DNA of 64,000 bases from Nitrospira sp. (GTDB lineage: Bacteria > Nitrospirota > Nitrospiria > Nitrospirales > Nitrospiraceae). Below the pieces are notes generated by a model. That model was not told where the DNA came from and did not search any database. It worked only from the letters and a program-made list of their open reading frames with translations. The stretch lies in the NCBI GenBank assembly GCA_024330965.1, contig JANDJL010000001.1, positions 62,001 to 126,000 on the forward strand, in the 5' to 3' direction. Numbering within the stretch: the first letter of the stretch is position 1; every line of letters begins with the position of its first letter. Position numbers and translations under genes: made by a program. Positions 1 through 64,000 of the stretch are shown here, one piece after another.

Positions 1-74
1 CACCCTACAGAACCACCGAGCGATTGCACCGTTTGGGTACACTCCAGTTTGTCACCAAGGATGGCCTCCGATGA
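1..74 (+). CDS. C-terminal end of an upstream gene (partial)
   Basis: Reading frame 3 is open from the window edge to a TGA at 72-74. That stop overlaps the ATG of the next gene (71-73) in the ATGA arrangement typical of translationally coupled genes, which is the main reason to call it. Only about 23 residues are visible, ending in QFVTKDGLR, and no family can be recognised. The lipoprotein that follows is probably in the same operon. Confidence 0.45.
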   Translation, partial: PYRTTERLHRLGTLQFVTKDGLR

Positions 75-811
75 GTCACGCACGAATATGCGACAGTGAG
101 GCCGGGTTTTATTGGCGTCTCGGGCTTCATTTGCTTGGCCTCTGCGTTCTCGCCGCCGTCGTGTTGATCGATACGGGATGCGTGAGTCGAGGCACTTACG
201 AACGGGTGAGAGCCGAGACCGATAAAATGTCTCGATCCTTAATCACGGTTCGCGAGGAAGTCGAGGTGTTACATCGATCCATCCCATCGTTGGAAGCGGC
301 TAACAGAGAGGAAGAACGCGCTGCGGAGGAATTACGAGCGGCCGTTCAACGGGAGGTCGAACTTCTGCCGATCCTGAGACAGCAGGCCTATGAACGGATG
401 GCATCACTGCAAAGTCAAGTTGTGCATTTGGCCGACCAAAGTCGGATGTTGACGAAGCAGATCGCTGCCGCCAAGCGAGAGGCCGACTCTCTCAAAGTTC
501 TCGTCGCTCAATATAAACGAGAAATGGAAGAAGCCCGGATGCTGCCGGAAGCGTCACTCTCTCCGGTAGCACCGGAAACGCCGGCATTGACTGAGTCCCT
601 CGAAGACGCATCGTCTTCCATTGAATCGGTTCCCTCTCCTGTCACGATACCACAGCACGTTGCTCGGACTGACACGATCACGCCGGTGAAACAGACGCCT
701 CTGCCCGGCCCTCCTCAGGCACCAGCTCAAACGGGTCATGAGTCGTGGATCGACGTGATCATGAATTGGCTCTCCAGCGTTTGGAATTGGATACTTGGGC
801 TTTTCGGTTAG
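71..811 (+). CDS. Coiled-coil lipoprotein with Trp-rich C-terminal tail, unknown function
   Basis: A 246-residue protein whose hydrophobic segment (about 18-34) ends in a lipobox-like LIDTGC with Cys37, so it is probably a lipoprotein anchored in the cell envelope. Residues about 42-165 are rich in Glu, Arg, Lys, Gln and Leu with heptad-like spacing and should form a long coiled coil. A Pro/Thr/Ser-rich linker follows (about 165-222). The last 23 residues are strongly hydrophobic and contain four Trp, ending in WILGLFG; this tail may sit in a membrane. The start overlaps the stop of the preceding gene. No catalytic motif is visible. A structural or scaffolding role in the envelope is an inference only. 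Confidence 0.75.
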   Translation: MSHARICDSEAGFYWRLGLHLLGLCVLAAVVLIDTGCVSRGTYERVRAETDKMSRSLITVREEVEVLHRSIPSLEAANREEERAAEELRAAVQREVELLPILRQQAYERMASLQSQVVHLADQSRMLTKQIAAAKREADSLKVLVAQYKREMEEARMLPEASLSPVAPETPALTESLEDASSSIESVPSPVTIPQHVARTDTITPVKQTPLPGPPQAPAQTGHESWIDVIMNWLSSVWNWILGLFG

Positions 812-1162
812 GCGCCGGTTTACCCTGAAGAAGTGCAGGATTCCCGTGGGCCACTTGAGGGATCCCGCAGAGGAGTCGCCATTGCAACGTTTACCTCAGT
901 GCGATGGAGATCTCGCTCTCAACAGGCTCCCGATCCGCTATCGAAAACCAGCCGCCGATGGATGTCCTCGAACAGGTCTTGCAGAATGTCATCGACACGG
1001 CCATGATCACTCATCAGCATTGAAGAATGCAGCCACGGCGAGAGAAAAGAGATGTCGCTTCGCCGTTCTCTGGTTTGAAGGAAGAACGTCTCTGCACGAC
1101 CGCCTCGACGGCGATGTCGCGACTGACCATTCCGGATAGAGAGATCCGCCTGGTCTCTTATT
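812..1162. other. Gene-free stretch, possible remnant on the minus strand
   Basis: No convincing gene is seen between the lipoprotein stop and the end of the DUF488 gene. On the minus strand, 1020 down to 919 encodes a short peptide starting MLMSDHGRVDDIL, which recalls the first helix of hemerythrin-like HHE domains, but the frame stops after 33 residues and no ribosome binding site precedes it. This could be a decayed gene or chance. Confidence 0.3.
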
Positions 1163-1594
1163 TTATGGAGAACGTGGTTTCCTCCGCTTCTTGGGGGCCA
1201 TGGTTTCTGCTGTCGTCTTTGGAGAGACACGGGATTGTGAACCGCCGAGGTGTTTGAGCAGAAAACTCCGGAGGGCAACGGCTTGATTGTGGCGTTCATC
1301 CTTGGCGGAATAGATCAGCGTGATCGTTTGGGTCCGAGCCTGCTCGATGAGCGATGTCAGGAGATTCCCTTTTTCTTTGAGCTCAAGGTAGTACCGACGG
1401 CGAAATTCGGCCCATCGGGCAGGATCGTGATGGAACCATTGCCGCAACGCCGTCGATGGCCCAAGGTCAGGCAACCAGCAATCAAGTCCGGCATCGGATT
1501 TTGCAATCCCCCTGGGCCAGAGGCGATCAACTAGCACTCGCAGACCATCGGACTGATCCGCCGGTTCATAAATCCGTTTGACGAGGATCTTCAT
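1163..1594 (-). CDS. DUF488 family protein
   Basis: A 143-residue cytoplasmic protein of the DUF488 family, whose biochemical role is not established. Family marks are DRLWPRG (23-29), the WFHHDP..W.EF..RY segment (52-70) and the TLIYSAKDERHNQAVAL stretch (93-109). The core ends near residue 117; the remaining basic tail (KKRRKPRSP at the end) is longer than in most members. Its ATG overlaps the stop of the upstream aldo/keto reductase by four bases (ATGA), so the two are co-translated. Confidence 0.85.
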   Translation of the reverse strand: MKILVKRIYEPADQSDGLRVLVDRLWPRGIAKSDAGLDCWLPDLGPSTALRQWFHHDPARWAEFRRRYYLELKEKGNLLTSLIEQARTQTITLIYSAKDERHNQAVALRSFLLKHLGGSQSRVSPKTTAETMAPKKRRKPRSP

Positions 1595-2433
1595 GAATCA
1601 CCGATTGATTCGATTTGTCTCACGTCTTCCTCCGATAAGGTAAATCGATCTGATAGCAAGTCTTCCTTCATATGCTCAGGATTCGTCGTGCCGGTGAGGG
1701 GCAACATCCCGACTTGCATTGCAAACCGGAAGACAAGTTGAGCCGGAGTGGCCTGGTACCTAGCCGTCATAGATCGAATCCTGTGATCAATCAACACCGC
1801 TCGATTCGCGGTCAACAACGAAAACCCCTGGTAAATGATGCCGTGTCTCCGACAAATCTCCCGGACGCTCTTGTCCCATCCCAATGCAGCATAACATCGG
1901 TTCTGCACGACCATCGGCTTGTGTTTGGCTCGCTCGCACAAGAGCGTCAGTTGCTCGGCCGAGACGTTGCTCACGCCAATCATCTTGGTCTGTCCTGCTT
2001 CATAAAACGATTCGATGGCGGCCCAGACCTCCCAGTCTTCCAGACTCAGCCCTCGTCGAGAGTACGGACCGTGGAGCACATAGGAATCAAGGTAATCCGT
2101 GCGGAGATGATCGAGAGAGCTGGCGAATGATTGACGGACCTGCTCGGCGAGGCCGGCCTTCCGATCATAGGGCAGACGATGGTCCTGGCCATGCAGCGGT
2201 GTGAATTTGGTTTGAAGAAACAATTGATTACGCGAGATTCCCCGTTGTGCAAGGTGTTCCAGCGCGTCTCCGACCCTTGCTTCGTCGTAATGAATCAATT
2301 GATTGGCCGTATCGATTGCTCGGAATCCGGCCTCTACGGCTTGGATGACCAACGACGTCGTGGCTTCTTTTTTCCAAGCCGTCCCATACATGAAAGAAGG
2401 AATCGATACTTGATTGTACGAGGTCAATACCAT
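1591..2433 (-). CDS. Aldo/keto reductase
   Basis: A 280-residue NAD(P)H-dependent oxidoreductase of the aldo/keto reductase superfamily, probably reducing aldehydes or ketones; the substrate is unknown. The catalytic tetrad can be placed at Asp41, Tyr49, Lys76 (LQTKF) and His121 (VLHGP), counted from the ATG at 2433. That start (MVLTSYNQ) is preferred over 2457 because the upstream eight residues are basic and unlike the family. A C-terminal LTGTTNPEHM segment fits the cofactor-binding region. It forms a two-gene operon with the DUF488 gene. Confidence 0.88.
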   Translation of the reverse strand: MVLTSYNQVSIPSFMYGTAWKKEATTSLVIQAVEAGFRAIDTANQLIHYDEARVGDALEHLAQRGISRNQLFLQTKFTPLHGQDHRLPYDRKAGLAEQVRQSFASSLDHLRTDYLDSYVLHGPYSRRGLSLEDWEVWAAIESFYEAGQTKMIGVSNVSAEQLTLLCERAKHKPMVVQNRCYAALGWDKSVREICRRHGIIYQGFSLLTANRAVLIDHRIRSMTARYQATPAQLVFRFAMQVGMLPLTGTTNPEHMKEDLLSDRFTLSEEDVRQIESIGDS

Positions 2434-2638
2434 AAAGACCCTCCTGCGCCATGCCACATCACCTTACCTCGCAGGCACAAGCGAACACAATCGGAAAGCC
2501 GGTGACTCACGATGGCTAGCCGGTATCACTATCGATGACGAACAAAACCCGCTCGACAAGACATCCGAACTGTTCGTAAGATTCCTTGTGCAGGCTGGCT
2601 ATCCCACGGTGCGTGGTTGATGAGAGAATGGACATAGC

Positions 2639-2971
2639 ATGGAAGTCATGGAAACGGAACGTCACGTTCAGACGGCCGAAATTCGAATCGGCTATCGCTA
2701 CAGACAAAAACACCCTTGGGTGATAACGGCCGTGAACGGGTTTCTCTCGGCCTATTTTATGGAGCAGCCGGGTTTTCGCGTACAGCGTCACTTTGACGAA
2801 CTGGAATCCGGCATGCATGTGTGGCTGTGCGACGTGCCGGCTACGATGCACGTAACGACTCTGTTGCGAAGGCTACAAGCCGATCTTCCGCCATTTCGAT
2901 TCAGCCGAATCGGAGCTGAACTAACACCCCATCCACTCTCGTATGTTATTGATGTCCCTGACGCTGGGTAA
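2639..2971 (+). CDS. Conserved-looking hypothetical protein
   Basis: A 110-residue soluble protein without signal peptide or membrane segment. I do not recognise a family. It has an alternating hydrophobic pattern (IGYRYRQKHPWVITAVNG, later FRFSRIGAEL) suggesting a small alpha/beta fold. It sits alone between the minus-strand reductase and the lysine cluster, about 75 bases before the latter; it could be transcribed with neither. The start is the first ATG; no strong ribosome binding site decides it. Confidence 0.55.
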   Translation: MEVMETERHVQTAEIRIGYRYRQKHPWVITAVNGFLSAYFMEQPGFRVQRHFDELESGMHVWLCDVPATMHVTTLLRRLQADLPPFRFSRIGAELTPHPLSYVIDVPDAG

Positions 2972-2990
2972 CGTGCTCTCCTTCGTCGCT

Positions 2991-3007
2991 TGTTTCATGT
3001 TGAAACA
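2991..3007. promoter_or_regulatory. Perfect 7-3-7 palindrome, candidate operator
   Basis: TGTTTCA and TGAAACA are separated by TGT, forming a perfect inverted repeat just upstream of the promoter of the lysine catabolism genes. If transcription starts near 3045 the palindrome is centred at about -46, where an activator would bind; the region lacks a good -35 box. The identity of the regulator is unknown. Confidence 0.5.
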
Positions 3008-3031
3008 GATGCCCGCCTTTCGATGATCGAG

Positions 3032-3037
3032 TATAAT
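3032..3037 (+). promoter_or_regulatory. Consensus -10 box directly before the start codon
   Basis: A perfect TATAAT ends nine bases before the ATG at 3046, and no Shine-Dalgarno sequence lies between. The spacing would place the transcription start at or next to the ATG, so the lysine operon message may be leaderless. No -35 hexamer at 16-18 bases spacing resembles consensus. Confidence 0.5.
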
Positions 3038-3045
3038 TCTCCATC

Positions 3046-4134
3046 ATGAAACATGTTCTGGTACTGGGAGCGGGAAAGATCGGGTCATTGATTGCCTGTC
3101 TGCTTTCTCAGCGGGGAGATTATAACGTGCATCTGGGCGACGTGACGATCGACCCGGCGGAACGTCTGGTTAAGAATCTTGGATTGGAGCGGGTCACGCC
3201 GTGCCTTCTTGATGTCCGCCATCCGGACACTGTCAGTGCCTATCTCTCGGCCCATCCGTGCGAGGCCGTGTTGTCGTGCCTTCCTTATTTTTGCAACCCG
3301 ACGGTGGCGGGCTTGGCGTTGACCCATGGCCTGCATTACTTTGATCTGACGGAAGACGTCGAAGTGACGAACCAGATCAAGATCTTGAGCGCCGGCGCCG
3401 CCCGCGCCTTCATGCCACAATGCGGCCTTGCGCCTGGCTTCATCAGCATTGTGACGCATGAGTTGATGACGCATTTTGAGGAGTTAGATACGGTGAAAAT
3501 GCGGGTCGGGGCCTTGCCCGTGCACCCCAGTAATGCGCTCAAATACTCGCTCACCTGGTCAACCGATGGGCTGATCAACGAATACGGCAACCTTTGCTAT
3601 GGAATCGAAGGGGGGGAGAAGGTTCCCCTCCAACCCTTGGAAGGTCACGAAACGATCGAGGTGGACGGTCTTTTGTATGAGGCGTTCAACACGTCGGGGG
3701 GCCTTGGGACATTGGCGGACAGTTATGCCGGGAAAGTAAAGACTATGAATTACAAAACGCTCCGGTATCCGGGGCACTGTGAGAAAATTCAACTGCTCAT
3801 GAAGGATCTCAAGCTCAATGAAGATCGTGACACTCTCAAGCGCATTCTTGAGCGAGCCATTCCACAGACACTCCAAGACGTTGTTCTGATTTATGCCTCC
3901 GTGACGGGAACCCAAGAAGGGGGGCTGTTCGAGGAAAACTACGTCAAAAAGATTTATCCCCAATGTATCAAGGGGAAACTGTGGTCAGCCATTCAGGTCA
4001 CCACAGCATCGAGCGCGTGCTGCGTCATGGATCTTGTCTTGAGTCGGCCGTCGCAGTACCATGGATTCGTCACGCAGGAGTCGATCTCGTTGAAAGATTT
4101 TCTCACTAACGAATTTGGAGCCTGTTTTCGATGA
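3046..4134 (+). CDS. Saccharopine dehydrogenase / lysine 6-dehydrogenase family protein
   Basis: A 362-residue NAD(P)-dependent oxidoreductase expected to make alpha-aminoadipate semialdehyde from saccharopine or directly from lysine. A Rossmann nucleotide-binding loop GAGKIG is at 8-13. The C-terminal catalytic region carries CGLAPGF, FNTSGGLGTL (214-223) and YKTLRYPGH (236-244), shared by glutamate-forming saccharopine dehydrogenases and lysine 6-dehydrogenases. I cannot separate the two activities by eye; no lysine-ketoglutarate reductase is in the window, which slightly favours direct lysine oxidation. Its stop overlaps the ATG of the next gene (ATGA), and that gene encodes the enzyme that would use its product. 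Confidence 0.85.
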   Translation: MKHVLVLGAGKIGSLIACLLSQRGDYNVHLGDVTIDPAERLVKNLGLERVTPCLLDVRHPDTVSAYLSAHPCEAVLSCLPYFCNPTVAGLALTHGLHYFDLTEDVEVTNQIKILSAGAARAFMPQCGLAPGFISIVTHELMTHFEELDTVKMRVGALPVHPSNALKYSLTWSTDGLINEYGNLCYGIEGGEKVPLQPLEGHETIEVDGLLYEAFNTSGGLGTLADSYAGKVKTMNYKTLRYPGHCEKIQLLMKDLKLNEDRDTLKRILERAIPQTLQDVVLIYASVTGTQEGGLFEENYVKKIYPQCIKGKLWSAIQVTTASSACCVMDLVLSRPSQYHGFVTQESISLKDFLTNEFGACFR

Positions 4135-5660
4135 CGACGTTCCAAAGTGCCCTGAAAGATCTTGGCATCCAGGCCGTCAATTCCGGCGGCAGTACCGGAG
4201 CTGGATGGTGGTCTGGCCAAGGCGATCGGCCCATTCTGCAATCGATCAATCCCGCCACCGGCGAGACGTTGGCCGGTGTTTCCCCCTGTTCGCCGGAGGA
4301 CTATGAACGCATCATCAAAGACTCGATGGAAGCGTTTCGAACCTGGCGCATGGTGCCGGCTCCTAAACGTGGCGAAGTGGTGCGACTGATTGGTCAAGCC
4401 ATCCGGGAAAAAAAGGATCAATTGGGCACCCTGGTCTCCTTGGAGGTGGGAAAGATTAAGGCGGAAGGCGACGGCGAGGTGCAAGAAATGATCGATATGG
4501 CCGACTTTGCCGTTGGTCAATCGAGAATGTTGTACGGCCTGACGATGCAATCCGAACGGCCGTCCCATCGCATGTTCGAACAGTGGCATCCGTTGGGACC
4601 AATCGGCGTCATCACGGCCTTCAACTTTCCCGTTGCCGTCTGGGCCTGGAACGCGTTTCTGGCCGCGGTCGCCGGGGACACGGTCGTGTGGAAACCTTCG
4701 CCGAAGGCCCCCCTCTGTGCCATTGCCGTTCAGAAGATCTGCAATCAGGTCATGCAGCAACAGGGGTACACCGGCATTTTTTCGCTTTTCATTACGGATC
4801 ATGTCTCTCTTGCCGAGCACATGGTTCAGGATCGGCGACTGCCGCTGATCTCGTTTACTGGCTCGGTAGCCGTCGGCCGTCATGTCGCTTCCGTCGTGGG
4901 ACAACGCCTCGGACGGGCCGTGTTGGAGCTCAGCGGCAACAACGCGGTGATTGTTGACGAAACCGCTGATCTGGACTTGGCGGTACGAGCCGTCGTATTC
5001 GGCGCGGTGGGAACCGCCGGCCAACGTTGCACGACGACCCGACGACTGTTTGTCCATGAATCGTGCTACGAAGAACTGATAAACAGGCTGATCAAAGCGT
5101 ACAGCCAAGTACGCATCGGCAACCCGCTCGATTCCAACGTTCTGATGGGACCTCTCATTGATCAGGCCGCTGTTCAGGCTTATGTCTTTGCCTTGGAAGA
5201 GGTCAAGAAAGAGGGAGGAGAAATCCTCTATGGCGGTCACGTGTTGAATCGGACCGGCCACTTTGTGGAGCCTACGATCGTCCGAGCAAAAAACCACTGG
5301 CCCGTCGTCCAGCGGGAAACCTTTGCCCCAATTCTGTACGTCATGACGTTTTCGACCATCGACGAAGCGATCGCCATGCAAAACGACGTGCCGCAGGGGC
5401 TCTCCTCCGCCATGTTCTCCAACCACGTTCGGCGTACCGAACAGTTTCTCTCGGCCGCCGGCAGCGACTGCGGTATCGCCAACATCAACATCGGGACGTC
5501 GGGGGCTGAAATTGGCGGCGCGTTTGGAGGAGAAAAAGAAACAGGCGGCGGTCGCGAAGCGGGATCCGACGCCTGGAAGGCCTATATGCGGCGCCAAACG
5601 ACGACCATCAATTGGAGCGCCGATCTCCCGCTGGCTCAGGGCATTAAGTTCGGCGAATAA
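4131..5660 (+). CDS. Alpha-aminoadipate semialdehyde dehydrogenase (ALDH7 family)
   Basis: A 509-residue NAD-dependent aldehyde dehydrogenase of the ALDH7/antiquitin type, oxidising alpha-aminoadipate semialdehyde to 2-aminoadipate in lysine breakdown. Catalytic Cys300 is in GQRCTTTRR, the general base Glu266 in LELSGNN, the oxyanion Asn165 in FNFPV and the cofactor Lys188 in WKPSPKA. The C-terminal GGEKETGGGREAGSD and LPLAQGIKF segments are hallmarks of ALDH7 as opposed to other ALDHs. Length is normal for the family. The gene overlaps the upstream dehydrogenase by four bases, so both are made from one message. Confidence 0.93.
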   Translation: MTTFQSALKDLGIQAVNSGGSTGAGWWSGQGDRPILQSINPATGETLAGVSPCSPEDYERIIKDSMEAFRTWRMVPAPKRGEVVRLIGQAIREKKDQLGTLVSLEVGKIKAEGDGEVQEMIDMADFAVGQSRMLYGLTMQSERPSHRMFEQWHPLGPIGVITAFNFPVAVWAWNAFLAAVAGDTVVWKPSPKAPLCAIAVQKICNQVMQQQGYTGIFSLFITDHVSLAEHMVQDRRLPLISFTGSVAVGRHVASVVGQRLGRAVLELSGNNAVIVDETADLDLAVRAVVFGAVGTAGQRCTTTRRLFVHESCYEELINRLIKAYSQVRIGNPLDSNVLMGPLIDQAAVQAYVFALEEVKKEGGEILYGGHVLNRTGHFVEPTIVRAKNHWPVVQRETFAPILYVMTFSTIDEAIAMQNDVPQGLSSAMFSNHVRRTEQFLSAAGSDCGIANINIGTSGAEIGGAFGGEKETGGGREAGSDAWKAYMRRQTTTINWSADLPLAQGIKFGE

Positions 5661-5762
5661 GCTCTCGTTCGAGAAATCCTCTGCGTTGCGGCGCGGCGAC
5701 GTCTTTTGAGAAACCGGCACGGGGCCCACGCCGGCCGGCGAGCGGACCACAGGAGCCCTATC

Positions 5763-6359
5763 ATGGACCAGGCGAAGGCATTGGATGAGCTGTTGCAACG
5801 GATGGTGGCGGACTACATCTCACACAATCGAGCCGCCTCTCTTCTCAAACACATGCTTGACGACGCAGGCGTTGGACTGACTCCCGTCATCGATCACGTG
5901 ACGATCCGGACGCTTGATATCGACCAGGGCGCAAAGTCGTTTGTTGAGCTTGGCTACTGCTACGATGAAACCATCTCCTATGACGATTGGTACGCAAAAG
6001 TTTACCGCAAGGCTGGCTATCCCGCTCTTTTTGTTGACCAGGCCTATGTCGATGATCGAGGGAAAACCAGCATCATCCCAGCCTGGGTCCGGAAATTCGG
6101 CGACAAGGTCTTTCACCACGTGGCGGTGCGTGTCGAGGATATCGAGTGGGCGGTGGAGCGCCTCAAGCTGAAAGGCGTGGTGTTTGCCGGCACGATCGTC
6201 GGGAATCGAGGGGATCGTCTCCGGCAAGTGTTCTCGGCGCCGGAGATGGTCGACGGCCAGCCGTTCACCGTCTTGGAACTGGCGGAGCGGCATCGCGGAT
6301 ACCTCGGATTTCTGCCGCCTCAAGCCGACAGTTTGATGAAGTCCACCGCCCCGCGCTGA
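5763..6359 (+). CDS. Small VOC/DUF1338-like protein, candidate 2-oxoadipate dioxygenase (HglS-like)
   Basis: A 198-residue protein of the vicinal-oxygen-chelate fold. A likely metal triad is His45 (IDHVTIRT), His118 or His119 (FHHVAVRV) and Glu172 (TVLEL). Arg49 stands four residues after His45, the same spacing as the metal-binding His70 and substrate-binding Arg74 that I recall for Pseudomonas HglS (DUF1338), which converts 2-oxoadipate to 2-hydroxyglutarate. The N-terminal helix (LLQRMVADYI) and RLRQVFSAPE also recall DUF1338. The protein is less than half the HglS length. The ATG at 5763 follows an AGGAGC ribosome site. Its place after the aminoadipate semialdehyde dehydrogenase supports a lysine role; other VOC dioxygenase functions remain possible. 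Confidence 0.7.
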   Translation: MDQAKALDELLQRMVADYISHNRAASLLKHMLDDAGVGLTPVIDHVTIRTLDIDQGAKSFVELGYCYDETISYDDWYAKVYRKAGYPALFVDQAYVDDRGKTSIIPAWVRKFGDKVFHHVAVRVEDIEWAVERLKLKGVVFAGTIVGNRGDRLRQVFSAPEMVDGQPFTVLELAERHRGYLGFLPPQADSLMKSTAPR

Positions 6360-6426
6360 TTCGGGCTGGTGACTTCTACGGATTTCGTCTCTCCCGACAG
6401 ATTCGTCGTTCGAAGGTTCGCTTCCG

Positions 6427-8031
6427 CTATCCCATGTCTCTCAAGGTATGGTTGGGATTGCGGTCTCGGGCGATCGTTTTCATCAGATGGTCGCCGAACA
6501 AGACAACCAGTCGATCGCGTTGATCCCTGACGATCATTGAAGCCGAGGGCGGTTTAAACGTGTCGAGGTCTCCCTCCAGCCAGGCGCTGCAGGTAAACGG
6601 CAAGGGGTCCAGAATTGTTTCAACGTGGTATTCGTGCCGCAGGCGGTACTGAAGGACGTCGAATTGCAGTCGTCCGACCGCCGCGATCAGGGGATCTTGC
6701 CCGGCGACGGTTCGCATGATTTGAACCGTCCCCTCCTGAGCCATCTGCTGCATGCCCTTGTCGAACGTCTTGCGTTTGCCGACGTCGGTCGGCCTGATGC
6801 GCGCGAAGATCTCCGGCTGAAACTGTGGCAACGGTTTGAAGTTGAATCCGCCCGTCACCGAGATGGTATCGCCAATGGCAAAGATTCCGGGATTGATAAC
6901 ACCGATAATATCGCCAGGGAACGCTTCTTCAACCGTGCTCCGCTCTTGCGCCACCAGACTGTGCGGTCGAGACAGACGAACCTCTCGTCCAAGACGATGG
7001 TGTTTGACGAGCATGTCCCGTTGGAACCGTCCGGAGCACACCCGTAAAAACGCCGTGCTGTCTCGATGTTTGGGATTCATATTGGCCTGAAGTTTGAAAA
7101 CGTAGGCGCTAAACGGCTGTTCGATTGGATCGATAACGAGTTCGGTGCCGTCATCGCCGTCAGCCGGTCTGCTCCCTGGAGAAGGAGCCAGATCCACAAA
7201 CGCATCCAGAAAACTCTCAATACCGAAATTCGTCAACGCGGAGGCGAAGAAAACGGGTGTGATCTCGCCGCGAAGAAATCGTTCCTTGTTGAAAGGGTTT
7301 CCAGCAATCTCGAGCAGCTCCAAATCATGCCGAACGTGCGCTGCCACCTCCTCGGAGATTCGCCCGCTTCGATCAAGTTCGTCCCACGTCAGTACTTCGA
7401 CGTTCACCTTGGTGGCTCCTCCATGAGCCGTCTTTTCAAAAAGCTCCACGCGGCCGTCGCTTCGATTGACGATTCCTACGAATTCATTTCCTGAGCCGAT
7501 CGGCCAATTGATCGCACTGGCTTGGATGCCCAAGGCTTGTTCCACCTCGGCCATCAGATCGAGCGGAGGACGGCCAGGCAGGTCCATCTTGTTGATCAAC
7601 GTCAGAACCGGGATGCGACGCATGCGGCAGACGGCGAACAGCTTGCGCGTTTGCGTCTCGACGCCCTTGGCCGCGTCGAGCACCATAATGGCGCTGTCGG
7701 CCGCGGTGAGCGTGCGGTACGTGTCTTCTGAAAAGTCTTGATGCCCCGGCGTATCGAGCAAATTGATGACGGCGTGTTTATAGGGAAACTGCATGGCCGA
7801 GGCTGTAATCGAAATGCCTCGCTCCTGCTCCATCCCCATCCAATCCGAGGCCGTTGCCTTCATCCCCTTGCGACCGCGCACCATGCCGGCGGTCCGAATC
7901 AAGCCGGAATAGAGCAAAAGTTTCTCGGTCAACGTGGTTTTGCCTGCATCCGGGTGGCTGATAATGGCAAAGGTCCGCCTCCTGGCCGTCGCCGCGGAGA
8001 GTTCCGTCAAGAGAGAAGCATCGGTCTTCAT
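6427..8031 (-). CDS. prfC: Peptide chain release factor 3
   Basis: A 534-residue translational GTPase that recycles release factors 1 and 2 from the ribosome after termination. G1 is SHPDAGKTT (25-33), the switch I threonine region is ERGISITAS, G3 is DTPGH (93-97) and G4 is NKMD (147-150). The EF-Tu-like second domain and the RF3-specific C-terminal domain follow, and length matches the family. It is a single gene facing the lysine cluster convergently. Starts at an ATG with no alternative nearby. Confidence 0.97.
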   Translation of the reverse strand: MKTDASLLTELSAATARRRTFAIISHPDAGKTTLTEKLLLYSGLIRTAGMVRGRKGMKATASDWMGMEQERGISITASAMQFPYKHAVINLLDTPGHQDFSEDTYRTLTAADSAIMVLDAAKGVETQTRKLFAVCRMRRIPVLTLINKMDLPGRPPLDLMAEVEQALGIQASAINWPIGSGNEFVGIVNRSDGRVELFEKTAHGGATKVNVEVLTWDELDRSGRISEEVAAHVRHDLELLEIAGNPFNKERFLRGEITPVFFASALTNFGIESFLDAFVDLAPSPGSRPADGDDGTELVIDPIEQPFSAYVFKLQANMNPKHRDSTAFLRVCSGRFQRDMLVKHHRLGREVRLSRPHSLVAQERSTVEEAFPGDIIGVINPGIFAIGDTISVTGGFNFKPLPQFQPEIFARIRPTDVGKRKTFDKGMQQMAQEGTVQIMRTVAGQDPLIAAVGRLQFDVLQYRLRHEYHVETILDPLPFTCSAWLEGDLDTFKPPSASMIVRDQRDRLVVLFGDHLMKTIARDRNPNHTLRDMG

Positions 8032-8368
8032 TGTGCCATCTACCTCATCTTTCCAACTATGTATTTCATTACGATCCGCATCGCTTCAGAGATACCACGC
8101 ATGTGAATGAAAGTCGGTGACGTTATCGAGCGTCGTCCAAGCTCATAATGATACAGGGCGGATCTGAAACCGGCTTCACCCGCTGAGAGCATGTCACCGT
8201 GTTCAAACCCCTTCATGCACGAGCACAAATGTACACCAGCCCGCGCAATGACGCGCGTCGATGACAGAAACCGTCACAAACGCAATGCAACAGGATCTGT
8301 CGCAGCGGTACAGAGCCTGCATGAGACTTCTATGGCGTGTACCGTCATTTTTGCGAAGGAGCTGGCCC
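8032..8368. other. Intergenic stretch between prfC and the PilZ gene
   Basis: The two flanking genes diverge from here, so both promoters should lie within, but I find no pair of -35 and -10 boxes close to consensus. Short open frames are present without credible ribosome sites. The PilZ frame itself stays open back to an ATG at 8261, but the good ribosome site is at 8369. Confidence 0.3.
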
Positions 8369-8728
8369 ATGGTCGTCCGAAAACACCCTCGATTTCCCGC
8401 TTCATTTTCCGGAATGGTCATTCATCGGCGGCAAAGCCACACGATCAGCCAATCGCTTGATCTTTCACGAAAGGGTTGCCGAGTGCAAAGTTCCTTTCCC
8501 GCATTCGCCGGCATGAAAGTGGATCTTCAACTGGATCTTCCCGACCTCCCCACGCCGCTGCACATCCGGGGCGCCATCGTCCGATGGGCCGGTTCGCAGG
8601 GAATCGGGATAGAGTTTCCTCCCCTCCCCTCTCCGTACGAGCAGCAGCTCGAAGGAGTTATCCGACAGCTTGAAGCAAGAGCGGAGCAGGTTGTGTCACA
8701 AAAGAAACCGCTCGTCGCTTGTGCGTAA
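8369..8728 (+). CDS. PilZ domain protein
   Basis: A 119-residue single-domain PilZ protein, a family that binds cyclic di-GMP. The two binding motifs are present: RKHPR (RxxxR, residues 4-8) and DLSRKG (DxSxxG, 31-36), so nucleotide binding is likely. The start at 8369 is preferred because AAGGAG lies seven bases upstream and because the first motif then sits at the usual N-terminal position; an ATG at 8261 would add 36 residues of poor quality. No output domain is attached, so it must act on a partner such as a motility, polysaccharide or secretion system not seen here. It abuts the next minus-strand gene stop to stop. Confidence 0.88.
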   Translation: MVVRKHPRFPASFSGMVIHRRQSHTISQSLDLSRKGCRVQSSFPAFAGMKVDLQLDLPDLPTPLHIRGAIVRWAGSQGIGIEFPPLPSPYEQQLEGVIRQLEARAEQVVSQKKPLVACA

Positions 8729-9013
8729 TCATTTCGGTGACGGTCGGCGCCCGATCAGATAAATGATGGCGGGAAACAACATGGTCGTGCCGGGAAAGAT
8801 CAACCGATAGCCCCACCAGGGAAGTTTGAGTTTCAAAAATCCCAATCCGAATGTCAGCAAAATCGACGCAACGACTCCATAAGCCGGCGGAGGAAACAGC
8901 GAGGCGACCTCAGGATCGCTCCGTTGCGCCAAGGCGGCAATGACTCCTTTCACCATCGCATACACCGCTGCGATGATACAAGCGACACTGTAGTACAGAT
9001 TGTGCTCTTCCAT
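8729..9013 (-). CDS. Small membrane protein, unknown
   Basis: A 94-residue protein with about three predicted membrane segments (roughly 8-28, 42-62 and 67-86) and a short charged end RRPSPK. No family is recognised. It is monocistronic and converges with the PilZ gene with no spacer between the two stop codons. Confidence 0.65.
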   Translation of the reverse strand: MEEHNLYYSVACIIAAVYAMVKGVIAALAQRSDPEVASLFPPPAYGVVASILLTFGLGFLKLKLPWWGYRLIFPGTTMLFPAIIYLIGRRPSPK

Positions 9014-9231
9014 ATGTTTCCTCGGTTGAACAACGTGAGTTTCTTCTTTCCCTCTGGAAGAGAGCAGAAACTACCGATTCCCAATCGGACTCGTCAACGC
9101 TGAATTCTGCGGCCGAATACCGGTGAAGGTCAAGAGACACGACCCTTTGATGGTCTTGAATCGCTTCAGTGAATCCAGACGCTCTTGACATTCGTCGGAG
9201 CCCGTTCTATCGAAGTGAACCTGGTGCAAGT

Positions 9232-10176
9232 ATGGAAAACGGTCTTCTTGCCAGATGGATACGACGCACGAGCGAGGCGCCGGTGGTCTTAACGGTGGTC
9301 GTCTGCATCTGCGGGTTGGGTGGCACTCCCCTTCAATCGATGGAGCCGACCGATCCGCCGACTTCCTTGGGCCGGACACCTGTGGTTCATCTCTCTGAAA
9401 AGAATGAGGGAGAGACAATCTACATGAACACCTGCCGCGAGAAAGGGGTCCCTATTCCACCCGATTGGTCTATTTCATCATCGGACTGGGTTGCACATGG
9501 TGACTTGAGCACCATCTTGTTGACGCCCAATCATCTCGAAAAAGTTCAACCCGATGAGACCACCTTTGCAAGCGTCTGGTCCTACGCTCATCCGACCGTG
9601 CGGGGTGCCTGTGTGGCTCTCGGCAGAAGTAGCGGCACCTTCGAAGTGATCTGCCAAAGTGCCGAGACGGGCTACGCGTGTTTCTGGCGAAACGATCCGT
9701 TTTCACCGGACACTCGTTGGACTCGTGAAACATCACGTGTCTCCCTCTCGTCGCTGCGCGACCCCGAACAGGGCTTTGGCAGCGGCACCTCAGCCTGTAC
9801 CGAATGCCACCGCGGGAATAACGTGTTTCTCGTTGCTCCCGATGATCCCACCTGGGCAACCGTGTTGCGGCCAACAACGCCCCGTCCCACCTTTACGACG
9901 TTAGTAGACCCTATGCTGGCCTCAGCTTCCCCAATGACCGACCAGCCCCCTACCCCTCCCCGCTCACGCTTTCTCCCTCTCGGAGGAAAAGCCGTTGCCT
10001 TGAGCAATCCTTTACCGACAAGTCAAGGCTGCTCTGGGGCATGCCATGAATTACATGATGAGATCCTGAAGAAAGGGCGTACACCTGAAGGGTATGTGAG
10101 GATTCCCCGCCCGATGGGCCCCAACTGTGCCCGCACGTCACCTGACGATGATCCGGCAAGAGACTGTTATCGCTGA
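9232..10176 (+). CDS. Secreted cytochrome c-like protein with CxxCH and CxxxCH motifs
   Basis: A 314-residue protein (counted from the ATG at 9232) with an N-terminal hydrophobic segment (about 17-32) that should act as signal peptide. A haem c binding motif CTECH is at 189-193 and a second candidate, CSGACH (267-272), has three residues between the cysteines. Several further cysteines occur in the N-terminal half. The protein resembles no multihaem family I know. A periplasmic electron-transfer or haem-binding role is plausible. The frame extends upstream to 9169, but the added residues lie before the signal peptide and are unlikely. Confidence 0.65.
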   Translation: MENGLLARWIRRTSEAPVVLTVVVCICGLGGTPLQSMEPTDPPTSLGRTPVVHLSEKNEGETIYMNTCREKGVPIPPDWSISSSDWVAHGDLSTILLTPNHLEKVQPDETTFASVWSYAHPTVRGACVALGRSSGTFEVICQSAETGYACFWRNDPFSPDTRWTRETSRVSLSSLRDPEQGFGSGTSACTECHRGNNVFLVAPDDPTWATVLRPTTPRPTFTTLVDPMLASASPMTDQPPTPPRSRFLPLGGKAVALSNPLPTSQGCSGACHELHDEILKKGRTPEGYVRIPRPMGPNCARTSPDDDPARDCYR

Positions 10177-10374
10177 CTCCTTTTCCCGATGGGGCCCGTT
10201 CGAGATATCCCCTCCGAAGAGACCCGCTGACAACTTTGTGTGGCGGCAAAGAACACAAGAGTAAGCGTGACGGCTGCACAGGGCATCGGCAGTTTGGCCT
10301 TGAGCACCTGTACTTCTCCATTCGTCGCGAGAAGACACACATGGCGGCTGGAAGTTCTCGATCGGAACTTCTAT

Positions 10375-10626
10375 CTACCCTGACCCAACCACATCCTGTC
10401 CCGATGTAGTGCCTTGTGACAGAGTGGGATCTTGCTCCGCAGGGTCATCGCACTTTTTGCAGTTCAAGATCATGCCGAGATGTTGTGCGCGACCCCAGGC
10501 GGTCGTCACCCAGGGACGGCTGAAAAAGGGTGGGTGGTGGCGCACATGTTGTCCGTGGCCGCAGGCCAGTTCGGCGACCCAATGGCCTTCTTCATCTTGG
10601 TGATAGCCGACGATGGGTTGGTTCAT
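10375..10626 (-). CDS. DUF3565 domain protein
   Basis: An 83-residue protein of the DUF3565 family, function unknown. The family signature is clear: GYHQDEEGHWVAEL near the N terminus, ACGHGQHVRHHPP (21-33) and CKKCD (56-60). The Cys and His residues suggest metal binding. It is the last gene of a short operon, 36 bases after the lipoprotein gene. Confidence 0.88.
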   Translation of the reverse strand: MNQPIVGYHQDEEGHWVAELACGHGQHVRHHPPFFSRPWVTTAWGRAQHLGMILNCKKCDDPAEQDPTLSQGTTSGQDVVGSG

Positions 10627-10662
10627 GCTGTTCTGCTTGCATGTTCAACGATGGCCGACAAG

Positions 10663-11118
10663 CTATCGCTTCTCGAACGGCAATTCCGGACGTTGCGCGG
10701 CTGAGAAATAGACCCAGCGGCGCTCGTCGTTTTGGTCGAAACTGCCAAGAAAAACCACGTTGTGATCCAAATGACGAAACTCCGATAGCGTCGTGCGACA
10801 GTCACGCGAATCGATGACACGGGCATCATATTGTCCCACGACATAGACCATGCCCTTGGCGGCCAAATAGACGTTGCGCCGCCCGGCGTATCCGGTGTCG
10901 GGAAACAGTTCCGTGGTGGTCGAACACCCGCCCTGTCCTGTGACCTTCATGGTGAGGTTGAATCGCTGCAAAAACAGATCGGTGGCGGTCCGCACAATTG
11001 TGAGCCGTAGGCCGGTCGTTGGGATGTCAGCGGATGCGGGTTCCGGTGTGCTGCTGTTGCAGGCACTCCCGAGCACTCCTATTCCAGCCAGAAGAATGAG
11101 CCAGAGTTGGCGACTCAC
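10663..11118 (-). CDS. Lipoprotein, unknown function
   Basis: A 151-residue protein with a typical lipoprotein signal: hydrophobic stretch 4-17 and lipobox LGSAC with Cys20. The mature part has three further Cys residues and a beta-rich pattern. No family is recognised. Its ATG overlaps the stop of the HbpS-like gene by four bases, so the two exported proteins are probably made together. Confidence 0.75.
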   Translation of the reverse strand: MSRQLWLILLAGIGVLGSACNSSTPEPASADIPTTGLRLTIVRTATDLFLQRFNLTMKVTGQGGCSTTTELFPDTGYAGRRNVYLAAKGMVYVVGQYDARVIDSRDCRTTLSEFRHLDHNVVFLGSFDQNDERRWVYFSAAQRPELPFEKR

Positions 11119-11675
11119 TTGGGCACAGTGACCTTGGGGGCTGCACCGATGGCGTCGAGCCCGCTCTGTGCGCAGGCATCGTCCAGATGGGCGCCCGGTG
11201 CTCCCCCGACGCCGATACCGCCCACGATCTCGCCTCCAATCTCGATCGGCAGCCCACCGCCCAGAATCAGGATCTCATCGTTCATGTCCCGCAGTCCTTG
11301 AAGGGCGGGATTCTTACTGATGAGATCCGCCAACTCCGTCGTGGGCCGACGGATACTGGCCGCGGTATAGGCTTTTTTCCGACTACTGTCCACTGTATGA
11401 GGCCCAGCTCCGTCAGCTCGCCCCATAGCCCGCAGGACACCGGAGCGATCGACGACAGACGCACTTACTCGATAGCCGTCTTTTTTGCAGGATTCGATGG
11501 CCGCGACAACGGCCTTGTTGGCGAGGCTCAACGGCAACACGGCTTCTTTCGGCAATTCCTGAGCTGCCGCGGGTTGAGCAGTGACCATTCTGAAGAGAAG
11601 GCAAGCCGTTGCTCCAAGAACCAAGATCGTGTCCCACAGTTCTGTTCTCTTTGACCTATGTCGGACCTGCTCCAT
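11115..11675 (-). CDS. Exported GlcG/HbpS family haem-binding-type protein
   Basis: A 186-residue protein with an N-terminal hydrophobic segment (about 16-32) followed by a PAAAQ stretch that fits signal peptide cleavage near residue 39. The rest matches the GlcG/HbpS (DUF336) fold: LANKAVVAAIESCKKDGY, a VVDRSGVLRAMGR strand pair and the glycine-rich GGGLPIEIGGEIVGGIGVGG. Members bind haem or small ligands outside the cell or act in glycolate metabolism; which applies here is open. First gene of the operon with the lipoprotein and DUF3565 genes. Confidence 0.88.
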   Translation of the reverse strand: MEQVRHRSKRTELWDTILVLGATACLLFRMVTAQPAAAQELPKEAVLPLSLANKAVVAAIESCKKDGYRVSASVVDRSGVLRAMGRADGAGPHTVDSSRKKAYTAASIRRPTTELADLISKNPALQGLRDMNDEILILGGGLPIEIGGEIVGGIGVGGAPGAHLDDACAQSGLDAIGAAPKVTVPK

Positions 11676-11738
11676 CGTGCTCCTCCTTGTAATCTTGCTT
11701 CGTTGAGCCTACGAACGTGCAGAGCGACTGTCAAGGGA

Positions 11739-13736
11739 TCAACGGTGCCGGCCGAGTTCTCCGATCAACACCCGTAAGGGTTCCGCGACCGACCAAGCCT
11801 GGGCTGGGCAGCCGCGTGGCAGATGCGGGGCCTCACCGTCAAAAATCTCCGACACCTGTCCGATACAGGCTTGGTGAAGATGAGCCTCCAGACCGTTCAA
11901 AAACGCTCGGGCTTCCCGCTTTCTCTTGGCACTTCTGCCGAACACATTGAGCCAGGCTGTCACGAACGCCCCCAAAAGAAACGGCCAGACCGTTCCTTGG
12001 TGATAGGCGCCGTCTCGCTCGGCGACTCCCCCCTCATAACGAGGCCGATACTGGGGATCTGTTGGTGAGAGGGTCCGAAGCCCCATTGGCGTTAGAAGGT
12101 GCTCGCTGACAACCTGGATGATCTGCCTCGCTCTTTTCCCCTGTATGACATCGGGACAGAGGGCCAAGACATAGAGCTGATTCGGACGGAGCGAAGTATC
12201 AAGGCCATCCTGCCCCTCAATCACGTCATACAGATAGCCTCCTGCTTCATACCAAAACTTTTGCCGAAAAGAATGTGTGGCCAGTGCCCGTTCCCGCCGA
12301 CAGAAGGCTGCATAGGCCGGCTCGCGGAACCGTTGAGCCAGTCGTTGGCCGACGTCCAACGAGCGCATCCACAGGGCTTGGATCTCCACCGGCTTGCCAT
12401 AGCGAGGCGTCACCACCCAATCCCCTACCTTGGCGTCCATCCATGTCAATTGTGATCCGGGGATTCCCCCGACAATCAATCCATCGCGATCTCGATGAAT
12501 CTGGTAGCGAGTGCCACGTCGGTAGCCGTCCAGGATCTGCTTGATGGCCGGCCAAGCGACAGCTCGAACGCGCGCCTCATCGCTCGTGCAGATCAGGTAG
12601 CGATCCACGGCATCAATAAACCAAAGCGAGGCATCGATACTGTTGTACTCCGGTGTTTCACCGGCGTCGGGAAATCGATTGGGCAGGAGCCCATCCGACA
12701 CATGAGCTGCATAGGATTCGATGATGTGCCAAGCGTGATCGTATCGCCCGGTGACCAGACAGAGCCCGGGCAGAGAGATGAAGGTGTCGCGCCCCCAATC
12801 AGTAAACCAGGGGTATCCTGCAACCACCGTGGCGCCGTTTCCTCGTTCCACGAGAAAATCATCTGCGGCACGCCACAGAGAGGGGACCAAGGGGTCAAAC
12901 CTGGGCGCCTGGCTCACCAGCTTGGTGCGTCGTGCGTTTTCTTGCTGGATGAGCAAGGTGGAATCGAGGTCATCGGTCTCTTCAGTGGTAAGGATTACAG
13001 TCTGCGGCTGTTCCGGTGTGATGATCAACTCAAATTCCCCGGGAGACCACCAATCTTCCTCGTGGTCCAATCCTCGTTCCTGTTCAACTGGGAACTGAAC
13101 ATGCCGAAACCAATCAGGATCGTGCCAATATGTTCCGTCATAGAAGGCCCGAACGGCAGGAAGACTGGGATAGGGTCGCCATGAGATCCAACCGCTCCCC
13201 TGAATGACAGTGGTCGAAAGCACCTGGTTCTCATGATGGATGTAATGAGAGTCTCGCCCGCTCACCATCGGTCTGATGCGAAGGATTGCCGATTGCTGAT
13301 TCCTGTCCAACAAGGTCCACCGCACCACAACCAGATCACGCCCACGCACACACAGGATCTCTCGTTGGACAGAGACAGGCCCGCACGTATAGGTCCAGGT
13401 CGGCCAGGGATCGGAAGAGAATTCTGTACAGAAAGCATAACCGGCTGGGTGCACAGCTCCCGGATAGAGATTGGTCGAGAGGGGCGTCAGGCGGCCGTCG
13501 CATTCAACCCATTCTTCGAGATGATTGACAAGAACGACTCGTTCTACAGGAGGCTGGCGGGCGACCAAGAGCAAGGCATGGTATCGCCTGGTGTTGGCCC
13601 CGGCGACTGTCCCAGAGGCAAAACCGCCGCGACCATTGGTTTCCAACCATTCAAGGTGAAGCGATCGGTCAAGCGCTTGGCAAGTTGCGGCATCGACCGT
13701 CACCCCTCGTCTCCTATTTGTTCCTTTACCTGTCAC
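11739..13736 (-). CDS. Amylo-alpha-1,6-glucosidase (glycogen debranching enzyme type)
   Basis: A 665-residue glucan-debranching enzyme of the bacterial GDE family. The N-terminal domain has [16 protein letters not shown] and [10 protein letters not shown]; the alpha/alpha-barrel catalytic domain has [15 protein letters not shown], the acid-rich [12 protein letters not shown] segment and [16 protein letters not shown]. The GTG start at 13736 overlaps the stop of the GH63 gene (GTGA), which argues for translational coupling; an ATG at 13778 lacks a ribosome site. It should release alpha-1,6-linked glucose from glycogen or limit dextrins in the cytoplasm. Confidence 0.9.
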
Positions 13737-16414
13737 TCTCCGCTCTGTTGAATCAACTTGGCGACCAACGCAGTCCAACCGGTCTGATGGCTGGCCCCGA
13801 TCCCGGCTCCGTTGTCGCCGTGAAAGTATTCATAGAACAGGATCGTATCACGCCACAGCGGGTCTTCTTGAAATTTCTTTGTGCCGCCGAAAACCGGGCG
13901 CCGGCCGTCAGGGCCTCGCAGAAAAATATGAATCAGCCGTCGAGACAGTTCCGCCGCTACCTGATTCAATGTTGCCATTCGGCCGGAACCGGTCGGATAT
14001 TCAACCTTGTAGTCGTCGCCCAGAAAATAATGAAACTTCTGCAACGACTCGATCAAAAGAAAATTGACCGGAAACCAGATCGGACCACGCCAATTGGAGT
14101 TGCCCCCAAAGAGCCCTGTGGTGGACTCAGCCGGTTCATAGGCGACGCGATACTCCGTCCCCATCACCGAAAAGACGTAAGGATGGTCGAGATGGTACCG
14201 TGAAAGCGCGCGGATGCCATATGGAGACAGAAATTCCCGCTCATCGAGCATGTACCGTAGCACCGACTTTAGCCTTATGCGGTTGACAAGGGACAGAAAC
14301 CGCCGAACCTCTCCGTGCTGCGACTGCGTCTCCACGTGAGCGCTGAAATCCGGCCGATTCTCAATGAACCATTGCATGCGATGTTTGAAGCGAGGGAGTC
14401 GGTCGATCAATTCAGAATCCAACGTTTCAACGGCACACAACGGGATGAGTCCCACTAGCGACCGAATCTTTAGTGGTAAGGTGCGTCCATCAGGAAGATG
14501 GAGCACATCGTAGAAAAAGCCATCGGCCTTGTCCCATAACTCGATCTTCTCGCCACCGATATTATTCATGGCTCGACAGATATACACGAAGTGTTCAAAG
14601 AATTTGCTGGCAACGTCTTCGTAAGCCCGATTGTCGCGAGCCAATTCGAGCGCGATCGAGAGCATGTTGAGACAATACATGGCCATCCAGCTTGTCGCAT
14701 CTGCCTGTTCGAGACGCCCTCCGGTCGGAAGCGGCTTGCTGCGATCGAACACTCCGATGTTATCGAGCCCCAAGAATCCGCCTTGGAAAATGTTCTTCCC
14801 CTCAGTGTCCTTGCGGTTGACCCACCAGGTGAAGTTCAACAAGAGTTTATGAAACACTCGCTCGAGAAAAAGCCGGTCGCCGATCCCCTTTCGTTTCTTC
14901 TCGATCTTGTACACGCGCCAGGCTGCCCATGCATGCACCGGAGGATTGACATCACCAAAGGCCCATTCATAGGCCGGAATCTGTCCGTTCGGATGCATGT
15001 ACCATTCACGAAGCATCAGAATGAGCTGTTCCTTCGCAAATGTCGGGTCAATGAGTGCAAGCGGAATGCAATGAAACGCAAGGTCCCAGGCCGCATACCA
15101 AGGATATTCCCACTTGTCCGGCACGGAAATGACATCGGCGTTGTAGAGATGGGTCCAGTCCGCATTACGCCCTTTGAGCCTCTCACGCGGCGGCTCCGGC
15201 ATGCCAGGGTCTCCCTTAAGCCAGCGGGCAAGATCGTAGTGGTAGAACTGTTTGGTCCATAAGAGCCCGGCGAAGGCCTGCCGTTGCACCAGCCTGGCAT
15301 CGTCGGACAGGGACGGCGGCGCCAGATGATGGTAAAACTCGTCGGCCTCTCGGATTCGCTGTGCGAACAACTCCTCGACGGCGTCCGGCTCCAGCGCCTT
15401 TCGATCCTCCTTGTTGGTGAAGCGCAGATGCACGGTCCTCGAAGAACCTGGGGCGAGCACGAACTCATAGAGAGCGGCTGCTTTTGATCCGATCTTGCCT
15501 GGATTGACCGCTTCCTTGTCCCCATGAATGATGTAATCATGAAAACTGTCTTTGACGTAGCGGGCCCCCTGCATATCACCGTAAAGCCGGCGGGTGTTTG
15601 TTTCGTTCTCGGTAAACAGGAGCGGAGGTGCCCCCTCGCAATAGAGCAGTCTCCGGCCGTAGTAATCGTGGTCCAACGTAATCACGCTGCCGTTCTGAAT
15701 ACCCCTCCCCTCGCGCATTCTCGGCCTGCGCACATCCAATCCCCAAGACCAGGTATTCCGAAACCAAAGGGTCGGCAACACCGTGAGTGGAGCCGCTTCA
15801 GGCCCTTGGTTCGTCACTCGGATACGAACGAGCACGTCTTCCGGAGACGCCTTGGCATACTCGACGGAGACCTCGAAATATCGATTCTCATCGAAAATCC
15901 CGGTGTCGATCAGTTCATATTCCGGATCATGCTTGGTCCGCCGTCTATTTTCTTCGACCAACTGGCGGTACGGAAACTCCGCTTGTGGATATCGATAGAG
16001 ATACTTCATGTACGAGTGGGTCGGTGTGGAATCGAGATAGAAGTAATATTCTTTCACGTCCTCGCTGTGGTTGCCTTCGTTGCCGGTCAAGCCGAACAGC
16101 CGTTCTTTCAGAATCGGATCGCGCCCGTTCCACAAGGCAAGGGCAAAGCAAATATATTGGTGGCGATCGGAGATGCCGGCCAGGCCGTCTTCGTTCCAGC
16201 GGTAGGCTCTCGATCGAGCATGGTCATGGGGGAAGGATTCCCAGGCGGTGCCGTACGAACTATAGTCTTCCCGCACAGTTCCCCAGGCTCGTTCGCTCAG
16301 ATAGGGTCCCCAGCGTTTCCAATGAACCTTACGGCGGGCGTCCTCTTCCAGACGCAGACATTCAATCGGTTGTGGGAGAATGGAAGACAAGGGACGTTCA
16401 GACGCCCCAGCCAT
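13733..16414 (-). CDS. GH63-type glycoside hydrolase (MGH1-like), substrate unknown
   Basis: An 893-residue hydrolase of the mannosyl-oligosaccharide-glucosidase fold family GH63. Recognisable parts are [56 protein letters not shown] and the C-terminal [20 protein letters not shown]. It lacks a signal peptide and is therefore cytoplasmic. Relatives include enzymes acting on glucosylglycerate, mannosylglycerate and alpha-glucans; the glucosylglycerate synthase elsewhere in the window makes the first attractive, but the 893-residue form is longer than those I recall. It heads an operon with the debranching enzyme and is preceded by a likely sigma-70-type promoter. Confidence 0.85.
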
Positions 16415-16720
16415 AGGAACTCTTTCTCAGCAAGAGGCCGGACGGCCGTTTATGACAGGGCTGCCCCCCATTCGGCATCCGGTCGCTATCGTCATAGAAA
16501 TCGGCTGAGAAACCATCGGACGTTCTCCAGCCGGACATTCTCCTGCATGGAACCGCCTCGATAGCGCGCGAAGAAATACGGCGACGCGTCACTGTTCGTT
16601 CGGAAGTCATTATCGGCAGTTTTTCTTTTTCGTCAAGGGACCCATCGGAACTTCAGCGAGCCGGCGGCGGAGCACGTGCAGATGGTCCCAAAGGGAAGGA
16701 GGACACTGTCCCGTGGCCGG
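16415..16720. other. Leader and promoter region of the GH63 operon
   Basis: No gene is seen. The stretch holds the predicted promoter at 16609-16636 and an untranslated leader of about 190 bases before the GH63 start. Short open frames here have no support. The leader could hold a regulatory structure, but I see no strong hairpin by eye. Confidence 0.4.
16609..16636 (-). promoter_or_regulatory. Sigma-70-like promoter for the GH63/debranching operon
   Basis: On the minus strand TTGACG (16636-16631, five of six consensus bases) and GATAAT (16614-16609, five of six) are separated by 16 bases that are A-rich. Transcription would begin near 16602 and run into the GH63 gene about 190 bases on. Confidence 0.5.
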
Positions 16721-16906
16721 CTAACTCCAGATGACCCGCTCTTGATTCAGCAAGTAATCGATGACCTCGATGCTATTACGCATCTGAATTTGGGCCTGTT
16801 TGGACATGGGGATGATGGCTCCCACCAATTTGCCGGATTCAATTTCGTTTAAGGGGGGAAGATCCGCGCCCGGCCCCTTTTCAAGATCACTGCGGAAACT
16901 TGCCAC
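16721..16906 (-). CDS. Small hypothetical protein (61 residues)
   Basis: A 61-residue soluble protein. The GTG start at 16906 is decided by a perfect AGGAGG six bases upstream, which is the main evidence that it is real. The peptide has an acidic N-terminal half (PPLNEIESG) and an amphipathic C-terminal half ending QERVIWS. No family is recognised and no partner gene is adjacent. Confidence 0.6.
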   Translation of the reverse strand: MASFRSDLEKGPGADLPPLNEIESGKLVGAIIPMSKQAQIQMRNSIEVIDYLLNQERVIWS

Positions 16907-17081
16907 AAGGAACCTCCTGGTTGGTTCTCTATCGGCTCTTTATCCCAAATACTTGACCCTCAAGCGGCAATTGAGCCTCTTGATCTCTTCTCTCTCGAAA
17001 AACCTCTTAAGAAACCATATCACATGATGACGACAAGCGGGAGGAAAATCCCCTCTCTCCGTTGACATGCGTTGCTGACGG

Positions 17082-18113
17082 TTACCGCTGTTGGGAAAGG
17101 GATTGCTCCAGAGGGGGGAGTGCTCCCAAATAAGGGAAGGTTCCTCGATGAAGAAGAGTCGAGCTGGGGAGGAGACGATAGTCGTCATGGTCGGCGTCCA
17201 CGAACCGCGGGTCGCTGACAATGTCTGACTCGGACATCAATTCGGGGGCCGGTATGGGGAGAGAGGCCACTTTCATATAGTTTCCCTCGTGATTGAAGAA
17301 TGCATTGAACGAGAGCGTCGTTTGACTAGAGGGATCGATCACAACCCCCAGCTTATTGAACGCCACGATGTTGCCGGATATCTCGTTGCGGGAAGAGCCC
17401 AACAACGCCGCGCCGCCACCGTTCTTCACCAACGTATTGCCGATGAGAGCCGTCGTCGCCCCATCCCCCACCACGATAGCTTCGAACAGATTTCGCGCGA
17501 TGACGTTCCGCTCGATTCTGACCGTGGACTTGCCGACCACGTTCACACCGTGATCGTTGTCATGGATCAGGTTTCCGATGAGCACCGCCTGGGAATCGGC
17601 CAATTGCACGCCCGTTGTTTCGCTCCCCCCGATCACACAATTCTCAATGCGCACCTCCTTCACCTGCTGACCGAACAACAACCCTTTAACATGAAGGGCG
17701 CGGAGAGTAATGCCTCTGGCGTTAAAAATCCCGACTGCGTGTCCCCCATGTTCGTGAATGGTCATACCGGTAATTTCAATATCGCTGGCGCCGTACGGCC
17801 ACTTCCCGACGTGCAAGACTCCGACGTGCTCGCCGTGACCGAGCAACGTTACTTGATCGGCCCCGGCTCCGACCACCTTGATCCCTTCCTTGCTGTGAAT
17901 CGTGACGTCTTGGGAATAGACGCCGGGCTTTACAAAGACGGTGTCACCCTTCTTGGCTTGATCGACGGCTTCTTGAAGGGAGACGAAGTCGCCGGTGCCG
18001 TCCAAGGCGACCACGAGAGTTTTTGGCGAAGAGCCGTCGGAAACGTCGGCTCGTGCAAGGGCGCCGACCAAAGCAGCTACCACCAACACCACGGCCAAGA
18101 CAACGGTTGCCAT
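17082..18113 (-). CDS. Secreted right-handed beta-helix repeat protein
   Basis: A 343-residue protein with a signal peptide (hydrophobic 3-20, ALARA cleavage region) and a body of irregular parallel beta-helix repeats (about 60-290), with recurring patterns such as IEITGMTIHEHGGHAVGIFN, VRIENCVIGG and NRNVIARN-type turns. The order resembles NosD/pectate-lyase-like periplasmic carbohydrate-binding proteins. No copper or lyase active site is evident. The start at 18113 follows AGGTGG. It is transcribed away from coaE. Function is unknown beyond the fold. Confidence 0.8.
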   Translation of the reverse strand: MATVVLAVVLVVAALVGALARADVSDGSSPKTLVVALDGTGDFVSLQEAVDQAKKGDTVFVKPGVYSQDVTIHSKEGIKVVGAGADQVTLLGHGEHVGVLHVGKWPYGASDIEITGMTIHEHGGHAVGIFNARGITLRALHVKGLLFGQQVKEVRIENCVIGGSETTGVQLADSQAVLIGNLIHDNDHGVNVVGKSTVRIERNVIARNLFEAIVVGDGATTALIGNTLVKNGGGAALLGSSRNEISGNIVAFNKLGVVIDPSSQTTLSFNAFFNHEGNYMKVASLPIPAPELMSESDIVSDPRFVDADHDDYRLLPSSTLLHRGTFPYLGALPPLEQSLSQQR

Positions 18114-18261
18114 ACGCCACCTTTTATCGACCGGGACACCGGCAAGTCAACTGCGCCTCTCCTGTGGAACAACGTCCGGCATACCTCACAAGGAAGCCTC
18201 CAACACATGAACGTGTCGAGGCACCATTTGATTGACCTCGACCCTAGAGCGGAGCTTGTGT

Positions 18262-18876
18262 ATGCTCACGTACATGATTCTTGTTGGATTGACGGGTGGC
18301 GTCGCGACCGGCAAGAGCACGGTGGCGTCGATGTTCAAACGATGCGGGGCGGTCATTGTCGACGCCGATGCGCTGGCCCGCTCGGTCGTTGAACCGGGCA
18401 AACCGGCTTGGCGTGAGATCGTCAAGTTTTTTGGAAAAACCGTTCTGAATCCAGATCGAACCATCAATCGCCGAGTGCTGGGCGACATCGTGTTTCGCGA
18501 TCCCAAAAAGCTCAGACGGCTTGAACGGATCGTTCATCCTCGTGTCTCCCGTGAACAGCGACGATTAGTTCGGTCGGCCTTGGCACGGGATCCCCACGCC
18601 GTGGTGGTGTATGACGTTCCGCTTCTGTTTGAAGCGGGGATCGAGAGAACGGTCGATCATATCATCGTCGTCAGCGCCGATCGCGACGCCCAAATCGCTC
18701 GCCTTCAGAAACGAGACGGCCTCTCGCGGGCGGATGCCCTCCGACGCATCAAGAGCCAAATGCCCCTCGCTAAAAAACGTCGCCTGGCTGATTCCGTGCT
18801 GGATGGAACGATGAGCAAACGCCATCTGTTCAGACGGGTGAAGATGCTTTTCCAACGTTTTCGGGCGGCTGCTTGA
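18262..18876 (+). CDS. coaE: Dephospho-CoA kinase
   Basis: A 204-residue enzyme that phosphorylates dephospho-CoA in the last step of coenzyme A synthesis. The Walker A loop GGVATGKST is at 12-20, followed by the DADALAR substrate region and the VVYDVPLLFEAG lid segment typical of CoaE. The ATG at 18262 has GGAG seven bases upstream. Its stop shares a base with an ATG in the trxB frame (TGATG at 18874-18878), so both genes are likely in one operon. Confidence 0.95.
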   Translation: MLTYMILVGLTGGVATGKSTVASMFKRCGAVIVDADALARSVVEPGKPAWREIVKFFGKTVLNPDRTINRRVLGDIVFRDPKKLRRLERIVHPRVSREQRRLVRSALARDPHAVVVYDVPLLFEAGIERTVDHIIVVSADRDAQIARLQKRDGLSRADALRRIKSQMPLAKKRRLADSVLDGTMSKRHLFRRVKMLFQRFRAAA

Positions 18877-18905
18877 TGGAGCGTTTCTGTGGTAGAGTGC
18901 GGGCT

Positions 18906-19829
18906 ATGCGTCAGGTGGTGATTATCGGATCGGGACCGGCCGGGCTTACAGCCGCGATCTATACGGCCCGCGCCAATCTTTCTCCGCTGGTGATTGAAGG
19001 CTGGCAATCAGGAGGGCAGCTGACGACCACCACCGAAGTGGAGAACTACCCGGGCTTCGCACACGGCGTCATGGGTCCGGAGCTCATGAAAGATATGAGG
19101 AGACAGGCCGAGCGATTCGGCGCGGAATTCATGACCGGCGACGTGACCAGCGTGGAGTTGCGCCATCGCCCGTTTGATATAACCGTGGACGGAGAACGCA
19201 CGGTGCAGGCCGCAACCGTGATCATTGCGACCGGTGCCTCTCCTGTCCAGCTCGGATTACCGAACGAGAAACGATTGACCGGTCGCGGCGTGTCCACCTG
19301 CGCCACCTGCGACGGGTTCTTCTTCCGCGGCAAGGACTTGGTTGTCGTGGGTGGCGGAGACAGCGCCCTGGAAGAAGCCGTGTTTCTTACAAAGTTCGCC
19401 ACGTCCGTGACGATCATCCACCGCCGGGATAAGCTGCGCGCGTCAAAAATCTTGCAGGATCGAGCGATGAAGAACGAAAAGATCCGCGTTCTCTGGAATT
19501 CAGTAGTCGAAGACATTTTGGGGCAGGAAACCGTGACGGGCGCCCGGCTTAGAAATGTCGTCACCGGTTCTGTTTCGGAGATCGTCTGTGCCGGAGTCTT
19601 CGTGGCAATCGGACATCGGCCGAATACCGCTTTGTTTGCCGGCCAACTTGCAATGGATGAACGGGGTTATCTCCTGACCCACGATGGAACGGCCACCAGT
19701 GTGCCAGGCGTCTTTGCCGCCGGCGACGTGCAAGACAGTAAGTATCGGCAAGCCGTCACGGCCGCCGGTTCCGGCTGTATGGCCGCCATCGACGCCGAAC
19801 GATTCTTAGAGGCCTCGGAATACCATTGA
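18906..19829 (+). CDS. trxB: Thioredoxin-disulfide reductase
   Basis: A 307-residue flavoenzyme that reduces thioredoxin with NADPH. FAD loop GSGPAGLTAAIY begins at residue 9, the redox-active pair is in CATC (Cys132 and Cys135), the NADPH loop is GGGDSALEEA and the C-terminal FAD motif is GVFAAGDVQD. An upstream ATG at 18876 overlapping the coaE stop would add ten residues; 18906 is chosen because it places the flavin loop at the usual distance. It is followed after six bases by thiI. Confidence 0.95.
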   Translation: MRQVVIIGSGPAGLTAAIYTARANLSPLVIEGWQSGGQLTTTTEVENYPGFAHGVMGPELMKDMRRQAERFGAEFMTGDVTSVELRHRPFDITVDGERTVQAATVIIATGASPVQLGLPNEKRLTGRGVSTCATCDGFFFRGKDLVVVGGGDSALEEAVFLTKFATSVTIIHRRDKLRASKILQDRAMKNEKIRVLWNSVVEDILGQETVTGARLRNVVTGSVSEIVCAGVFVAIGHRPNTALFAGQLAMDERGYLLTHDGTATSVPGVFAAGDVQDSKYRQAVTAAGSGCMAAIDAERFLEASEYH

Positions 19830-19835
19830 GGCACG

Positions 19836-21065
19836 ATGCAGTCCTGTAATGAACGCCCCCCGCTGGATCTTGAGCGCATTTCTGCCACGCAATGCGCGAT
19901 GGTGCATTACCACGAGCTGGCCCTCAAAGGTCGCAATCGCGGTTTTTTTGAACGGCGGTTGGTCCGGAACATTCAACTCGCTCTCAAGGATGTGGAAGGG
20001 ACAAGAGTCGAACAGCTCCACCAGCGCGTTCGCGTGTTGTTTCCACCTGACGCCAAACTCGATGTCATCCGGGACCGATTGCGGCGTGTGTGCGGAGTGG
20101 CGAACTTTTCCGTAGCTCGCGTGGTGCCGCTTGATCTGGCCCATCCTCGTCTTGATACGCTCGGTACGGTGGTCATTGATGAGATCCGAGCGCAGCCGTT
20201 CTCCACGTTTCGCGTCACGGCCAAACGGGCGGACAAACGATTGTCCGTCACATCCATGGATGTGGAACGGGCCGTCGGCAGGGCGATCTGTGAGGCACTC
20301 GGCAAATCCGTGAGTCTGAAAAATCCTGATCAGACGATCTATATTGAACTGCTCTCCAAAGAGGCTCATGTCTCAACCGAGAAAATCGACGGGCCAGGCG
20401 GCATGCCGGTCGGAGTCAGCGGCAAGGTGGCCTGTCTGCTGTCGGGAGGGATCGATTCGCCGGTCGCTGCCTATCGCATGATCAAACGTGGCTGCCGCGC
20501 CGTCTTTGTCCATTTTTCCGGCCGGCCCTTGGTGAGTCGCGCCTCGGAAGAAAAGGCTCGCGACCTCGTCCGATTGCTGACCTCGTATCAATACACGTCT
20601 CGTCTCTACGTCATCCCCTTCGGAGAAATCCAGAGAGACATTGTCTTGAATACGCCGGCGCCGTTCCGAATCGTGCTCTACCGCCGCATGATGCTGCGCA
20701 TTGCCGAGCAACTCGCCATGCGGGAACGATGCTGGGCGTTGGTAACCGGCGACAGTCTCGGCCAGGTCGCGTCGCAGACGCCGGAAAATCTCTCGGTGAT
20801 CGGAGAAGCCGTGACGTTGCCTGTTCTGCGGCCGTTGATCGGAATGGATAAAATTGAAATCACCGATGAGGCGCGGAAGCTGGGGACCTACGAAATTTCT
20901 ATAGAACCGGACCAGGACTGCTGCAAACTGTTTACTCCACTCCATCCGAGTTTGAAAACTCGGCGCGACGTGCTTCAGAGCCTTGAAAAGACATTGGACG
21001 TTGCCCCTCTGATCCAGAGGGGACTTGAGAAGGCCGAAGCGGAAGAATTCACGTTCCCTGCTTGA
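19836..21065 (+). CDS. thiI: tRNA 4-thiouridine synthase ThiI, rhodanese-less form
   Basis: A 409-residue enzyme that adenylates U8 of tRNA for sulfur insertion; it can also serve thiazole synthesis. An N-terminal ferredoxin-like and THUMP region (about 20-175) precedes the PP-loop SGGIDSP (203-209). The C-terminal DQDCCKLFTP resembles the form of ThiI that lacks the rhodanese domain, so sulfur must come by another route such as a cysteine desulfurase directly. Its end overlaps the convergent phosphopantetheinyl transferase gene by 17 bases. Confidence 0.93.
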   Translation: MQSCNERPPLDLERISATQCAMVHYHELALKGRNRGFFERRLVRNIQLALKDVEGTRVEQLHQRVRVLFPPDAKLDVIRDRLRRVCGVANFSVARVVPLDLAHPRLDTLGTVVIDEIRAQPFSTFRVTAKRADKRLSVTSMDVERAVGRAICEALGKSVSLKNPDQTIYIELLSKEAHVSTEKIDGPGGMPVGVSGKVACLLSGGIDSPVAAYRMIKRGCRAVFVHFSGRPLVSRASEEKARDLVRLLTSYQYTSRLYVIPFGEIQRDIVLNTPAPFRIVLYRRMMLRIAEQLAMRERCWALVTGDSLGQVASQTPENLSVIGEAVTLPVLRPLIGMDKIEITDEARKLGTYEISIEPDQDCCKLFTPLHPSLKTRRDVLQSLEKTLDVAPLIQRGLEKAEAEEFTFPA

Positions 21066-21876
21066 CGCCGTCCTCGGTGTCGTCCCGATAGACCACAGTC
21101 CAATCGGTTCCTTCAGCCGATACAGCCCCGACCCAACCGGCTTCAAGGCTGAGGAACCGAATGGCTCTGACGGTTTCCGGCTCTCGTGATGCTCCGGTGT
21201 TTTGTGTACTCCATCGTGCCGTCCCGTCCTCCGCCAGGGCGAGATGGTCGCGATGCAGCGGAAACCTGATGCCGGTGCCGTCCACTTTTGCCGCCGCTTC
21301 CCGCGCCACCCAGGTCATGAGGAATCGCTCGTGCATGCCTGCCGGTTCTTGTCCCTCGACAAACTTCTGGTCTTGCTTCGAGAAGAACCGTCGAGCGAGA
21401 TTCAGCACGTCCACCTCCGGTCGAACCTTTTCAAGATCGACCCCGACGTCGCGATCCTCGGCAATGGCGACAAGGGCTCTTTCATAGGAGTGGGTCAAGC
21501 TGAAGCGGAGCGAGGGAACATCCCGCAAGTACGGCTTCCCGGTGATCGTCCTCTCAATCGTAAGGTCGGCATGACGAGGGCAATACCGATTCAGGAGTTT
21601 CCATAAACCGGCGTGGGCAGCGATGAACCATCGACGATGGAGGTCCGACACAAGCCGATCGGCCCGTGCTCGTTCATTATCCGACAAAATAGACCTTGCG
21701 AGCGCGATCTCTTCTTCGCTGAGATCCAAGATAAATCCCCACACATGAACTTCGGTGCGAGCGATTCGATCCGAAGAAGGCGGTGCATCATCGCCGCTCA
21801 GCCTGACGCGGTGAAATCGAAGGGGGCGATCGTCGAAACCGGTAAGACCTTCCCATTGCAAAACGCTGTCTGGCAC
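21049..21876 (-). CDS. 4'-phosphopantetheinyl transferase (Sfp type)
   Basis: A 275-residue enzyme that transfers phosphopantetheine from coenzyme A to a carrier protein. Motifs are the TGKPYL segment, RFSLTHSYERALVAI, the magnesium-binding GVDLEKVRP and WVAREAAAKVDGTG. The GTG start at 21876 is chosen because AGGAG lies six bases upstream and because the longer frame to 22059 runs antisense through the tRNA-Ser gene. That longer form gives the peptide AERVGFEPTVELP, a well-known artefact of tRNA-Ser. Length fits Sfp-like enzymes. No carrier protein is adjacent. Confidence 0.9.
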   Translation of the reverse strand: MPDSVLQWEGLTGFDDRPLRFHRVRLSGDDAPPSSDRIARTEVHVWGFILDLSEEEIALARSILSDNERARADRLVSDLHRRWFIAAHAGLWKLLNRYCPRHADLTIERTITGKPYLRDVPSLRFSLTHSYERALVAIAEDRDVGVDLEKVRPEVDVLNLARRFFSKQDQKFVEGQEPAGMHERFLMTWVAREAAAKVDGTGIRFPLHRDHLALAEDGTARWSTQNTGASREPETVRAIRFLSLEAGWVGAVSAEGTDWTVVYRDDTEDGVKQGT

Positions 21877-21953
21877 GGTAAGCTCCTGCCGAATTCGTCG
21901 AGTCGTTCGCCTCGCCGGTTCACGATTCATACGCAGGTCCGGTTCATTCCCTC

Positions 21954-22043
<90 letters not shown>

Positions 22044-22149
22044 TACCGATCTTTGGCATGGCCAGCCGTCAGATCCTCATCGTCTCGCAACCATGGCTGC
22101 GAGATGAAATCTCAGGGATCACTCTTCCCCCCGCTCATTCAGCCGTGTT

Positions 22150-23667
22150 TCATCCTCCGATCTTTTCCTGAAGCGCCCTGCGCAATTCGACCAGCGCCAG
22201 GGTGTCTCTCGCGCAATATTGGAGCAGGGCTGCTCTCACGGTGGCCTGTTCGATCCAATCGGTCTCAACAAAGACCATGCGGTAATACTCGGCGGCCGCT
22301 TGCCCCCCTGATTGAATGGTCAAATCGCTGTATCCCAAAGAAGGCACCACCGCCGGCAAGACCGATTTGATGGAGTAGGATCCATTGAATCGAGGGTGGT
22401 AGTAGTGATGCTTGATGACCTCGTGCAGGTCCCAGAGGCGCTTTAAAATCGGCTGAAACGCCGAGCGGAATTCCGGAAACGCCTCGACCAGTTGCCGCAT
22501 CATGGCCTCTTCATAGGACGAGTACACACAGATGCTCCCTTCCCGTCCCAGTGATTCGATCAGCGCCTCCGCCCACCGTTTGCGCGGTTCGGTCGGCTCG
22601 ACATGGAGAAATTCCTGATGGATCAGCCGGCCCGGTTCTTCTTCAATGTGGTTGGACCATTGCACGGGAATCGACTGGTAGGGCCGTGTGGAAGGGAAGC
22701 GGGGCACCGCCAACATCACTGTTTCGAAATCCACGTGATGAATCGGATATTGGAGCGATTGCAAGGCGGTTCTCAGACCAGGCGAGATCCACTCGGCGTT
22801 TTCCTTGACCCGGCGTTGGGAAGGTGAAAGAGGTTCATCTGCCGGAATATCGTCGATGGTTGAGATGCCCCGCTCGGCCAACCGTCCTGCCAGCTCTTTG
22901 GAACCAGGCAAGTAATAGATCCAGCGATCGGGCTTCTCTTTCGTGCAATGGTTCCAAAAGGGACATTCATAGGGACTGTGACAGTGACGGCCTGGTTCGA
23001 CCTTGGGCGGCTCGTCAGACAGTAGCACGGCTTTCATGGCCGCCACATGGTCCGGCACGCGGGTGAGTCGAGCCTCCACGGCTGCCGTCACATCCTCGAT
23101 CGCGAACAACCGCCGCCAGTCGATGTCTCCACCTTCATACACATAGTCCGTGTTGATGTGGAGAAGGCAGATAGACGATAGCAAAATGCCGTTGCCTCGA
23201 ACCACCTGACTTTGGATCGCCAGGTCATCGAGATGGACGTTCTTTACGCGGGAGGAAGATTTCACTTCGATCAACCGCCATGAACATGAATGGGGGGAGC
23301 CGTTCGGACCCGCGTCTCGTTCCAGGATGTCCGCGCGCACGAACACGCCATCATGCTGAAACGCCCCTTCAAAAACAGCGGTGACGGATGGATCGGCCAT
23401 CACGGAAGCCGTGCGGGCCAGGGCCTCGTCTCGCTGGCGATGGCTTTCGTTGATCAACACTCCTCCGGGGAAAAGGCCTCGTGCACGAATCCCGATTTCG
23501 GTTCCCATGTCCAAGGCCGCTTGTGTCGCGGGATCGGGAGGATCGGCATGCTCCGGATGATAGACCTCCAGGGACAGCCGTTTGGGGCACTGGAGCCAGG
23601 CTAGATACTTCGATTTCGACAGCCGAGGAAGCGTCGTCGAAGAGGAACCGTCTTCCGAATGGATCAT
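22150..23667 (-). CDS. DUF2779 nuclease-like protein (Cas4-like plus DEDD exonuclease-like domains)
   Basis: A 505-residue protein. The N-terminal half resembles RecB/Cas4-type nucleases: an early Cys in WLQCPKR, the LIEVKSSSRV core strand of the PD-(D/E)XK fold and a cysteine cluster CHSPYECPFWNHC, together suiting a 4Fe-4S site. The C-terminal half is the DUF2779 part with VDFETV and a distal YCARDTLAL, as in DEDD-type exonucleases. It should act on DNA or RNA; the biological role is unknown. It stands alone, so no repair or defence partner helps. The ATG at 23667 is preferred to the TTG one codon earlier. Confidence 0.85.
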   Translation of the reverse strand: MIHSEDGSSSTTLPRLSKSKYLAWLQCPKRLSLEVYHPEHADPPDPATQAALDMGTEIGIRARGLFPGGVLINESHRQRDEALARTASVMADPSVTAVFEGAFQHDGVFVRADILERDAGPNGSPHSCSWRLIEVKSSSRVKNVHLDDLAIQSQVVRGNGILLSSICLLHINTDYVYEGGDIDWRRLFAIEDVTAAVEARLTRVPDHVAAMKAVLLSDEPPKVEPGRHCHSPYECPFWNHCTKEKPDRWIYYLPGSKELAGRLAERGISTIDDIPADEPLSPSQRRVKENAEWISPGLRTALQSLQYPIHHVDFETVMLAVPRFPSTRPYQSIPVQWSNHIEEEPGRLIHQEFLHVEPTEPRKRWAEALIESLGREGSICVYSSYEEAMMRQLVEAFPEFRSAFQPILKRLWDLHEVIKHHYYHPRFNGSYSIKSVLPAVVPSLGYSDLTIQSGGQAAAEYYRMVFVETDWIEQATVRAALLQYCARDTLALVELRRALQEKIGG

Positions 23668-23739
23668 CAAGGGTAACCCTAGCGAACCGGGGATGGATTT
23701 GTCTAGTTCCGTCCCTCTGTTCTGTTAGGATACGCTCCT

Positions 23740-25062
23740 ATGGCCACCAGGCAACGTATCAGACGATCCGTGCTCTCTCTGGCGCTCCCCGTGACGGTCA
23801 GCACGTTGTTGCAGCGGGCGGAGGGAATCGTCGCCGTCTTTTTGGTCGGAGGACTCGGCGCTGAATCGATTGCCGCCGTCGGCTTAGGGCAACTCCTTCT
23901 CTTGATCGCCACCACGCTGGTGTCCGGCCTGCCGGTCAGCGCCAATGTGCTGGTGGCACAACTCTGGGGAGCCAAACGTCTCAGAGACGCCGGTGAAGCG
24001 GCGGTCCATCTCGTCTGCTGCTCGCTCATCGCATCCGTCTTGCTGGCCTTGATCGGATTGAACGTCAATCAGTCGGCTATGGCCGCCCTCGGTGCGCAGC
24101 CCGACGTTATCGCCTCGGCCGTTCTCTATTCGAATATTATTTTCCTTGTCGTCCCCTTCACAATCCTGCTGCAGGTTCTCTCCTCCATCCTTCAAGGAAC
24201 AGGCGATACCAAAACGCCGATGTATGCCCTCATCGGCGTCAATCTGCTGCACATCCTCCTCGCCTATCCCTTGATTTACGGCAAATGGGGGGCACCAGCC
24301 TGGGGTCTCGAAGGTGCAGCCTGGGCGGTCGGAGTTGCGGAATCGGCCGGGGTCGTCTGTTTGCTCAGGCGCTGCCGAACCTTGTTTCAAAAATCGAAGG
24401 GTGTTCGTGTCGATCTGATCCGGTCCGCTTGGCAGATCGGCGCTCCCGTTTCGGGCGAGCGCGTCTTGCAGCAAGCCGGGGTCATGTTTTACACGAAGAT
24501 CGTTATCCTGTATGGTACCGTCACTTATGCCGCCCATCAGGTGGGATTGTCCATTGAATCGTTTTCCTTTCTTCCCGGCTATGGCTTTGCCATCGCGGCG
24601 GCCACGATGGTAGGGCAAAGCATCGGAGCCGGTAAGTACATCCGCGCCAAGCTGGAAAACTGGGAGGCCAATCGCCTGGCCGCAGCCGGGATGGCGGCGA
24701 TGGGTGCCGTGTTTTTCTTGTTCCCCTACATACTGATGCGGGCGTTCACGCAGGATGACGCCGTGGTGGAGCTGGGCACGCAGTTTCTGAGGATTGTAGC
24801 CGTGTTGCAGATTCCCCTTGCCTTGACAATGGTTTTGGCCGGTTCCCTCCGTGGAGCCGGAGATACCCGTTTCATCCTGTGGGCTACCACTGCCGGCATG
24901 TGGGGAGTTCGGGTTCCTCTGGCCTTCATTTTCGGAATCTGGCTGAAACTCGGGGTCGTCTATGTCTGGATGGCGATGATTGCGGACTGGTCGGTCCGGA
25001 TGGCGTTGTTGCTGTGGCGCTATCAATCGGAGCGGTGGCGGGCCATTCAGCTTTTGCGTTGA
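23740..25062 (+). CDS. MATE family efflux transporter
   Basis: A 440-residue inner membrane protein with about twelve hydrophobic segments in two internally similar halves, as in MATE antiporters that export drugs or metabolites against Na+ or H+. Family marks include TVSTLLQRAEGIVAVFLVGGLG at the start (helix 1), SSILQGTGDTKTPM and AGSLRGAGDTRF at equivalent places in the two halves. Substrate unknown. The stop overlaps the convergent small membrane protein gene by 16 bases. Confidence 0.93.
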   Translation: MATRQRIRRSVLSLALPVTVSTLLQRAEGIVAVFLVGGLGAESIAAVGLGQLLLLIATTLVSGLPVSANVLVAQLWGAKRLRDAGEAAVHLVCCSLIASVLLALIGLNVNQSAMAALGAQPDVIASAVLYSNIIFLVVPFTILLQVLSSILQGTGDTKTPMYALIGVNLLHILLAYPLIYGKWGAPAWGLEGAAWAVGVAESAGVVCLLRRCRTLFQKSKGVRVDLIRSAWQIGAPVSGERVLQQAGVMFYTKIVILYGTVTYAAHQVGLSIESFSFLPGYGFAIAAATMVGQSIGAGKYIRAKLENWEANRLAAAGMAAMGAVFFLFPYILMRAFTQDDAVVELGTQFLRIVAVLQIPLALTMVLAGSLRGAGDTRFILWATTAGMWGVRVPLAFIFGIWLKLGVVYVWMAMIADWSVRMALLLWRYQSERWRAIQLLR

Positions 25063-25412
25063 TCGGACCAGGCGTAGGCCGCGCCGAAACAGATTCCCGC
25101 CACAGCGGCTCTGACAAACATCTCGTCGGCGCGATCGGCCACCAGCCACCACACGACGGCGGCAAGGAGACCCGCCGCCGCTCCCAGTAGAATTTTCCCT
25201 CCCGCCAGCTTCAGCCAATCGGTCAACAAAACACGAGCGGTCATGTATGTGACACCGGCGGCCATGGCGGCCCAGAGATGGGAGAGACCGTAGTCGAAGA
25301 ACCAGACTTGGATCGCACCGGCGATCGTGCCGATGAGGAAGCCGGTAATCGCCCGTGCGAGCAGTGGAATGGAGATGGTCGTGCGATCCGCGGTCGGTTC
25401 CTCTTCACCCAT
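25047..25412 (-). CDS. Small membrane protein, unknown
   Basis: A 121-residue protein with four likely membrane segments (about 19-40, 44-62, 70-90 and 98-114) and a charged tail WSDQRKS. No family is recognised. It is a single gene, convergent with the MATE gene and overlapping its end. Confidence 0.7.
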   Translation of the reverse strand: MGEEEPTADRTTISIPLLARAITGFLIGTIAGAIQVWFFDYGLSHLWAAMAAGVTYMTARVLLTDWLKLAGGKILLGAAAGLLAAVVWWLVADRADEMFVRAAVAGICFGAAYAWSDQRKS

Positions 25413-25551
25413 GGACGGATTCTTACTCTGTTACCGCCCCAAATAGCAAGCGGGCCTCGCGAGCCTATTGCCTTGAGAATGTATCGCGCCCATGGACAGT
25501 CACGATCTGATAGTCACAACCCCCCGGCAGCATACAAAGGGACGAATCCCC

Positions 25552-26304
25552 CTAGTATAACCACACTCGCCCACCTCTTTTCAGCGCGACGCCGGATTGT
25601 GGCGTGATCTGCTCTCTGCTGAATAACCAGCGACGTTCCGGCCTCATGACATACAGCCTGGCTGCTTCGATCATTGATCCTTGATCTCCTTGTGCCTCAG
25701 GCCTAACCCCCAAAATTTGCCGCCAAGCCGAACGCCAGAGCCCCGGTCGAATATGAATGGGGTCGAATCCATACCAAGCGGGGTTCAACCGGAAAAACCC
25801 CGCGCCATATCTTGCGGCCAACAAGGCCAGTCCCCCATTGACCTGCTCCGCTCGATCGAGGACTTGCGACAGCGAGAGCCGACAAGACGGCACCAGGACC
25901 GTTCGCAGAAGGAGAAACTTTTGGTTCGACAGGCGGCGCACGGAGGCAAGCGGAAGGTCCGTTAGGACGATGTCTCGTGTCAAACGGCAGAGTCGGCCGA
26001 GTGTTTCTTCAATCCATTCAAGGATTCGTGCAGCGGAGAAACCGTATAGAATGTCATTGCCGACATCGGTAACCAGCCCTCTTGTCACTTTCCTGGGTTG
26101 TCGTTCCAACTCGTGCCACAGGCCGCACCTGAGAATACCGGGCAAGGTACGGACGAGAAACCGACTGGGGACTCCGTATGATCGTCCATGACCGAGTGCC
26201 GCAAACACTTCAACTTCTGGCCCCCAAACCAACCGAGCTGTCGTGACAACCGCGTGGAATCCTCGCGTCAAATTACTGGCGCCGAGAGCCACAATTCGTT
26301 CCAT
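25552..26304 (-). CDS. SGNH/GDSL-like hydrolase
   Basis: A 250-residue protein with a pattern of SGNH hydrolase blocks: LGASNLTRG near the N terminus (nucleophile candidate Ser10), TDVGNDILYG (block with Gly and Asn of the oxyanion hole) and DPIHIRPG near the C terminus (Asp-x-x-His). No signal peptide is seen, so it is probably cytoplasmic. The ester substrate is unknown. The ATG at 26304 is chosen over a TTG at 26322. It lies alone between two minus- and plus-strand neighbours. Confidence 0.65.
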   Translation of the reverse strand: MERIVALGASNLTRGFHAVVTTARLVWGPEVEVFAALGHGRSYGVPSRFLVRTLPGILRCGLWHELERQPRKVTRGLVTDVGNDILYGFSAARILEWIEETLGRLCRLTRDIVLTDLPLASVRRLSNQKFLLLRTVLVPSCRLSLSQVLDRAEQVNGGLALLAARYGAGFFRLNPAWYGFDPIHIRPGLWRSAWRQILGVRPEAQGDQGSMIEAARLYVMRPERRWLFSREQITPQSGVALKRGGRVWLY

Positions 26305-26368
26305 CGCGTCGGCTATCGACAATGTTGATACAGTCAGGACTTACGCATTGCACATGTGACAGTCCTCG

Positions 26369-27733
26369 TCACGTTCTGTCTCCGGTCTGAATCTGCGGGG
26401 GGCAAGTCGTTTGTCTTGTGTCGCGGCCCGGTCCCTTGGTGATTTCAATCCTCCCCACGGCCTTCACATTGGCACAGAGATCGCCCAAGCCAGGCGTGAT
26501 CAGGCGAAACGGTCCGCCTTTTGATAGGGGCAACGGGGCTCCTTCCAGTTCATACACGAGGACGCCGTGTTCTATGGCCTGCTGCAACGTGAGACAAGCC
26601 GAATAGGTTCCATCCGCCGAATGAACGGTGACGTGATCCGCGTCGACGGCGAGGGCAGGAACATCGAGTAGGCCCTTCAGCCGAATTCCCCGCCCCTCCA
26701 TGCCCGGCATGACCGTCGATACATCAAGATGGTGCTCGGCCGGCAAGGCCGCAATGGCTCTGTGATCGAACGACACCGACTGCACCACCGCGCCCTCGAT
26801 GCGAACTCGTCCGAGACCGTTCCGTTCTTTCTCCGTCAGAGTTCTAATCATCGCCGTAAGGGCTTCGTTCACCGGCGTGGGAATGCCGAACTCGCGCCCT
26901 TTTCTCACGATATAGCCGTTTAAGGCGTCGATTTCCGTCCGGCGCCCCGCCTTCCAATCGTCATACATGGAAGTGTGGATATCACGGATTTCTTGGGTCG
27001 CTTTCACAACCCGTTCGGGCATGTCCGGCGGCAAGGGAACCTTCAACGCCGCTGAGACCGCAGCCACCTCCCCAACAATCTGCCGGATGACGTCCATCAT
27101 CTCCGGATGATCCAGTGCCTGGGCGACGCGGTCGTTGATCAGGACTGTGATAGGATTGAAGACGCAGTTCCAGCACATTTTTTCCCATTTCGTCCGCCTG
27201 ATGTCCTTTGTGAGATGGCAGGGGATGCCGGCTGCTGTAAAGAGGTCGCGGATCGCTAACAAGCGAGGACTCTCATATCCCATCAATTCGCCGATGGCCA
27301 CGGCGCCTCTCTTATAATGCTCGATGACACCGGGTTCGGCGATTTTAGAATAGATATAGGCCACTCCGCCGACGACACAATCCCGCTGGAATCGATCCAG
27401 CAAGCGATTTTCCGTTTCAATCCCATTCTGTAGCGTCAGAATCACCGTCTTTTCGGTCACAATCGGCTCGATCTGATCCATCACCTCATCCAGATCGTAA
27501 GCCTTGACGCCAAGGATAATCAGGTCGGGAAGGGGAAGGTCTCTGACATCCGAGGAAGCCTGGGGCCGCACGGTGAAGGACCCGGTTGCGCTCCGAACAG
27601 TCAAGCCCCGTTGGACGACCGCCGCCAGCGTCTTGGGCCGCAGCAGGAAAGAGACCTGGGGATGGTGTTTGGCCAAATGGGCACCGAAGTATCCGCCAAC
27701 CGACCCTGCACCGACAATGAGGATCTGTTTCAT
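26369..27733 (-). CDS. 2-dehydropantoate 2-reductase fused to a molybdopterin-oxidoreductase-like C-terminal domain
   Basis: A 454-residue protein, about 150 longer than ordinary PanE. Residues 1-303 are a full ketopantoate reductase: nucleotide loop GAGSVGGYFG (8-17), LQNGIE and the catalytic-lysine segment KWEKMCWNCVFNPIT (182-196). Residues about 312-435 resemble the second half of the sulfite-oxidase-type molybdopterin domain (DADHVTVHSADGTY, VLVYELEGAPLPLSKGGPFR, NVKAVGRIEI), but no molybdenum-ligand cysteine region is evident. The PanE part may serve pantothenate synthesis or a related hydroxy-acid reaction. The ATG at 27733 is preferred to the TTG before it. Confidence 0.82.
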   Translation of the reverse strand: MKQILIVGAGSVGGYFGAHLAKHHPQVSFLLRPKTLAAVVQRGLTVRSATGSFTVRPQASSDVRDLPLPDLIILGVKAYDLDEVMDQIEPIVTEKTVILTLQNGIETENRLLDRFQRDCVVGGVAYIYSKIAEPGVIEHYKRGAVAIGELMGYESPRLLAIRDLFTAAGIPCHLTKDIRRTKWEKMCWNCVFNPITVLINDRVAQALDHPEMMDVIRQIVGEVAAVSAALKVPLPPDMPERVVKATQEIRDIHTSMYDDWKAGRRTEIDALNGYIVRKGREFGIPTPVNEALTAMIRTLTEKERNGLGRVRIEGAVVQSVSFDHRAIAALPAEHHLDVSTVMPGMEGRGIRLKGLLDVPALAVDADHVTVHSADGTYSACLTLQQAIEHGVLVYELEGAPLPLSKGGPFRLITPGLGDLCANVKAVGRIEITKGPGRDTRQTTCPPQIQTGDRT

Positions 27734-27749
27734 CAAGAGACTCCGTCTG

Positions 27750-27776
27750 TTGCACGAGAAGTACCGGTACTATAAC
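27750..27776 (+). promoter_or_regulatory. Possible promoter of the sirtuin gene
   Basis: TTGCAC (27750-27755) and TATAAC (27771-27776) are 15 bases apart, a little short, in the divergent gap between the PanE fusion and the sirtuin gene. The -10 box matches five of six consensus bases. Confidence 0.3.
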
Positions 27777-27820
27777 ATGGGGCGCTGCGGGACGCAGCAC
27801 AGTCGCGCCGCCCTCTGATC

Positions 27821-28555
27821 ATGGTATTCTCGTCAGCTCTCAACCTCCTCAAGCAGAGGCTCATTGACGCCAGATCGATCGTTGTGTTGACGGGAGCCGG
27901 CATTTCCGCCGACAGCGGCATCCCCACCTTTCGAGGAGCGGACGGTCTCTGGCGGACTTATCGAGCCGAGGACCTGGCCACACCGGAAGCGTTTGAACGG
28001 GATCCACGCCTGGTGTGGGAATGGTACAACTGGCGGAGGGAACTCATCGCCGCCAAACGTCCTAATAGCGCTCACGAAGCCCTTGTTGAATTGGAAAAAC
28101 GACACGAGCGGTTTTGGCTTATTACGCAAAACGTGGACGGCTTGCATCGGGATGCCGGCTCGCGAAAACTCTCCGAGATTCACGGCAATATCTGGATGGT
28201 CCGCTGTACCCAATGTGGGTGTGTCGAGGAGAACCGCTCGATCCCGATCGCGATCCTTCCCGCTTGTGTCAGATGCACCGGCCTGTTACGACCCCACATC
28301 GTCTGGTTCGGAGAATCCCTCGATCCAACGGACATGGCCCGTTGCGACAAAGTCCTACAAACCTGCGATATCCTTCTGATCATTGGAACGTCCGGTGTGG
28401 TCTATCCGGCGGCGGGTTTTGCCGCCGTCGCCAAGCGGGCTGGAGCATTCATAGGAGAAATCAATCCCGATGAAACGCCGCAGACCGCCCTGGCCGATGT
28501 CTCTTTGCGCGGGCGAGCCAAAGAGGTCGTCCCACTGCTGCTTCACGGTCGATGA
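27821..28555 (+). CDS. cobB: NAD-dependent protein deacylase (sirtuin, SIRT5-like)
   Basis: A 244-residue class III sirtuin that removes acyl groups from lysines using NAD. The NAD loop is GAGISADSGIPTFRG (25-39), TQNVD is at 102-106, catalytic His is His121 and the zinc ligands are Cys129, Cys132, Cys149 and Cys152. Tyr69 and Arg72 (WYNWRR) occupy the YxxR positions that recognise succinyl or malonyl groups in SIRT5 and bacterial CobB, so desuccinylation is likely. Divergent from the PanE fusion. Confidence 0.94.
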   Translation: MVFSSALNLLKQRLIDARSIVVLTGAGISADSGIPTFRGADGLWRTYRAEDLATPEAFERDPRLVWEWYNWRRELIAAKRPNSAHEALVELEKRHERFWLITQNVDGLHRDAGSRKLSEIHGNIWMVRCTQCGCVEENRSIPIAILPACVRCTGLLRPHIVWFGESLDPTDMARCDKVLQTCDILLIIGTSGVVYPAAGFAAVAKRAGAFIGEINPDETPQTALADVSLRGRAKEVVPLLLHGR

Positions 28556-28597
28556 GAGAGCGGCTGTGGATTAACCCCTGCCACTTCCTCCCGTCGA

Positions 28598-29320
28598 TCA
28601 GTCAAGCAGGTCAGGGATTTCGTTCAACGTGCGAATGCACCGACCTTCCCATCCAGAGTGCTTCCCCTCCCGATCCAGTAAGATAGCCCGCAAGCCGGCC
28701 CTCTGAGCTCCTTCCAGATCGTCTCGCACACTGTCGCCCACGTGCAACGCCTCTTCCGGATCAACGGCATGTTTATTCAGCGCCAGGTGAAAAATCTTGG
28801 AGGCCGGTTTCGCCGCCTGCGCCAGGCTGGAAATCGTCACCGTGTCGAACAAATCGGCAATCCCCAAACCTCGCATGACCGAAAACAGGCGTGAGTCAAA
28901 ATTCGAGATAATGCCCAACTCCAGCCCCTGCCCTTTCAATCGCTTCAGTATGGATGCCGTTTCCGGAAAAAGCTCCCACGAGGCGGGATCTTCAAAGACC
29001 GCAAAAACACGGTCGAAAAAATCGTCGAACCGTTCGAACATGCCGACGCGGTAGAACACATTGTGGACGATATCGAACCACCACAAACGCTCGCTTTGCT
29101 TGATGTGAGCCGGTTCTGTCACCGCGAAGACCGGCGGTGGAGCCTCGCGAAACGCCCGGCCGAACGCCTCCTTGATCGCGACAAGAGAATCGGCTTTCTG
29201 CTGAAAACCGAACTGGACGGCGTATTTGAGATAGATCTCGGCAACCGACCCACGCACCCGAAAGAGCGTGCCCGCGGCATCGAAGAAGACAACTCGTATG
29301 GAAAGATCGTCGTGCATCAT
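28598..29320 (-). CDS. HAD family hydrolase (HDHD3-like)
   Basis: A 240-residue haloacid-dehalogenase-type hydrolase. The first motif is FFDAAGTLF, in which the usual second aspartate is replaced by Ala; this AAGT form is common in the HDHD3/DREG-2 group. Motif II is in IISNFDSRL and motif IV in HVGDSVRDDLEGA. The substrate, probably a phosphate ester, is unknown. Start choice among the ATGs at 29320 and 29317 and earlier codons is not settled. It converges with the sirtuin gene. Confidence 0.85.
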   Translation of the reverse strand: MMHDDLSIRVVFFDAAGTLFRVRGSVAEIYLKYAVQFGFQQKADSLVAIKEAFGRAFREAPPPVFAVTEPAHIKQSERLWWFDIVHNVFYRVGMFERFDDFFDRVFAVFEDPASWELFPETASILKRLKGQGLELGIISNFDSRLFSVMRGLGIADLFDTVTISSLAQAAKPASKIFHLALNKHAVDPEEALHVGDSVRDDLEGAQRAGLRAILLDREGKHSGWEGRCIRTLNEIPDLLD

Positions 29321-29401
29321 TCCGCCATCATCCGCATCTAAAACCCGCCATTGCATCAACACAGGGTGTTACGTATGCGTAAGAGCTAAACCACGGTTTT
29401 C

Positions 29402-29430
29402 TTGACAAAGCCCCCCCTCACTGTTAGCTT
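29402..29430 (+). promoter_or_regulatory. Promoter of the response regulator gene
   Basis: A perfect -35 box TTGACA (29402-29407) is followed after exactly 17 bases by TAGCTT (29425-29430), a weak -10. Transcription would start near 29437, giving a leader of about 17 bases before the ATG at 29454. Confidence 0.5.
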
Positions 29431-29453
29431 CGACCACAGCCTGAGAACGCTCT

Positions 29454-30584
29454 ATGTCGGCCCCCATTTTCATCGTTGACAGCAGTCCCGCCGTACGTCG
29501 GATGGTCGAGCAGATTTCGACGCCGGAGGGGTTTGAAGTCCAAGGATTTCAAGACGGACCGGCCGCGTTGGAGGCCGCCAGACGAACCAATCCTGCGCTC
29601 ATTATCGCAGACTATCATCTCGATCACATGACGTTCTCGGGATTTTGCAGAGAAATTCATAAACTGGAACATTTATCCGAAACCAGGCTTGTTTCATTGA
29701 TCAACCCAGCGGATCATCCCGACGATAATCACCTTCGCTCATTGGGGGTCAGCGCCTGCTTGAACAAACCGCTTCAGGCCGATGAATTGCTTGCGGTCAT
29801 TCAGCAGTCCTTGCATCACTCCAAGGGTACGGCGAACGGCGCAAACCTGAAGCGGCAAAGCTGGCCGCCAGCGACCGTCCTCACAGATGCGGATGGGAAT
29901 AGCAACGTTCCAGATCCCCTCGTTCATGTTTCCGATCGGCAGGGAGGACAAACTGTGACCGAGCATGGACCACCCCAACCGTCTGATCCCGGCACGCGAT
30001 CCATCGCGGATCCTCAAGAAGCGGTCAAAGGTTTCTTTGACCAACTTCTGCAATCCGCAGTCAAAGAGATGGAAAGCCGATTGGTCGTGACGTTACCCCG
30101 CATGGTCGAGGAAATGTTCTCTCAACAGGTGCACTCGCTGGTCCGACACGAAGTCCAAACACGATTCAATGACATGCTATCCACCGGCCGGATGGCGGCC
30201 CTCATTCAACCGCTGGTCTTGCAGGAGTTGCCTTCTCTCGTCGGAAAAGAATTGGCACAGAACGAGCCGCTCCTTGGTCGAGCGGCTTCCGATGCGGTTG
30301 GTGTCTTGATCAAAGAGAAACTTGATCAAAGGGTGACCGACCAAGCACGAGCCCTCATTCGTGAACAGGTCACCGAGCAGCTTCGTGCCCAAACTGGGCT
30401 GATGCAGCAAGTCATGCAAGAGGAAGCGCGATCGTCGGTTGTTCAGTATCTGACATCCCACCTCGAGCAACTCGTCAAGACAGTTGCGCACGAAGCCGTT
30501 GATCAGTCGGTCCAACATGTTGTGCCAGCACTGGCCGAACAACACATCAAAGCCGAACTCAAGCGGCTGACCGATCCCGACTGA
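29454..30584 (+). CDS. Response regulator with long helical C-terminal domain
   Basis: A 376-residue protein. Residues 4-120 form a receiver domain with Asp9, phospho-acceptor Asp53 (IIADYHLD) and Lys105 (LNKPL). A linker rich in Pro, Ser and Gln follows (about 121-190). The C-terminal region (193-376) is almost wholly helical, with repeated amphipathic units of 10-20 residues such as VLQELPSLVGKEL, and no DNA-binding, GGDEF or enzymatic motif. It could oligomerise or bind a partner. No histidine kinase is adjacent, so it is an orphan regulator. Confidence 0.82.
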   Translation: MSAPIFIVDSSPAVRRMVEQISTPEGFEVQGFQDGPAALEAARRTNPALIIADYHLDHMTFSGFCREIHKLEHLSETRLVSLINPADHPDDNHLRSLGVSACLNKPLQADELLAVIQQSLHHSKGTANGANLKRQSWPPATVLTDADGNSNVPDPLVHVSDRQGGQTVTEHGPPQPSDPGTRSIADPQEAVKGFFDQLLQSAVKEMESRLVVTLPRMVEEMFSQQVHSLVRHEVQTRFNDMLSTGRMAALIQPLVLQELPSLVGKELAQNEPLLGRAASDAVGVLIKEKLDQRVTDQARALIREQVTEQLRAQTGLMQQVMQEEARSSVVQYLTSHLEQLVKTVAHEAVDQSVQHVVPALAEQHIKAELKRLTDPD

Positions 30585-30599
30585 AACACCCCTCTTTTG

Positions 30600-30719
30600 C
30601 TATCCTTTCTTTCCTCGCTTTGCCGCTGCCCGGCGAGTCTTGGCCAGCGCCTTCAGCCGTTTCACATTTTTTTGATGTTTCTTTCTGGTTTTTCGATCCT
30701 TCTCACGTCCTCGTGCCAT
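30600..30719 (-). CDS. Very small, highly basic protein (39 residues)
   Basis: A 39-residue peptide beginning MARGREKDRK and ending KRGKKG, with more than half of its residues Arg or Lys. The ATG at 30719 has AGGGAG five bases upstream, and the peptide ends at a normal stop. Composition suggests RNA or ribosome binding, like the small Thx-type ribosomal peptides, but the sequence is not one I can name. It lies between the convergent response regulator and the divergent valS. Confidence 0.6.
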   Translation of the reverse strand: MARGREKDRKTRKKHQKNVKRLKALAKTRRAAAKRGKKG

Positions 30720-30860
30720 GCCATCTCCCTGCGATAAAGAATTGAACTCTCGGTGACGGCGATTGTATAGCATAGGCCAGACAGGGTCACAAGCAGGCCG
30801 TCCCCTTTGCGACATCGGTCAGACATTGCTAAGATGCCAGCACTTGGAGGAATCTCTGCC

Positions 30861-33602
30861 ATGGGCACGCCCCAACTCAGCAAAACGTATGATCCCAAAG
30901 CCGTCGAACCACGCTGGTCTCGGTTCTGGATTGAAAAGCGATATTTTCATCCGTCGATCGACCATCCCGGCGAGCCCTACTGCATTGTCATCCCCCCTCC
31001 GAACGTGACCGGTTCACTCCACGTCGGCCATGCGCTCAATCACTCGCTCCAGGATATTCTGATTCGATGGCGGCGCATGCAGGGACGCAATACCCTGTGG
31101 CTTCCTGGAACCGATCACGCCGGCATTGCCACGCAAAACGTCGTAGAAAAACAATTGCTGGCGGAGGGGCTCTCGCGCGAAGCCCTCGGCCGAGACCGAT
31201 TCATTGAACGGGTCTGGCAATGGAAAACCGCTTCCGGTGATACGATCATCAATCAACAACAACAGCTTGGCGAATCCTGCGACTGGGATCGGCTGCGGTT
31301 TACGATGGATGAAGGACTGTCCAGGGCCGTCATCGAGGTCTTTGTCCGTCTATACGAGGAGGGGCTCATCTATCGAGGCGAGCGGCTCATCAATTGGTGT
31401 CCCCGTTGTCTGACCGCTCTGTCAGACATTGAAGTGGAACATGAAGAAGTCAAAGGAACGCTCTATCACATCAAATATCCTTTGGCGGACAATCCACAAA
31501 CATTCCTTGTGGTCGCCACCACCAGACCCGAAACCATGCTTGGCGACACGGCCGTCGCCGTTCATCCCGACGATCCCCGTTACCGCCATCTCATTGGCAA
31601 GAAGATCCAATTGCCGCTGACTCTTCGGGAGATTCCCATCGTCGCGGATCCCATTGTGGTCGATCTCGAGTTCGGAACCGGCGCCGTAAAAATCACTCCG
31701 GCCCATGATTTCAATGACTACGAAGCGGGGGAGCGGCACGGGCTCCCGAGGTTTGCTCTCTTCGATCACCGGGCATTGCTGGACTACCCTTTGATGGTGA
31801 AGGCGGGTGTTGATTCCGATGTCGCCTCGGCTGTGGCAAAGCTGCCCGTTCAAAAAGCGCGAGCCGCCATTGTGCAACTGCTCACCGAACGCGGGCTCTT
31901 GGTGAAACGCGACGATCATCCTATGGCAGTCGGCAAGTGTTACCGTTGCAAGACCGTGGTAGAGCCCTATTTGTCGCCCCAATGGTTCGTCCGGATTCAA
32001 CCGCTCGCCGATCCCGCCATCAAGGTTGTAGAAGAAGGCCGCATCCGCATCATCCCGGAAGGATGGGTCAACAACTATCTGGGGTGGATGAGGAACATCA
32101 AGGATTGGTGCATCTCCCGGCAGATTTGGTGGGGTCATCAGATTCCAGCCTGGTACTGTCTGGTATGCAATGATCGCTACATCATCACACAGGAGGCGGC
32201 GACCACTATCCTGCAAGGTGCTCAACCGATCGTCGCCAAAGAGGCCCCCTCTCGATGTCCATCGTGCGGCGGCTCCCGGTTCATGCGCGATCCCGACGTG
32301 CTCGACACCTGGTTTTCATCCGCCTTGTGGCCCTTCTCGACGCTCGGATGGCCGGATCAAACGCCAGAACTCAAGCTCTACTATCCAACATCGACCCTGG
32401 TCACCGGCCTCGATATTTTATTTTTCTGGGTCGCCCGCATGATCATGATGGGTCTCAAGTTTATGGGCGACGTGCCGTTTCGCGATGTGTACATCCATGC
32501 TTTGGTTCGCGACGCCGAAGGCCAAAAGATGAGCAAGTCAAAAGGTAACGTGATCGATCCGCTCCACGTCATGGATAAATACGGAGCGGATGCCCTCCGC
32601 TTTACCCTGGCCTCCATGGCTTCGCCGGGGCGCGACGTCAAACTAGCCGAGGAACGGATCGAGGGATATCGCAACTTCGCCAACAAAATCTGGAACGCCG
32701 CCCGTTTTGCGTTGATGTATCTCAACGGATCTCGGACCGCCACTCCTTTGAGCGAGCGCCCCTTCCCTGACCGTTGGATTGCAAGCCGCCTGAATCGGAC
32801 GATTCAGACCGTCACATCAGAATTGGAGGCCTATCGATTCGATCGCGCTGCCTCGGCTCTGTATCAGTTTATTTGGCACGAGTACTGCGATTGGTATGTG
32901 GAACTCATCAAACCGGCATTGCAACCCCCCTCCCATCCTGACGGTCCGACGACACGACAGACCTTAGCCGAAACGCTCGAAACGACCATGCGGCTGTTGC
33001 ATCCATTTATGCCGTTCATCACGGAAGAAATTTGGCAAACGATTCCCCACCAAGGAGACAGCATCGCCGTGCAACCCTACCCGACGGCCGATGTAACGGA
33101 AATCTCGCCGGACGTTGAACAGGAGTTTGCCCTCCTTGAACAGACGATCGGGTTGGTTCGCACTGGTCGTGTTTTGTTGAATCACCCACCGGGACAACCG
33201 GTTTCCTTTTCCGTCGCCCACGTCGATCAGGAGCTGCACCAGCGGCTTGGTCAGCTTCATCAGCATTTGACCCATATGAGCCGAGGGTCGGTTGACGTGA
33301 AACCTTCGGACGAATGGCCGCCGGGAAACCTGTTACGCCTGGTGGTGGAAGGACTGTCCGTGGGCCTGGTTGTCTCGAACGACGTCGATCTCGGAAAAGC
33401 GCTGGGTCGCCTGACCAATCAAATCGCCGAAGCGGACAAGGAAGTTTCGAGGCTCGAAGCCAAACTGGCCAATCCGGAGTTCTCAGGCAAGGCTCCTCCT
33501 GAGGTCATTACGGAGCATCAGGAACGGCTTCGGACCTTGACGCGCGACCGCGCACTCCTCATCAGCAGCCGCGAACAGTTGCAGGCCATGTTGAGGAGGT
33601 AA
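30861..33602 (+). CDS. valS: Valine-tRNA ligase
   Basis: A 913-residue class I aminoacyl-tRNA synthetase that charges tRNA-Val. The HIGH-type motif is HVGH at 54-57 within PPPNVTGSLHVGH, the KMSKS loop is complete (GQKMSKSKGN), and the editing domain has TTRPETMLGD. A C-terminal coiled coil (LGRLTNQIAEADKEVSRLEA and onward), typical of ValRS, closes the protein. The ATG at 30861 with GGAGG ten bases upstream is chosen over upstream codons. It is the first gene of a tight operon with nadC three bases downstream. Confidence 0.96.
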   Translation: MGTPQLSKTYDPKAVEPRWSRFWIEKRYFHPSIDHPGEPYCIVIPPPNVTGSLHVGHALNHSLQDILIRWRRMQGRNTLWLPGTDHAGIATQNVVEKQLLAEGLSREALGRDRFIERVWQWKTASGDTIINQQQQLGESCDWDRLRFTMDEGLSRAVIEVFVRLYEEGLIYRGERLINWCPRCLTALSDIEVEHEEVKGTLYHIKYPLADNPQTFLVVATTRPETMLGDTAVAVHPDDPRYRHLIGKKIQLPLTLREIPIVADPIVVDLEFGTGAVKITPAHDFNDYEAGERHGLPRFALFDHRALLDYPLMVKAGVDSDVASAVAKLPVQKARAAIVQLLTERGLLVKRDDHPMAVGKCYRCKTVVEPYLSPQWFVRIQPLADPAIKVVEEGRIRIIPEGWVNNYLGWMRNIKDWCISRQIWWGHQIPAWYCLVCNDRYIITQEAATTILQGAQPIVAKEAPSRCPSCGGSRFMRDPDVLDTWFSSALWPFSTLGWPDQTPELKLYYPTSTLVTGLDILFFWVARMIMMGLKFMGDVPFRDVYIHALVRDAEGQKMSKSKGNVIDPLHVMDKYGADALRFTLASMASPGRDVKLAEERIEGYRNFANKIWNAARFALMYLNGSRTATPLSERPFPDRWIASRLNRTIQTVTSELEAYRFDRAASALYQFIWHEYCDWYVELIKPALQPPSHPDGPTTRQTLAETLETTMRLLHPFMPFITEEIWQTIPHQGDSIAVQPYPTADVTEISPDVEQEFALLEQTIGLVRTGRVLLNHPPGQPVSFSVAHVDQELHQRLGQLHQHLTHMSRGSVDVKPSDEWPPGNLLRLVVEGLSVGLVVSNDVDLGKALGRLTNQIAEADKEVSRLEAKLANPEFSGKAPPEVITEHQERLRTLTRDRALLISSREQLQAMLRR

Positions 33603-33605
33603 CCC

Positions 33606-34484
33606 ATGGCAACGCTCCCCGCCGCGGCAATCCGCCGTGCCGTTCGGTCAGGGCTGGAAGAGGATCTTAGCCAGGGCGACGTGACAACGAACGTGCTCTT
33701 TCCGAAACCGGTTCCTGCCCGGGCCGTCATCATCGCGCAGGAACCCCTGATTGTGGCTGGGATCTCGGCAGCCATACAGACATTTCTTGCTGTCGATCCG
33801 TCCCTCGCTGTGACGGTGGAGCGACGAGACGGCGAGTCGGCCAAGCGAGGAGAACCTGTGCTGCGCGTCATCGGAGACGGCCGTTCGATCCTTCAGGCTG
33901 AACGAGTGGCGTTGAATTTCCTCCAGCACTTGTCCGGTATCGCGACCCTGACCAGAAAGTTCTGCCGAGCTGTTCGCGGATATCCGGTCTCCATCATGGA
34001 CACGAGAAAAACGATCCCCGGCTGGCGGGCCCTTCAGAAATGGGCTGTTCGGCTCGGCGGCGGCATCAATCACCGCATGTCGCTGCACGATGGAATGTTG
34101 ATCAAAGACAATCACCTTGCCCTGCTGCCCCACCGCCGACAGGCCGTGAAAATTGCCTGCCGCCTGGCTGCTTCCGCTGAACCGTCGGCGAGACCGATTA
34201 TCGTCGAAGTGGAATCTCTCAGTCAGGTTCGGCAGGCCCTTGCTGGAAAAGCCGATATCATCTTATTGGACAACATGTCACCCTCTTTGGTCCGTCGAGC
34301 AGTGTGCCTCATCAATGGGCGAGCGATCGTGGAGGTGTCAGGAGGCGTCACCCTCAAAAATGTCCGAGCCATGGCCGCAGCGGGGGCGGATCGCATCTCC
34401 GTCGGCGCCTTGACCCATTCCGCTCCGGCGGCATCGTTCAGCCTGATCCTTGCACCGTTCCGGCGTCACCGCCGTTCTCCTTGA
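33606..34484 (+). CDS. nadC: Nicotinate-nucleotide diphosphorylase (carboxylating)
   Basis: A 292-residue quinolinate phosphoribosyltransferase that makes nicotinate mononucleotide in de novo NAD synthesis. Conserved features are ALEEDLSQGDVTT-type N terminus (GLEEDLSQGDVTT), LNFLQHLSGIAT, MDTRKTIPGWR, the GGGINHRMSLHDG segment and KIILLDNMSP-like DIILLDNMS. Length is normal. It begins three bases after valS ends and birA follows three bases after it. Confidence 0.95.
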   Translation: MATLPAAAIRRAVRSGLEEDLSQGDVTTNVLFPKPVPARAVIIAQEPLIVAGISAAIQTFLAVDPSLAVTVERRDGESAKRGEPVLRVIGDGRSILQAERVALNFLQHLSGIATLTRKFCRAVRGYPVSIMDTRKTIPGWRALQKWAVRLGGGINHRMSLHDGMLIKDNHLALLPHRRQAVKIACRLAASAEPSARPIIVEVESLSQVRQALAGKADIILLDNMSPSLVRRAVCLINGRAIVEVSGGVTLKNVRAMAAAGADRISVGALTHSAPAASFSLILAPFRRHRRSP

Positions 34485-34487
34485 CCC

Positions 34488-35327
34488 ATGATCGTTTCAT
34501 CACCGCTGATTCTCGATGATATTCGGAGCACCTTGGGGACTGTTCGGTTCGGCCAACGGCTCTATGTGCATCACGAAATACCCTCGACCAACTCCGAAGC
34601 CATGGCCCTCGCCCAAGCCGGTGCGGAGCATGGGACCGTTGTGATCGCCGACAGTCAAACGGCCGGAAGAGGCCGCCTAACACGCCAGTGGTACTCGCCG
34701 CCCGGCGTGAATCTCTATTGCTCGGTCATTGTAAAAGACTTGGGACGGACTGGTGATCTGGCAGAATGGCTGGCTTGGATGCCCCTCGCAAGCGCCTTGG
34801 CGGTAGCAGAAGCCGTGCAGGCCGTTGCCGGCATCCACTTGTCTTTGAAGTGGCCGAATGACCTTGTCCATCACGGCCGCAAAGTCGGTGGAATTCTGTG
34901 CGAAAGTCTCTCTGTTTCGCTTCCTGAGTCCATCGTCATCATTGGGATCGGGCTCAATGTCAATTTACCTCAGGAGATCTTCCCCGACGACCTGCGACAG
35001 ACAGCGACCTCGCTGTTTGCCATCTCCCATCAGCCTGTTGATCGAAACCGGCTTCTTGCTCAGCTTTTGTATGAACTCGAACAGAGTGTCGAGGAGTTGT
35101 CAATACATGGGCCAAGCCGGTTGAGACAGGCCTATGTCATGCGTTGCAAGACGCTCGGTCAACGTGTTCGAGCTATGTTAGGAGCGGACCAAGAGGTTGT
35201 TGGAACGGCTGAGTCCATTGCACCGGACGGCGCTCTACAAGTCCGCCCCTCATTGCCGGTGCCGGGGCGACCGACACCGGGACTCATCGACATTCACGCC
35301 GCGGATGTCATTCACCTTCGGGAGTAG
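34488..35327 (+). CDS. birA: Biotin-[acetyl-CoA-carboxylase] ligase, class I (no DNA-binding domain)
   Basis: A 279-residue biotin protein ligase that activates biotin to biotinyl-AMP and attaches it to acetyl-CoA carboxylase or similar carriers. The biotin loop is TAGRGR (58-63), with KWPNDL (121-126) and Lys132 in GRKVGGIL. The protein starts directly with the catalytic domain, so it lacks the N-terminal helix-turn-helix of the E. coli repressor form and should not regulate biotin genes. A C-terminal SH3-like domain follows (about 225-279). Confidence 0.94.
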   Translation: MIVSSPLILDDIRSTLGTVRFGQRLYVHHEIPSTNSEAMALAQAGAEHGTVVIADSQTAGRGRLTRQWYSPPGVNLYCSVIVKDLGRTGDLAEWLAWMPLASALAVAEAVQAVAGIHLSLKWPNDLVHHGRKVGGILCESLSVSLPESIVIIGIGLNVNLPQEIFPDDLRQTATSLFAISHQPVDRNRLLAQLLYELEQSVEELSIHGPSRLRQAYVMRCKTLGQRVRAMLGADQEVVGTAESIAPDGALQVRPSLPVPGRPTPGLIDIHAADVIHLRE

Positions 35328-35419
35328 CACTCCGTAGCGGCTTGCCAGGGATTGACGACGGCTCCCCTTTCGCCCTTGCGTTTCTGCACATTGCCAGAAA
35401 ACGGTGGAACCCTCGTCCG

Positions 35420-36610
35420 TCATCGCCAACTTTGTCGAACCTGCGAAGGCCGGTTCATCGATCGGCTCAGCCGACGAAATTTGAAAAAACGAAACAGTGA
35501 TCCGGGTCGAACCAGATCACGGTACCGCCGCGTTCCGGCCATTACGTCTGTGACTATTTCACAGAGCCGCTGTCCCTGTCTTGAGAAGGCCCATGTCCTG
35601 AGATGCGGATAACCGTACAGGAAACGGGCCAGCATACGCCCGGCGCGGAGGTCAGGGAGAATGGCCTTGGTAACAACGCGATGATAGGTGTCTTCGACGG
35701 CTTCTTTCTGTAAATGACCATCGATCAACGATTGGGCCGCCAACAGGCCGCTTCTTACGGCAGACGAAATTCCCTCTCCCGTGACAGGGTCGGCGAAACC
35801 GGCCGCATCCCCGACCAGCAGGACACGTTTTTTGGCGAAGCCCCCTTTTCGCGGACGAACAGGAATCACGAAACCATAGCGCTCAACCCCCGCAGCAGAC
35901 CCACAGCCGAGCAAATCCATATAGTGAGCGATGGCGGTACGAAGGCCATGCCGCTGTTTGGCCATCGACAGGACTCCGATCGACAGATGCGTTCGTTTGG
36001 GAAACACCCACGCATATCCCTGCGGAACGACATCGAAATCAAACCGTGCGATCCCCTCGAATCGGCGTACCTGGTCGAACGGTACGGTCACTTCGTACTC
36101 CAGCGCCGGGATGAGCAGGCGATTGTCCTCCCACTCCATGGATCGAGCAACTGAGCTGAATACTCCATCGGCGGCGACGATGAATCTAGCCCGCATCGGT
36201 CCCTGCGGAGTTATGACTGTGATGGAATCACCATGGTGTGAAAGGTTCCGGACGAAGCATCGCTCATGTATGGCCGCTCCCTCTGCTCGGGCGGCGGAGA
36301 GGAGGGCGAAGTCAAACTCCGACCGCATCGTCATGGAGACGACGGGAATCGTTCGTTGAGTGGTAAAAGACAGGCCAGAGGATAAAAAATCGAGCCTCGC
36401 TCGATAACACTTGTGCTCCACGACGTGGCGGACATCGATCGGGAGCCACTGCATTGTTTGACCGACTAGTCCACCGCCGCAGACCTTGTACCGAGGCAGC
36501 GCAGCCTTTTCCAAGACGGCGACCGCCATCCCCGCTTGAGCTAACTTCCAGGCGGCACAGGATCCGGCCGGACCGGCGCCGACCACGATGACGTCATAGG
36601 TGGCACGCAT
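35420..36610 (-). CDS. Geranylgeranyl reductase family FAD-dependent oxidoreductase
   Basis: A 396-residue flavoprotein with an N-terminal FAD loop GAGPAGSCAA (from residue 11), the KVCGGGL segment typical of geranylgeranyl reductases and a second flavin motif VLLVGDAAGFADPVTGEGI. Members saturate double bonds of isoprenoid chains in lipids, quinones or chlorophyll; in this organism a menaquinone or lipid side chain is a guess. The start at 36610 (MRATYDVIVV) is chosen over 36634. It is the last gene of the minus-strand run that begins at treZ, with a 250-base gap to the SDR gene, so may have its own promoter. Confidence 0.87.
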   Translation of the reverse strand: MRATYDVIVVGAGPAGSCAAWKLAQAGMAVAVLEKAALPRYKVCGGGLVGQTMQWLPIDVRHVVEHKCYRARLDFLSSGLSFTTQRTIPVVSMTMRSEFDFALLSAARAEGAAIHERCFVRNLSHHGDSITVITPQGPMRARFIVAADGVFSSVARSMEWEDNRLLIPALEYEVTVPFDQVRRFEGIARFDFDVVPQGYAWVFPKRTHLSIGVLSMAKQRHGLRTAIAHYMDLLGCGSAAGVERYGFVIPVRPRKGGFAKKRVLLVGDAAGFADPVTGEGISSAVRSGLLAAQSLIDGHLQKEAVEDTYHRVVTKAILPDLRAGRMLARFLYGYPHLRTWAFSRQGQRLCEIVTDVMAGTRRYRDLVRPGSLFRFFKFRRLSRSMNRPSQVRQSWR

Positions 36611-36860
36611 GGGGTAACTTCTGGAAAGAAACACCGGGAGGTCCGACTAAAAGAGGCGTCCCTCTTAGAGAACATGATGGCTTCCCGCGCCAACTCATCT
36701 GTAACCCGTCCCACAAGAGACCGCCAGAAAACGAGCGTGTGCGAGCGCCGTTCGTATGTCGAGGCGCTCCTTCAGCCTCGTGGGTCCGTGGTGGACCGTC
36801 GATTCGCATTTGCTCCCAGCAGAAACCGTCCTGCCACCGCTTCATAAGAGAAAATACATG

Positions 36861-37766
36861 TCATTGACGGGCCGACTCAGCCAAGTCGCGGCTTCCATTC
36901 CACGGCGGCAGATTGAGCACCCAGGTCAGCACCTTGTCCGACACGCGATCAGGCAGGAGTTTAACCATGAGCGCACGAAGCCTGGCATCGGTCCCGACCA
37001 GATACCGAGTTTTAGGCCTGGCCGCCGTCAGCGCTTTTCCGACGACGCGCGCCACAATCTCGGCGGGAATCGCCCGTTCCGCCGCCCGTGTGACCACGCT
37101 TCTGACTCCCGCCACCACCTCACGATAGAGTTCCCGCAGCTCCGGCCTTGTACTTGCTTCAAGACCAGCCGCCTGTTTTCCTGATTTCTCCCAGATGGGA
37201 GTGGCGATAGCCCCCGGTTCGATGATCGACACAGTGATTCCCCACTGTTGGACTTCCAAGCGGAGGGCATCGGTGATGGCCTCCAGAGCGAACTTCGAGG
37301 CCGCATAGGGGCCCATCAGCGGCATGGCTGCACGGCCTGCGATAGATCCCATGTTGACGATACGCCCCCTGGCTTGCCGAATCAGCGGCAGAAACGTCTG
37401 AATCACCGCAACCTGACCAATGACATTCACTTCCAGTTGCCGCCGCAAGTCTGGAATCGGAACTGCTTCCAGCGGCCCGGCCACCGCAATGCCGGCATTA
37501 TTGACAATCCCGTATAATCCATTGATTCCAACAAATTCCTCAACTATGGCATGAGCGTTCACGAGCGAGGAGTGATCCGTCACGTCCAGAAAAATTGGAA
37601 TGAGGCGCTCGGTTCCCTGTTCTTTCAGAACTTCTCCATCCCGTTCTTTCCGCACTCCCGCAAACACAACAAACCCGAGTCGGTCAAGGTGAAGAGCGCA
37701 GGCTGCCCCGATGCCAGTGGACGCACCAGTAATAAGCACGGTTTTGCCGCCGATCGATTCTTTCAT
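36861..37766 (-). CDS. Short-chain dehydrogenase/reductase
   Basis: A 301-residue classical SDR with nucleotide loop TGASTGIG (13-20), NNAG (89-92), catalytic Ser141 (MGSIAG), Tyr154 and Lys158 (YAASK). The C-terminal part is longer than in the smallest SDRs and includes a PDRVSDKVL segment as in oxidoreductases acting on retinol-like or steroid-like substrates. Substrate unknown. It starts about 50 bases after the membrane protein gene and may be in the treY operon. Confidence 0.88.
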   Translation of the reverse strand: MKESIGGKTVLITGASTGIGAACALHLDRLGFVVFAGVRKERDGEVLKEQGTERLIPIFLDVTDHSSLVNAHAIVEEFVGINGLYGIVNNAGIAVAGPLEAVPIPDLRRQLEVNVIGQVAVIQTFLPLIRQARGRIVNMGSIAGRAAMPLMGPYAASKFALEAITDALRLEVQQWGITVSIIEPGAIATPIWEKSGKQAAGLEASTRPELRELYREVVAGVRSVVTRAAERAIPAEIVARVVGKALTAARPKTRYLVGTDARLRALMVKLLPDRVSDKVLTWVLNLPPWNGSRDLAESARQ

Positions 37767-37818
37767 GCTGGATTCATCAGGCTGTGGATGGCGCTCTACC
37801 GTTCACGTCCGTCGCACT

Positions 37819-38274
37819 TTACAAAAAAGTACCGGCCGGCGGGAACCACGCTCGGCGTCTTCTCTCAGCTTCCGCTGGCCTGTCGGATTCATCAGAGACT
37901 GTGCCGATGGTTCTTTTCAATCTAGCACGAAGAGAATCGCCCGCTTCGGTCATCGCCAAGAACATCGTCACGGCTCCAGCCACCACACCGACTCCCCAAG
38001 CAACTCCTATTGCCATCACACTCGCCGCATCTACACATTGCTGTGAGGTCTGAACCTTGGCATTGTCGGTCCGACCACGCTCTCGTGGCGGCTGATGTCC
38101 CTGCCGCCCGGCACGGCCCCTCATACGCTGTCCCAATCCGACGCCAGCCAGAACGACGATGCCCCCGGCGATGATGCCTCTCAGAAGCGAAAATCTCGGT
38201 TCATTCGGATGGGGACGGACAAGCGTTTCTCCGCCAAGCCATTCCGTTTCTTCTCGATTTCGCGTCCGAGACAT
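37819..38274 (-). CDS. YtxH-like membrane protein
   Basis: A 151-residue protein with two likely membrane segments (about 32-50 and 85-105). The second is glycine- and alanine-rich (GVAWGVGVVAGAVTMFLAM) and followed by SLRARLKR, reminiscent of the YtxH family. The ATG at 38274 has AGGAGG six bases upstream, and this ribosome site lies inside the last codons of treY, whose stop is one base away from the start; hence coupling to treY is very likely. Function is unknown. Confidence 0.75.
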   Translation of the reverse strand: MSRTRNREETEWLGGETLVRPHPNEPRFSLLRGIIAGGIVVLAGVGLGQRMRGRAGRQGHQPPRERGRTDNAKVQTSQQCVDAASVMAIGVAWGVGVVAGAVTMFLAMTEAGDSLRARLKRTIGTVSDESDRPAEAERRRRAWFPPAGTFL

Positions 38275-38275
38275 C

Positions 38276-41266
38276 CTATCCCTCCTTTTCCAAACAGGCG
38301 ACGGGACAGCGAGAAAAAATTCTTGCAACGGGGAGGACCTGCCGCTCGCCCTGTGTGACGGTAGCGAGCGTTTCACCGGTCAAAATGTTTCGGAACTTCG
38401 TGCCTTCACGCCACGCCGGCGCCACAACCCACGTATCGCCCCAGACGGAGTCTCCCAAAGGCGGTCTCCTTGGGTCGGAGAGCATTCCGACCAATAATCG
38501 AGGGATGACGGTCAACACGGTTCCTTCGGGATGGAGACGCGCAAAGGCGAACAGCCGACTGGCGTGCTCGCCCAGACACTCGATCTTGACATACTCCCCT
38601 TCTTGAAACACCGGCGCATGGGCGAGGCGATACCGCAACGCTTCCGCCGTCAGAAAGAGCTTGATGCGTCCATCCACGCGATGGGCCACCAATTCGTCCA
38701 CAAGGTCAAGACGATCGGTTTCCGAGCAGGTGCGTCGATCCAACTCGGCCAGAAGGGCCATCCGCCGCGAAAAGTCCACCGGCCTCCGATTGTCTGGATC
38801 AACAAGACTCAAATCCCACAGTTCCGTGCCTTGATAAAAATCCGGCACGCCGGGTGCCGTGACCTTGAGCAGTACCTGAGACAATGAATTGTAGAGACCG
38901 TATTCAGCCACTAGGGATTGAAACGGTAAAAAATCTTCCAGAAAGGAGTTGGACATCCTGCGATCCAATACCCGTGCGACAAACTCTCGAACTGCCTCTT
39001 CATATTCGGCGTCGGGGCTGATCCAACTGGTATATTGCTTCGCTTCTTTGATTGCCTTGTTCATGTAACGCTGAATACGCTCGACAAAAGTCCTGTATTC
39101 ATCTGTCTGCATAGGTTCGAAGGGCCAGGCTCCGATCAACGTCTGATAAAATAAATACTCTTCATTCCGTCCTGGGACCGGCTCCCCTCCCACCGTTCGT
39201 TTAAACCCCCGATTCAACTTGTGCCAACGGCTCACGCGTTCTTTCCATCGTACCGGCATTTCCGACAGTACGTGTAACCTGGCCCGCACATCCTCGCCCC
39301 GCTTGGTATCGTGGGTCGCGGTGGCGGAAAGCGACCCCGGCCAACGATGCTGCCTCATCTTGAAGTGGTCGTGCAGGAGCCCGGGTGTAATGCCGAATTG
39401 GCGAGGGTCGCATCCCACTTCATTGAGAGCGATAAATCGGTGGAATCGATAAAACGCCGTGTCCTCGATGCCCTTGGCCGCCACGGGACTCGTCGTCTGT
39501 TGAAATTTTGTCACGAACTTGATCCGCTCTCCCTCGGCGGCGAAATGATCGCCTTCTGACGCCAGCAAGAGATCTCGAACAAAGTCAAAAACCAGGCCGC
39601 TCATGGTGGGATTGCGCCGCTTGGCCTTGCTCACAGCCTCCCAAATAAAACTTCGATCCCGCGCAGGCATGCCCTGTCCATCTCCCGCAATATAGGTCCG
39701 GTAGACGGGAAAACAGGCAATAATCTCCTGAATGGCATGAGTCAGACTGTTGAGCGTAAAATCGCGCGAGCGACGGTTTCGTTCCGATAAACGATTCAAT
39801 TGATAACCGAGGACGTTCAACTCACCGGCCATAGAGGCCTGCATAATGACCTGTTTGCAGTGATAGATCATTTCCTCAAACGACTCATGTTTGCCGATGA
39901 ATCGCGCATAGATCAGGTCGAATGCCCGTTCATTCGAACGGTCGATGAACAGTTGATTCACCCAGCTCAAAAAATCATAGCCAGTCGTTCCATAGACCGG
40001 CCAATTCGCCGGCAATTCTTCGCTCACCCCCAAGATTTTTTCAACGATGACGTACAACGGACGTTCCATCGCCGGCAAACCGATTCGCAACTCAGCATTG
40101 GCCCATCGCTGAACTTTATTCAAATAATCGGCTGGATCATACAGGCCGTCCACGTGATCGATGCGAAGTCCCGTAACGGCTCCTTCCTTCATCAACCGGA
40201 ACAGCAATCGATGCGTCTCATGGAACACGGCGGGATCTTCTGTCCGAATGGCGGCCAGTTCATTAATATCGAAGAAGCGGCGATAATTGATCTCCTCGGA
40301 AGCCACCCGCCAATAGGCCACTCGATAGGCTTGATCGTTCAAAATCGCGTCCAGGAGGTCAAAACTCCGAGGGTTGCCCTTGACACCGTTGATGACACGC
40401 ACGTTCTCCTCAACGAAGGTACGAATCGACGCGTTGGATTCCATTAAGGCCGCGAGGCGACGTGTGATGATGCTCTTTTCACGGTACCGTTCAGCGACCA
40501 GTTCGGGATCTTGCTCAAGGCGGGACGGCAAATGTTTCAGCGCCGTAATGATGCTCTGAAGCTCCATAAGGGCCGGATCGTCCGTCCCCAATTCTTGAAT
40601 CAAGGACGGCAATCGATGTCCGAGAATCAACACCCATGTTTTAGGGGCGACCGGCAGCCAATGGTCGTAATAGCGGATAGTAAACGCTCCGGATTCATAG
40701 GAGAGCCGCAATTCTTGATTTTCCAAGACCACGCCGTACTGGTCCCCCAATATCGGAAGCAGCACCTTATTCCGCAACTCGGGCTTGAGCGGATTCCAAT
40801 CGATGTCGAAGAACGAGGCATATCGCGAGCTGGGCCCATGTTCCAGCACATCGCGCCACCAGGCGTTGATTTGCCTGGCGACGCCCATGTGATTCGGCAC
40901 GACGTCCAACAATTGCCCCATCCCGTGACGGCGCAAGGCCTCGATCAATGTCCTATAGTCTTCTTCCGTCCCCAACTCGGGATTCAATGCCGTAGGATCG
41001 ACGACGTCATACCCGTGAGGGCTCCCCGGTACGGCGGTGAAATAGGGAGAACAGTAAAGATCCGTGATTCCGAGGGAGTGCAGATACGGCACGATGTGGG
41101 CCGCATCGCGAAACGTGCACTGGCGATTCAGTTGAATCCGATACGTCGAGAGAGGAATCCGCGGATGAACGGCGGATGGCGGAAAACGCTCCTGCCGCGA
41201 ACCGTTCGGCTCAGCGGCGGGATTGGTTCCGATCTCTTTACGCTGACCTGCTGACGGCGCCGTCAC
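38276..41266 (-). CDS. treY: Malto-oligosyltrehalose synthase
   Basis: A 996-residue GH13 enzyme that converts the reducing-end alpha-1,4 bond of malto-oligosaccharides to the alpha,alpha-1,1 bond of trehalose. Conserved TreY parts are [46 protein letters not shown] and [11 protein letters not shown], with a C-terminal [29 protein letters not shown]-type block in that order. The start at 41266 is GTG with no clear ribosome site, so an alternative start inside the first 30 residues is possible. It follows treZ after 87 bases. Confidence 0.94.
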
Positions 41267-41353
41267 GGTTCTGAATATGGCAGACTTAAACGACCCGGAT
41301 CAATGGAGCAATATGGCAGGCTGGCCGAGCTGGAGCGGTAGATGCTCTCCTGT

Positions 41354-43282
41354 TCATAGCGGACCGAGACGGCGTTGCTCCGCGAGCACCGATGTTTGAT
41401 CGGTAAACACAGCCGCCGTATAGGGGGCGATGGTCACTGGCAGTCGCCCCGCAATCACCAGTTCCCTCGGTGCCGCCTCCTCTTCTCTCCCTCCATACTC
41501 GGTCGCCTTCGCATCAAGTCGCTTCTGCCAATGTCCCATCGGAGCAGTCAGAGTCAGTTTCACCGGCTCGCTGTTGAAACTGCACACGAGCAGCGATCGA
41601 TCACCGTTCTTAAACCAACGATGCACAAGCAAGACCGCCTCATCCACAAACTCATACACCTGGTGGCGTACGATCTCATTATCGCCTGCTCTCAACGACG
41701 GAATGATCCTGCGCAGTTCGATCAAGGCTTTGGTCCACCGGAGCAGCCCGAGCTGCCATTCGGTGCGCCGATCCCAAATGAGCTTGGATCTTTCAAATGT
41801 CTCGGCCGCTTGTGGGTCGGCGATTTCCTCGGGCTTCCATCCGAAGTGGGCAAATTCCCGACATCGGCCTTGCTGGACCGCTTCGATCAAAACGGAATCC
41901 CCATGTTCGATGAAATAGTGAAACGGAGCCGTTTCGCCGTATTCTTCTCCCATGAACAACAGCGGGATATTCGGAGCTAGAATCACCAGCGCACGGGCGG
42001 CGAACAAGGCTTCACAAGGAAGAGACGTACTGAGTCGATCCCCCCTGGCGCGGTTTCCAATCTGATCATGATTCTGAGCGAACACGATGAATTGCGACGG
42101 TCGGCAATGGCGGGACGAGCTTCCGTGCCGACGCCGGCGATAGGATGAATAGTGTCCCTGATAGACGAATCCCTCCCGCACGGCGTTCGCAAGATCCCTC
42201 AGATCGTAAAAATCTTGATAGTAGCCGGTTCGTTCTCCGGTCAAAACCACGTGAAGCGCATGGTGAAAATCGTCGTTCCATTGCCCATCCAAGCCACAGC
42301 CTCCGATCGAAGGCCGGTCAATGAGCCGCGCATCGTTTAAATCACTTTCAGCCACAACAACAATGTGCCGATTGAGCCGCTTGGCTTGAGCATGAACGGC
42401 CGCTGCCATGTCTTTCAGAATATGACTCGGGCTGAAATCGTAGATGCCGTGCACGGCATCCAGCCGCAGACCATCGATGTGATATTCCGTGACCCAATAG
42501 AGTGCGTTGCTGATAAAATAGTGCCGGACCGGATCACTGTCCGGCCCGTCATAGTTGATGGCGGCTCCCCATGGGGTTTTATACCGGTCGGTAAAGTACG
42601 GGCCGAAGTCAGCCAGGTAGTTACCTTCCGGGCCAAGATGGTTGTACACCACATCGAGAACGACAGCCATTCCCATCGCGTGGCAGGCATCCACAAGCCG
42701 TTTCAATCCCCCGGGTCCTCCGTAACTCGCCTGGACGGCGAACGGATAGGTCCCATCATAGCCCCAATTCCGACGGCCGGGGAACTGCGCCACCGGCATC
42801 AACTCAATGGCCGTCACCCCCACCGTCTCCTTCAGATAGGACAAACGAGGAATGATCGCCTCGAACGTCCCCTCCGGAGTGAAGGTTCCGACATGGAGCT
42901 CATAGATGATCCAGTCTTCCATGGGGAGTCCGCGCCAGATGTGGTCCGTCCATTCAAACTCATGAGGATCAACCACGACTGATGGTCCATGCACGCCGTC
43001 CGGTTGAAAGCGAGAAGCCGGATCTGGACGCTCGATCGTGCCATCCAAGACGTAACGATACCGAGATCCTGCGGCGACACCGGCGATAGCGGCATGAAAG
43101 TAGCCGCCCGCTTCCGGCTCCATCGGCATCGTACACGGAGTGTCGTCTAAGAAACGAATTGCCATGGACGTGGCGTGCGGAGCCCAGACGCGGAACCGCA
43201 CGGATGCTCCCCCCGTTGGATCGGCGCCGATATCAAGTGACCAATCATGTCTCGACATTGCATGACAGGCGATTGTCGTCAT
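41354..43282 (-). CDS. treZ: Malto-oligosyltrehalose trehalohydrolase
   Basis: A 642-residue GH13 enzyme that releases trehalose from the TreY product. An N-terminal beta-sandwich (FRVWAPHA) precedes the barrel with YELHVGTFTPEGTF, VTAIELMPVAQFPG, DVVYNHLGPEGNYL, GLRLDAVHGIYD, ESDLND and FAQNHDQIGNR regions in order. Length and motif order match TreZ. An ATG at 43258 would remove eight residues and is an equal candidate start. It is divergent from glgX, with both starts about 95 bases apart. Confidence 0.94.
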   Translation of the reverse strand: MTTIACHAMSRHDWSLDIGADPTGGASVRFRVWAPHATSMAIRFLDDTPCTMPMEPEAGGYFHAAIAGVAAGSRYRYVLDGTIERPDPASRFQPDGVHGPSVVVDPHEFEWTDHIWRGLPMEDWIIYELHVGTFTPEGTFEAIIPRLSYLKETVGVTAIELMPVAQFPGRRNWGYDGTYPFAVQASYGGPGGLKRLVDACHAMGMAVVLDVVYNHLGPEGNYLADFGPYFTDRYKTPWGAAINYDGPDSDPVRHYFISNALYWVTEYHIDGLRLDAVHGIYDFSPSHILKDMAAAVHAQAKRLNRHIVVVAESDLNDARLIDRPSIGGCGLDGQWNDDFHHALHVVLTGERTGYYQDFYDLRDLANAVREGFVYQGHYSSYRRRRHGSSSRHCRPSQFIVFAQNHDQIGNRARGDRLSTSLPCEALFAARALVILAPNIPLLFMGEEYGETAPFHYFIEHGDSVLIEAVQQGRCREFAHFGWKPEEIADPQAAETFERSKLIWDRRTEWQLGLLRWTKALIELRRIIPSLRAGDNEIVRHQVYEFVDEAVLLVHRWFKNGDRSLLVCSFNSEPVKLTLTAPMGHWQKRLDAKATEYGGREEEAAPRELVIAGRLPVTIAPYTAAVFTDQTSVLAEQRRLGPL

Positions 43283-43331
43283 GAAGTTTTTTCCGAACAG
43301 TCCGGCGTCTTGTGCGCGACAGCGGCGGCAT

Positions 43332-43337
43332 ATTATA
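43332..43337 (-). promoter_or_regulatory. Possible -10 box of the treZ operon
   Basis: A perfect TATAAT is read on the minus strand about 50 bases before the treZ start, in the divergent treZ/glgX spacer. The -35 region is not close to consensus, so the promoter may need an activator, or the match is chance. Confidence 0.3.
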
Positions 43338-43376
43338 CATAGAACAAGCCATGAGTCGTTGTCCTGAGAAAAAAAG

Positions 43377-45509
43377 ATGAGGGTGTGGCCTGGAAAACCC
43401 TACCCGCTCGGTGCCACATGGGACGGGCAAGGAGTGAACTTCGCGCTCTTTTCCGAACATGCCACGGCCGTCGATCTCTGCCTGTTCGACGGGCCAAAAC
43501 ATGCGAAGGAATCTCTGCGTATTCGAATGGAAGAACGCACCGACCAAATTTGGCACGTCTATATTCCAGGGCTCTGGCCTGGTCAACATTATGGCTATCG
43601 CGTCCACGGCCCGTACGCGCCGGAAGAGGGCCATCGGTTCAATCCGGCGAAACTGTTGATCGATCCCTATGCCAAGGCCATCGCCGGAACGATCGAGTGG
43701 TCCGACGCGATGTTCGGCTATCGGATCGGCGATCCCCAAGCCGATCTGTCGATCGACCTACAGGACAACGCCGCGAACGTTCCCAAATGCGTCGTCATCG
43801 ACCCGGCCTTTTCATGGGGCGGAGACACGCAACTGAAGACATCGTGGGACAAAACCATCATTTATGAACTGCACGTGAAAGGGTTCACGGCGCGGCATCC
43901 GAACGTGCCGGAATCCATGCGCGGCACCTATGCGGCGTTGACGACTCCGGCCGTGTTGGATTATTTGCTCGATCTCGGGATTACAGCTGTCGAACTGTTG
44001 CCGATCCACCATTTTGTACGCGATCGGCACCTGGCGGAACGAGGACTGACGAATTATTGGGGATACAACACGATCGGTTTCTTCTCGCCGGATATCCGCT
44101 ATGCTGTCTCCCCCGTGGATGCGCGCCATGTGCGCGAGTTCAAAACCATGGTCAAGACACTGCACAGTGCCGGGATCGAGGTCATTTTGGACGTTGTGTA
44201 CAACCATACCGCGGAAGGCAATCACCTGGGCCCCACATTGTCGTTCCGTGGTATCGACAACATGTCCTATTACCGGCTGGTGTCGGACAACCGTCGCTTC
44301 TACATGGATTACACCGGTTGCGGCAACACGCTCAACGTCACACATCCTCGGACGCTGCAACTCATCATGGATAGCCTTCGATATTGGGTTGTGGACATGC
44401 ACGTGGACGGGTTTCGCTTCGACCTTGCGTCCGCCCTTGCGCGCGAGCTGCACGCCGTCGATCGATTGAGCGCGTTCTTCGATATTCTGCATCAGGATCC
44501 CATTCTCTCCCAGGTCAAACTCATCGCCGAACCGTGGGACGTCGGCGAAGGCGGGTATCAAGTGGGCAACTTTCCAGTCGGCTGGGCCGAATGGAACGGA
44601 AAATACCGAGACACCATTCGGCGGTACGTCAAAGGAGACGGAGGGCAAGTTGGCGAACTGGCCTATCGCCTCACCGGCAGCAGCGACCTGTACGAGGCCA
44701 GCGGCCGCCGGCCGTTCGCCAGCATCAATTTCGTCACGGCTCACGACGGATTCACGCTGCATGATCTGGTGTCCTACAACCACAAGCACAATGAGGCCAA
44801 TGGCGAGGACAACCGCGACGGCACCGACGACAACCTCAGTTGGAATTGTGGCGTAGAAGGACCGACGAACGATCCGGCCGTCAGAGAGCTACGCGAACGG
44901 CAAAAACGGAACTTTCTGTCCCTTCTCCTACTTTCCCAAGGGGTCCCGATGCTCTGCGGCGGGGATGAGATCGGCCGTACCCAGCAGGGCAACAATAACG
45001 CCTATTGCCAAGACAACGAGATCAGTTGGTACGACTGGAAACTGGACGCGGCGAAGCGAGAGCTTTTGTCTTTTGTGCGCAACCTGATCGTCTTCCGCAA
45101 ACGACATCCGGTCTTGCGGCGGCGGCGGTTTTTTCAAGGACGCCGACTCCGTGGCTCTGAAGTCAAAGACCTCTCCTGGTTCAGGCCGGACGGGAAAGAG
45201 ATGACCGATGACGATTGGAACGCCGGCTATGTCAAGTCGCTCGCGCTCCGACTTGCCGGAGACGCGATCAGCGAAACCGACGACAAGGGACGCCCCATCA
45301 TCGACGATACCCTGTTGATTCTCTTGAACGCCCACCATGAACCGTTGACGTTTACCCTCCCCGCGCACAAACGGGGGGTACGGTGGCGTCCTGTCTTCGA
45401 CACCTCGGCCAAACCAAACGCCAAAAATCTCAACCCGGTGTTCAAAGGAGGCGAACGGTACGATTTACAAGGCCGATCGATTGCCGTCCTGAGGCTGGGT
45501 GATCAATAG
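43377..45509 (+). CDS. glgX: Glycogen debranching enzyme GlgX / TreX-type isoamylase
   Basis: A 710-residue GH13 isoamylase-type enzyme that cleaves alpha-1,6 branches of glycogen. It begins with the CBM48-like [18 protein letters not shown], then [34 protein letters not shown], the nucleophile-region [10 protein letters not shown], the acid region [14 protein letters not shown] and [13 protein letters not shown]. Together with the divergent treZ and treY it completes the TreX-TreY-TreZ pathway, supplying linear maltodextrins. It converges on the lipoprotein gene 22 bases downstream. Confidence 0.94.
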
Positions 45510-45531
45510 TGATCCAGGTCACTCGCCGATC

Positions 45532-46731
45532 TTATTTGGCGATCGTGATGGGCAGACCCTGCACCTTTGCCACGTCCGTGACGGTCATTTGGTAGAGTTG
45601 GCTCATCAATTCGAACGCCTCTCGATTCCACCGCTGAACATCCCCCTGTCCTTCCGCACGAGTGTCAATGGCATACCAGCGCCCATCAAGTTCCGCGGCA
45701 AAGGCAGGGCCCTCCGGTCTCGTATCGGACTCGACGATGGCGAGCGTCTTGACCGGATTGCGCAACACCGGCCCGCTGCGAGGATCCGGCGGCACATCGA
45801 ACTCGGGCTCGGCTTCGATGCCGCGGGCTAAAAATTCCAACATGGCGTTGAAGCTGCGGAGCTTGATCTGGCCATGCCAGGAATAATCTCCTCCCGGATA
45901 ATTTGGACGGATATCGACTAGGACATAATTGCGGGGATACCGTTCCGCTTTCAGATGAAGACTGCGGCGTTCTTCGTTCGTCAATGACGTCGGGTCGTAG
46001 TTCGTAATTACCAACCGCCCGACGATACGTTTCGAGAGATAGACGCGCCGTTCGCCATCCTGACTCCACTGGTAGCCTTTCTCGATTGCTTGCACGGTCA
46101 TCGGATGGTCGAGCGAAAGCGGCCACATTTCTTCAAACGTCAAAAAGCCCACATGAAGATGGCGGGCCAGATTCAAGGCCGACAAATGCAGCACTCGCTT
46201 TCGGAATTCCCGGTATTCGTCCGTCCGATGCGGCATATTCAGGTAAAACGTCCGTTTTCCTCCTGCTTCGACGGCCAAGCCCCGCCCCATCAGTCTGAGC
46301 ACGATCGCCGGCTCGACGCCTTGAGCCAACAGAAAATCCAGTTGCGTCTCGTCCATGGGCGTCAAGATACGTTTCGTAAACTCCTCGCCTTGAACGGGAA
46401 CAATGCTCACGGTCGGGTTTTCCGCCACCGTCGCCCCCAGATTGAACAGAAAGAAATTTCTCGCGAACACCGGTCCGCTCGGCGCAAACAACTGAGAACC
46501 GAATCCGGCGTTGGATCGAAAGTCGAAGGTCGCAGCGACATTCGAAATCGCCGTGAAGTGACGCGGCTGCCCCTGTTTGGCCCGTCCGATGTTCAGCAGA
46601 AGCATCTCGGCCTCGACCGCATTGACCGTGCGGTCATATTCGATCACCGCCCGATGCATCGCCAGCGGCGACAGGCAGCCGGTGAGACTCATTGTTGCAA
46701 TCATTCCATACAGCAGATGCCGAATCATCAT
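45532..46731 (-). CDS. Large lipoprotein, unknown function
   Basis: A 399-residue protein with signal peptide and lipobox SLTGC (Cys19), so anchored in the envelope. The mature part begins HRAVIEYDRTVNAVEAEMLLLNIGRAKQGQ, a pattern seen in conserved but uncharacterised lipoproteins. No enzyme motif is seen. The start pair ATG ATG at 46731-46726 follows GAGAGGAGG. It is the last gene of the eight-gene GpgS/ABC operon, 35 bases after the ATPase. Confidence 0.8.
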   Translation of the reverse strand: MMIRHLLYGMIATMSLTGCLSPLAMHRAVIEYDRTVNAVEAEMLLLNIGRAKQGQPRHFTAISNVAATFDFRSNAGFGSQLFAPSGPVFARNFFLFNLGATVAENPTVSIVPVQGEEFTKRILTPMDETQLDFLLAQGVEPAIVLRLMGRGLAVEAGGKRTFYLNMPHRTDEYREFRKRVLHLSALNLARHLHVGFLTFEEMWPLSLDHPMTVQAIEKGYQWSQDGERRVYLSKRIVGRLVITNYDPTSLTNEERRSLHLKAERYPRNYVLVDIRPNYPGGDYSWHGQIKLRSFNAMLEFLARGIEAEPEFDVPPDPRSGPVLRNPVKTLAIVESDTRPEGPAFAAELDGRWYAIDTRAEGQGDVQRWNREAFELMSQLYQMTVTDVAKVQGLPITIAK

Positions 46732-46766
46732 CCTCCTCTCGCGTTGTGAGGCGCTGTCCGGTCTCA

Positions 46767-47873
46767 TCACGGACGCTCGTATCGCCGACCGGTTATCGGG
46801 TCGAACAGGTGCAATGTTTCCCACCCCATTTCGACGACGACGGCTTCTCCGATCTTGGGAAGGTATCCTGGGATCGTAACGCCGACGATCGTGACGGCCT
46901 TGTCCGAGTCGGACAGTTCCACCGTCACCCACACCATAGGCCAGGCCGGTTCTACCAACCTGACGATCCCTTGCACAGCCCGTCCCGTTTTCTCCTCGGT
47001 TACCGGACCGACAGTGACGTCTTCCGGCCTGACCCCGACGGTTACCGTTCGCCCCGGCGCAACCGTCGACGCCTCAGGCAGCAACGGAAAGCGCAACGGT
47101 CCGGCCGTCATCATCCCCTCTTCCATCCGCGCGTCGAACAAATTCATCGTCGGATACCCCACGAAAGCAGCAACAAAAACGTCGGCCGGTCTGTCATAGA
47201 CCTCCCGAGGACAACCGACTTGTCGGAGCCCCCCCTGATGGAGCACACCGAGCCGATCGCCCATCGTCAGGGCCTCGCTTTGATCGTGCGTCACATAAAC
47301 AGTCGTCACCTTGAACTCTTCATGAAGACGTCGCAGTTCGGCCCGCATGGCGGCCCGCAACTGGGCATCCAGGTTGGACAAGGGTTCATCCAGCAAGAAC
47401 AGTCTGGGCTTTCTGATCAAGGCCCTCCCAAGGGCCACCCGTTGCCGCTGCCCGCCCGACAACTCTTGCGGTCGCCGATCCAACAGCGCATTAATCCCTA
47501 ACACGTCGGCCATCCGTCGCACTTCGTCTTCGATCATGGTGTGATCAAGTCGCCGTGCCTTTTTCCGAACGCGAAGCGGGAAAGACAGATTGTCACGGAC
47601 CGTCATGTGCGGATAGAGCGCATAGGTTTGAAACACCAACGCCACGTCCCGCTCCCGCGGGTCCAGATCGGTGACGTCCCTGCCGTCGAACAAGATGCGG
47701 CCGGACGTCGGCTGATCCAACCCCGCCAGCAGATGCAAGAGGGTTGATTTCCCGCAGCCGGACGGCCCGACCAGCACGAAAAATTCCCCGTCTCCCACCG
47801 TCAGATTGAGCGAATGAAGGATCGTCGCGATTCCGATCCGCTTCTCCAGTCCCTCGATACGCACCTCAGTCAT
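46767..47873 (-). CDS. Sugar ABC transporter ATP-binding protein (MalK/UgpC type)
   Basis: A 368-residue ATPase of a carbohydrate importer. Walker A GPSGCGKST (36-44), Q-loop FQTYALYPHM, signature LSGGQ (138-142), Walker B LFLLDEP (158-164) and a C-terminal TOBE/OB region (235-368) that marks the MalK subgroup. It drives the two permeases encoded just upstream; the gap to the second permease gene is four bases. Confidence 0.95.
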   Translation of the reverse strand: MTEVRIEGLEKRIGIATILHSLNLTVGDGEFFVLVGPSGCGKSTLLHLLAGLDQPTSGRILFDGRDVTDLDPRERDVALVFQTYALYPHMTVRDNLSFPLRVRKKARRLDHTMIEDEVRRMADVLGINALLDRRPQELSGGQRQRVALGRALIRKPRLFLLDEPLSNLDAQLRAAMRAELRRLHEEFKVTTVYVTHDQSEALTMGDRLGVLHQGGLRQVGCPREVYDRPADVFVAAFVGYPTMNLFDARMEEGMMTAGPLRFPLLPEASTVAPGRTVTVGVRPEDVTVGPVTEEKTGRAVQGIVRLVEPAWPMVWVTVELSDSDKAVTIVGVTIPGYLPKIGEAVVVEMGWETLHLFDPITGRRYERP

Positions 47874-47877
47874 CCCG

Positions 47878-48738
47878 TCATCCCTTCACGCTTCCGGCCG
47901 TCAGTCCTGCAATAAGATGCCGGTTGAAGAAGGCCGCGAGTCCCACGACCGGCAGCGTCACGATGACCGACGCCGCGGCGAGGTCTCCCCAGGGAACGTC
48001 ATGGAGCCCTGGAAACAACGCGATCGCCACCGGGGCGGTTCGCGCCGCGTCGCTCGCTGTCAGCGTCAAGGCAAACATGAACTCGTTCCATGAGTGGATG
48101 AACGTCAACAATCCCGCCACCGCCAGTCCGGGTCTCGCCAACGGAAGCACCACAGTCAGCAAGGCCCTGAGCGGGGTGCAGCCGTCGACGCGCGCGGCAT
48201 GATACAGCTCACGGGGCAACTGTCGAAACGCGACCGTCAGAAGCCAAGTCGTCAACGGAAGCGCATGGACCGTGTGCGCGAGCCCCAAAGCGATCAGGCT
48301 GTCCTGCAATCCCATCTCCCGCATCGTCAGATACAAAGGACTGATGATCGCGATCGGCGGAAACATCGAAGCCATGAGGATCACCCCCAGAATCATCGGC
48401 CGTCCCGTTATCGGCAATCGGGCCAACGTGAATGCACAGCACGAACCGAGCACGAGGGCAACGGCGGTCGCGCCCATCGCGACCGCCGCACTGTTGATCA
48501 GGGCTTGAACCAGCGACGAGTGGAACAACACCCGTTCGTAATGCGCCGCGGTCAACCGCGTCGGGAGAAGAGGGGGCAATCGCACCAGTTCCTCATCCGG
48601 CTTCACGGACGCGACGACCTGCCAACCGAGCGGGCCAAGGCAGAACATCGCGACGGTCGCCAGCAGGCAAACGTTCCGTCCCGCAGAAGCAACGTCCCAA
48701 CCAACCCAGCGATCGCGGCATGTGCGTTCCCGATCCAT
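47878..48738 (-). CDS. Sugar ABC transporter permease, MalG type
   Basis: A 286-residue inner membrane protein with about six membrane segments and the ATPase-contact EAA loop AARVDGCTPLRALLTVVLPLARP. The ATG at 48738 shares a base with the stop of the other permease (TGATG), which decides the start over a long upstream frame to 49161 that overlaps that gene. It pairs with the MalF-type permease. Confidence 0.93.
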   Translation of the reverse strand: MDRERTCRDRWVGWDVASAGRNVCLLATVAMFCLGPLGWQVVASVKPDEELVRLPPLLPTRLTAAHYERVLFHSSLVQALINSAAVAMGATAVALVLGSCCAFTLARLPITGRPMILGVILMASMFPPIAIISPLYLTMREMGLQDSLIALGLAHTVHALPLTTWLLTVAFRQLPRELYHAARVDGCTPLRALLTVVLPLARPGLAVAGLLTFIHSWNEFMFALTLTASDAARTAPVAIALFPGLHDVPWGDLAAASVIVTLPVVGLAAFFNRHLIAGLTAGSVKG

Positions 48739-49673
48739 CACACCATGTCCCGCACCCGTCGCCGCAGCAACAGCACATAGAACAAAGACAGTATCACTGA
48801 AATCAGGAACATCGCTGTCGCCAGCGCGGAGCCATACCCCAATTGCAAGGACTGAAAAAGCGTTTTGTAGGCATAGATCGAGAGAGTTTCCGTGGTGTTG
48901 CCAGGCCCTCCGCCGGTCAACACATAGACCGCGTCGAACACCCGCACGGCATCCATGGTCCGAAACACCAGCGTGATCAGGATGACGGGAGTCAGCAGCG
49001 GCAGCGTGATCGACCGAAATCCGTCCCACCATCCCGCGCCGTCGATTCGCACGGCGGCGCGCAAGTCCTGCGGCAAGGCCTTTAATCCGGCCAGCATCAT
49101 CAAGGCGGCGAAGGGAGTGGTCTTCCACACGTCCATGATGATGGCCGCGTGGATGGCCCAACGGGGATCAGCCAGCCAATCGATCGACGCGGCGACGCCG
49201 ATGCGAGCCAGCGCATAATTGAGAAGGCCGTAATCGGGTTGATACAGCCAAAGCCACATCTGGGCCGACACGACCGTCGGAACGGTCCAGGGCACGATGG
49301 CGACGGTTTGGGCCAGACGACCGAATCGCGTCCGTTCGTCGGTCAGGCCGTCCAGAAGCAACGCAAGCCCCAATCCGATCGGCAATTCCAGTCCCACCGA
49401 GAGACAGGTGAAATAGAGGGTCGTCCCGAGGGCGGCCCAGAACCGTTCGTCGCCGAGCAGGTCCAGATAGTTTGCAAGCCCGACGAACTCGTCCACACCG
49501 AAAATGGGCAGGCGATGTCGGAGGCTCAGCCAGAGCGCCGCCGCGATCGGAGCAAGCGCCATGAGCACGACCAGCGTCATCGCTGGAGCGGCAAACACAT
49601 AGCCCCAGACCCGTTCGGAGAGGTTCCATCGACGTCCGTCGGCTTTTTGATCGTTGAAAGCGGCGACCTTCAT
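48738..49673 (-). CDS. Sugar ABC transporter permease, MalF type
   Basis: A 311-residue inner membrane protein with about six membrane segments and the EAA loop AVRIDGAGWWDGFRSITLPLLTP. It begins with a charged cytoplasmic stretch and a hydrophobic segment at about 26-48. Its ATG overlaps the stop of the binding-protein gene by four bases. Confidence 0.93.
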   Translation of the reverse strand: MKVAAFNDQKADGRRWNLSERVWGYVFAAPAMTLVVLMALAPIAAALWLSLRHRLPIFGVDEFVGLANYLDLLGDERFWAALGTTLYFTCLSVGLELPIGLGLALLLDGLTDERTRFGRLAQTVAIVPWTVPTVVSAQMWLWLYQPDYGLLNYALARIGVAASIDWLADPRWAIHAAIIMDVWKTTPFAALMMLAGLKALPQDLRAAVRIDGAGWWDGFRSITLPLLTPVILITLVFRTMDAVRVFDAVYVLTGGGPGNTTETLSIYAYKTLFQSLQLGYGSALATAMFLISVILSLFYVLLLRRRVRDMV

Positions 49674-50950
49674 GGTTCGCGCTCCGCCGATGTCCTCACA
49701 CGTCTCGGCAAGAGGCGATCTCCCTGACGGCGAATAGCGTGAAGCACGTCGCGGGGCTCCTTCGTCCCGACCACGAGCGCGCTCAATTCGGGCTGCGCCG
49801 CTTGAGACAGCAAGAGATAATAGGGCGTGATCGGCCTGGGTCTTGCGCTTAGAAAGATGGACAACAGATCCTTGAGGATCGGCTTCGCATCCAACAGTGG
49901 TTGCTCGGCATACAGAGCGATTCTCGTCGGATTGTAGCCGAGTTCCATGGCCATCCTGCGCTGAACGTCCGGGGACGAGAGAAACTCAATGAGGTCGCGC
50001 GCCTCCTTTTGATGGGGCGAGTGTTTGGCGACCGCCAGCACCCATCCGCCTAAGACCGAGGCGCCGGACAAACCAGGAAAGGCCGGAATAGGCCCGACGC
50101 CGATCTTTCCTTGGACCGGCGAACCCTCCCGTTGTAACAACGACCAGGCGTACGGCCAGTTCCGCATGAACAGAGCTCGTCCCTCGCCGAACAGCCGACG
50201 AGTCGAATCCTCATCGGCCATGCCAATCGAGAGGGGCGAGATCTTGTGTTTCCAGACGAGATCGCGCAGGAGTTGCAATCCCTCCTCGGCCCGATCGCGA
50301 TCTCCCACCCACAGATCGCTCCCGTTGCTCCTAAGCACTTCAAGGGCGACACAGACCAGCCCTTCGTATTGCCTTCCTTGCCACACAAAGCCGACCAATT
50401 TAGGGTCCCGTTCCGCCTCCAGGACCAGACGAGCCGCGCGAAGCAGCTCCGGCCACGTTCTCGGAGGGTCGAGCGCGTACCGTTCCAACAGATCTTTCCG
50501 ATAATAGAGGACTCCGGCGTCGATGTACCACGGCACGGCATAGAGCTTGCCATCCCATGTCGCAGCCTCAATCGGCCCTGGGAAAAAGTCTTCCCGCCGT
50601 ATCGTCGACGGCGGATCATCCAAAGGAGCAATCCATCCGGCCTTAGAGAATTCCTGAACCCAAATCACGTCCAGACTCAGCACATCGAATGGAGCGCGTC
50701 CACCGTCAAGGCTCATGGTGTAATATTGATGCTGTTGGTCCGAAGAAGAAGGCAGCACTTCTTCCCGCACGGTCACGCCGGGATGCCGTCGCTCGAATTC
50801 CCGCAGCAGGCCGCTCAACGTGCGTTCGTCGCCGGAGAGTCGTCCATGCTTAAAGATCAAGACCTTCGAAGCGGCCTGGGATGCGTCATCCCTCTGTGTA
50901 CAGCCAAGGATCGACACCAGGGACAACAGGATCCATGCTCGCATCATCAC
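49670..50950 (-). CDS. Sugar ABC transporter substrate-binding lipoprotein
   Basis: A 426-residue extracytoplasmic solute-binding protein of the carbohydrate family 1 type. Lipobox SILGC gives Cys17. Typical parts are LLREFERRHPGVTVREE, DVLSLDVIWVQEFSKAGWIAPLDD, YAVPWYIDAGVLYYRKDLLE and the late GGWVLAVAKHS. The ligand cannot be read from sequence; trehalose is favoured by resemblance to trehalose/maltose binders and by context. Its ATG overlaps the stop of the channel-like gene. Confidence 0.92.
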   Translation of the reverse strand: MMMRAWILLSLVSILGCTQRDDASQAASKVLIFKHGRLSGDERTLSGLLREFERRHPGVTVREEVLPSSSDQQHQYYTMSLDGGRAPFDVLSLDVIWVQEFSKAGWIAPLDDPPSTIRREDFFPGPIEAATWDGKLYAVPWYIDAGVLYYRKDLLERYALDPPRTWPELLRAARLVLEAERDPKLVGFVWQGRQYEGLVCVALEVLRSNGSDLWVGDRDRAEEGLQLLRDLVWKHKISPLSIGMADEDSTRRLFGEGRALFMRNWPYAWSLLQREGSPVQGKIGVGPIPAFPGLSGASVLGGWVLAVAKHSPHQKEARDLIEFLSSPDVQRRMAMELGYNPTRIALYAEQPLLDAKPILKDLLSIFLSARPRPITPYYLLLSQAAQPELSALVVGTKEPRDVLHAIRRQGDRLLPRRVRTSAEREP

Positions 50951-51654
50951 ATGTGCCGCAAATCGTCAGGCGATCGGTCTCGTCCGCGACCGGACAACGT
51001 TCGCTCAAGGTAGTCCTTGGCCAGATCTTTGGCGCCGAGCCCGAACGCCAGACAGGCGGCGAACACGATCCCGCCGAACGTAATGCCGAACCCGACGATC
51101 ACCACGCTGGCCGCGATACCCAATTCTTCCAGCGCCATGGCAAGCGCGAACAGGCGCACGCCCCACCGAGAGAGGCTCGCGATCAGTCTCGCCGGAGGGA
51201 GGCTCGCATTGACCGCCGCAATCAAGACCCCCTGTGAAATAAAATTCGACAGCAGGTAGCCGGCGATCAGAATCACGGCGGCGATCAAGACGTGAGGAAT
51301 ATAAGCCAAGAGCGATTGGGCGAATTGATTAATCGGTTTGAGATTGAGTGCGCCCAGCCCGGCAATCATCGCGAAGAGGACAATGACCCAATAGGTCATG
51401 CGACCCACGATCTGCGAGGGATCCGACTTGACTCCTCCACGACCCAGCGCTGCATTGACGCCGAGCCGATCGCATAAATGGTCTAACCTCACAACCCGCA
51501 ACAATCGCTCGACGGCATACCCCAGTGCCCAGGCCACGACGAATCCGACTCCGATGATGATGGCCATTGCCAGGACGTTCGGCAAAATCGCCAGGACTTG
51601 CCGACCCAAGTGCTCCAACGGCGCAAGCAACGCTTTGTCAAAAAAGTCCTGCAT
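50947..51654 (-). CDS. TM-helix (mechanosensitive-channel-like) membrane protein
   Basis: A 235-residue membrane protein with conserved TM-helix repeats: about five hydrophobic segments (roughly 18-42, 78-100, 110-136, 155-172 and 178-205), glycine-rich, with DLAKDYLER at the end as in small relatives of MscS that lack the large cytoplasmic domain. The ATG at 51654 follows a strong GGAGGGAGG stretch. It lies between the glycosyltransferase and the sugar importer, suggesting release of a solute on hypo-osmotic shock; that is inference. Confidence 0.85.
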   Translation of the reverse strand: MQDFFDKALLAPLEHLGRQVLAILPNVLAMAIIIGVGFVVAWALGYAVERLLRVVRLDHLCDRLGVNAALGRGGVKSDPSQIVGRMTYWVIVLFAMIAGLGALNLKPINQFAQSLLAYIPHVLIAAVILIAGYLLSNFISQGVLIAAVNASLPPARLIASLSRWGVRLFALAMALEELGIAASVVIVGFGITFGGIVFAACLAFGLGAKDLAKDYLERTLSGRGRDRSPDDLRHM

Positions 51655-51690
51655 GTCCGCCTCCCTCCTTGCCGTCCACACCGCCGGCGT

Positions 51691-52989
51691 TTACGAACGT
51701 GGCCTGCTGTTCCAGCGATCGACGAGATAGGGTTTCTGTTCCTCAAACGCCAAACACAAGTGCTCGATCCTCCTCTCCGCTTCGGCGGAGGTGAGCCCCT
51801 GGGTCTCCAGCACAAAGGTCGCCGTTCGCCCAAGATACAGCGGCGTGAGGGCCTTCAACAGATGTTCGCGAGGCATCACGCGGCCGTGGTAGGCCACGGC
51901 CGCTTCATAAATAATGCGGACCCAGAGATCGTCCGGAATGCGAAACTCGACGGGAGAAGCCGCCCGGAGGGGCAACAGCTCCGCGACAATCTCCCGCCCC
52001 AGCATCTGTTCCCAGATGGGGGCCAGATCGTCCGTGCCTTGCCGAAACGCGAGAATCATTCGATCCACGTTCACATGAACCGGCTCGACACCCACTTCGT
52101 ACTGAAACCCGAAAATTTTGACCGGCACGGAACCGCTCGTCTTAAGCCAGACCTCTTGGTGTTCTTCCATCAGCGCAAACGAGGCCCCCAAGACCTGCAT
52201 CAACATGGCGGCCAAATCGGCGGACGGATCCTTGGGATTGTGGATTTTGGCTCCGAGAAAACTCTGGCAGACACGGGCGCCGCTTGCGATGGCTTCGGTC
52301 GTCATCCAAATATCGATGCCGAATCGCGCCACATCCGACTCCCAGACGTGCTGATCCAAATAATGCTCGGCCAGCCGGCCGGAAAACCCAAAATCGCCGC
52401 CGATCGGCTGCCTGATTCGCTGGCCGTACAATGCCCTTGTGAGGGGGTAGACGATACTGTTCGTAATGGTCCCGTCGTACTTGTGGCGGAGATAGTAGGG
52501 TGCAACGTAGTCGTAGTGCTCGTCAAGAACGGGCCGCAAGAGCAATTCGATCCATTCGGGCGTGATGCTGCGCAAATCGGAATCCACCACCGCACAGGCC
52601 TTCGCATTGAGTCGGCGCGCAATCTCAAAAATCGTCCTGAACGCGCTGCCTTTTCCCGGAATGCCATGATACGGTGTGATGATCTTTTGAAGCCGGCTTT
52701 GGTGATCACTGATGAGAAGAGCGCCGTAGTCGACAACCGACCGTGCGACGACCTCGGTTGTGTTGTCGGACGATCCTCCGTCGGAATTCACAAGCACGGC
52801 CCGTTGGCCGGGAAAATATTTCGCCAGGCCCGCGCTGACGGCCCGCACCACGTGACCGATGGTGTCGGCATTGTTGTAGCTAGGAATGCCGACCAGAAGA
52901 TCGGCCCGCTCGATGTCGGACAATCTGGACTCCGTTTCCTCGGCGAGAGAGACGGACGGTCTTGTTGATCGAGCGTCTTGCGTCTTCAT
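51691..52989 (-). CDS. Family 2 glycosyltransferase, second enzyme of the GpgS operon
   Basis: A 432-residue GT-A glycosyltransferase with VGIPSYNNADTIG (33-45), SDGGSSDNT (69-77) and the metal-binding DSD (136-138). The C-terminal half has GGDFGFSG and a helical extension. It resembles glucosyl-3-phosphoglycerate synthases more than ordinary GT2 enzymes but is distinct from the real GpgS next door. The acceptor is unknown; a second sugar on glucosylglycerate, or a mannosyl variant, is possible. Its ATG overlaps the gpgS stop by four bases. Confidence 0.87.
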   Translation of the reverse strand: MKTQDARSTRPSVSLAEETESRLSDIERADLLVGIPSYNNADTIGHVVRAVSAGLAKYFPGQRAVLVNSDGGSSDNTTEVVARSVVDYGALLISDHQSRLQKIITPYHGIPGKGSAFRTIFEIARRLNAKACAVVDSDLRSITPEWIELLLRPVLDEHYDYVAPYYLRHKYDGTITNSIVYPLTRALYGQRIRQPIGGDFGFSGRLAEHYLDQHVWESDVARFGIDIWMTTEAIASGARVCQSFLGAKIHNPKDPSADLAAMLMQVLGASFALMEEHQEVWLKTSGSVPVKIFGFQYEVGVEPVHVNVDRMILAFRQGTDDLAPIWEQMLGREIVAELLPLRAASPVEFRIPDDLWVRIIYEAAVAYHGRVMPREHLLKALTPLYLGRTATFVLETQGLTSAEAERRIEHLCLAFEEQKPYLVDRWNSRPRS

Positions 52990-54209
52990 TTAGTGGGATC
53001 CCATCGATGGTCTTCTTCCACCGCATTCACCAAGCGGTCAAAGAAATCCGGAACCGCCGCCGCCACTCGGCTCCAATTGGAAATCATAGGAACTCCCAAC
53101 GGGTCCTTCTGGAACACGTCCGAGGCCAGTTTGATCCCTTTGAGAAACGTCTCGACGGCGGTTCGCTCCGCGTGTCGGTCGAACTTCAAACTGTTGATAG
53201 CCGCGCTATCTTCGTACCGGCGGATGGCTTCTTCGGCCAATCGGAGATACGTGGCCCGCAACGTCTTCAGCTCCGCGTCGCCGAGTACCACTCCCAGGCT
53301 GGATAAATGACGAAACAACGATTTTGAAATATCCACCGTCATCTTGAGGAGGCCTTTTTCGGGGTCGTCGGGAGACAGGGTCTGGTGCTTATGCTCATAG
53401 GCATCCGCGATATCCGCTTGACAGACGCGCCGCAGCGCGCAATTGCGGAAGACTTCGGCCAGAGTCCCGATTTCCAACCCCCAATCGCCCGGAATGCGGT
53501 TGACCCAGGCCAGATCACGCACCATGGCAAATTCCCCTGCAAGCGGATAGCGGAAACTGTCCAAAAACGCCAGCAATGGCTGGTCGCCAACCAGTTGCTG
53601 TAATGAGCGAATGACCGGCGTGAAAAACAGCCGGGTCACACGCCCGTGCAACCGGTCCGTGACGCGACTGTAATAGCCCTTGCAGAATTCATAGCCCAAA
53701 TTGGGATTGGCCACCGGGTAACACAGCCGAGCCAAGTATTCCCTCTTGTAGCTCACGATGTCGCAGTCGTGCAGTGCGATCACTTGACTTTGGCGGCGGG
53801 CCAGCACGTATCCGAAGGCGAGCCAGCACGATTGCCCCTTCCCCGGCAATCCGACGTCGATTTCCCGCTCGACCAACGTTTTCAGGAGATCTTGAATCCG
53901 TGCGCCGTCGATCCAGACGAGCCGAACGAATTGCGGGAGTACCTTGAAGTAGTCCCTGGCGCGACGAAATTCAAGGGGCGATGCGCATCCTAATGCGACC
54001 ACGATCTCGTTCAGATACGACACCTGCTTCAATTCCGCTACGATGCCGGACAGCGCAGGTCCCTCAAGTTCGGAATAGAGGCACGGCAGCACCAACGCAA
54101 TCGGGTTGACGGTGCGATACTGTTCGAGCTCGTGTTCCAGCCGATCCACATTGGGAGGACCCAGGCGATGGAGCACGCTGACCACTCCATTTTGAAAGAA
54201 ATCCGCCAT
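52986..54209 (-). CDS. gpgS: Glucosyl-3-phosphoglycerate synthase
   Basis: A 407-residue GT81-type glycosyltransferase that transfers glucose from a nucleotide sugar to 3-phosphoglycerate, the first step of glucosylglycerate synthesis. Characteristic parts are LPCLYSELEGPA, GLPGKGQS (120-127), the metal site ALHDCDI (DCD 148-150), YPVANPNLGYEFCKGYY, GRVTRLFFTP, GEFAM and DWGLEIG. I cannot fully rule out mannosyl-3-phosphoglycerate synthase, which shares several motifs. First gene of an eight-gene operon and divergent from its likely phosphatase partner. Confidence 0.9.
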   Translation of the reverse strand: MADFFQNGVVSVLHRLGPPNVDRLEHELEQYRTVNPIALVLPCLYSELEGPALSGIVAELKQVSYLNEIVVALGCASPLEFRRARDYFKVLPQFVRLVWIDGARIQDLLKTLVEREIDVGLPGKGQSCWLAFGYVLARRQSQVIALHDCDIVSYKREYLARLCYPVANPNLGYEFCKGYYSRVTDRLHGRVTRLFFTPVIRSLQQLVGDQPLLAFLDSFRYPLAGEFAMVRDLAWVNRIPGDWGLEIGTLAEVFRNCALRRVCQADIADAYEHKHQTLSPDDPEKGLLKMTVDISKSLFRHLSSLGVVLGDAELKTLRATYLRLAEEAIRRYEDSAAINSLKFDRHAERTAVETFLKGIKLASDVFQKDPLGVPMISNWSRVAAAVPDFFDRLVNAVEEDHRWDPTK

Positions 54210-54484
54210 CTGATTCTCCTCTCAACTTTTGAAGTCGCTCTTTCATGAGCCCGAATGCCACGACTCGTTCGCTCAGAGAGCTGGCATCGCATCCTCGCCG
54301 AATCGCTCTCAGTCTGATTTGTACCTTGCTCTCGCCCCCTATTTCAAACTGTCTGTCGGCGGTTCAAGAAGTGGAAACCGGAGACATCCCTTTCATCAAT
54401 CCTTTCTGTCATCTACAATTGTCACGACAGCGTCCTCATGCACGCGGAGCGGACCGCAAGGCGACACAACGGCAATCAAGCGCG

Positions 54485-55324
54485 ATGAGCGGGAACGCAA
54501 CATCTTCGTGGAGCATGGTCGTCTTTACGGATCTGGACGGCACCCTGTTGAACAGCCGAACCTATCGGTTCGACGAGGCGCGCGAGGCATTGGATGCTCT
54601 GCAGGCCCGCGGGATTCCGACCGTTCTCGTTTCGAGCAAGACGCGGGCGGAGATGGAACCGATCCGCTCTCAATTGCGCAACGGTCACCCGTTCATCGTG
54701 GAAAACGGAGGCGCTGTGTTTATTCCGGCGGAGTATTTCTTGTTCCCTCTTCCCGGCACCAGAGCGTCCGGTCCTTATCGCATCGTCGAATTCGGCACTC
54801 CTTATTCTCTTCTCCGTCAAGCGTTGAAGGAGATCGAACGTGACATCGGCCTGTCTCTCACGGGATACGGCGACTTGTCGGCCGATGACGTTGCATTACG
54901 AACGGGCCTGTCTTCTGAGGAAGCGGCCTTGGCCAAACAACGAGAGTACGACGAACCGTTTTTCATCGAAGGAACCCATCGCGTCCCCCCCGAACTCGCG
55001 GCAGCCATCAGGAGCCGAGGACTGAACTGGACCACGGGAGACCGCTGTCATCACCTGATGGGTCCTCAGGATAAGGGGCGCGCCGTTCGCCGTCTCATTC
55101 AATACTACCGACAGGCTGCCAGGGACCATCACCACCGGCTCACGACGGTCGCCGTCGGAAACAGTCTCAATGATCTGCCGATGTTGGCGGCTGTGGACAG
55201 GCCCATCCTCCTCCAGCAAGCGGACGGGGTCTATGCCGCCGGTATTGATCTGCCTGGCCTCATTCGAGCCCCGGCGCCAGGTCCGACCGGATGGAATCAG
55301 GCGATCCTTTCGTTGCTGCAATGA
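54485..55324 (+). CDS. Glucosyl/mannosyl-3-phosphoglycerate phosphatase (HAD-IIB)
   Basis: A 279-residue HAD hydrolase with DLDGT (Asp16 and Asp18), VLVSSKTRAEM (motif II), ENGGAVFIP and GNSLNDLPML (motif IV), features shared with MpgP/GpgP enzymes that remove phosphate from the glycosyl-3-phosphoglycerate product. It is divergent from gpgS across a 275-base spacer that should hold both promoters. The frame extends upstream to 54245 but that part overlaps no conserved sequence, and the ATG at 54485 or 54515 fits the family; neither has a strong ribosome site. Confidence 0.82.
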   Translation: MSGNATSSWSMVVFTDLDGTLLNSRTYRFDEAREALDALQARGIPTVLVSSKTRAEMEPIRSQLRNGHPFIVENGGAVFIPAEYFLFPLPGTRASGPYRIVEFGTPYSLLRQALKEIERDIGLSLTGYGDLSADDVALRTGLSSEEAALAKQREYDEPFFIEGTHRVPPELAAAIRSRGLNWTTGDRCHHLMGPQDKGRAVRRLIQYYRQAARDHHHRLTTVAVGNSLNDLPMLAAVDRPILLQQADGVYAAGIDLPGLIRAPAPGPTGWNQAILSLLQ

Positions 55325-55483
55325 CGGTCCACCACATCCATATCAGCTGGTATCCCGATGTGGAACGGACGGGGGAGACCAGGCTCCCAAGCCTGCCCCT
55401 CGATCGGTTTTTAGACGCAGGGTGATTCGGCATACATCGGTCTCCCGTCACGCCGACGGCTGCGGATTGAAGAAAGCGGCGAC

Positions 55484-56272
55484 TTAGCGGCTTGTGCGCG
55501 TTGTTTCCGGTGTTCCGTCGAGGCGGTGAACCAAAAACCGCAGCACGTCCTCCACTTCGCTTTGATGCTTGACATAGTACCGTGCCCGAGAGTGGGCCTG
55601 GTGCCCGACACGGACCCCTAGCATCAGCCCTTCCTGCATGGCGAAGACCGTTTCGTCGGTTTCATCGTCTCCGATAAAAAACAGCCCCGTACAGTGGAGA
55701 TGAGTCATAAGGGCGAACGAAGCCTTCCCTTTTCCGGGGCTCCCGGGAGGAAGAAGGTTGACCGAGGCTTTACCCGGCATCACTTGCGGAGAAGGAGTCA
55801 ACCGCTTGGCCACGTGAGCCAACTGACGTTCGACAGCGCCCGGATCATCCACTCCTCGATAATGAAGCGTCAAACTATAGCGTTTGTTTTCGATCACGAC
55901 GCGGGTGTCGGCAAAGAACCGAGCCTTATGTTCTTCCAGTTGTTTCATCCATCCCGAACAGATGAGATCCATATCGTTCAATGCGGCGGCCGGCATCAGC
56001 GGGCTTTCGGCCCCATGGTTTCCGATCAGATGAGGCACCGCTCCGTTGACGCGCAGGGCCAGATCGTCGAGCGCCCTTCCCGAGACCACGGCGCACGGCA
56101 CGCGCCGAGCCAATTCTCGCAGCCATTCGTGCATGGTCGGCGAAAGTTTGACGCTCTCGCGCTCGGATGAGATTTTGGCCAGGGTTCCGTCAAAATCAAA
56201 CGCATACAGCACGGATCGGTTGACCATTTTTCTGAGGGCATCTCGCCCTTCATCTGACAAGAGGTAGATCAT
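55484..56272 (-). CDS. otsB: Trehalose-6-phosphate phosphatase
   Basis: A 262-residue HAD-type phosphatase that releases trehalose from trehalose 6-phosphate. Motifs are DFDGT (Asp26 and Asp28), VVSGR (motif II), LIGNHGAE, the GKGKAS lysine segment and GDDETDE (motif IV). Length matches bacterial OtsB. Its ATG overlaps the otsA stop (ATGA). Confidence 0.95.
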   Translation of the reverse strand: MIYLLSDEGRDALRKMVNRSVLYAFDFDGTLAKISSERESVKLSPTMHEWLRELARRVPCAVVSGRALDDLALRVNGAVPHLIGNHGAESPLMPAAALNDMDLICSGWMKQLEEHKARFFADTRVVIENKRYSLTLHYRGVDDPGAVERQLAHVAKRLTPSPQVMPGKASVNLLPPGSPGKGKASFALMTHLHCTGLFFIGDDETDETVFAMQEGLMLGVRVGHQAHSRARYYVKHQSEVEDVLRFLVHRLDGTPETTRTSR

Positions 56273-58518
56273 GTCTGTTCTCCGACCGTCCTCTCAATGC
56301 TCCTGCCGCCCATTTCCCGCGCGAGACGGGCCCGCTGCCTCATACGAGCCGCGTCCATCAGCATCCGACCTGCCCAGCGATAGACGTTGAACTCTTGAAC
56401 GATTCCACGCAGACTGCGCATCCTGGCCTGTTGCTCGACTCTGGACATCGTCAAGGCGACATGCATGGCCGCCGCACATTGATCGATATTGTAAGGATTC
56501 ACGATCAGGGCCTCCACCAGTTCGGCCGCCGCGCCGGTAAACTGGCTCAGAATCAAGACTCCCTGCTCGTCATCCCTAGCGGCGACGAATTCTTTGGCAA
56601 CCAGATTCATGCCATCGTGCAAGCTGTTCACGATACAAAAGTCGGCCGCCCGATAATACAGGGCGATCTGTTCCGGCTCATGGTGCTCGATCTTGAGGTG
56701 GATGGGCCGATAGCCGTCCCGTCCGAACCGCCGGTTGATACGATCCGCCGACGCCTGGACTTGCTGTTCCAGTTGTCGATACTCTTCGATTTTAGATCGG
56801 CTGGGCGCCGCCACCTGCAGAAAGGAAAAGTGGCCGATCCATTCCGGTTCAAGCTCAAGCAGCCGTTCAACCGCCAAGAATCGTTCGAGGATGCCCTTTG
56901 TATAATCCAGCCGCTCAATGCCGACTCCCAATCGATGTCCGTGAGGCAATCCATAAATCGCCCGGATGTGTGTTCGGCACGTCTCCACGGGCGGGGTCTG
57001 AGACAGCACCCGACTTGGCCATTCGATAGAGATCGGATAGTGGTTGACCGCCGTCAATTTCCCACCATATGAAATAGTGGCGCAGTCTCGATCGATACGG
57101 CTTTCCAAGGATCTGTCTACCGTATCAATGAAGTTACTGCAATGAAATCGCGTGTGAAAACCAAGGATACTGCTGCCCAACAGTCCCTCGAGAATGTCAC
57201 GATACCAGGGACAAATCGCATACCGTTCCGGATTAGGCCATGGGATATGCCAAAACATGATGATCGTGGCATGCGGCAAATGATCCCTGACGATTTTCGG
57301 CACAAGCGCAAGATGATAGTCCTGCACCAGCACAACGGGATTGTCGGTCTTGGCCTCCTCGATAATCGCTGTCGCAAACCGTTCATTGATCGTTTTGTAG
57401 AGCCGCCAATCAGAAGACCGGAAGATCGGCCGAACGTGGGCCAGATGGCACAGCGGCCAGAGCCCTTCGTTCGAAAACCCATAGTAATAGCCGTTCTCCT
57501 CCTCAGGAGTCATCCAGATCCGCCGAATCTCGTAAGCCGGCGATTCGGGAGGCACCCGCACATGATCCTGTTCGTCAACGACGAATCGGTCGGCGCTGCC
57601 GCTTCCGTGAGCGATCCAAATTCCCGAACAGGCCCGCATGATCGGCTCCAAGGCCGTGACGAGCCCACTGGCCGGCACCTGTACGCCGATACGCTCTGCA
57701 TACTGAGTATGAATGTACGGCTCCCGATTCGAGGCGATCAGCACTTCGTCGCCGGCAAGGTGGTCATGCAAGATGGCTTTGAGCGTGGCTGGTTTCCAGC
57801 TCAATTGACTCTCATCTCGCATCCGTTTATCCATCTGTAGTTCGTGGATCATAGCCCGGAGATCTTGAGCGACCGGCTGAAGTTCCGGGATCTGCCGCTG
57901 ATCCTTGATCAATCCGATCAAGCCTTCACCCCGCAACATGCCACGCACCCCCTCCACCCAACCGCGCCAACTCAAATGCGCCACCACGACTGTCACGAGC
58001 GAAATCATGACTCCGATACCCACAAAGAGATAGAACAAATACCATTTTGTGGCGCTGCTTCGCCGCTCGACCCAACTCATGTCATGAATGAGCAGGAGCC
58101 GTCCCAGCGAACGGCCTGCATGGTCGATCCCTACGGTGGCCACGTGCACGGGGCCCTGCGCCAGCCGCACGACGGCAGCGGGGCCGGACTTGAGCTCAAC
58201 GGCTCGTTCACAAGAAATCGACGCTGGGTAGGTTTGAGTTTTATAGGTCAACTGATTATGTGCGTCGCAAAATCCGACGGCATACAGTCGTTCATCTTGA
58301 ATTACCCGTTGAAAGTACGCCAACAATTTTGTTCTCGACTCTGACATCAGCAGCTCCGTCAGCGGTCCTTCCATCGTGCCGGCGATCAGTTGCGCCCGAA
58401 TCTCGATATCGCGAACAAACCATTTCAACGTGAGATTGTCGACCAACGGAATCACGCCGTATGCGATGCCGGCCAGAACCACCATCAGGGGGAAGAGAAA
58501 ACGAATGGACAGGCGCAA
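56269..58518 (-). CDS. otsA: Membrane-anchored trehalose-6-phosphate synthase with extracytoplasmic sensor-like domain
   Basis: A 749-residue protein, far longer than the usual 450-500. TM1 is at about 6-26, an extracytoplasmic domain at 27-158, TM2 at 159-181 and a HAMP-like linker at 182-235. The GT20 domain (about 257-735) retains [47 protein letters not shown] and [11 protein letters not shown], so the residues for UDP/ADP-glucose and glucose 6-phosphate use are kept. The TTG start at 58518 is backed by a strong GAGAGGTGAT ribosome site. The layout, like a sensor kinase, suggests that an outside signal controls synthesis. Overlaps otsB. Confidence 0.92.
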
Positions 58519-58566
58519 GGATCACCTCTCATTTACTTCCGACGAAAAATCGCCTATGGTACCGAC

Positions 58567-60351
58567 ATGTACCCCTATGGATTGGTGGGTAACTGCCAGA
58601 CGTCAGCGCTCATCGGATTAAACGGCGCCGTCGAATGGATGTGCGCGCCGCGCCCCGACAGCCCTCCTCTCTTCGGTCGCCTCCTGGACCCGGACGGCGG
58701 ACACTTTGAAATCGCCAGTACCGCTCCGGCCGAACATGTGACGAGCCGACAACACTATCTTCCCAACACCAACGTCCTCGTGACAACGTTCACCACCGCC
58801 CGCGGTGATGCGTTTCAAATCACGGATTTCTGTCCCCGTTTTGAACAGTACGGCCGCGTCTATCGACCGACCGCGCTGTTCAGGCTGGCCGAGCCGCTCC
58901 ATGGCACCCCCATTATTCGCGTCAGTTGCCGCCCCATCTCAGGATGGGACAAAACGCCGGTGCAACCGCTGCGGGGAAGCAACCATGTGCGGTACGAAAT
59001 TCGAGGTGAGCCACTCCGACTGTTGACCAACATGCCGCTCACCTATCTGTGTGAGGAAACTCCAGTAGCCTTGACCCAAAAATTTTACTTCGGATTGACC
59101 TGGGGACTCGGCATTGAAAACGATTTGGTCGCCGTGACTCACGACTTTCTGGAGCAAACGATACGCTACTGGCGCACGTGGGTCAAACACTGTTCGGTTC
59201 CGCTGCTATATCAAAAAGAACTGATCCGCTCTGCGTTAGCATTGAAACTGCACTGTTTCGAGGACACGGGCGCGATCTTGGCGGCTCTGACGACGAGTCT
59301 TCCCGAACAGCCGGGCGGGAACCGAAATTGGGATTACCGGTACTGCTGGCTGCGAGATGCCTACTTCGCCCTGACGGCGTTTCATAATCTTGGGCACTTC
59401 GAAGAAATGGAGGCATTTCTGAAGTTTCTGCTGAACATCGCGCACGCGCAAGAAGATTCCCGCGATCGCCTGCGCCCCGTCTACACGTTGAGCCAAGGAC
59501 TGCCTCTTCCGGAAATCGAACATACCAACTGGGCAGGCTATCGAGGCAGCGTTCCGGTACGCAGCCACAATCAGGCGTCCGACCAAGTTCAGAACGACGC
59601 CTATGGAGAAATGATCCTCGCATTCACCCCCATCTTTTTCGATGAGCGCTTTATCGATTTGCGCACCCGCGATCTTGACGGCTTGCTGGCTCATCTGGCT
59701 GATCTTTGCGAGCGGAGCATCGGGCAACCGGATGCCGGCCTCTGGGAAATCCGCCATGCCTGGCAAGAACATTCATTCACCAATCTGCTCTGTTGGGCCG
59801 GGCTGGAACGGTTGGAACGCATCAAGCAAACCAACCACCTCTCTTCCCTTTCTCTTAACGTCACGGCAGCCAGAATTCGGGCGGCTGAAGCCCTGCTTCG
59901 CGCTGTGCAAGATGACGCGGTCAGAAACGGCCCGTCCGACATGAGCTACGACGCGGCGCTTGCGCATTTACCGATTCTCGGCTATCCGAATCGTCAGCTT
60001 TGCGAGACCACTACGTTGCAAATCGTCAGAAACCTGGCGTTTCTGGCAAACGGCCACAAAACGGGGTTCTTTTATCGTTACGTGCGCGAAGACGATTTTG
60101 GGAAGCCGGAGGCGGCGTTCGTCATTTGTTCATTTTGGATCGCGCAGGCCCTGGCTCGCCTCGATCGAACGGCCGAAGCGAGAACCATTCTGGATCATGT
60201 TCTTTCCTCCGCCAACCACGTGGGTCTGTTTTCGGAACATTTCATCCCTACGACACGCACCCAGTGCGGAAATTTTCCTCAAGCCTATTCTCATATCGGC
60301 CTCATCAACGCCGCCTTTGCCGTCAGTCCTCCCTGGAGCGAAATCCTCTAG
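58567..60351 (+). CDS. GH15 glycoside hydrolase (glucoamylase- or trehalase-like)
   Basis: A 594-residue cytoplasmic enzyme without signal peptide. The N-terminal sandwich starts YGLVGNCQTSALIGLNGAVEWMC; the alpha/alpha barrel has GGNRNWDYRYCWLRDAYF and the catalytic GLWEIRHAWQEHSFTNLLCW typical of GH15. Members are glucoamylases, glucodextranases or trehalases; standing divergent from otsA, trehalase is a sensible guess. The ATG at 58567 lacks a ribosome site. Confidence 0.9.
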   Translation: MYPYGLVGNCQTSALIGLNGAVEWMCAPRPDSPPLFGRLLDPDGGHFEIASTAPAEHVTSRQHYLPNTNVLVTTFTTARGDAFQITDFCPRFEQYGRVYRPTALFRLAEPLHGTPIIRVSCRPISGWDKTPVQPLRGSNHVRYEIRGEPLRLLTNMPLTYLCEETPVALTQKFYFGLTWGLGIENDLVAVTHDFLEQTIRYWRTWVKHCSVPLLYQKELIRSALALKLHCFEDTGAILAALTTSLPEQPGGNRNWDYRYCWLRDAYFALTAFHNLGHFEEMEAFLKFLLNIAHAQEDSRDRLRPVYTLSQGLPLPEIEHTNWAGYRGSVPVRSHNQASDQVQNDAYGEMILAFTPIFFDERFIDLRTRDLDGLLAHLADLCERSIGQPDAGLWEIRHAWQEHSFTNLLCWAGLERLERIKQTNHLSSLSLNVTAARIRAAEALLRAVQDDAVRNGPSDMSYDAALAHLPILGYPNRQLCETTTLQIVRNLAFLANGHKTGFFYRYVREDDFGKPEAAFVICSFWIAQALARLDRTAEARTILDHVLSSANHVGLFSEHFIPTTRTQCGNFPQAYSHIGLINAAFAVSPPWSEIL

Positions 60352-60752
60352 CCGTCGGTTGCGCCTTTCGGTGCACCCTCCCTCGACGCAAGGAGGCCGG
60401 CTTCAACAACCGGCAACGATCAAACAGAGCGACACACTGTCGGCCCCCCTAGGCTACTGCTGAACACGGCCGGATACATGGATGCGACGGCTCTGCCGCA
60501 GTGTCTCTGGATCATTCGGTCACGGCGCTTGCCAGTGATACGGATCACCACAGCCGCAACAGGTTCGGAGAAATTTGAGGCTCGTACGAGGCCGTTGAGG
60601 ATGAAAAAGGGTGGGCGAAACACACCGACACATATGCCCGCCCGCTGGCGGAAAGACTCCAACCGCTCACGGGTTCGCTTCTCATAGAAAGAACGCGGAT
60701 GCCCGGTGGACGGTTTCAGACGACAGCAAGCAAGAGATCACCCTGAAACGTG
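60352..60752. other. Gene-free stretch between GH15 and BCAM0308-like genes
   Basis: Two genes converge on this region. Short open frames on both strands (for example 60420-60662 minus) have no recognisable product or ribosome site. A short GC-rich hairpin (GCCGG...CCGGC near 60393-60411) without a T tract may serve as a terminator for the GH15 gene. Nothing else is seen. Confidence 0.3.
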
Positions 60753-61301
60753 TCACCTCTTTTTTGTTTTGCTCGGCGGCTTTTTTTCCGGTCCTTGCCA
60801 CGTCACCCGCGCCAGAACGTCTTGATGCGCCCAACGGGTGGCCACGCGGCCTTTATAGGCCTTGACCAATTCGCGCCCCAGCCGTTGTGCCAGTCGATCG
60901 CTCGTGGTCTGCACTTCCAAATCGTGCCCCACCCGTATGATTTTCATCACGCGTTCGAGCGGGTTGATGGAAAGGGCTCGCTCCTCCACGTTGGCGATCA
61001 AGTTTCTGATTTCGGCTTCATGCTCTCGGAGGGCCGACCATTTCAGTGTCACAATGCCTTCTGGATAGTCGTCCCTGATTTTCTGGCAAGCAGGACAGAG
61101 CATCGTGCGAGTGGAGCGAGACGCCCACAACTCGCCAGCCTCGACGCGATCAAGATACCACCGTTTGTTGGCATAGATAGCATGACATGAGCGACAGATC
61201 ACGGCTCCTTTTGGCGCCTTCAGCATGGCATAGGGGTCTTGCTTGGGATGAGGCTTTTCTTTATACGAAACCGTATAGGGCTTTCCTTTTCGGTTACTCA
61301 T
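60753..61301 (-). CDS. BCAM0308-like zinc-ribbon protein
   Basis: A 182-residue protein with two CxxC pairs, CRSC (36-39) and CPAC (69-72), forming a probable zinc ribbon, and a C-terminal region of alternating charge with VATRWAHQDVLARVTW. The order resembles the BCAM0308 family, whose function is unknown. The tail is strongly basic (KKPPSKTKKR). The ATG at 61301 has AAGGAAG upstream. Confidence 0.8.
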   Translation of the reverse strand: MSNRKGKPYTVSYKEKPHPKQDPYAMLKAPKGAVICRSCHAIYANKRWYLDRVEAGELWASRSTRTMLCPACQKIRDDYPEGIVTLKWSALREHEAEIRNLIANVEERALSINPLERVMKIIRVGHDLEVQTTSDRLAQRLGRELVKAYKGRVATRWAHQDVLARVTWQGPEKKPPSKTKKR

Positions 61302-61804
61302 GAGGGTTTTCTTCCTTTCTCGTCATCTTTCTCGTCATCTTTCGTCTCATCAGATGTACGGCATCGCCTTGCCCGATGAAAAGGCATCCGGCAAGCTTTA
61401 TGCCGTGAAGGAAACGGATCTTGGCTCCATCGCCATTCGTTTTTGCTCACAGATACGGAGAACGATGACACTCCGCCTAAGTCGCTCATGGCAAAAGACC
61501 ACAGGCCAGCTCATCGGACTGTTGCAGGATGCTACAAAGACGAACGCGCCGATGACGGCTGCGACCCATAAAAAAAGCCGCTAAAAGTCGCTCGGATGAT
61601 CGGCTCAGGATGGAGAGACGCCCCTGCGCGTCGTAGCGTATCAAGCTTTTGCTTCATGATCTCATCATGATACGGCGTCTCTATCCAACCAGACCAACCA
61701 TGAGACCGACATCCGCAAGAGATGCCTTCATGATTGATATAGATTGGCTGTCGCACAATATGATAAGCGTGATATCGTAATACGATCCATCCAAGGCATC
61801 GCGC
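61302..61804. other. Divergent intergenic stretch with short tandem repeat
   Basis: No gene is supported. At 61317-61352 a 12-base unit near TTTCTCGTCATC is repeated about three times imperfectly, just upstream of the BCAM0308-like gene. On the plus strand TTGATA (61734-61739) and TATGAT (61759-61764) with a 19-base spacer are a possible promoter for the site-2-protease gene. Confidence 0.35.
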
Positions 61805-62920
61805 ATGACGTTGACCATTGCTGGGCTGAAGGTTCGGCTGGGATTTAGCTGGATCCTTCTTACCCTCTTCCTTACTTGGTCGCTGGCACAGAGCTATTTT
61901 CCAACTTCCTATTTAGGATTAGAGAGTCGGACATATTGGTGGATGGCGCTTGCCGGCACCGCGGGGTTCTTGGGCTCGCTTCTCTTTCATGAATGGGCTC
62001 ATGCCGCGGTCGCACGGCGCCGTCAATTTCAGGCCGCCGCCTCAACGCTCTTCCTCTTTGGAGGGGTCGCCGACACAAAGACGGAGCCGCCGGATCCCAA
62101 AACGGAATGTGTGATCGCAATCGCGGGGCCCCTCTCAAGCTTCGGTCTCGGCGCCGTGTGGTACGCGGCTTTTGAAGTCGGCTATCACGCCAATTTCCCC
62201 CTGGCCGTTTTAGGAGTATTCGGTTTTTTGGCTTTCGCGAACACGCTTCTTGGAGGAGTCAATCTTATCCCTGCTTTTCCTCTTGACGGCGGATGGCTTC
62301 TTAGGGCCTGGCTGCGTCGCCGCAACAACGATCTCCGCCGATCGACCCGTCTGGCCTGCTTGGCCGGTTCATTGTGTGGGTTCGTGTTGATGATGGCGGG
62401 ATTCTTTCAAGTCATCACCGGCCATATCCTGGCCGGGGTGTGGTGGTTCGTCATCGGATTTTTCCTTCGAGAAACGGCCGGCGCCTCCTATTACCGTCTG
62501 GTGACCCAGACGACATTGGCAAGCATGGCGATCCGACGAATCATGACGCCCAATCCCGTTACCGTTTCATCCGACACATCCGTTCAACAGTTGGTTGAAG
62601 ACTACTTTCACCGGTCCTTTCACAATATGTATCCCGTGATGGAGAACACCCGTCTGATCGGCTGCATCGGCCCTAAACAAATCTCCGCGGTTCCTCGTGA
62701 TAGATGGGCGGAGCTGACGACTCGTGACCTTGTGATTCCTTGCTCTAAAGACAACACCATCGATGTCGACAGCAACACGGAAGCGGCTTTGTCTTTGATG
62801 AACAAAACCGGTAACAGCCGTCTTCTCGTCGTGGACGGCGGTCAATTGGCCGGCGTCGTCACACTGAAAGACCTCTCAAAATTTTTGACGTTGAAAGTGA
62901 ACGTCACCCCAGCCTCCTGA
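61805..62920 (+). CDS. Site-2-protease-type M50 metallopeptidase with CBS domains
   Basis: A 371-residue membrane protein. Zinc-binding HEWAH (62-66) lies in a membrane helix, and NLIPAFPLDGG (153-163) supplies the third ligand, so it is a catalytically complete M50 protease. About six membrane segments precede a cytoplasmic pair of CBS domains (about 240-365) that in this family bind adenine nucleotides and regulate activity. Such enzymes cleave membrane-embedded substrates such as anti-sigma factors or membrane proteins. No substrate gene is adjacent. Confidence 0.92.
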   Translation: MTLTIAGLKVRLGFSWILLTLFLTWSLAQSYFPTSYLGLESRTYWWMALAGTAGFLGSLLFHEWAHAAVARRRQFQAAASTLFLFGGVADTKTEPPDPKTECVIAIAGPLSSFGLGAVWYAAFEVGYHANFPLAVLGVFGFLAFANTLLGGVNLIPAFPLDGGWLLRAWLRRRNNDLRRSTRLACLAGSLCGFVLMMAGFFQVITGHILAGVWWFVIGFFLRETAGASYYRLVTQTTLASMAIRRIMTPNPVTVSSDTSVQQLVEDYFHRSFHNMYPVMENTRLIGCIGPKQISAVPRDRWAELTTRDLVIPCSKDNTIDVDSNTEAALSLMNKTGNSRLLVVDGGQLAGVVTLKDLSKFLTLKVNVTPAS

Positions 62921-62952
62921 CAGGACCCGAATTGCCGGCTTGTCGATGTCTT

Positions 62953-63252
62953 TCATTTTTTGAGGTAATGAGCAAGCGGTGCGAACACATTGCCAAGCAC
63001 CGAAGAAAAAACGAAACCCCTTCGACCAGAAAAAGAGAAAAGATGATACGAGTCTAGCCTGACCTCTGCCCACCCCCATGCTATGTTCTCCTGTTCGGCC
63101 GTACACGATTGAAGCAGCAACAACATACCGAAGAAAAGGGCAAAGATACCGGGCCAGATCATCAAGAGCGCGCCGAGGGCCAGCATTACCATGACCGATC
63201 TCAATATCCACCGGACGATCCAAAGCCGGTTTCTGATCATGGGATATGTCAT
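62953..63252 (-). CDS. Small membrane protein, unknown
   Basis: A 99-residue protein with two overlapping hydrophobic segments (about 15-32 and 34-50) and a soluble C-terminal half with aromatic residues. No family is recognised. An ATG at 63240 (MIRNRLWIVRW) is an alternative start. It faces the site-2-protease gene convergently. Confidence 0.55.
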   Translation of the reverse strand: MTYPMIRNRLWIVRWILRSVMVMLALGALLMIWPGIFALFFGMLLLLQSCTAEQENIAWGWAEVRLDSYHLFSFSGRRGFVFSSVLGNVFAPLAHYLKK

Positions 63253-63639
63253 CTTGCCGCTCTCTTCTCATTCTGCTGGTGCGAGAGCCCGTCTGTGCTG
63301 AAATTTCAAGGGTAGATGCTGACACATTCTCCCTCTGAAGGCATCTAGGGAATATACTAAAAAATGACGGAATGCTTACCGGTTGAACATTTTCCGGAAC
63401 ATCCTTCGATTTTCATTCCGGCATTGTTCGGTCACGCAGGCACTCCATGGACATGAACGACAGATTGATTGACAGAAGCTAACATCGTTTGCGATTGGGA
63501 ATTCGACCGACTCAGCGGCGAACCGGTTCGGCGGAGCCTGGACGGCATGAAGCCGTCAAGCAAGAGTGGCGTACGGCACAAGGCTATGGCACAATCGGCG
63601 CCGACCGTTTAACGCTCAATCAAGGGAGATAGAGTCCTT
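63253..63639. other. Intergenic stretch upstream of the MscS-type gene
   Basis: Flanking genes diverge. A TTGACA occurs at about 63464-63480 on the plus strand, but no fitting -10 box follows. Nothing else is seen; the region is longer than most spacers here. Confidence 0.3.
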
Positions 63640-64000
63640 GTGCTGAAGGAGAAGGGACAACGATTGTTTCGAACGAGTCCTTGCACTCATCGCCTGTACA
63701 CAATCTGGTCCGTTGTAGTCCTTGCGTTGGCATTAACAGGAGTGGCACGCGCCGATCAGCCGTTTCTCGATTCGAACGCTCCGGTCCGGTTCAATGGTGA
63801 AACCCTCTTTGTCATCCATACGGGCTTGGCTGATATCGATCCCGCCGCCAGAGCGGCAGCCATCGAGAAACGGCTTGAGCGGCTCGCCCATGTGGACCCT
63901 TCAATAATCGATAGCCTTACGATCGAGGATCATGAGGAAACTTCTTATGTCGTTACCCGAGCGGAAGTGCTCTTCGTTGTCACAGAGCAAGAAGCAAAAC
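63640..64000 (+). CDS. N-terminal part of an MscS-type mechanosensitive channel (partial)
   Basis: The frame is open from a GTG at 63640 to the window end. It shows a signal peptide (hydrophobic segment with ALALTGVARA near its end) and then a periplasmic-type domain with NGETLFVIHTGLADIDPAAR and AAIEKRLERLAHVDPS, which resembles the N-terminal domain of large MscS family channels. The channel part lies beyond the window. The GTG start has GGGAG about 12 bases upstream and is not certain. Confidence 0.65.
   Translation, partial: MLKEKGQRLFRTSPCTHRLYTIWSVVVLALALTGVARADQPFLDSNAPVRFNGETLFVIHTGLADIDPAARAAAIEKRLERLAHVDPSIIDSLTIEDHEETSYVVTRAEVLFVVTEQEAK

Follow-up and report, generated by a model that had tools for sequence, protein, structure and literature searches.

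Within the window, the whole 64,000-nucleotide stretch of Nitrospira sp. DNA analysed here, a gene annotated for trehalose-6-phosphate synthase (TPS) encodes a protein with a membrane module at its N terminus, followed by a glycosyltransferase family 20 (GT20) domain (Table 1). The reading frame comprises 749 codons and a stop codon. The first-pass annotation had placed it with exact coordinates and left its strand, the minus strand, unstated.

Table 1. Features of the membrane TPS gene and of the surrounding island in the window
Feature	Position	Strand	Basis
TreY	38276-41266	-	
TreZ	41354-43282	-	
GlgX/TreX	43377-45509	+	
Sugar-type ABC transporter (ATPase, permeases, solute-binding protein)	46767-50950	-	permeases assigned by position and reading
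Mechanosensitive-channel-like protein (TM-helix family)	50947-51681	-	PF05552 4e-15; NF033912 1.6e-25, slightly below cut-off
GT2/GpgS-like gene	51691-52989	-	family matches
GT2/GpgS-like gene	52986-54209	-	family matches
MPGP-family phosphatase	54245-55324	+	family match
otsB, trehalose-6-phosphate phosphatase; 4-bp overlap with the TPS stop; sole PF02358 match in the genome	55484-56272	-	
Membrane TPS gene (predicted Cache ectodomain, HAMP-derived linker, GT20), 749 aa, TTG start	56269-58518	-	ORF; PF00982 match
GT20 TPS domain, residues 258-725	56344-57747	-	PF00982 2.9e-115; identical active-site residues
His304 codon, in place of E. coli OtsA Trp42 (sequence numbering); subfamily marker	57607-57609	-	alignment
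HAMP-derived helical linker, residues 182-257, degenerate in the window protein	57748-57975	-	deep-subclade HAMP profile match; fixed helix lengths
TM2, residues ~159-181	57976-58044	-	hydropathy maximum 2.6; helix 148-195 (AlphaFold2 model)
Extracytoplasmic domain of predicted Cache/PDC fold, residues 29-158	58045-58434	-	AlphaFold2 model; Foldseek/VIA matches
TM1, residues ~7-28	58435-58500	-	hydropathy maximum 2.3; within a single long helix 2-59 (AlphaFold2 model)
Shine-Dalgarno-like GAGAGGTGA, upstream of the TPS TTG start	58522-58530	-	direct reading of the sequence
GH15 trehalase-like gene, divergent from the TPS gene; ATG 58567 is the likely start, longest ORF from 58390	58567-60351	+	start inferred from sequence

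Hydropathy analysis of the TPS protein gave two membrane helices and no further 19-residue window above the cut-off. The 130-residue segment between them (residues 29-158) is soluble, and the two-helix topology around some 130 residues outside the cytoplasm that had been read from the sequence is thereby borne out. A Pfam scan gave no credible domain in the residues before 260; a match of Adeno_E3B at TM2 lay below its own cut-off and was set aside as a hydrophobic-helix artefact.

The genome (2.86 Mb in 50 contigs) carries one GT20 gene and one PF02358 phosphatase gene, adjacent to each other. Among the loci compared, otsB directly follows the TPS gene in nearly all and a GH15 trehalase-like gene lies near it in most; no other consistently linked partner gene was found in these loci. 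In the window the called GH15 ORF runs over the start of the TPS gene in its 58390-58566 part. Its true start is probably the ATG listed in Table 1, which would leave ~48 bp between the divergent genes. Judged from its gene content, the window is a compatible-solute island. A full TreX/TreY/TreZ set (38276-45509) represents a second, independent trehalose route alongside TPS/OtsB, so the membrane TPS is not the sole way to trehalose in this genome. We infer that glucosylglycerate synthesis is encoded in the island as well. The mechanosensitive-channel-like gene and the two GT2/GpgS-like genes lie side by side, overlapping slightly or leaving short gaps (50947-54209), and a pair of GT2b and Msc-like genes is also found beside a TPS of the deep subclade (locus L122; see below), so that this linkage recurs. 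Two further genes lie beyond the trehalase: a bacterial ORF (60753-61301) with a match to the NMD3 family (PF04981, 6e-08), a family more familiar from ribosome export in archaea and eukaryotes, and, near the trehalase, a fusion of an M50 site-2-type protease with two CBS domains (61805-62920).

The nearest named relatives are Nitrospira MAGs (93%). In the genus group a match was found in 51 of 69 genomes, with the full architecture except where contig ends or frame breaks interrupt it. At 55-66% identity the same architecture occurs in named Bdellovibrionota, in Noviherbaspirillum and other Betaproteobacteria, in Peribacteraceae and in 'Deltaproteobacteria' MAGs; within the order of Noviherbaspirillum, 21 of 300 genomes have a membrane TPS. 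Full-length proteins of 38-42% identity, which form a deep subclade, are spread over many Nitrospirota families. Because the full-length ORF is kept across several phyla, the fusion is neither a chance product nor an annotation artefact.

A tree of GT20 domains, made by a quick search under a simple model and used here only for its well-supported outer splits, places all Cache-bearing proteins in a single fully supported group (69 rows), in keeping with a distinct subfamily bearing this N terminus. The group divides into two subclades, a shallow one that holds the window protein and the deep one, and it includes three rows without the module. Two of these come from the order of Noviherbaspirillum; the third is encoded on an Aminobacter plasmid (L115, 4815-6656), is 55% identical to the window protein, and has lost the Cache module but kept a single predicted TM anchor. 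The branching fits a single origin of the fusion, followed by loss of the module on two or more occasions. Other GT20 matches in Nitrospirota, in frames of ~750 aa that aligned at residues ~240-725 only, were considered as further membrane fusions and rejected: those examined begin with GT20 and thus fit TPS-TPP bifunctional enzymes, the MscS type described below excepted. At one locus (L172) a second GT20 copy (~1963-3492, minus strand) stands beside the normal one; its active-site motifs are altered (e.g. SACDGMNLT, GGDPGY), and it is perhaps a decaying or repurposed enzyme.

By sequence, the GT20 domain is complete. PF00982 matches TPS residues 260-723 with E = 2.9e-115 (386 bits against a cut-off of 32.5), and the nearest solved structures by sequence are TPS enzymes. 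The 11 mapped UDP-glucose/G6P positions of E. coli OtsA are all identical in the window protein and in each of the 65 relatives compared, which upholds the first-pass annotation of a GT20 domain with its catalytic residues kept. We took these contacts to be R9, G22, Y76, W85, D130, H154, R262, K267, R300, D361 and E369, in the numbering of the OtsA structures; the residue that we presume to be Trp40 in that numbering fell on no Trp in the alignment and was left out of the mapped set. In the W-x-G-W motif of E. coli OtsA, the second Trp (W42) corresponds to His304 in 51/51 shallow-subclade and 13/15 deep-subclade proteins, and the equivalent position is Trp in OtsA and in the bifunctional and MscS-fused GT20s. 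The motif SNREPY, which had been taken as a mark of the subfamily, did not hold up as one, being common to cytoplasmic, bifunctional and MscS-fused GT20s; as far as the alignments go, His304 is the better marker.

The His304 replacement lies near the acceptor site and raises the question of whether some other glycoside phosphate, for example glucosylglycerol phosphate, is formed, in which case the module would control another osmolyte. The earlier annotation had named such a product as evidence against its own reading. No characterised member of the subfamily is apparent, and the genomes with MscS-GT20 proteins lack a PF02358 phosphatase (see below), both of which leave room for another product. 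Against it, the mapped G6P and UDP-glucose contacts are identical, and the NCBIfam model for GgpS scored far lower (284 bits) than the TPS models PRK14501 (459 bits, cut-off 634) and OtsA TIGR02400 (397 bits, cut-off 565), all of these scores being below the equivalog cut-offs. In addition, the genes that constantly lie nearby are those for a GH15 trehalase-like protein and for an OtsB-family T6P phosphatase, in the window's genome the only one. We regard a different product as very improbable. Since the TPS models outscore GgpS, otsB adjoins and GH15 is nearby, trehalose is the best-supported end product, and trehalose-6-phosphate (T6P) is, on the same sequence evidence, the best-supported product of the membrane TPS itself.

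AlphaFold2 gave a confident model of the N-terminal module from 66 sequences (pLDDT 84.5). The model consists of a long helix, a second helix and a five-stranded sheet with one short helix. The top PDB matches of this model in Foldseek and VIA-align are nearly all Cache/PDC sensors, with Z values of ~9-13. WalK matched with Z = 12.8 (full-length integrative model) and 10.6 (crystal structure), LuxQ with 11.4, DctB with 10.3, and CitA and KinD with 9.8 each; the match at 12.8 takes in membrane helices, so that values from crystal structures are the safer measure. Cache models of Pfam (sCache_3_2, dCache_3 and sCache_4) matched the relatives, all below their cut-offs. The ectodomain is thus predicted to have a Cache/PDC sensor fold, one of the fold types proposed for comparison with this segment. 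Three ORFs of ~950 aa that matched residues 113-237 are not TPS enzymes; they encode dCache_3-PAS-GGDEF-EAL proteins (L166, L167, L168), in which the end of the ectodomain, TM2 and the linker are weakly similar to this part of the TPS.

The first-pass annotation had allowed that the extracytoplasmic part might not be conserved. Comparison of the window protein with three relatives of 93% identity gave dN/dS values of 0.07-0.09 in the ectodomain against 0.06 in GT20, with a still lower dN in the linker. By this measure, purifying selection on the ectodomain is about as strong as on the enzyme. Residues R41, R77, G139, D146 and R153 are near-invariant in the shallow and deep subclades alike. Cys84 and Cys103 occur in every one of the 51 shallow-subclade proteins, whereas the deep subclade lacks them.

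The linker was compared by profile with the nine HAMP domains of the window's own genome. The deep-subclade linker matched with a probability of 92.6% (E = 4.6e-7); none of the controls (four segments and ten column shuffles) exceeded 1.6%. The linker of the shallow subclade, to which the window protein belongs, gave 0.75%, so its HAMP is degenerate. On these profiles the linker probably derives from HAMP, recognisably so in the deep subclade, and the HAMP-like linker of the first-pass annotation therefore stands for the deep homologues and is only marginal in the window protein itself. Taken together, the predicted Cache/PDC fold, the purifying selection and the HAMP-derived linker argue for a receptor-type module fused to the TPS, as had been proposed.

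The helices that flank and follow the ectodomain have fixed lengths. Among the 66 proteins, the L11-R41 spacing is 30 residues in 64, the R153-S183 spacing is 30 in all, and the L246-N264 spacing is 18 in all; the lengths of connector and ectodomain loops vary. The P215-W241 spacing is 26 residues in 50/51 shallow-subclade proteins and 33 in 15/15 deep-subclade proteins, a difference of exactly one heptad. Rigid helix spacings are what helical coupling would predict, but the heptad step is a single evolutionary event. That one heptad change is the only observation that points to coupling in helix phase.

We consider it somewhat probable that the protein is an inner-membrane TPS built as a one-piece transmembrane receptor, in which a stimulus from outside would shift T6P synthesis. 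The Cache domain would sense a condition of the periplasm or envelope, either the osmotic or envelope state or a ligand in the Cache pocket. The stimulus would move TM2 and the HAMP-derived linker helices within a presumed dimer, and GT20 activity would thereby be raised or lowered with no kinase or transcription step; the T6P formed would pass to the adjacent OtsB. Osmolarity is a plausible signal, given the compatible-solute island and the independent MscS-GT20 fusion. A small molecule or redox may be sensed instead, or the module may only anchor the enzyme. Counting against gating are the unrecognisable HAMP of the shallow subclade, the lack of the Cys pair in the deep subclade, and the retention of the enzyme but not of the module in Aminobacter and in two genomes of the order of Noviherbaspirillum.

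Anchoring alone is the main rival to gating. The module would then only hold the TPS at the membrane, for example close to the site of sugar transport or to an osmolyte channel; the Cache domain would be a structural or dimerisation remnant that does not sense. Several observations fit: the Aminobacter enzyme does without the Cache domain and keeps its one predicted TM helix, HAMP has degenerated in the shallow subclade, and the island also holds an ABC transporter and an Msc-like gene. A simple anchor, however, has no need of a conserved ectodomain or of fixed helices, and here selection on the ectodomain nearly equals that on the enzyme, the ectodomain is kept across phyla together with its invariant cysteines (shallow subclade) and near-invariant R41, R77, D146 and R153, and the helix lengths that couple ectodomain and enzyme are fixed. 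Anchoring alone appears rather unlikely to us.

Information could also flow in the reverse direction, with the protein acting mainly as a receptor or moonlighting sensor in which GT20 would signal the state of UDP-glucose, G6P or T6P to a partner. There is a precedent of a kind in the soluble OtsA of Arthrobacter, which reportedly also serves as a sensor of osmotic stress (PMC5685639). The membrane TPS, with its mapped catalytic residues all invariant and otsB adjacent in nearly all loci, looks instead like a working biosynthetic enzyme, and the loci offer no consistently linked partner besides otsB and the GH15 trehalase; we hold this reading to be improbable. These comparisons best support the reading in which a signal from outside directly gates the synthesis of trehalose, a sugar that protects against stress, and the membrane TPS may work in this way.

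A separate kind of membrane fusion was found in one Nitrospirota genus that belongs to another family of the same class as Nitrospira. At the four loci read (L177, L179, L181 and L182; for L177, positions 1684-3885, minus strand), an N-terminal MscS-type domain is fused in frame to GT20, and a fifth species of the genus has a frame of equal length. PF00924 matched the three proteins scanned above its cut-off (8.1e-11, 1e-12 and 8.6e-12), and in the GT20 tree these proteins branch apart from the Cache group. No PF02358 phosphatase was detected in the five genomes of the genus searched and no trehalose gene among the neighbours of the fusion, which makes its product less certain. By sequence, then, two unrelated kinds of membrane module are joined to GT20 synthases, one of them from a channel family known for mechanosensing. 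The MscS-GT20 fusion is possibly the more striking find of the two.

Bacterial osmotic control of compatible solutes is usually placed at the levels of transcription, transporter gating and mechanosensitive efflux. A biosynthetic enzyme joined to an extracytoplasmic sensor would, if the gating reading is true, add a fourth route, missing so far and very fast, and Cache domains would extend beyond signalling outputs. A wider generalisation seems possible to us but rather doubtful: a class of receptor-enzymes in which a signal, probably osmotic or from the envelope, would gate a compatible-solute synthase directly, with no kinase, second messenger or transcription, and which would have two or more separate origins, as Cache-HAMP-GT20 in several phyla and as MscS-GT20 in one Nitrospirota genus. 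For Nitrospira, which are key nitrifiers, the membrane TPS offers a specific, testable stress mechanism, and the MscS-GT20 proteins would make mechanical gating of solute synthesis approachable experimentally within a single protein.

The open-licence literature that we searched yielded no account of a TPS fused to Cache or HAMP. In the parts available to us of one study of Nitrospira, the trehalose genes are named simply OtsA/OtsB and no membrane or sensor part is noted (PMC11014942); these genes probably include the membrane TPS family. The outputs reported for Cache domains are kinase, MCP, GGDEF/EAL, cyclase and phosphatase, in a survey that had selected for signalling outputs, and the yeast osmosensor Sln1 contains a Cache domain (PMC4822843). 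In Thermoproteus tenax, one of the genes of the msc-gt-tpsp operon encodes a mechanosensitive channel; a partner glycosyltransferase is required for TPS activity (PMC3634074).

The membrane TPS shares with E. coli OtsA and other soluble GT20 synthases the GT20 fold, the mapped UDP-glucose/G6P contacts and the pairing with OtsB. It differs from OtsA, which is soluble and has no N-terminal module, by ~257 additional residues, two TM helices, the predicted Cache domain, His304 and a GT20 clade of its own. The three-gene OtsB-GH15-TPS cluster of Ramlibacter tataouinensis is shared by the betaproteobacterial loci and, compared by its description only, is assigned to osmoprotectant metabolism, the portion of the report available to us mentioning no membrane module (PMC3164672). 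The T. tenax operon likewise links a trehalose synthase genetically to a mechanosensitive channel, but its TPSP is soluble and its channel a separate protein, whereas the membrane TPS combines sensor module and synthesis in one polypeptide and the channel domain of MscS-GT20 is fused. With the Cache/PDC receptors (WalK, CitA, DctB, LuxQ, KinD and the Cache-GGDEF-EAL proteins) the membrane TPS has in common the predicted ectodomain fold, the two-TM layout and, in the deep subclade, the HAMP-derived linker; their outputs are signalling domains, whereas its output is a biosynthetic glycosyltransferase. Because GT20 is its sole cytoplasmic domain, with no HK, MCP, GGDEF, EAL or cyclase domain, we do not file it among the Cache signalling receptor families. 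The parts are known from these systems, and their combination as Cache-HAMP-GT20 appears to be new.
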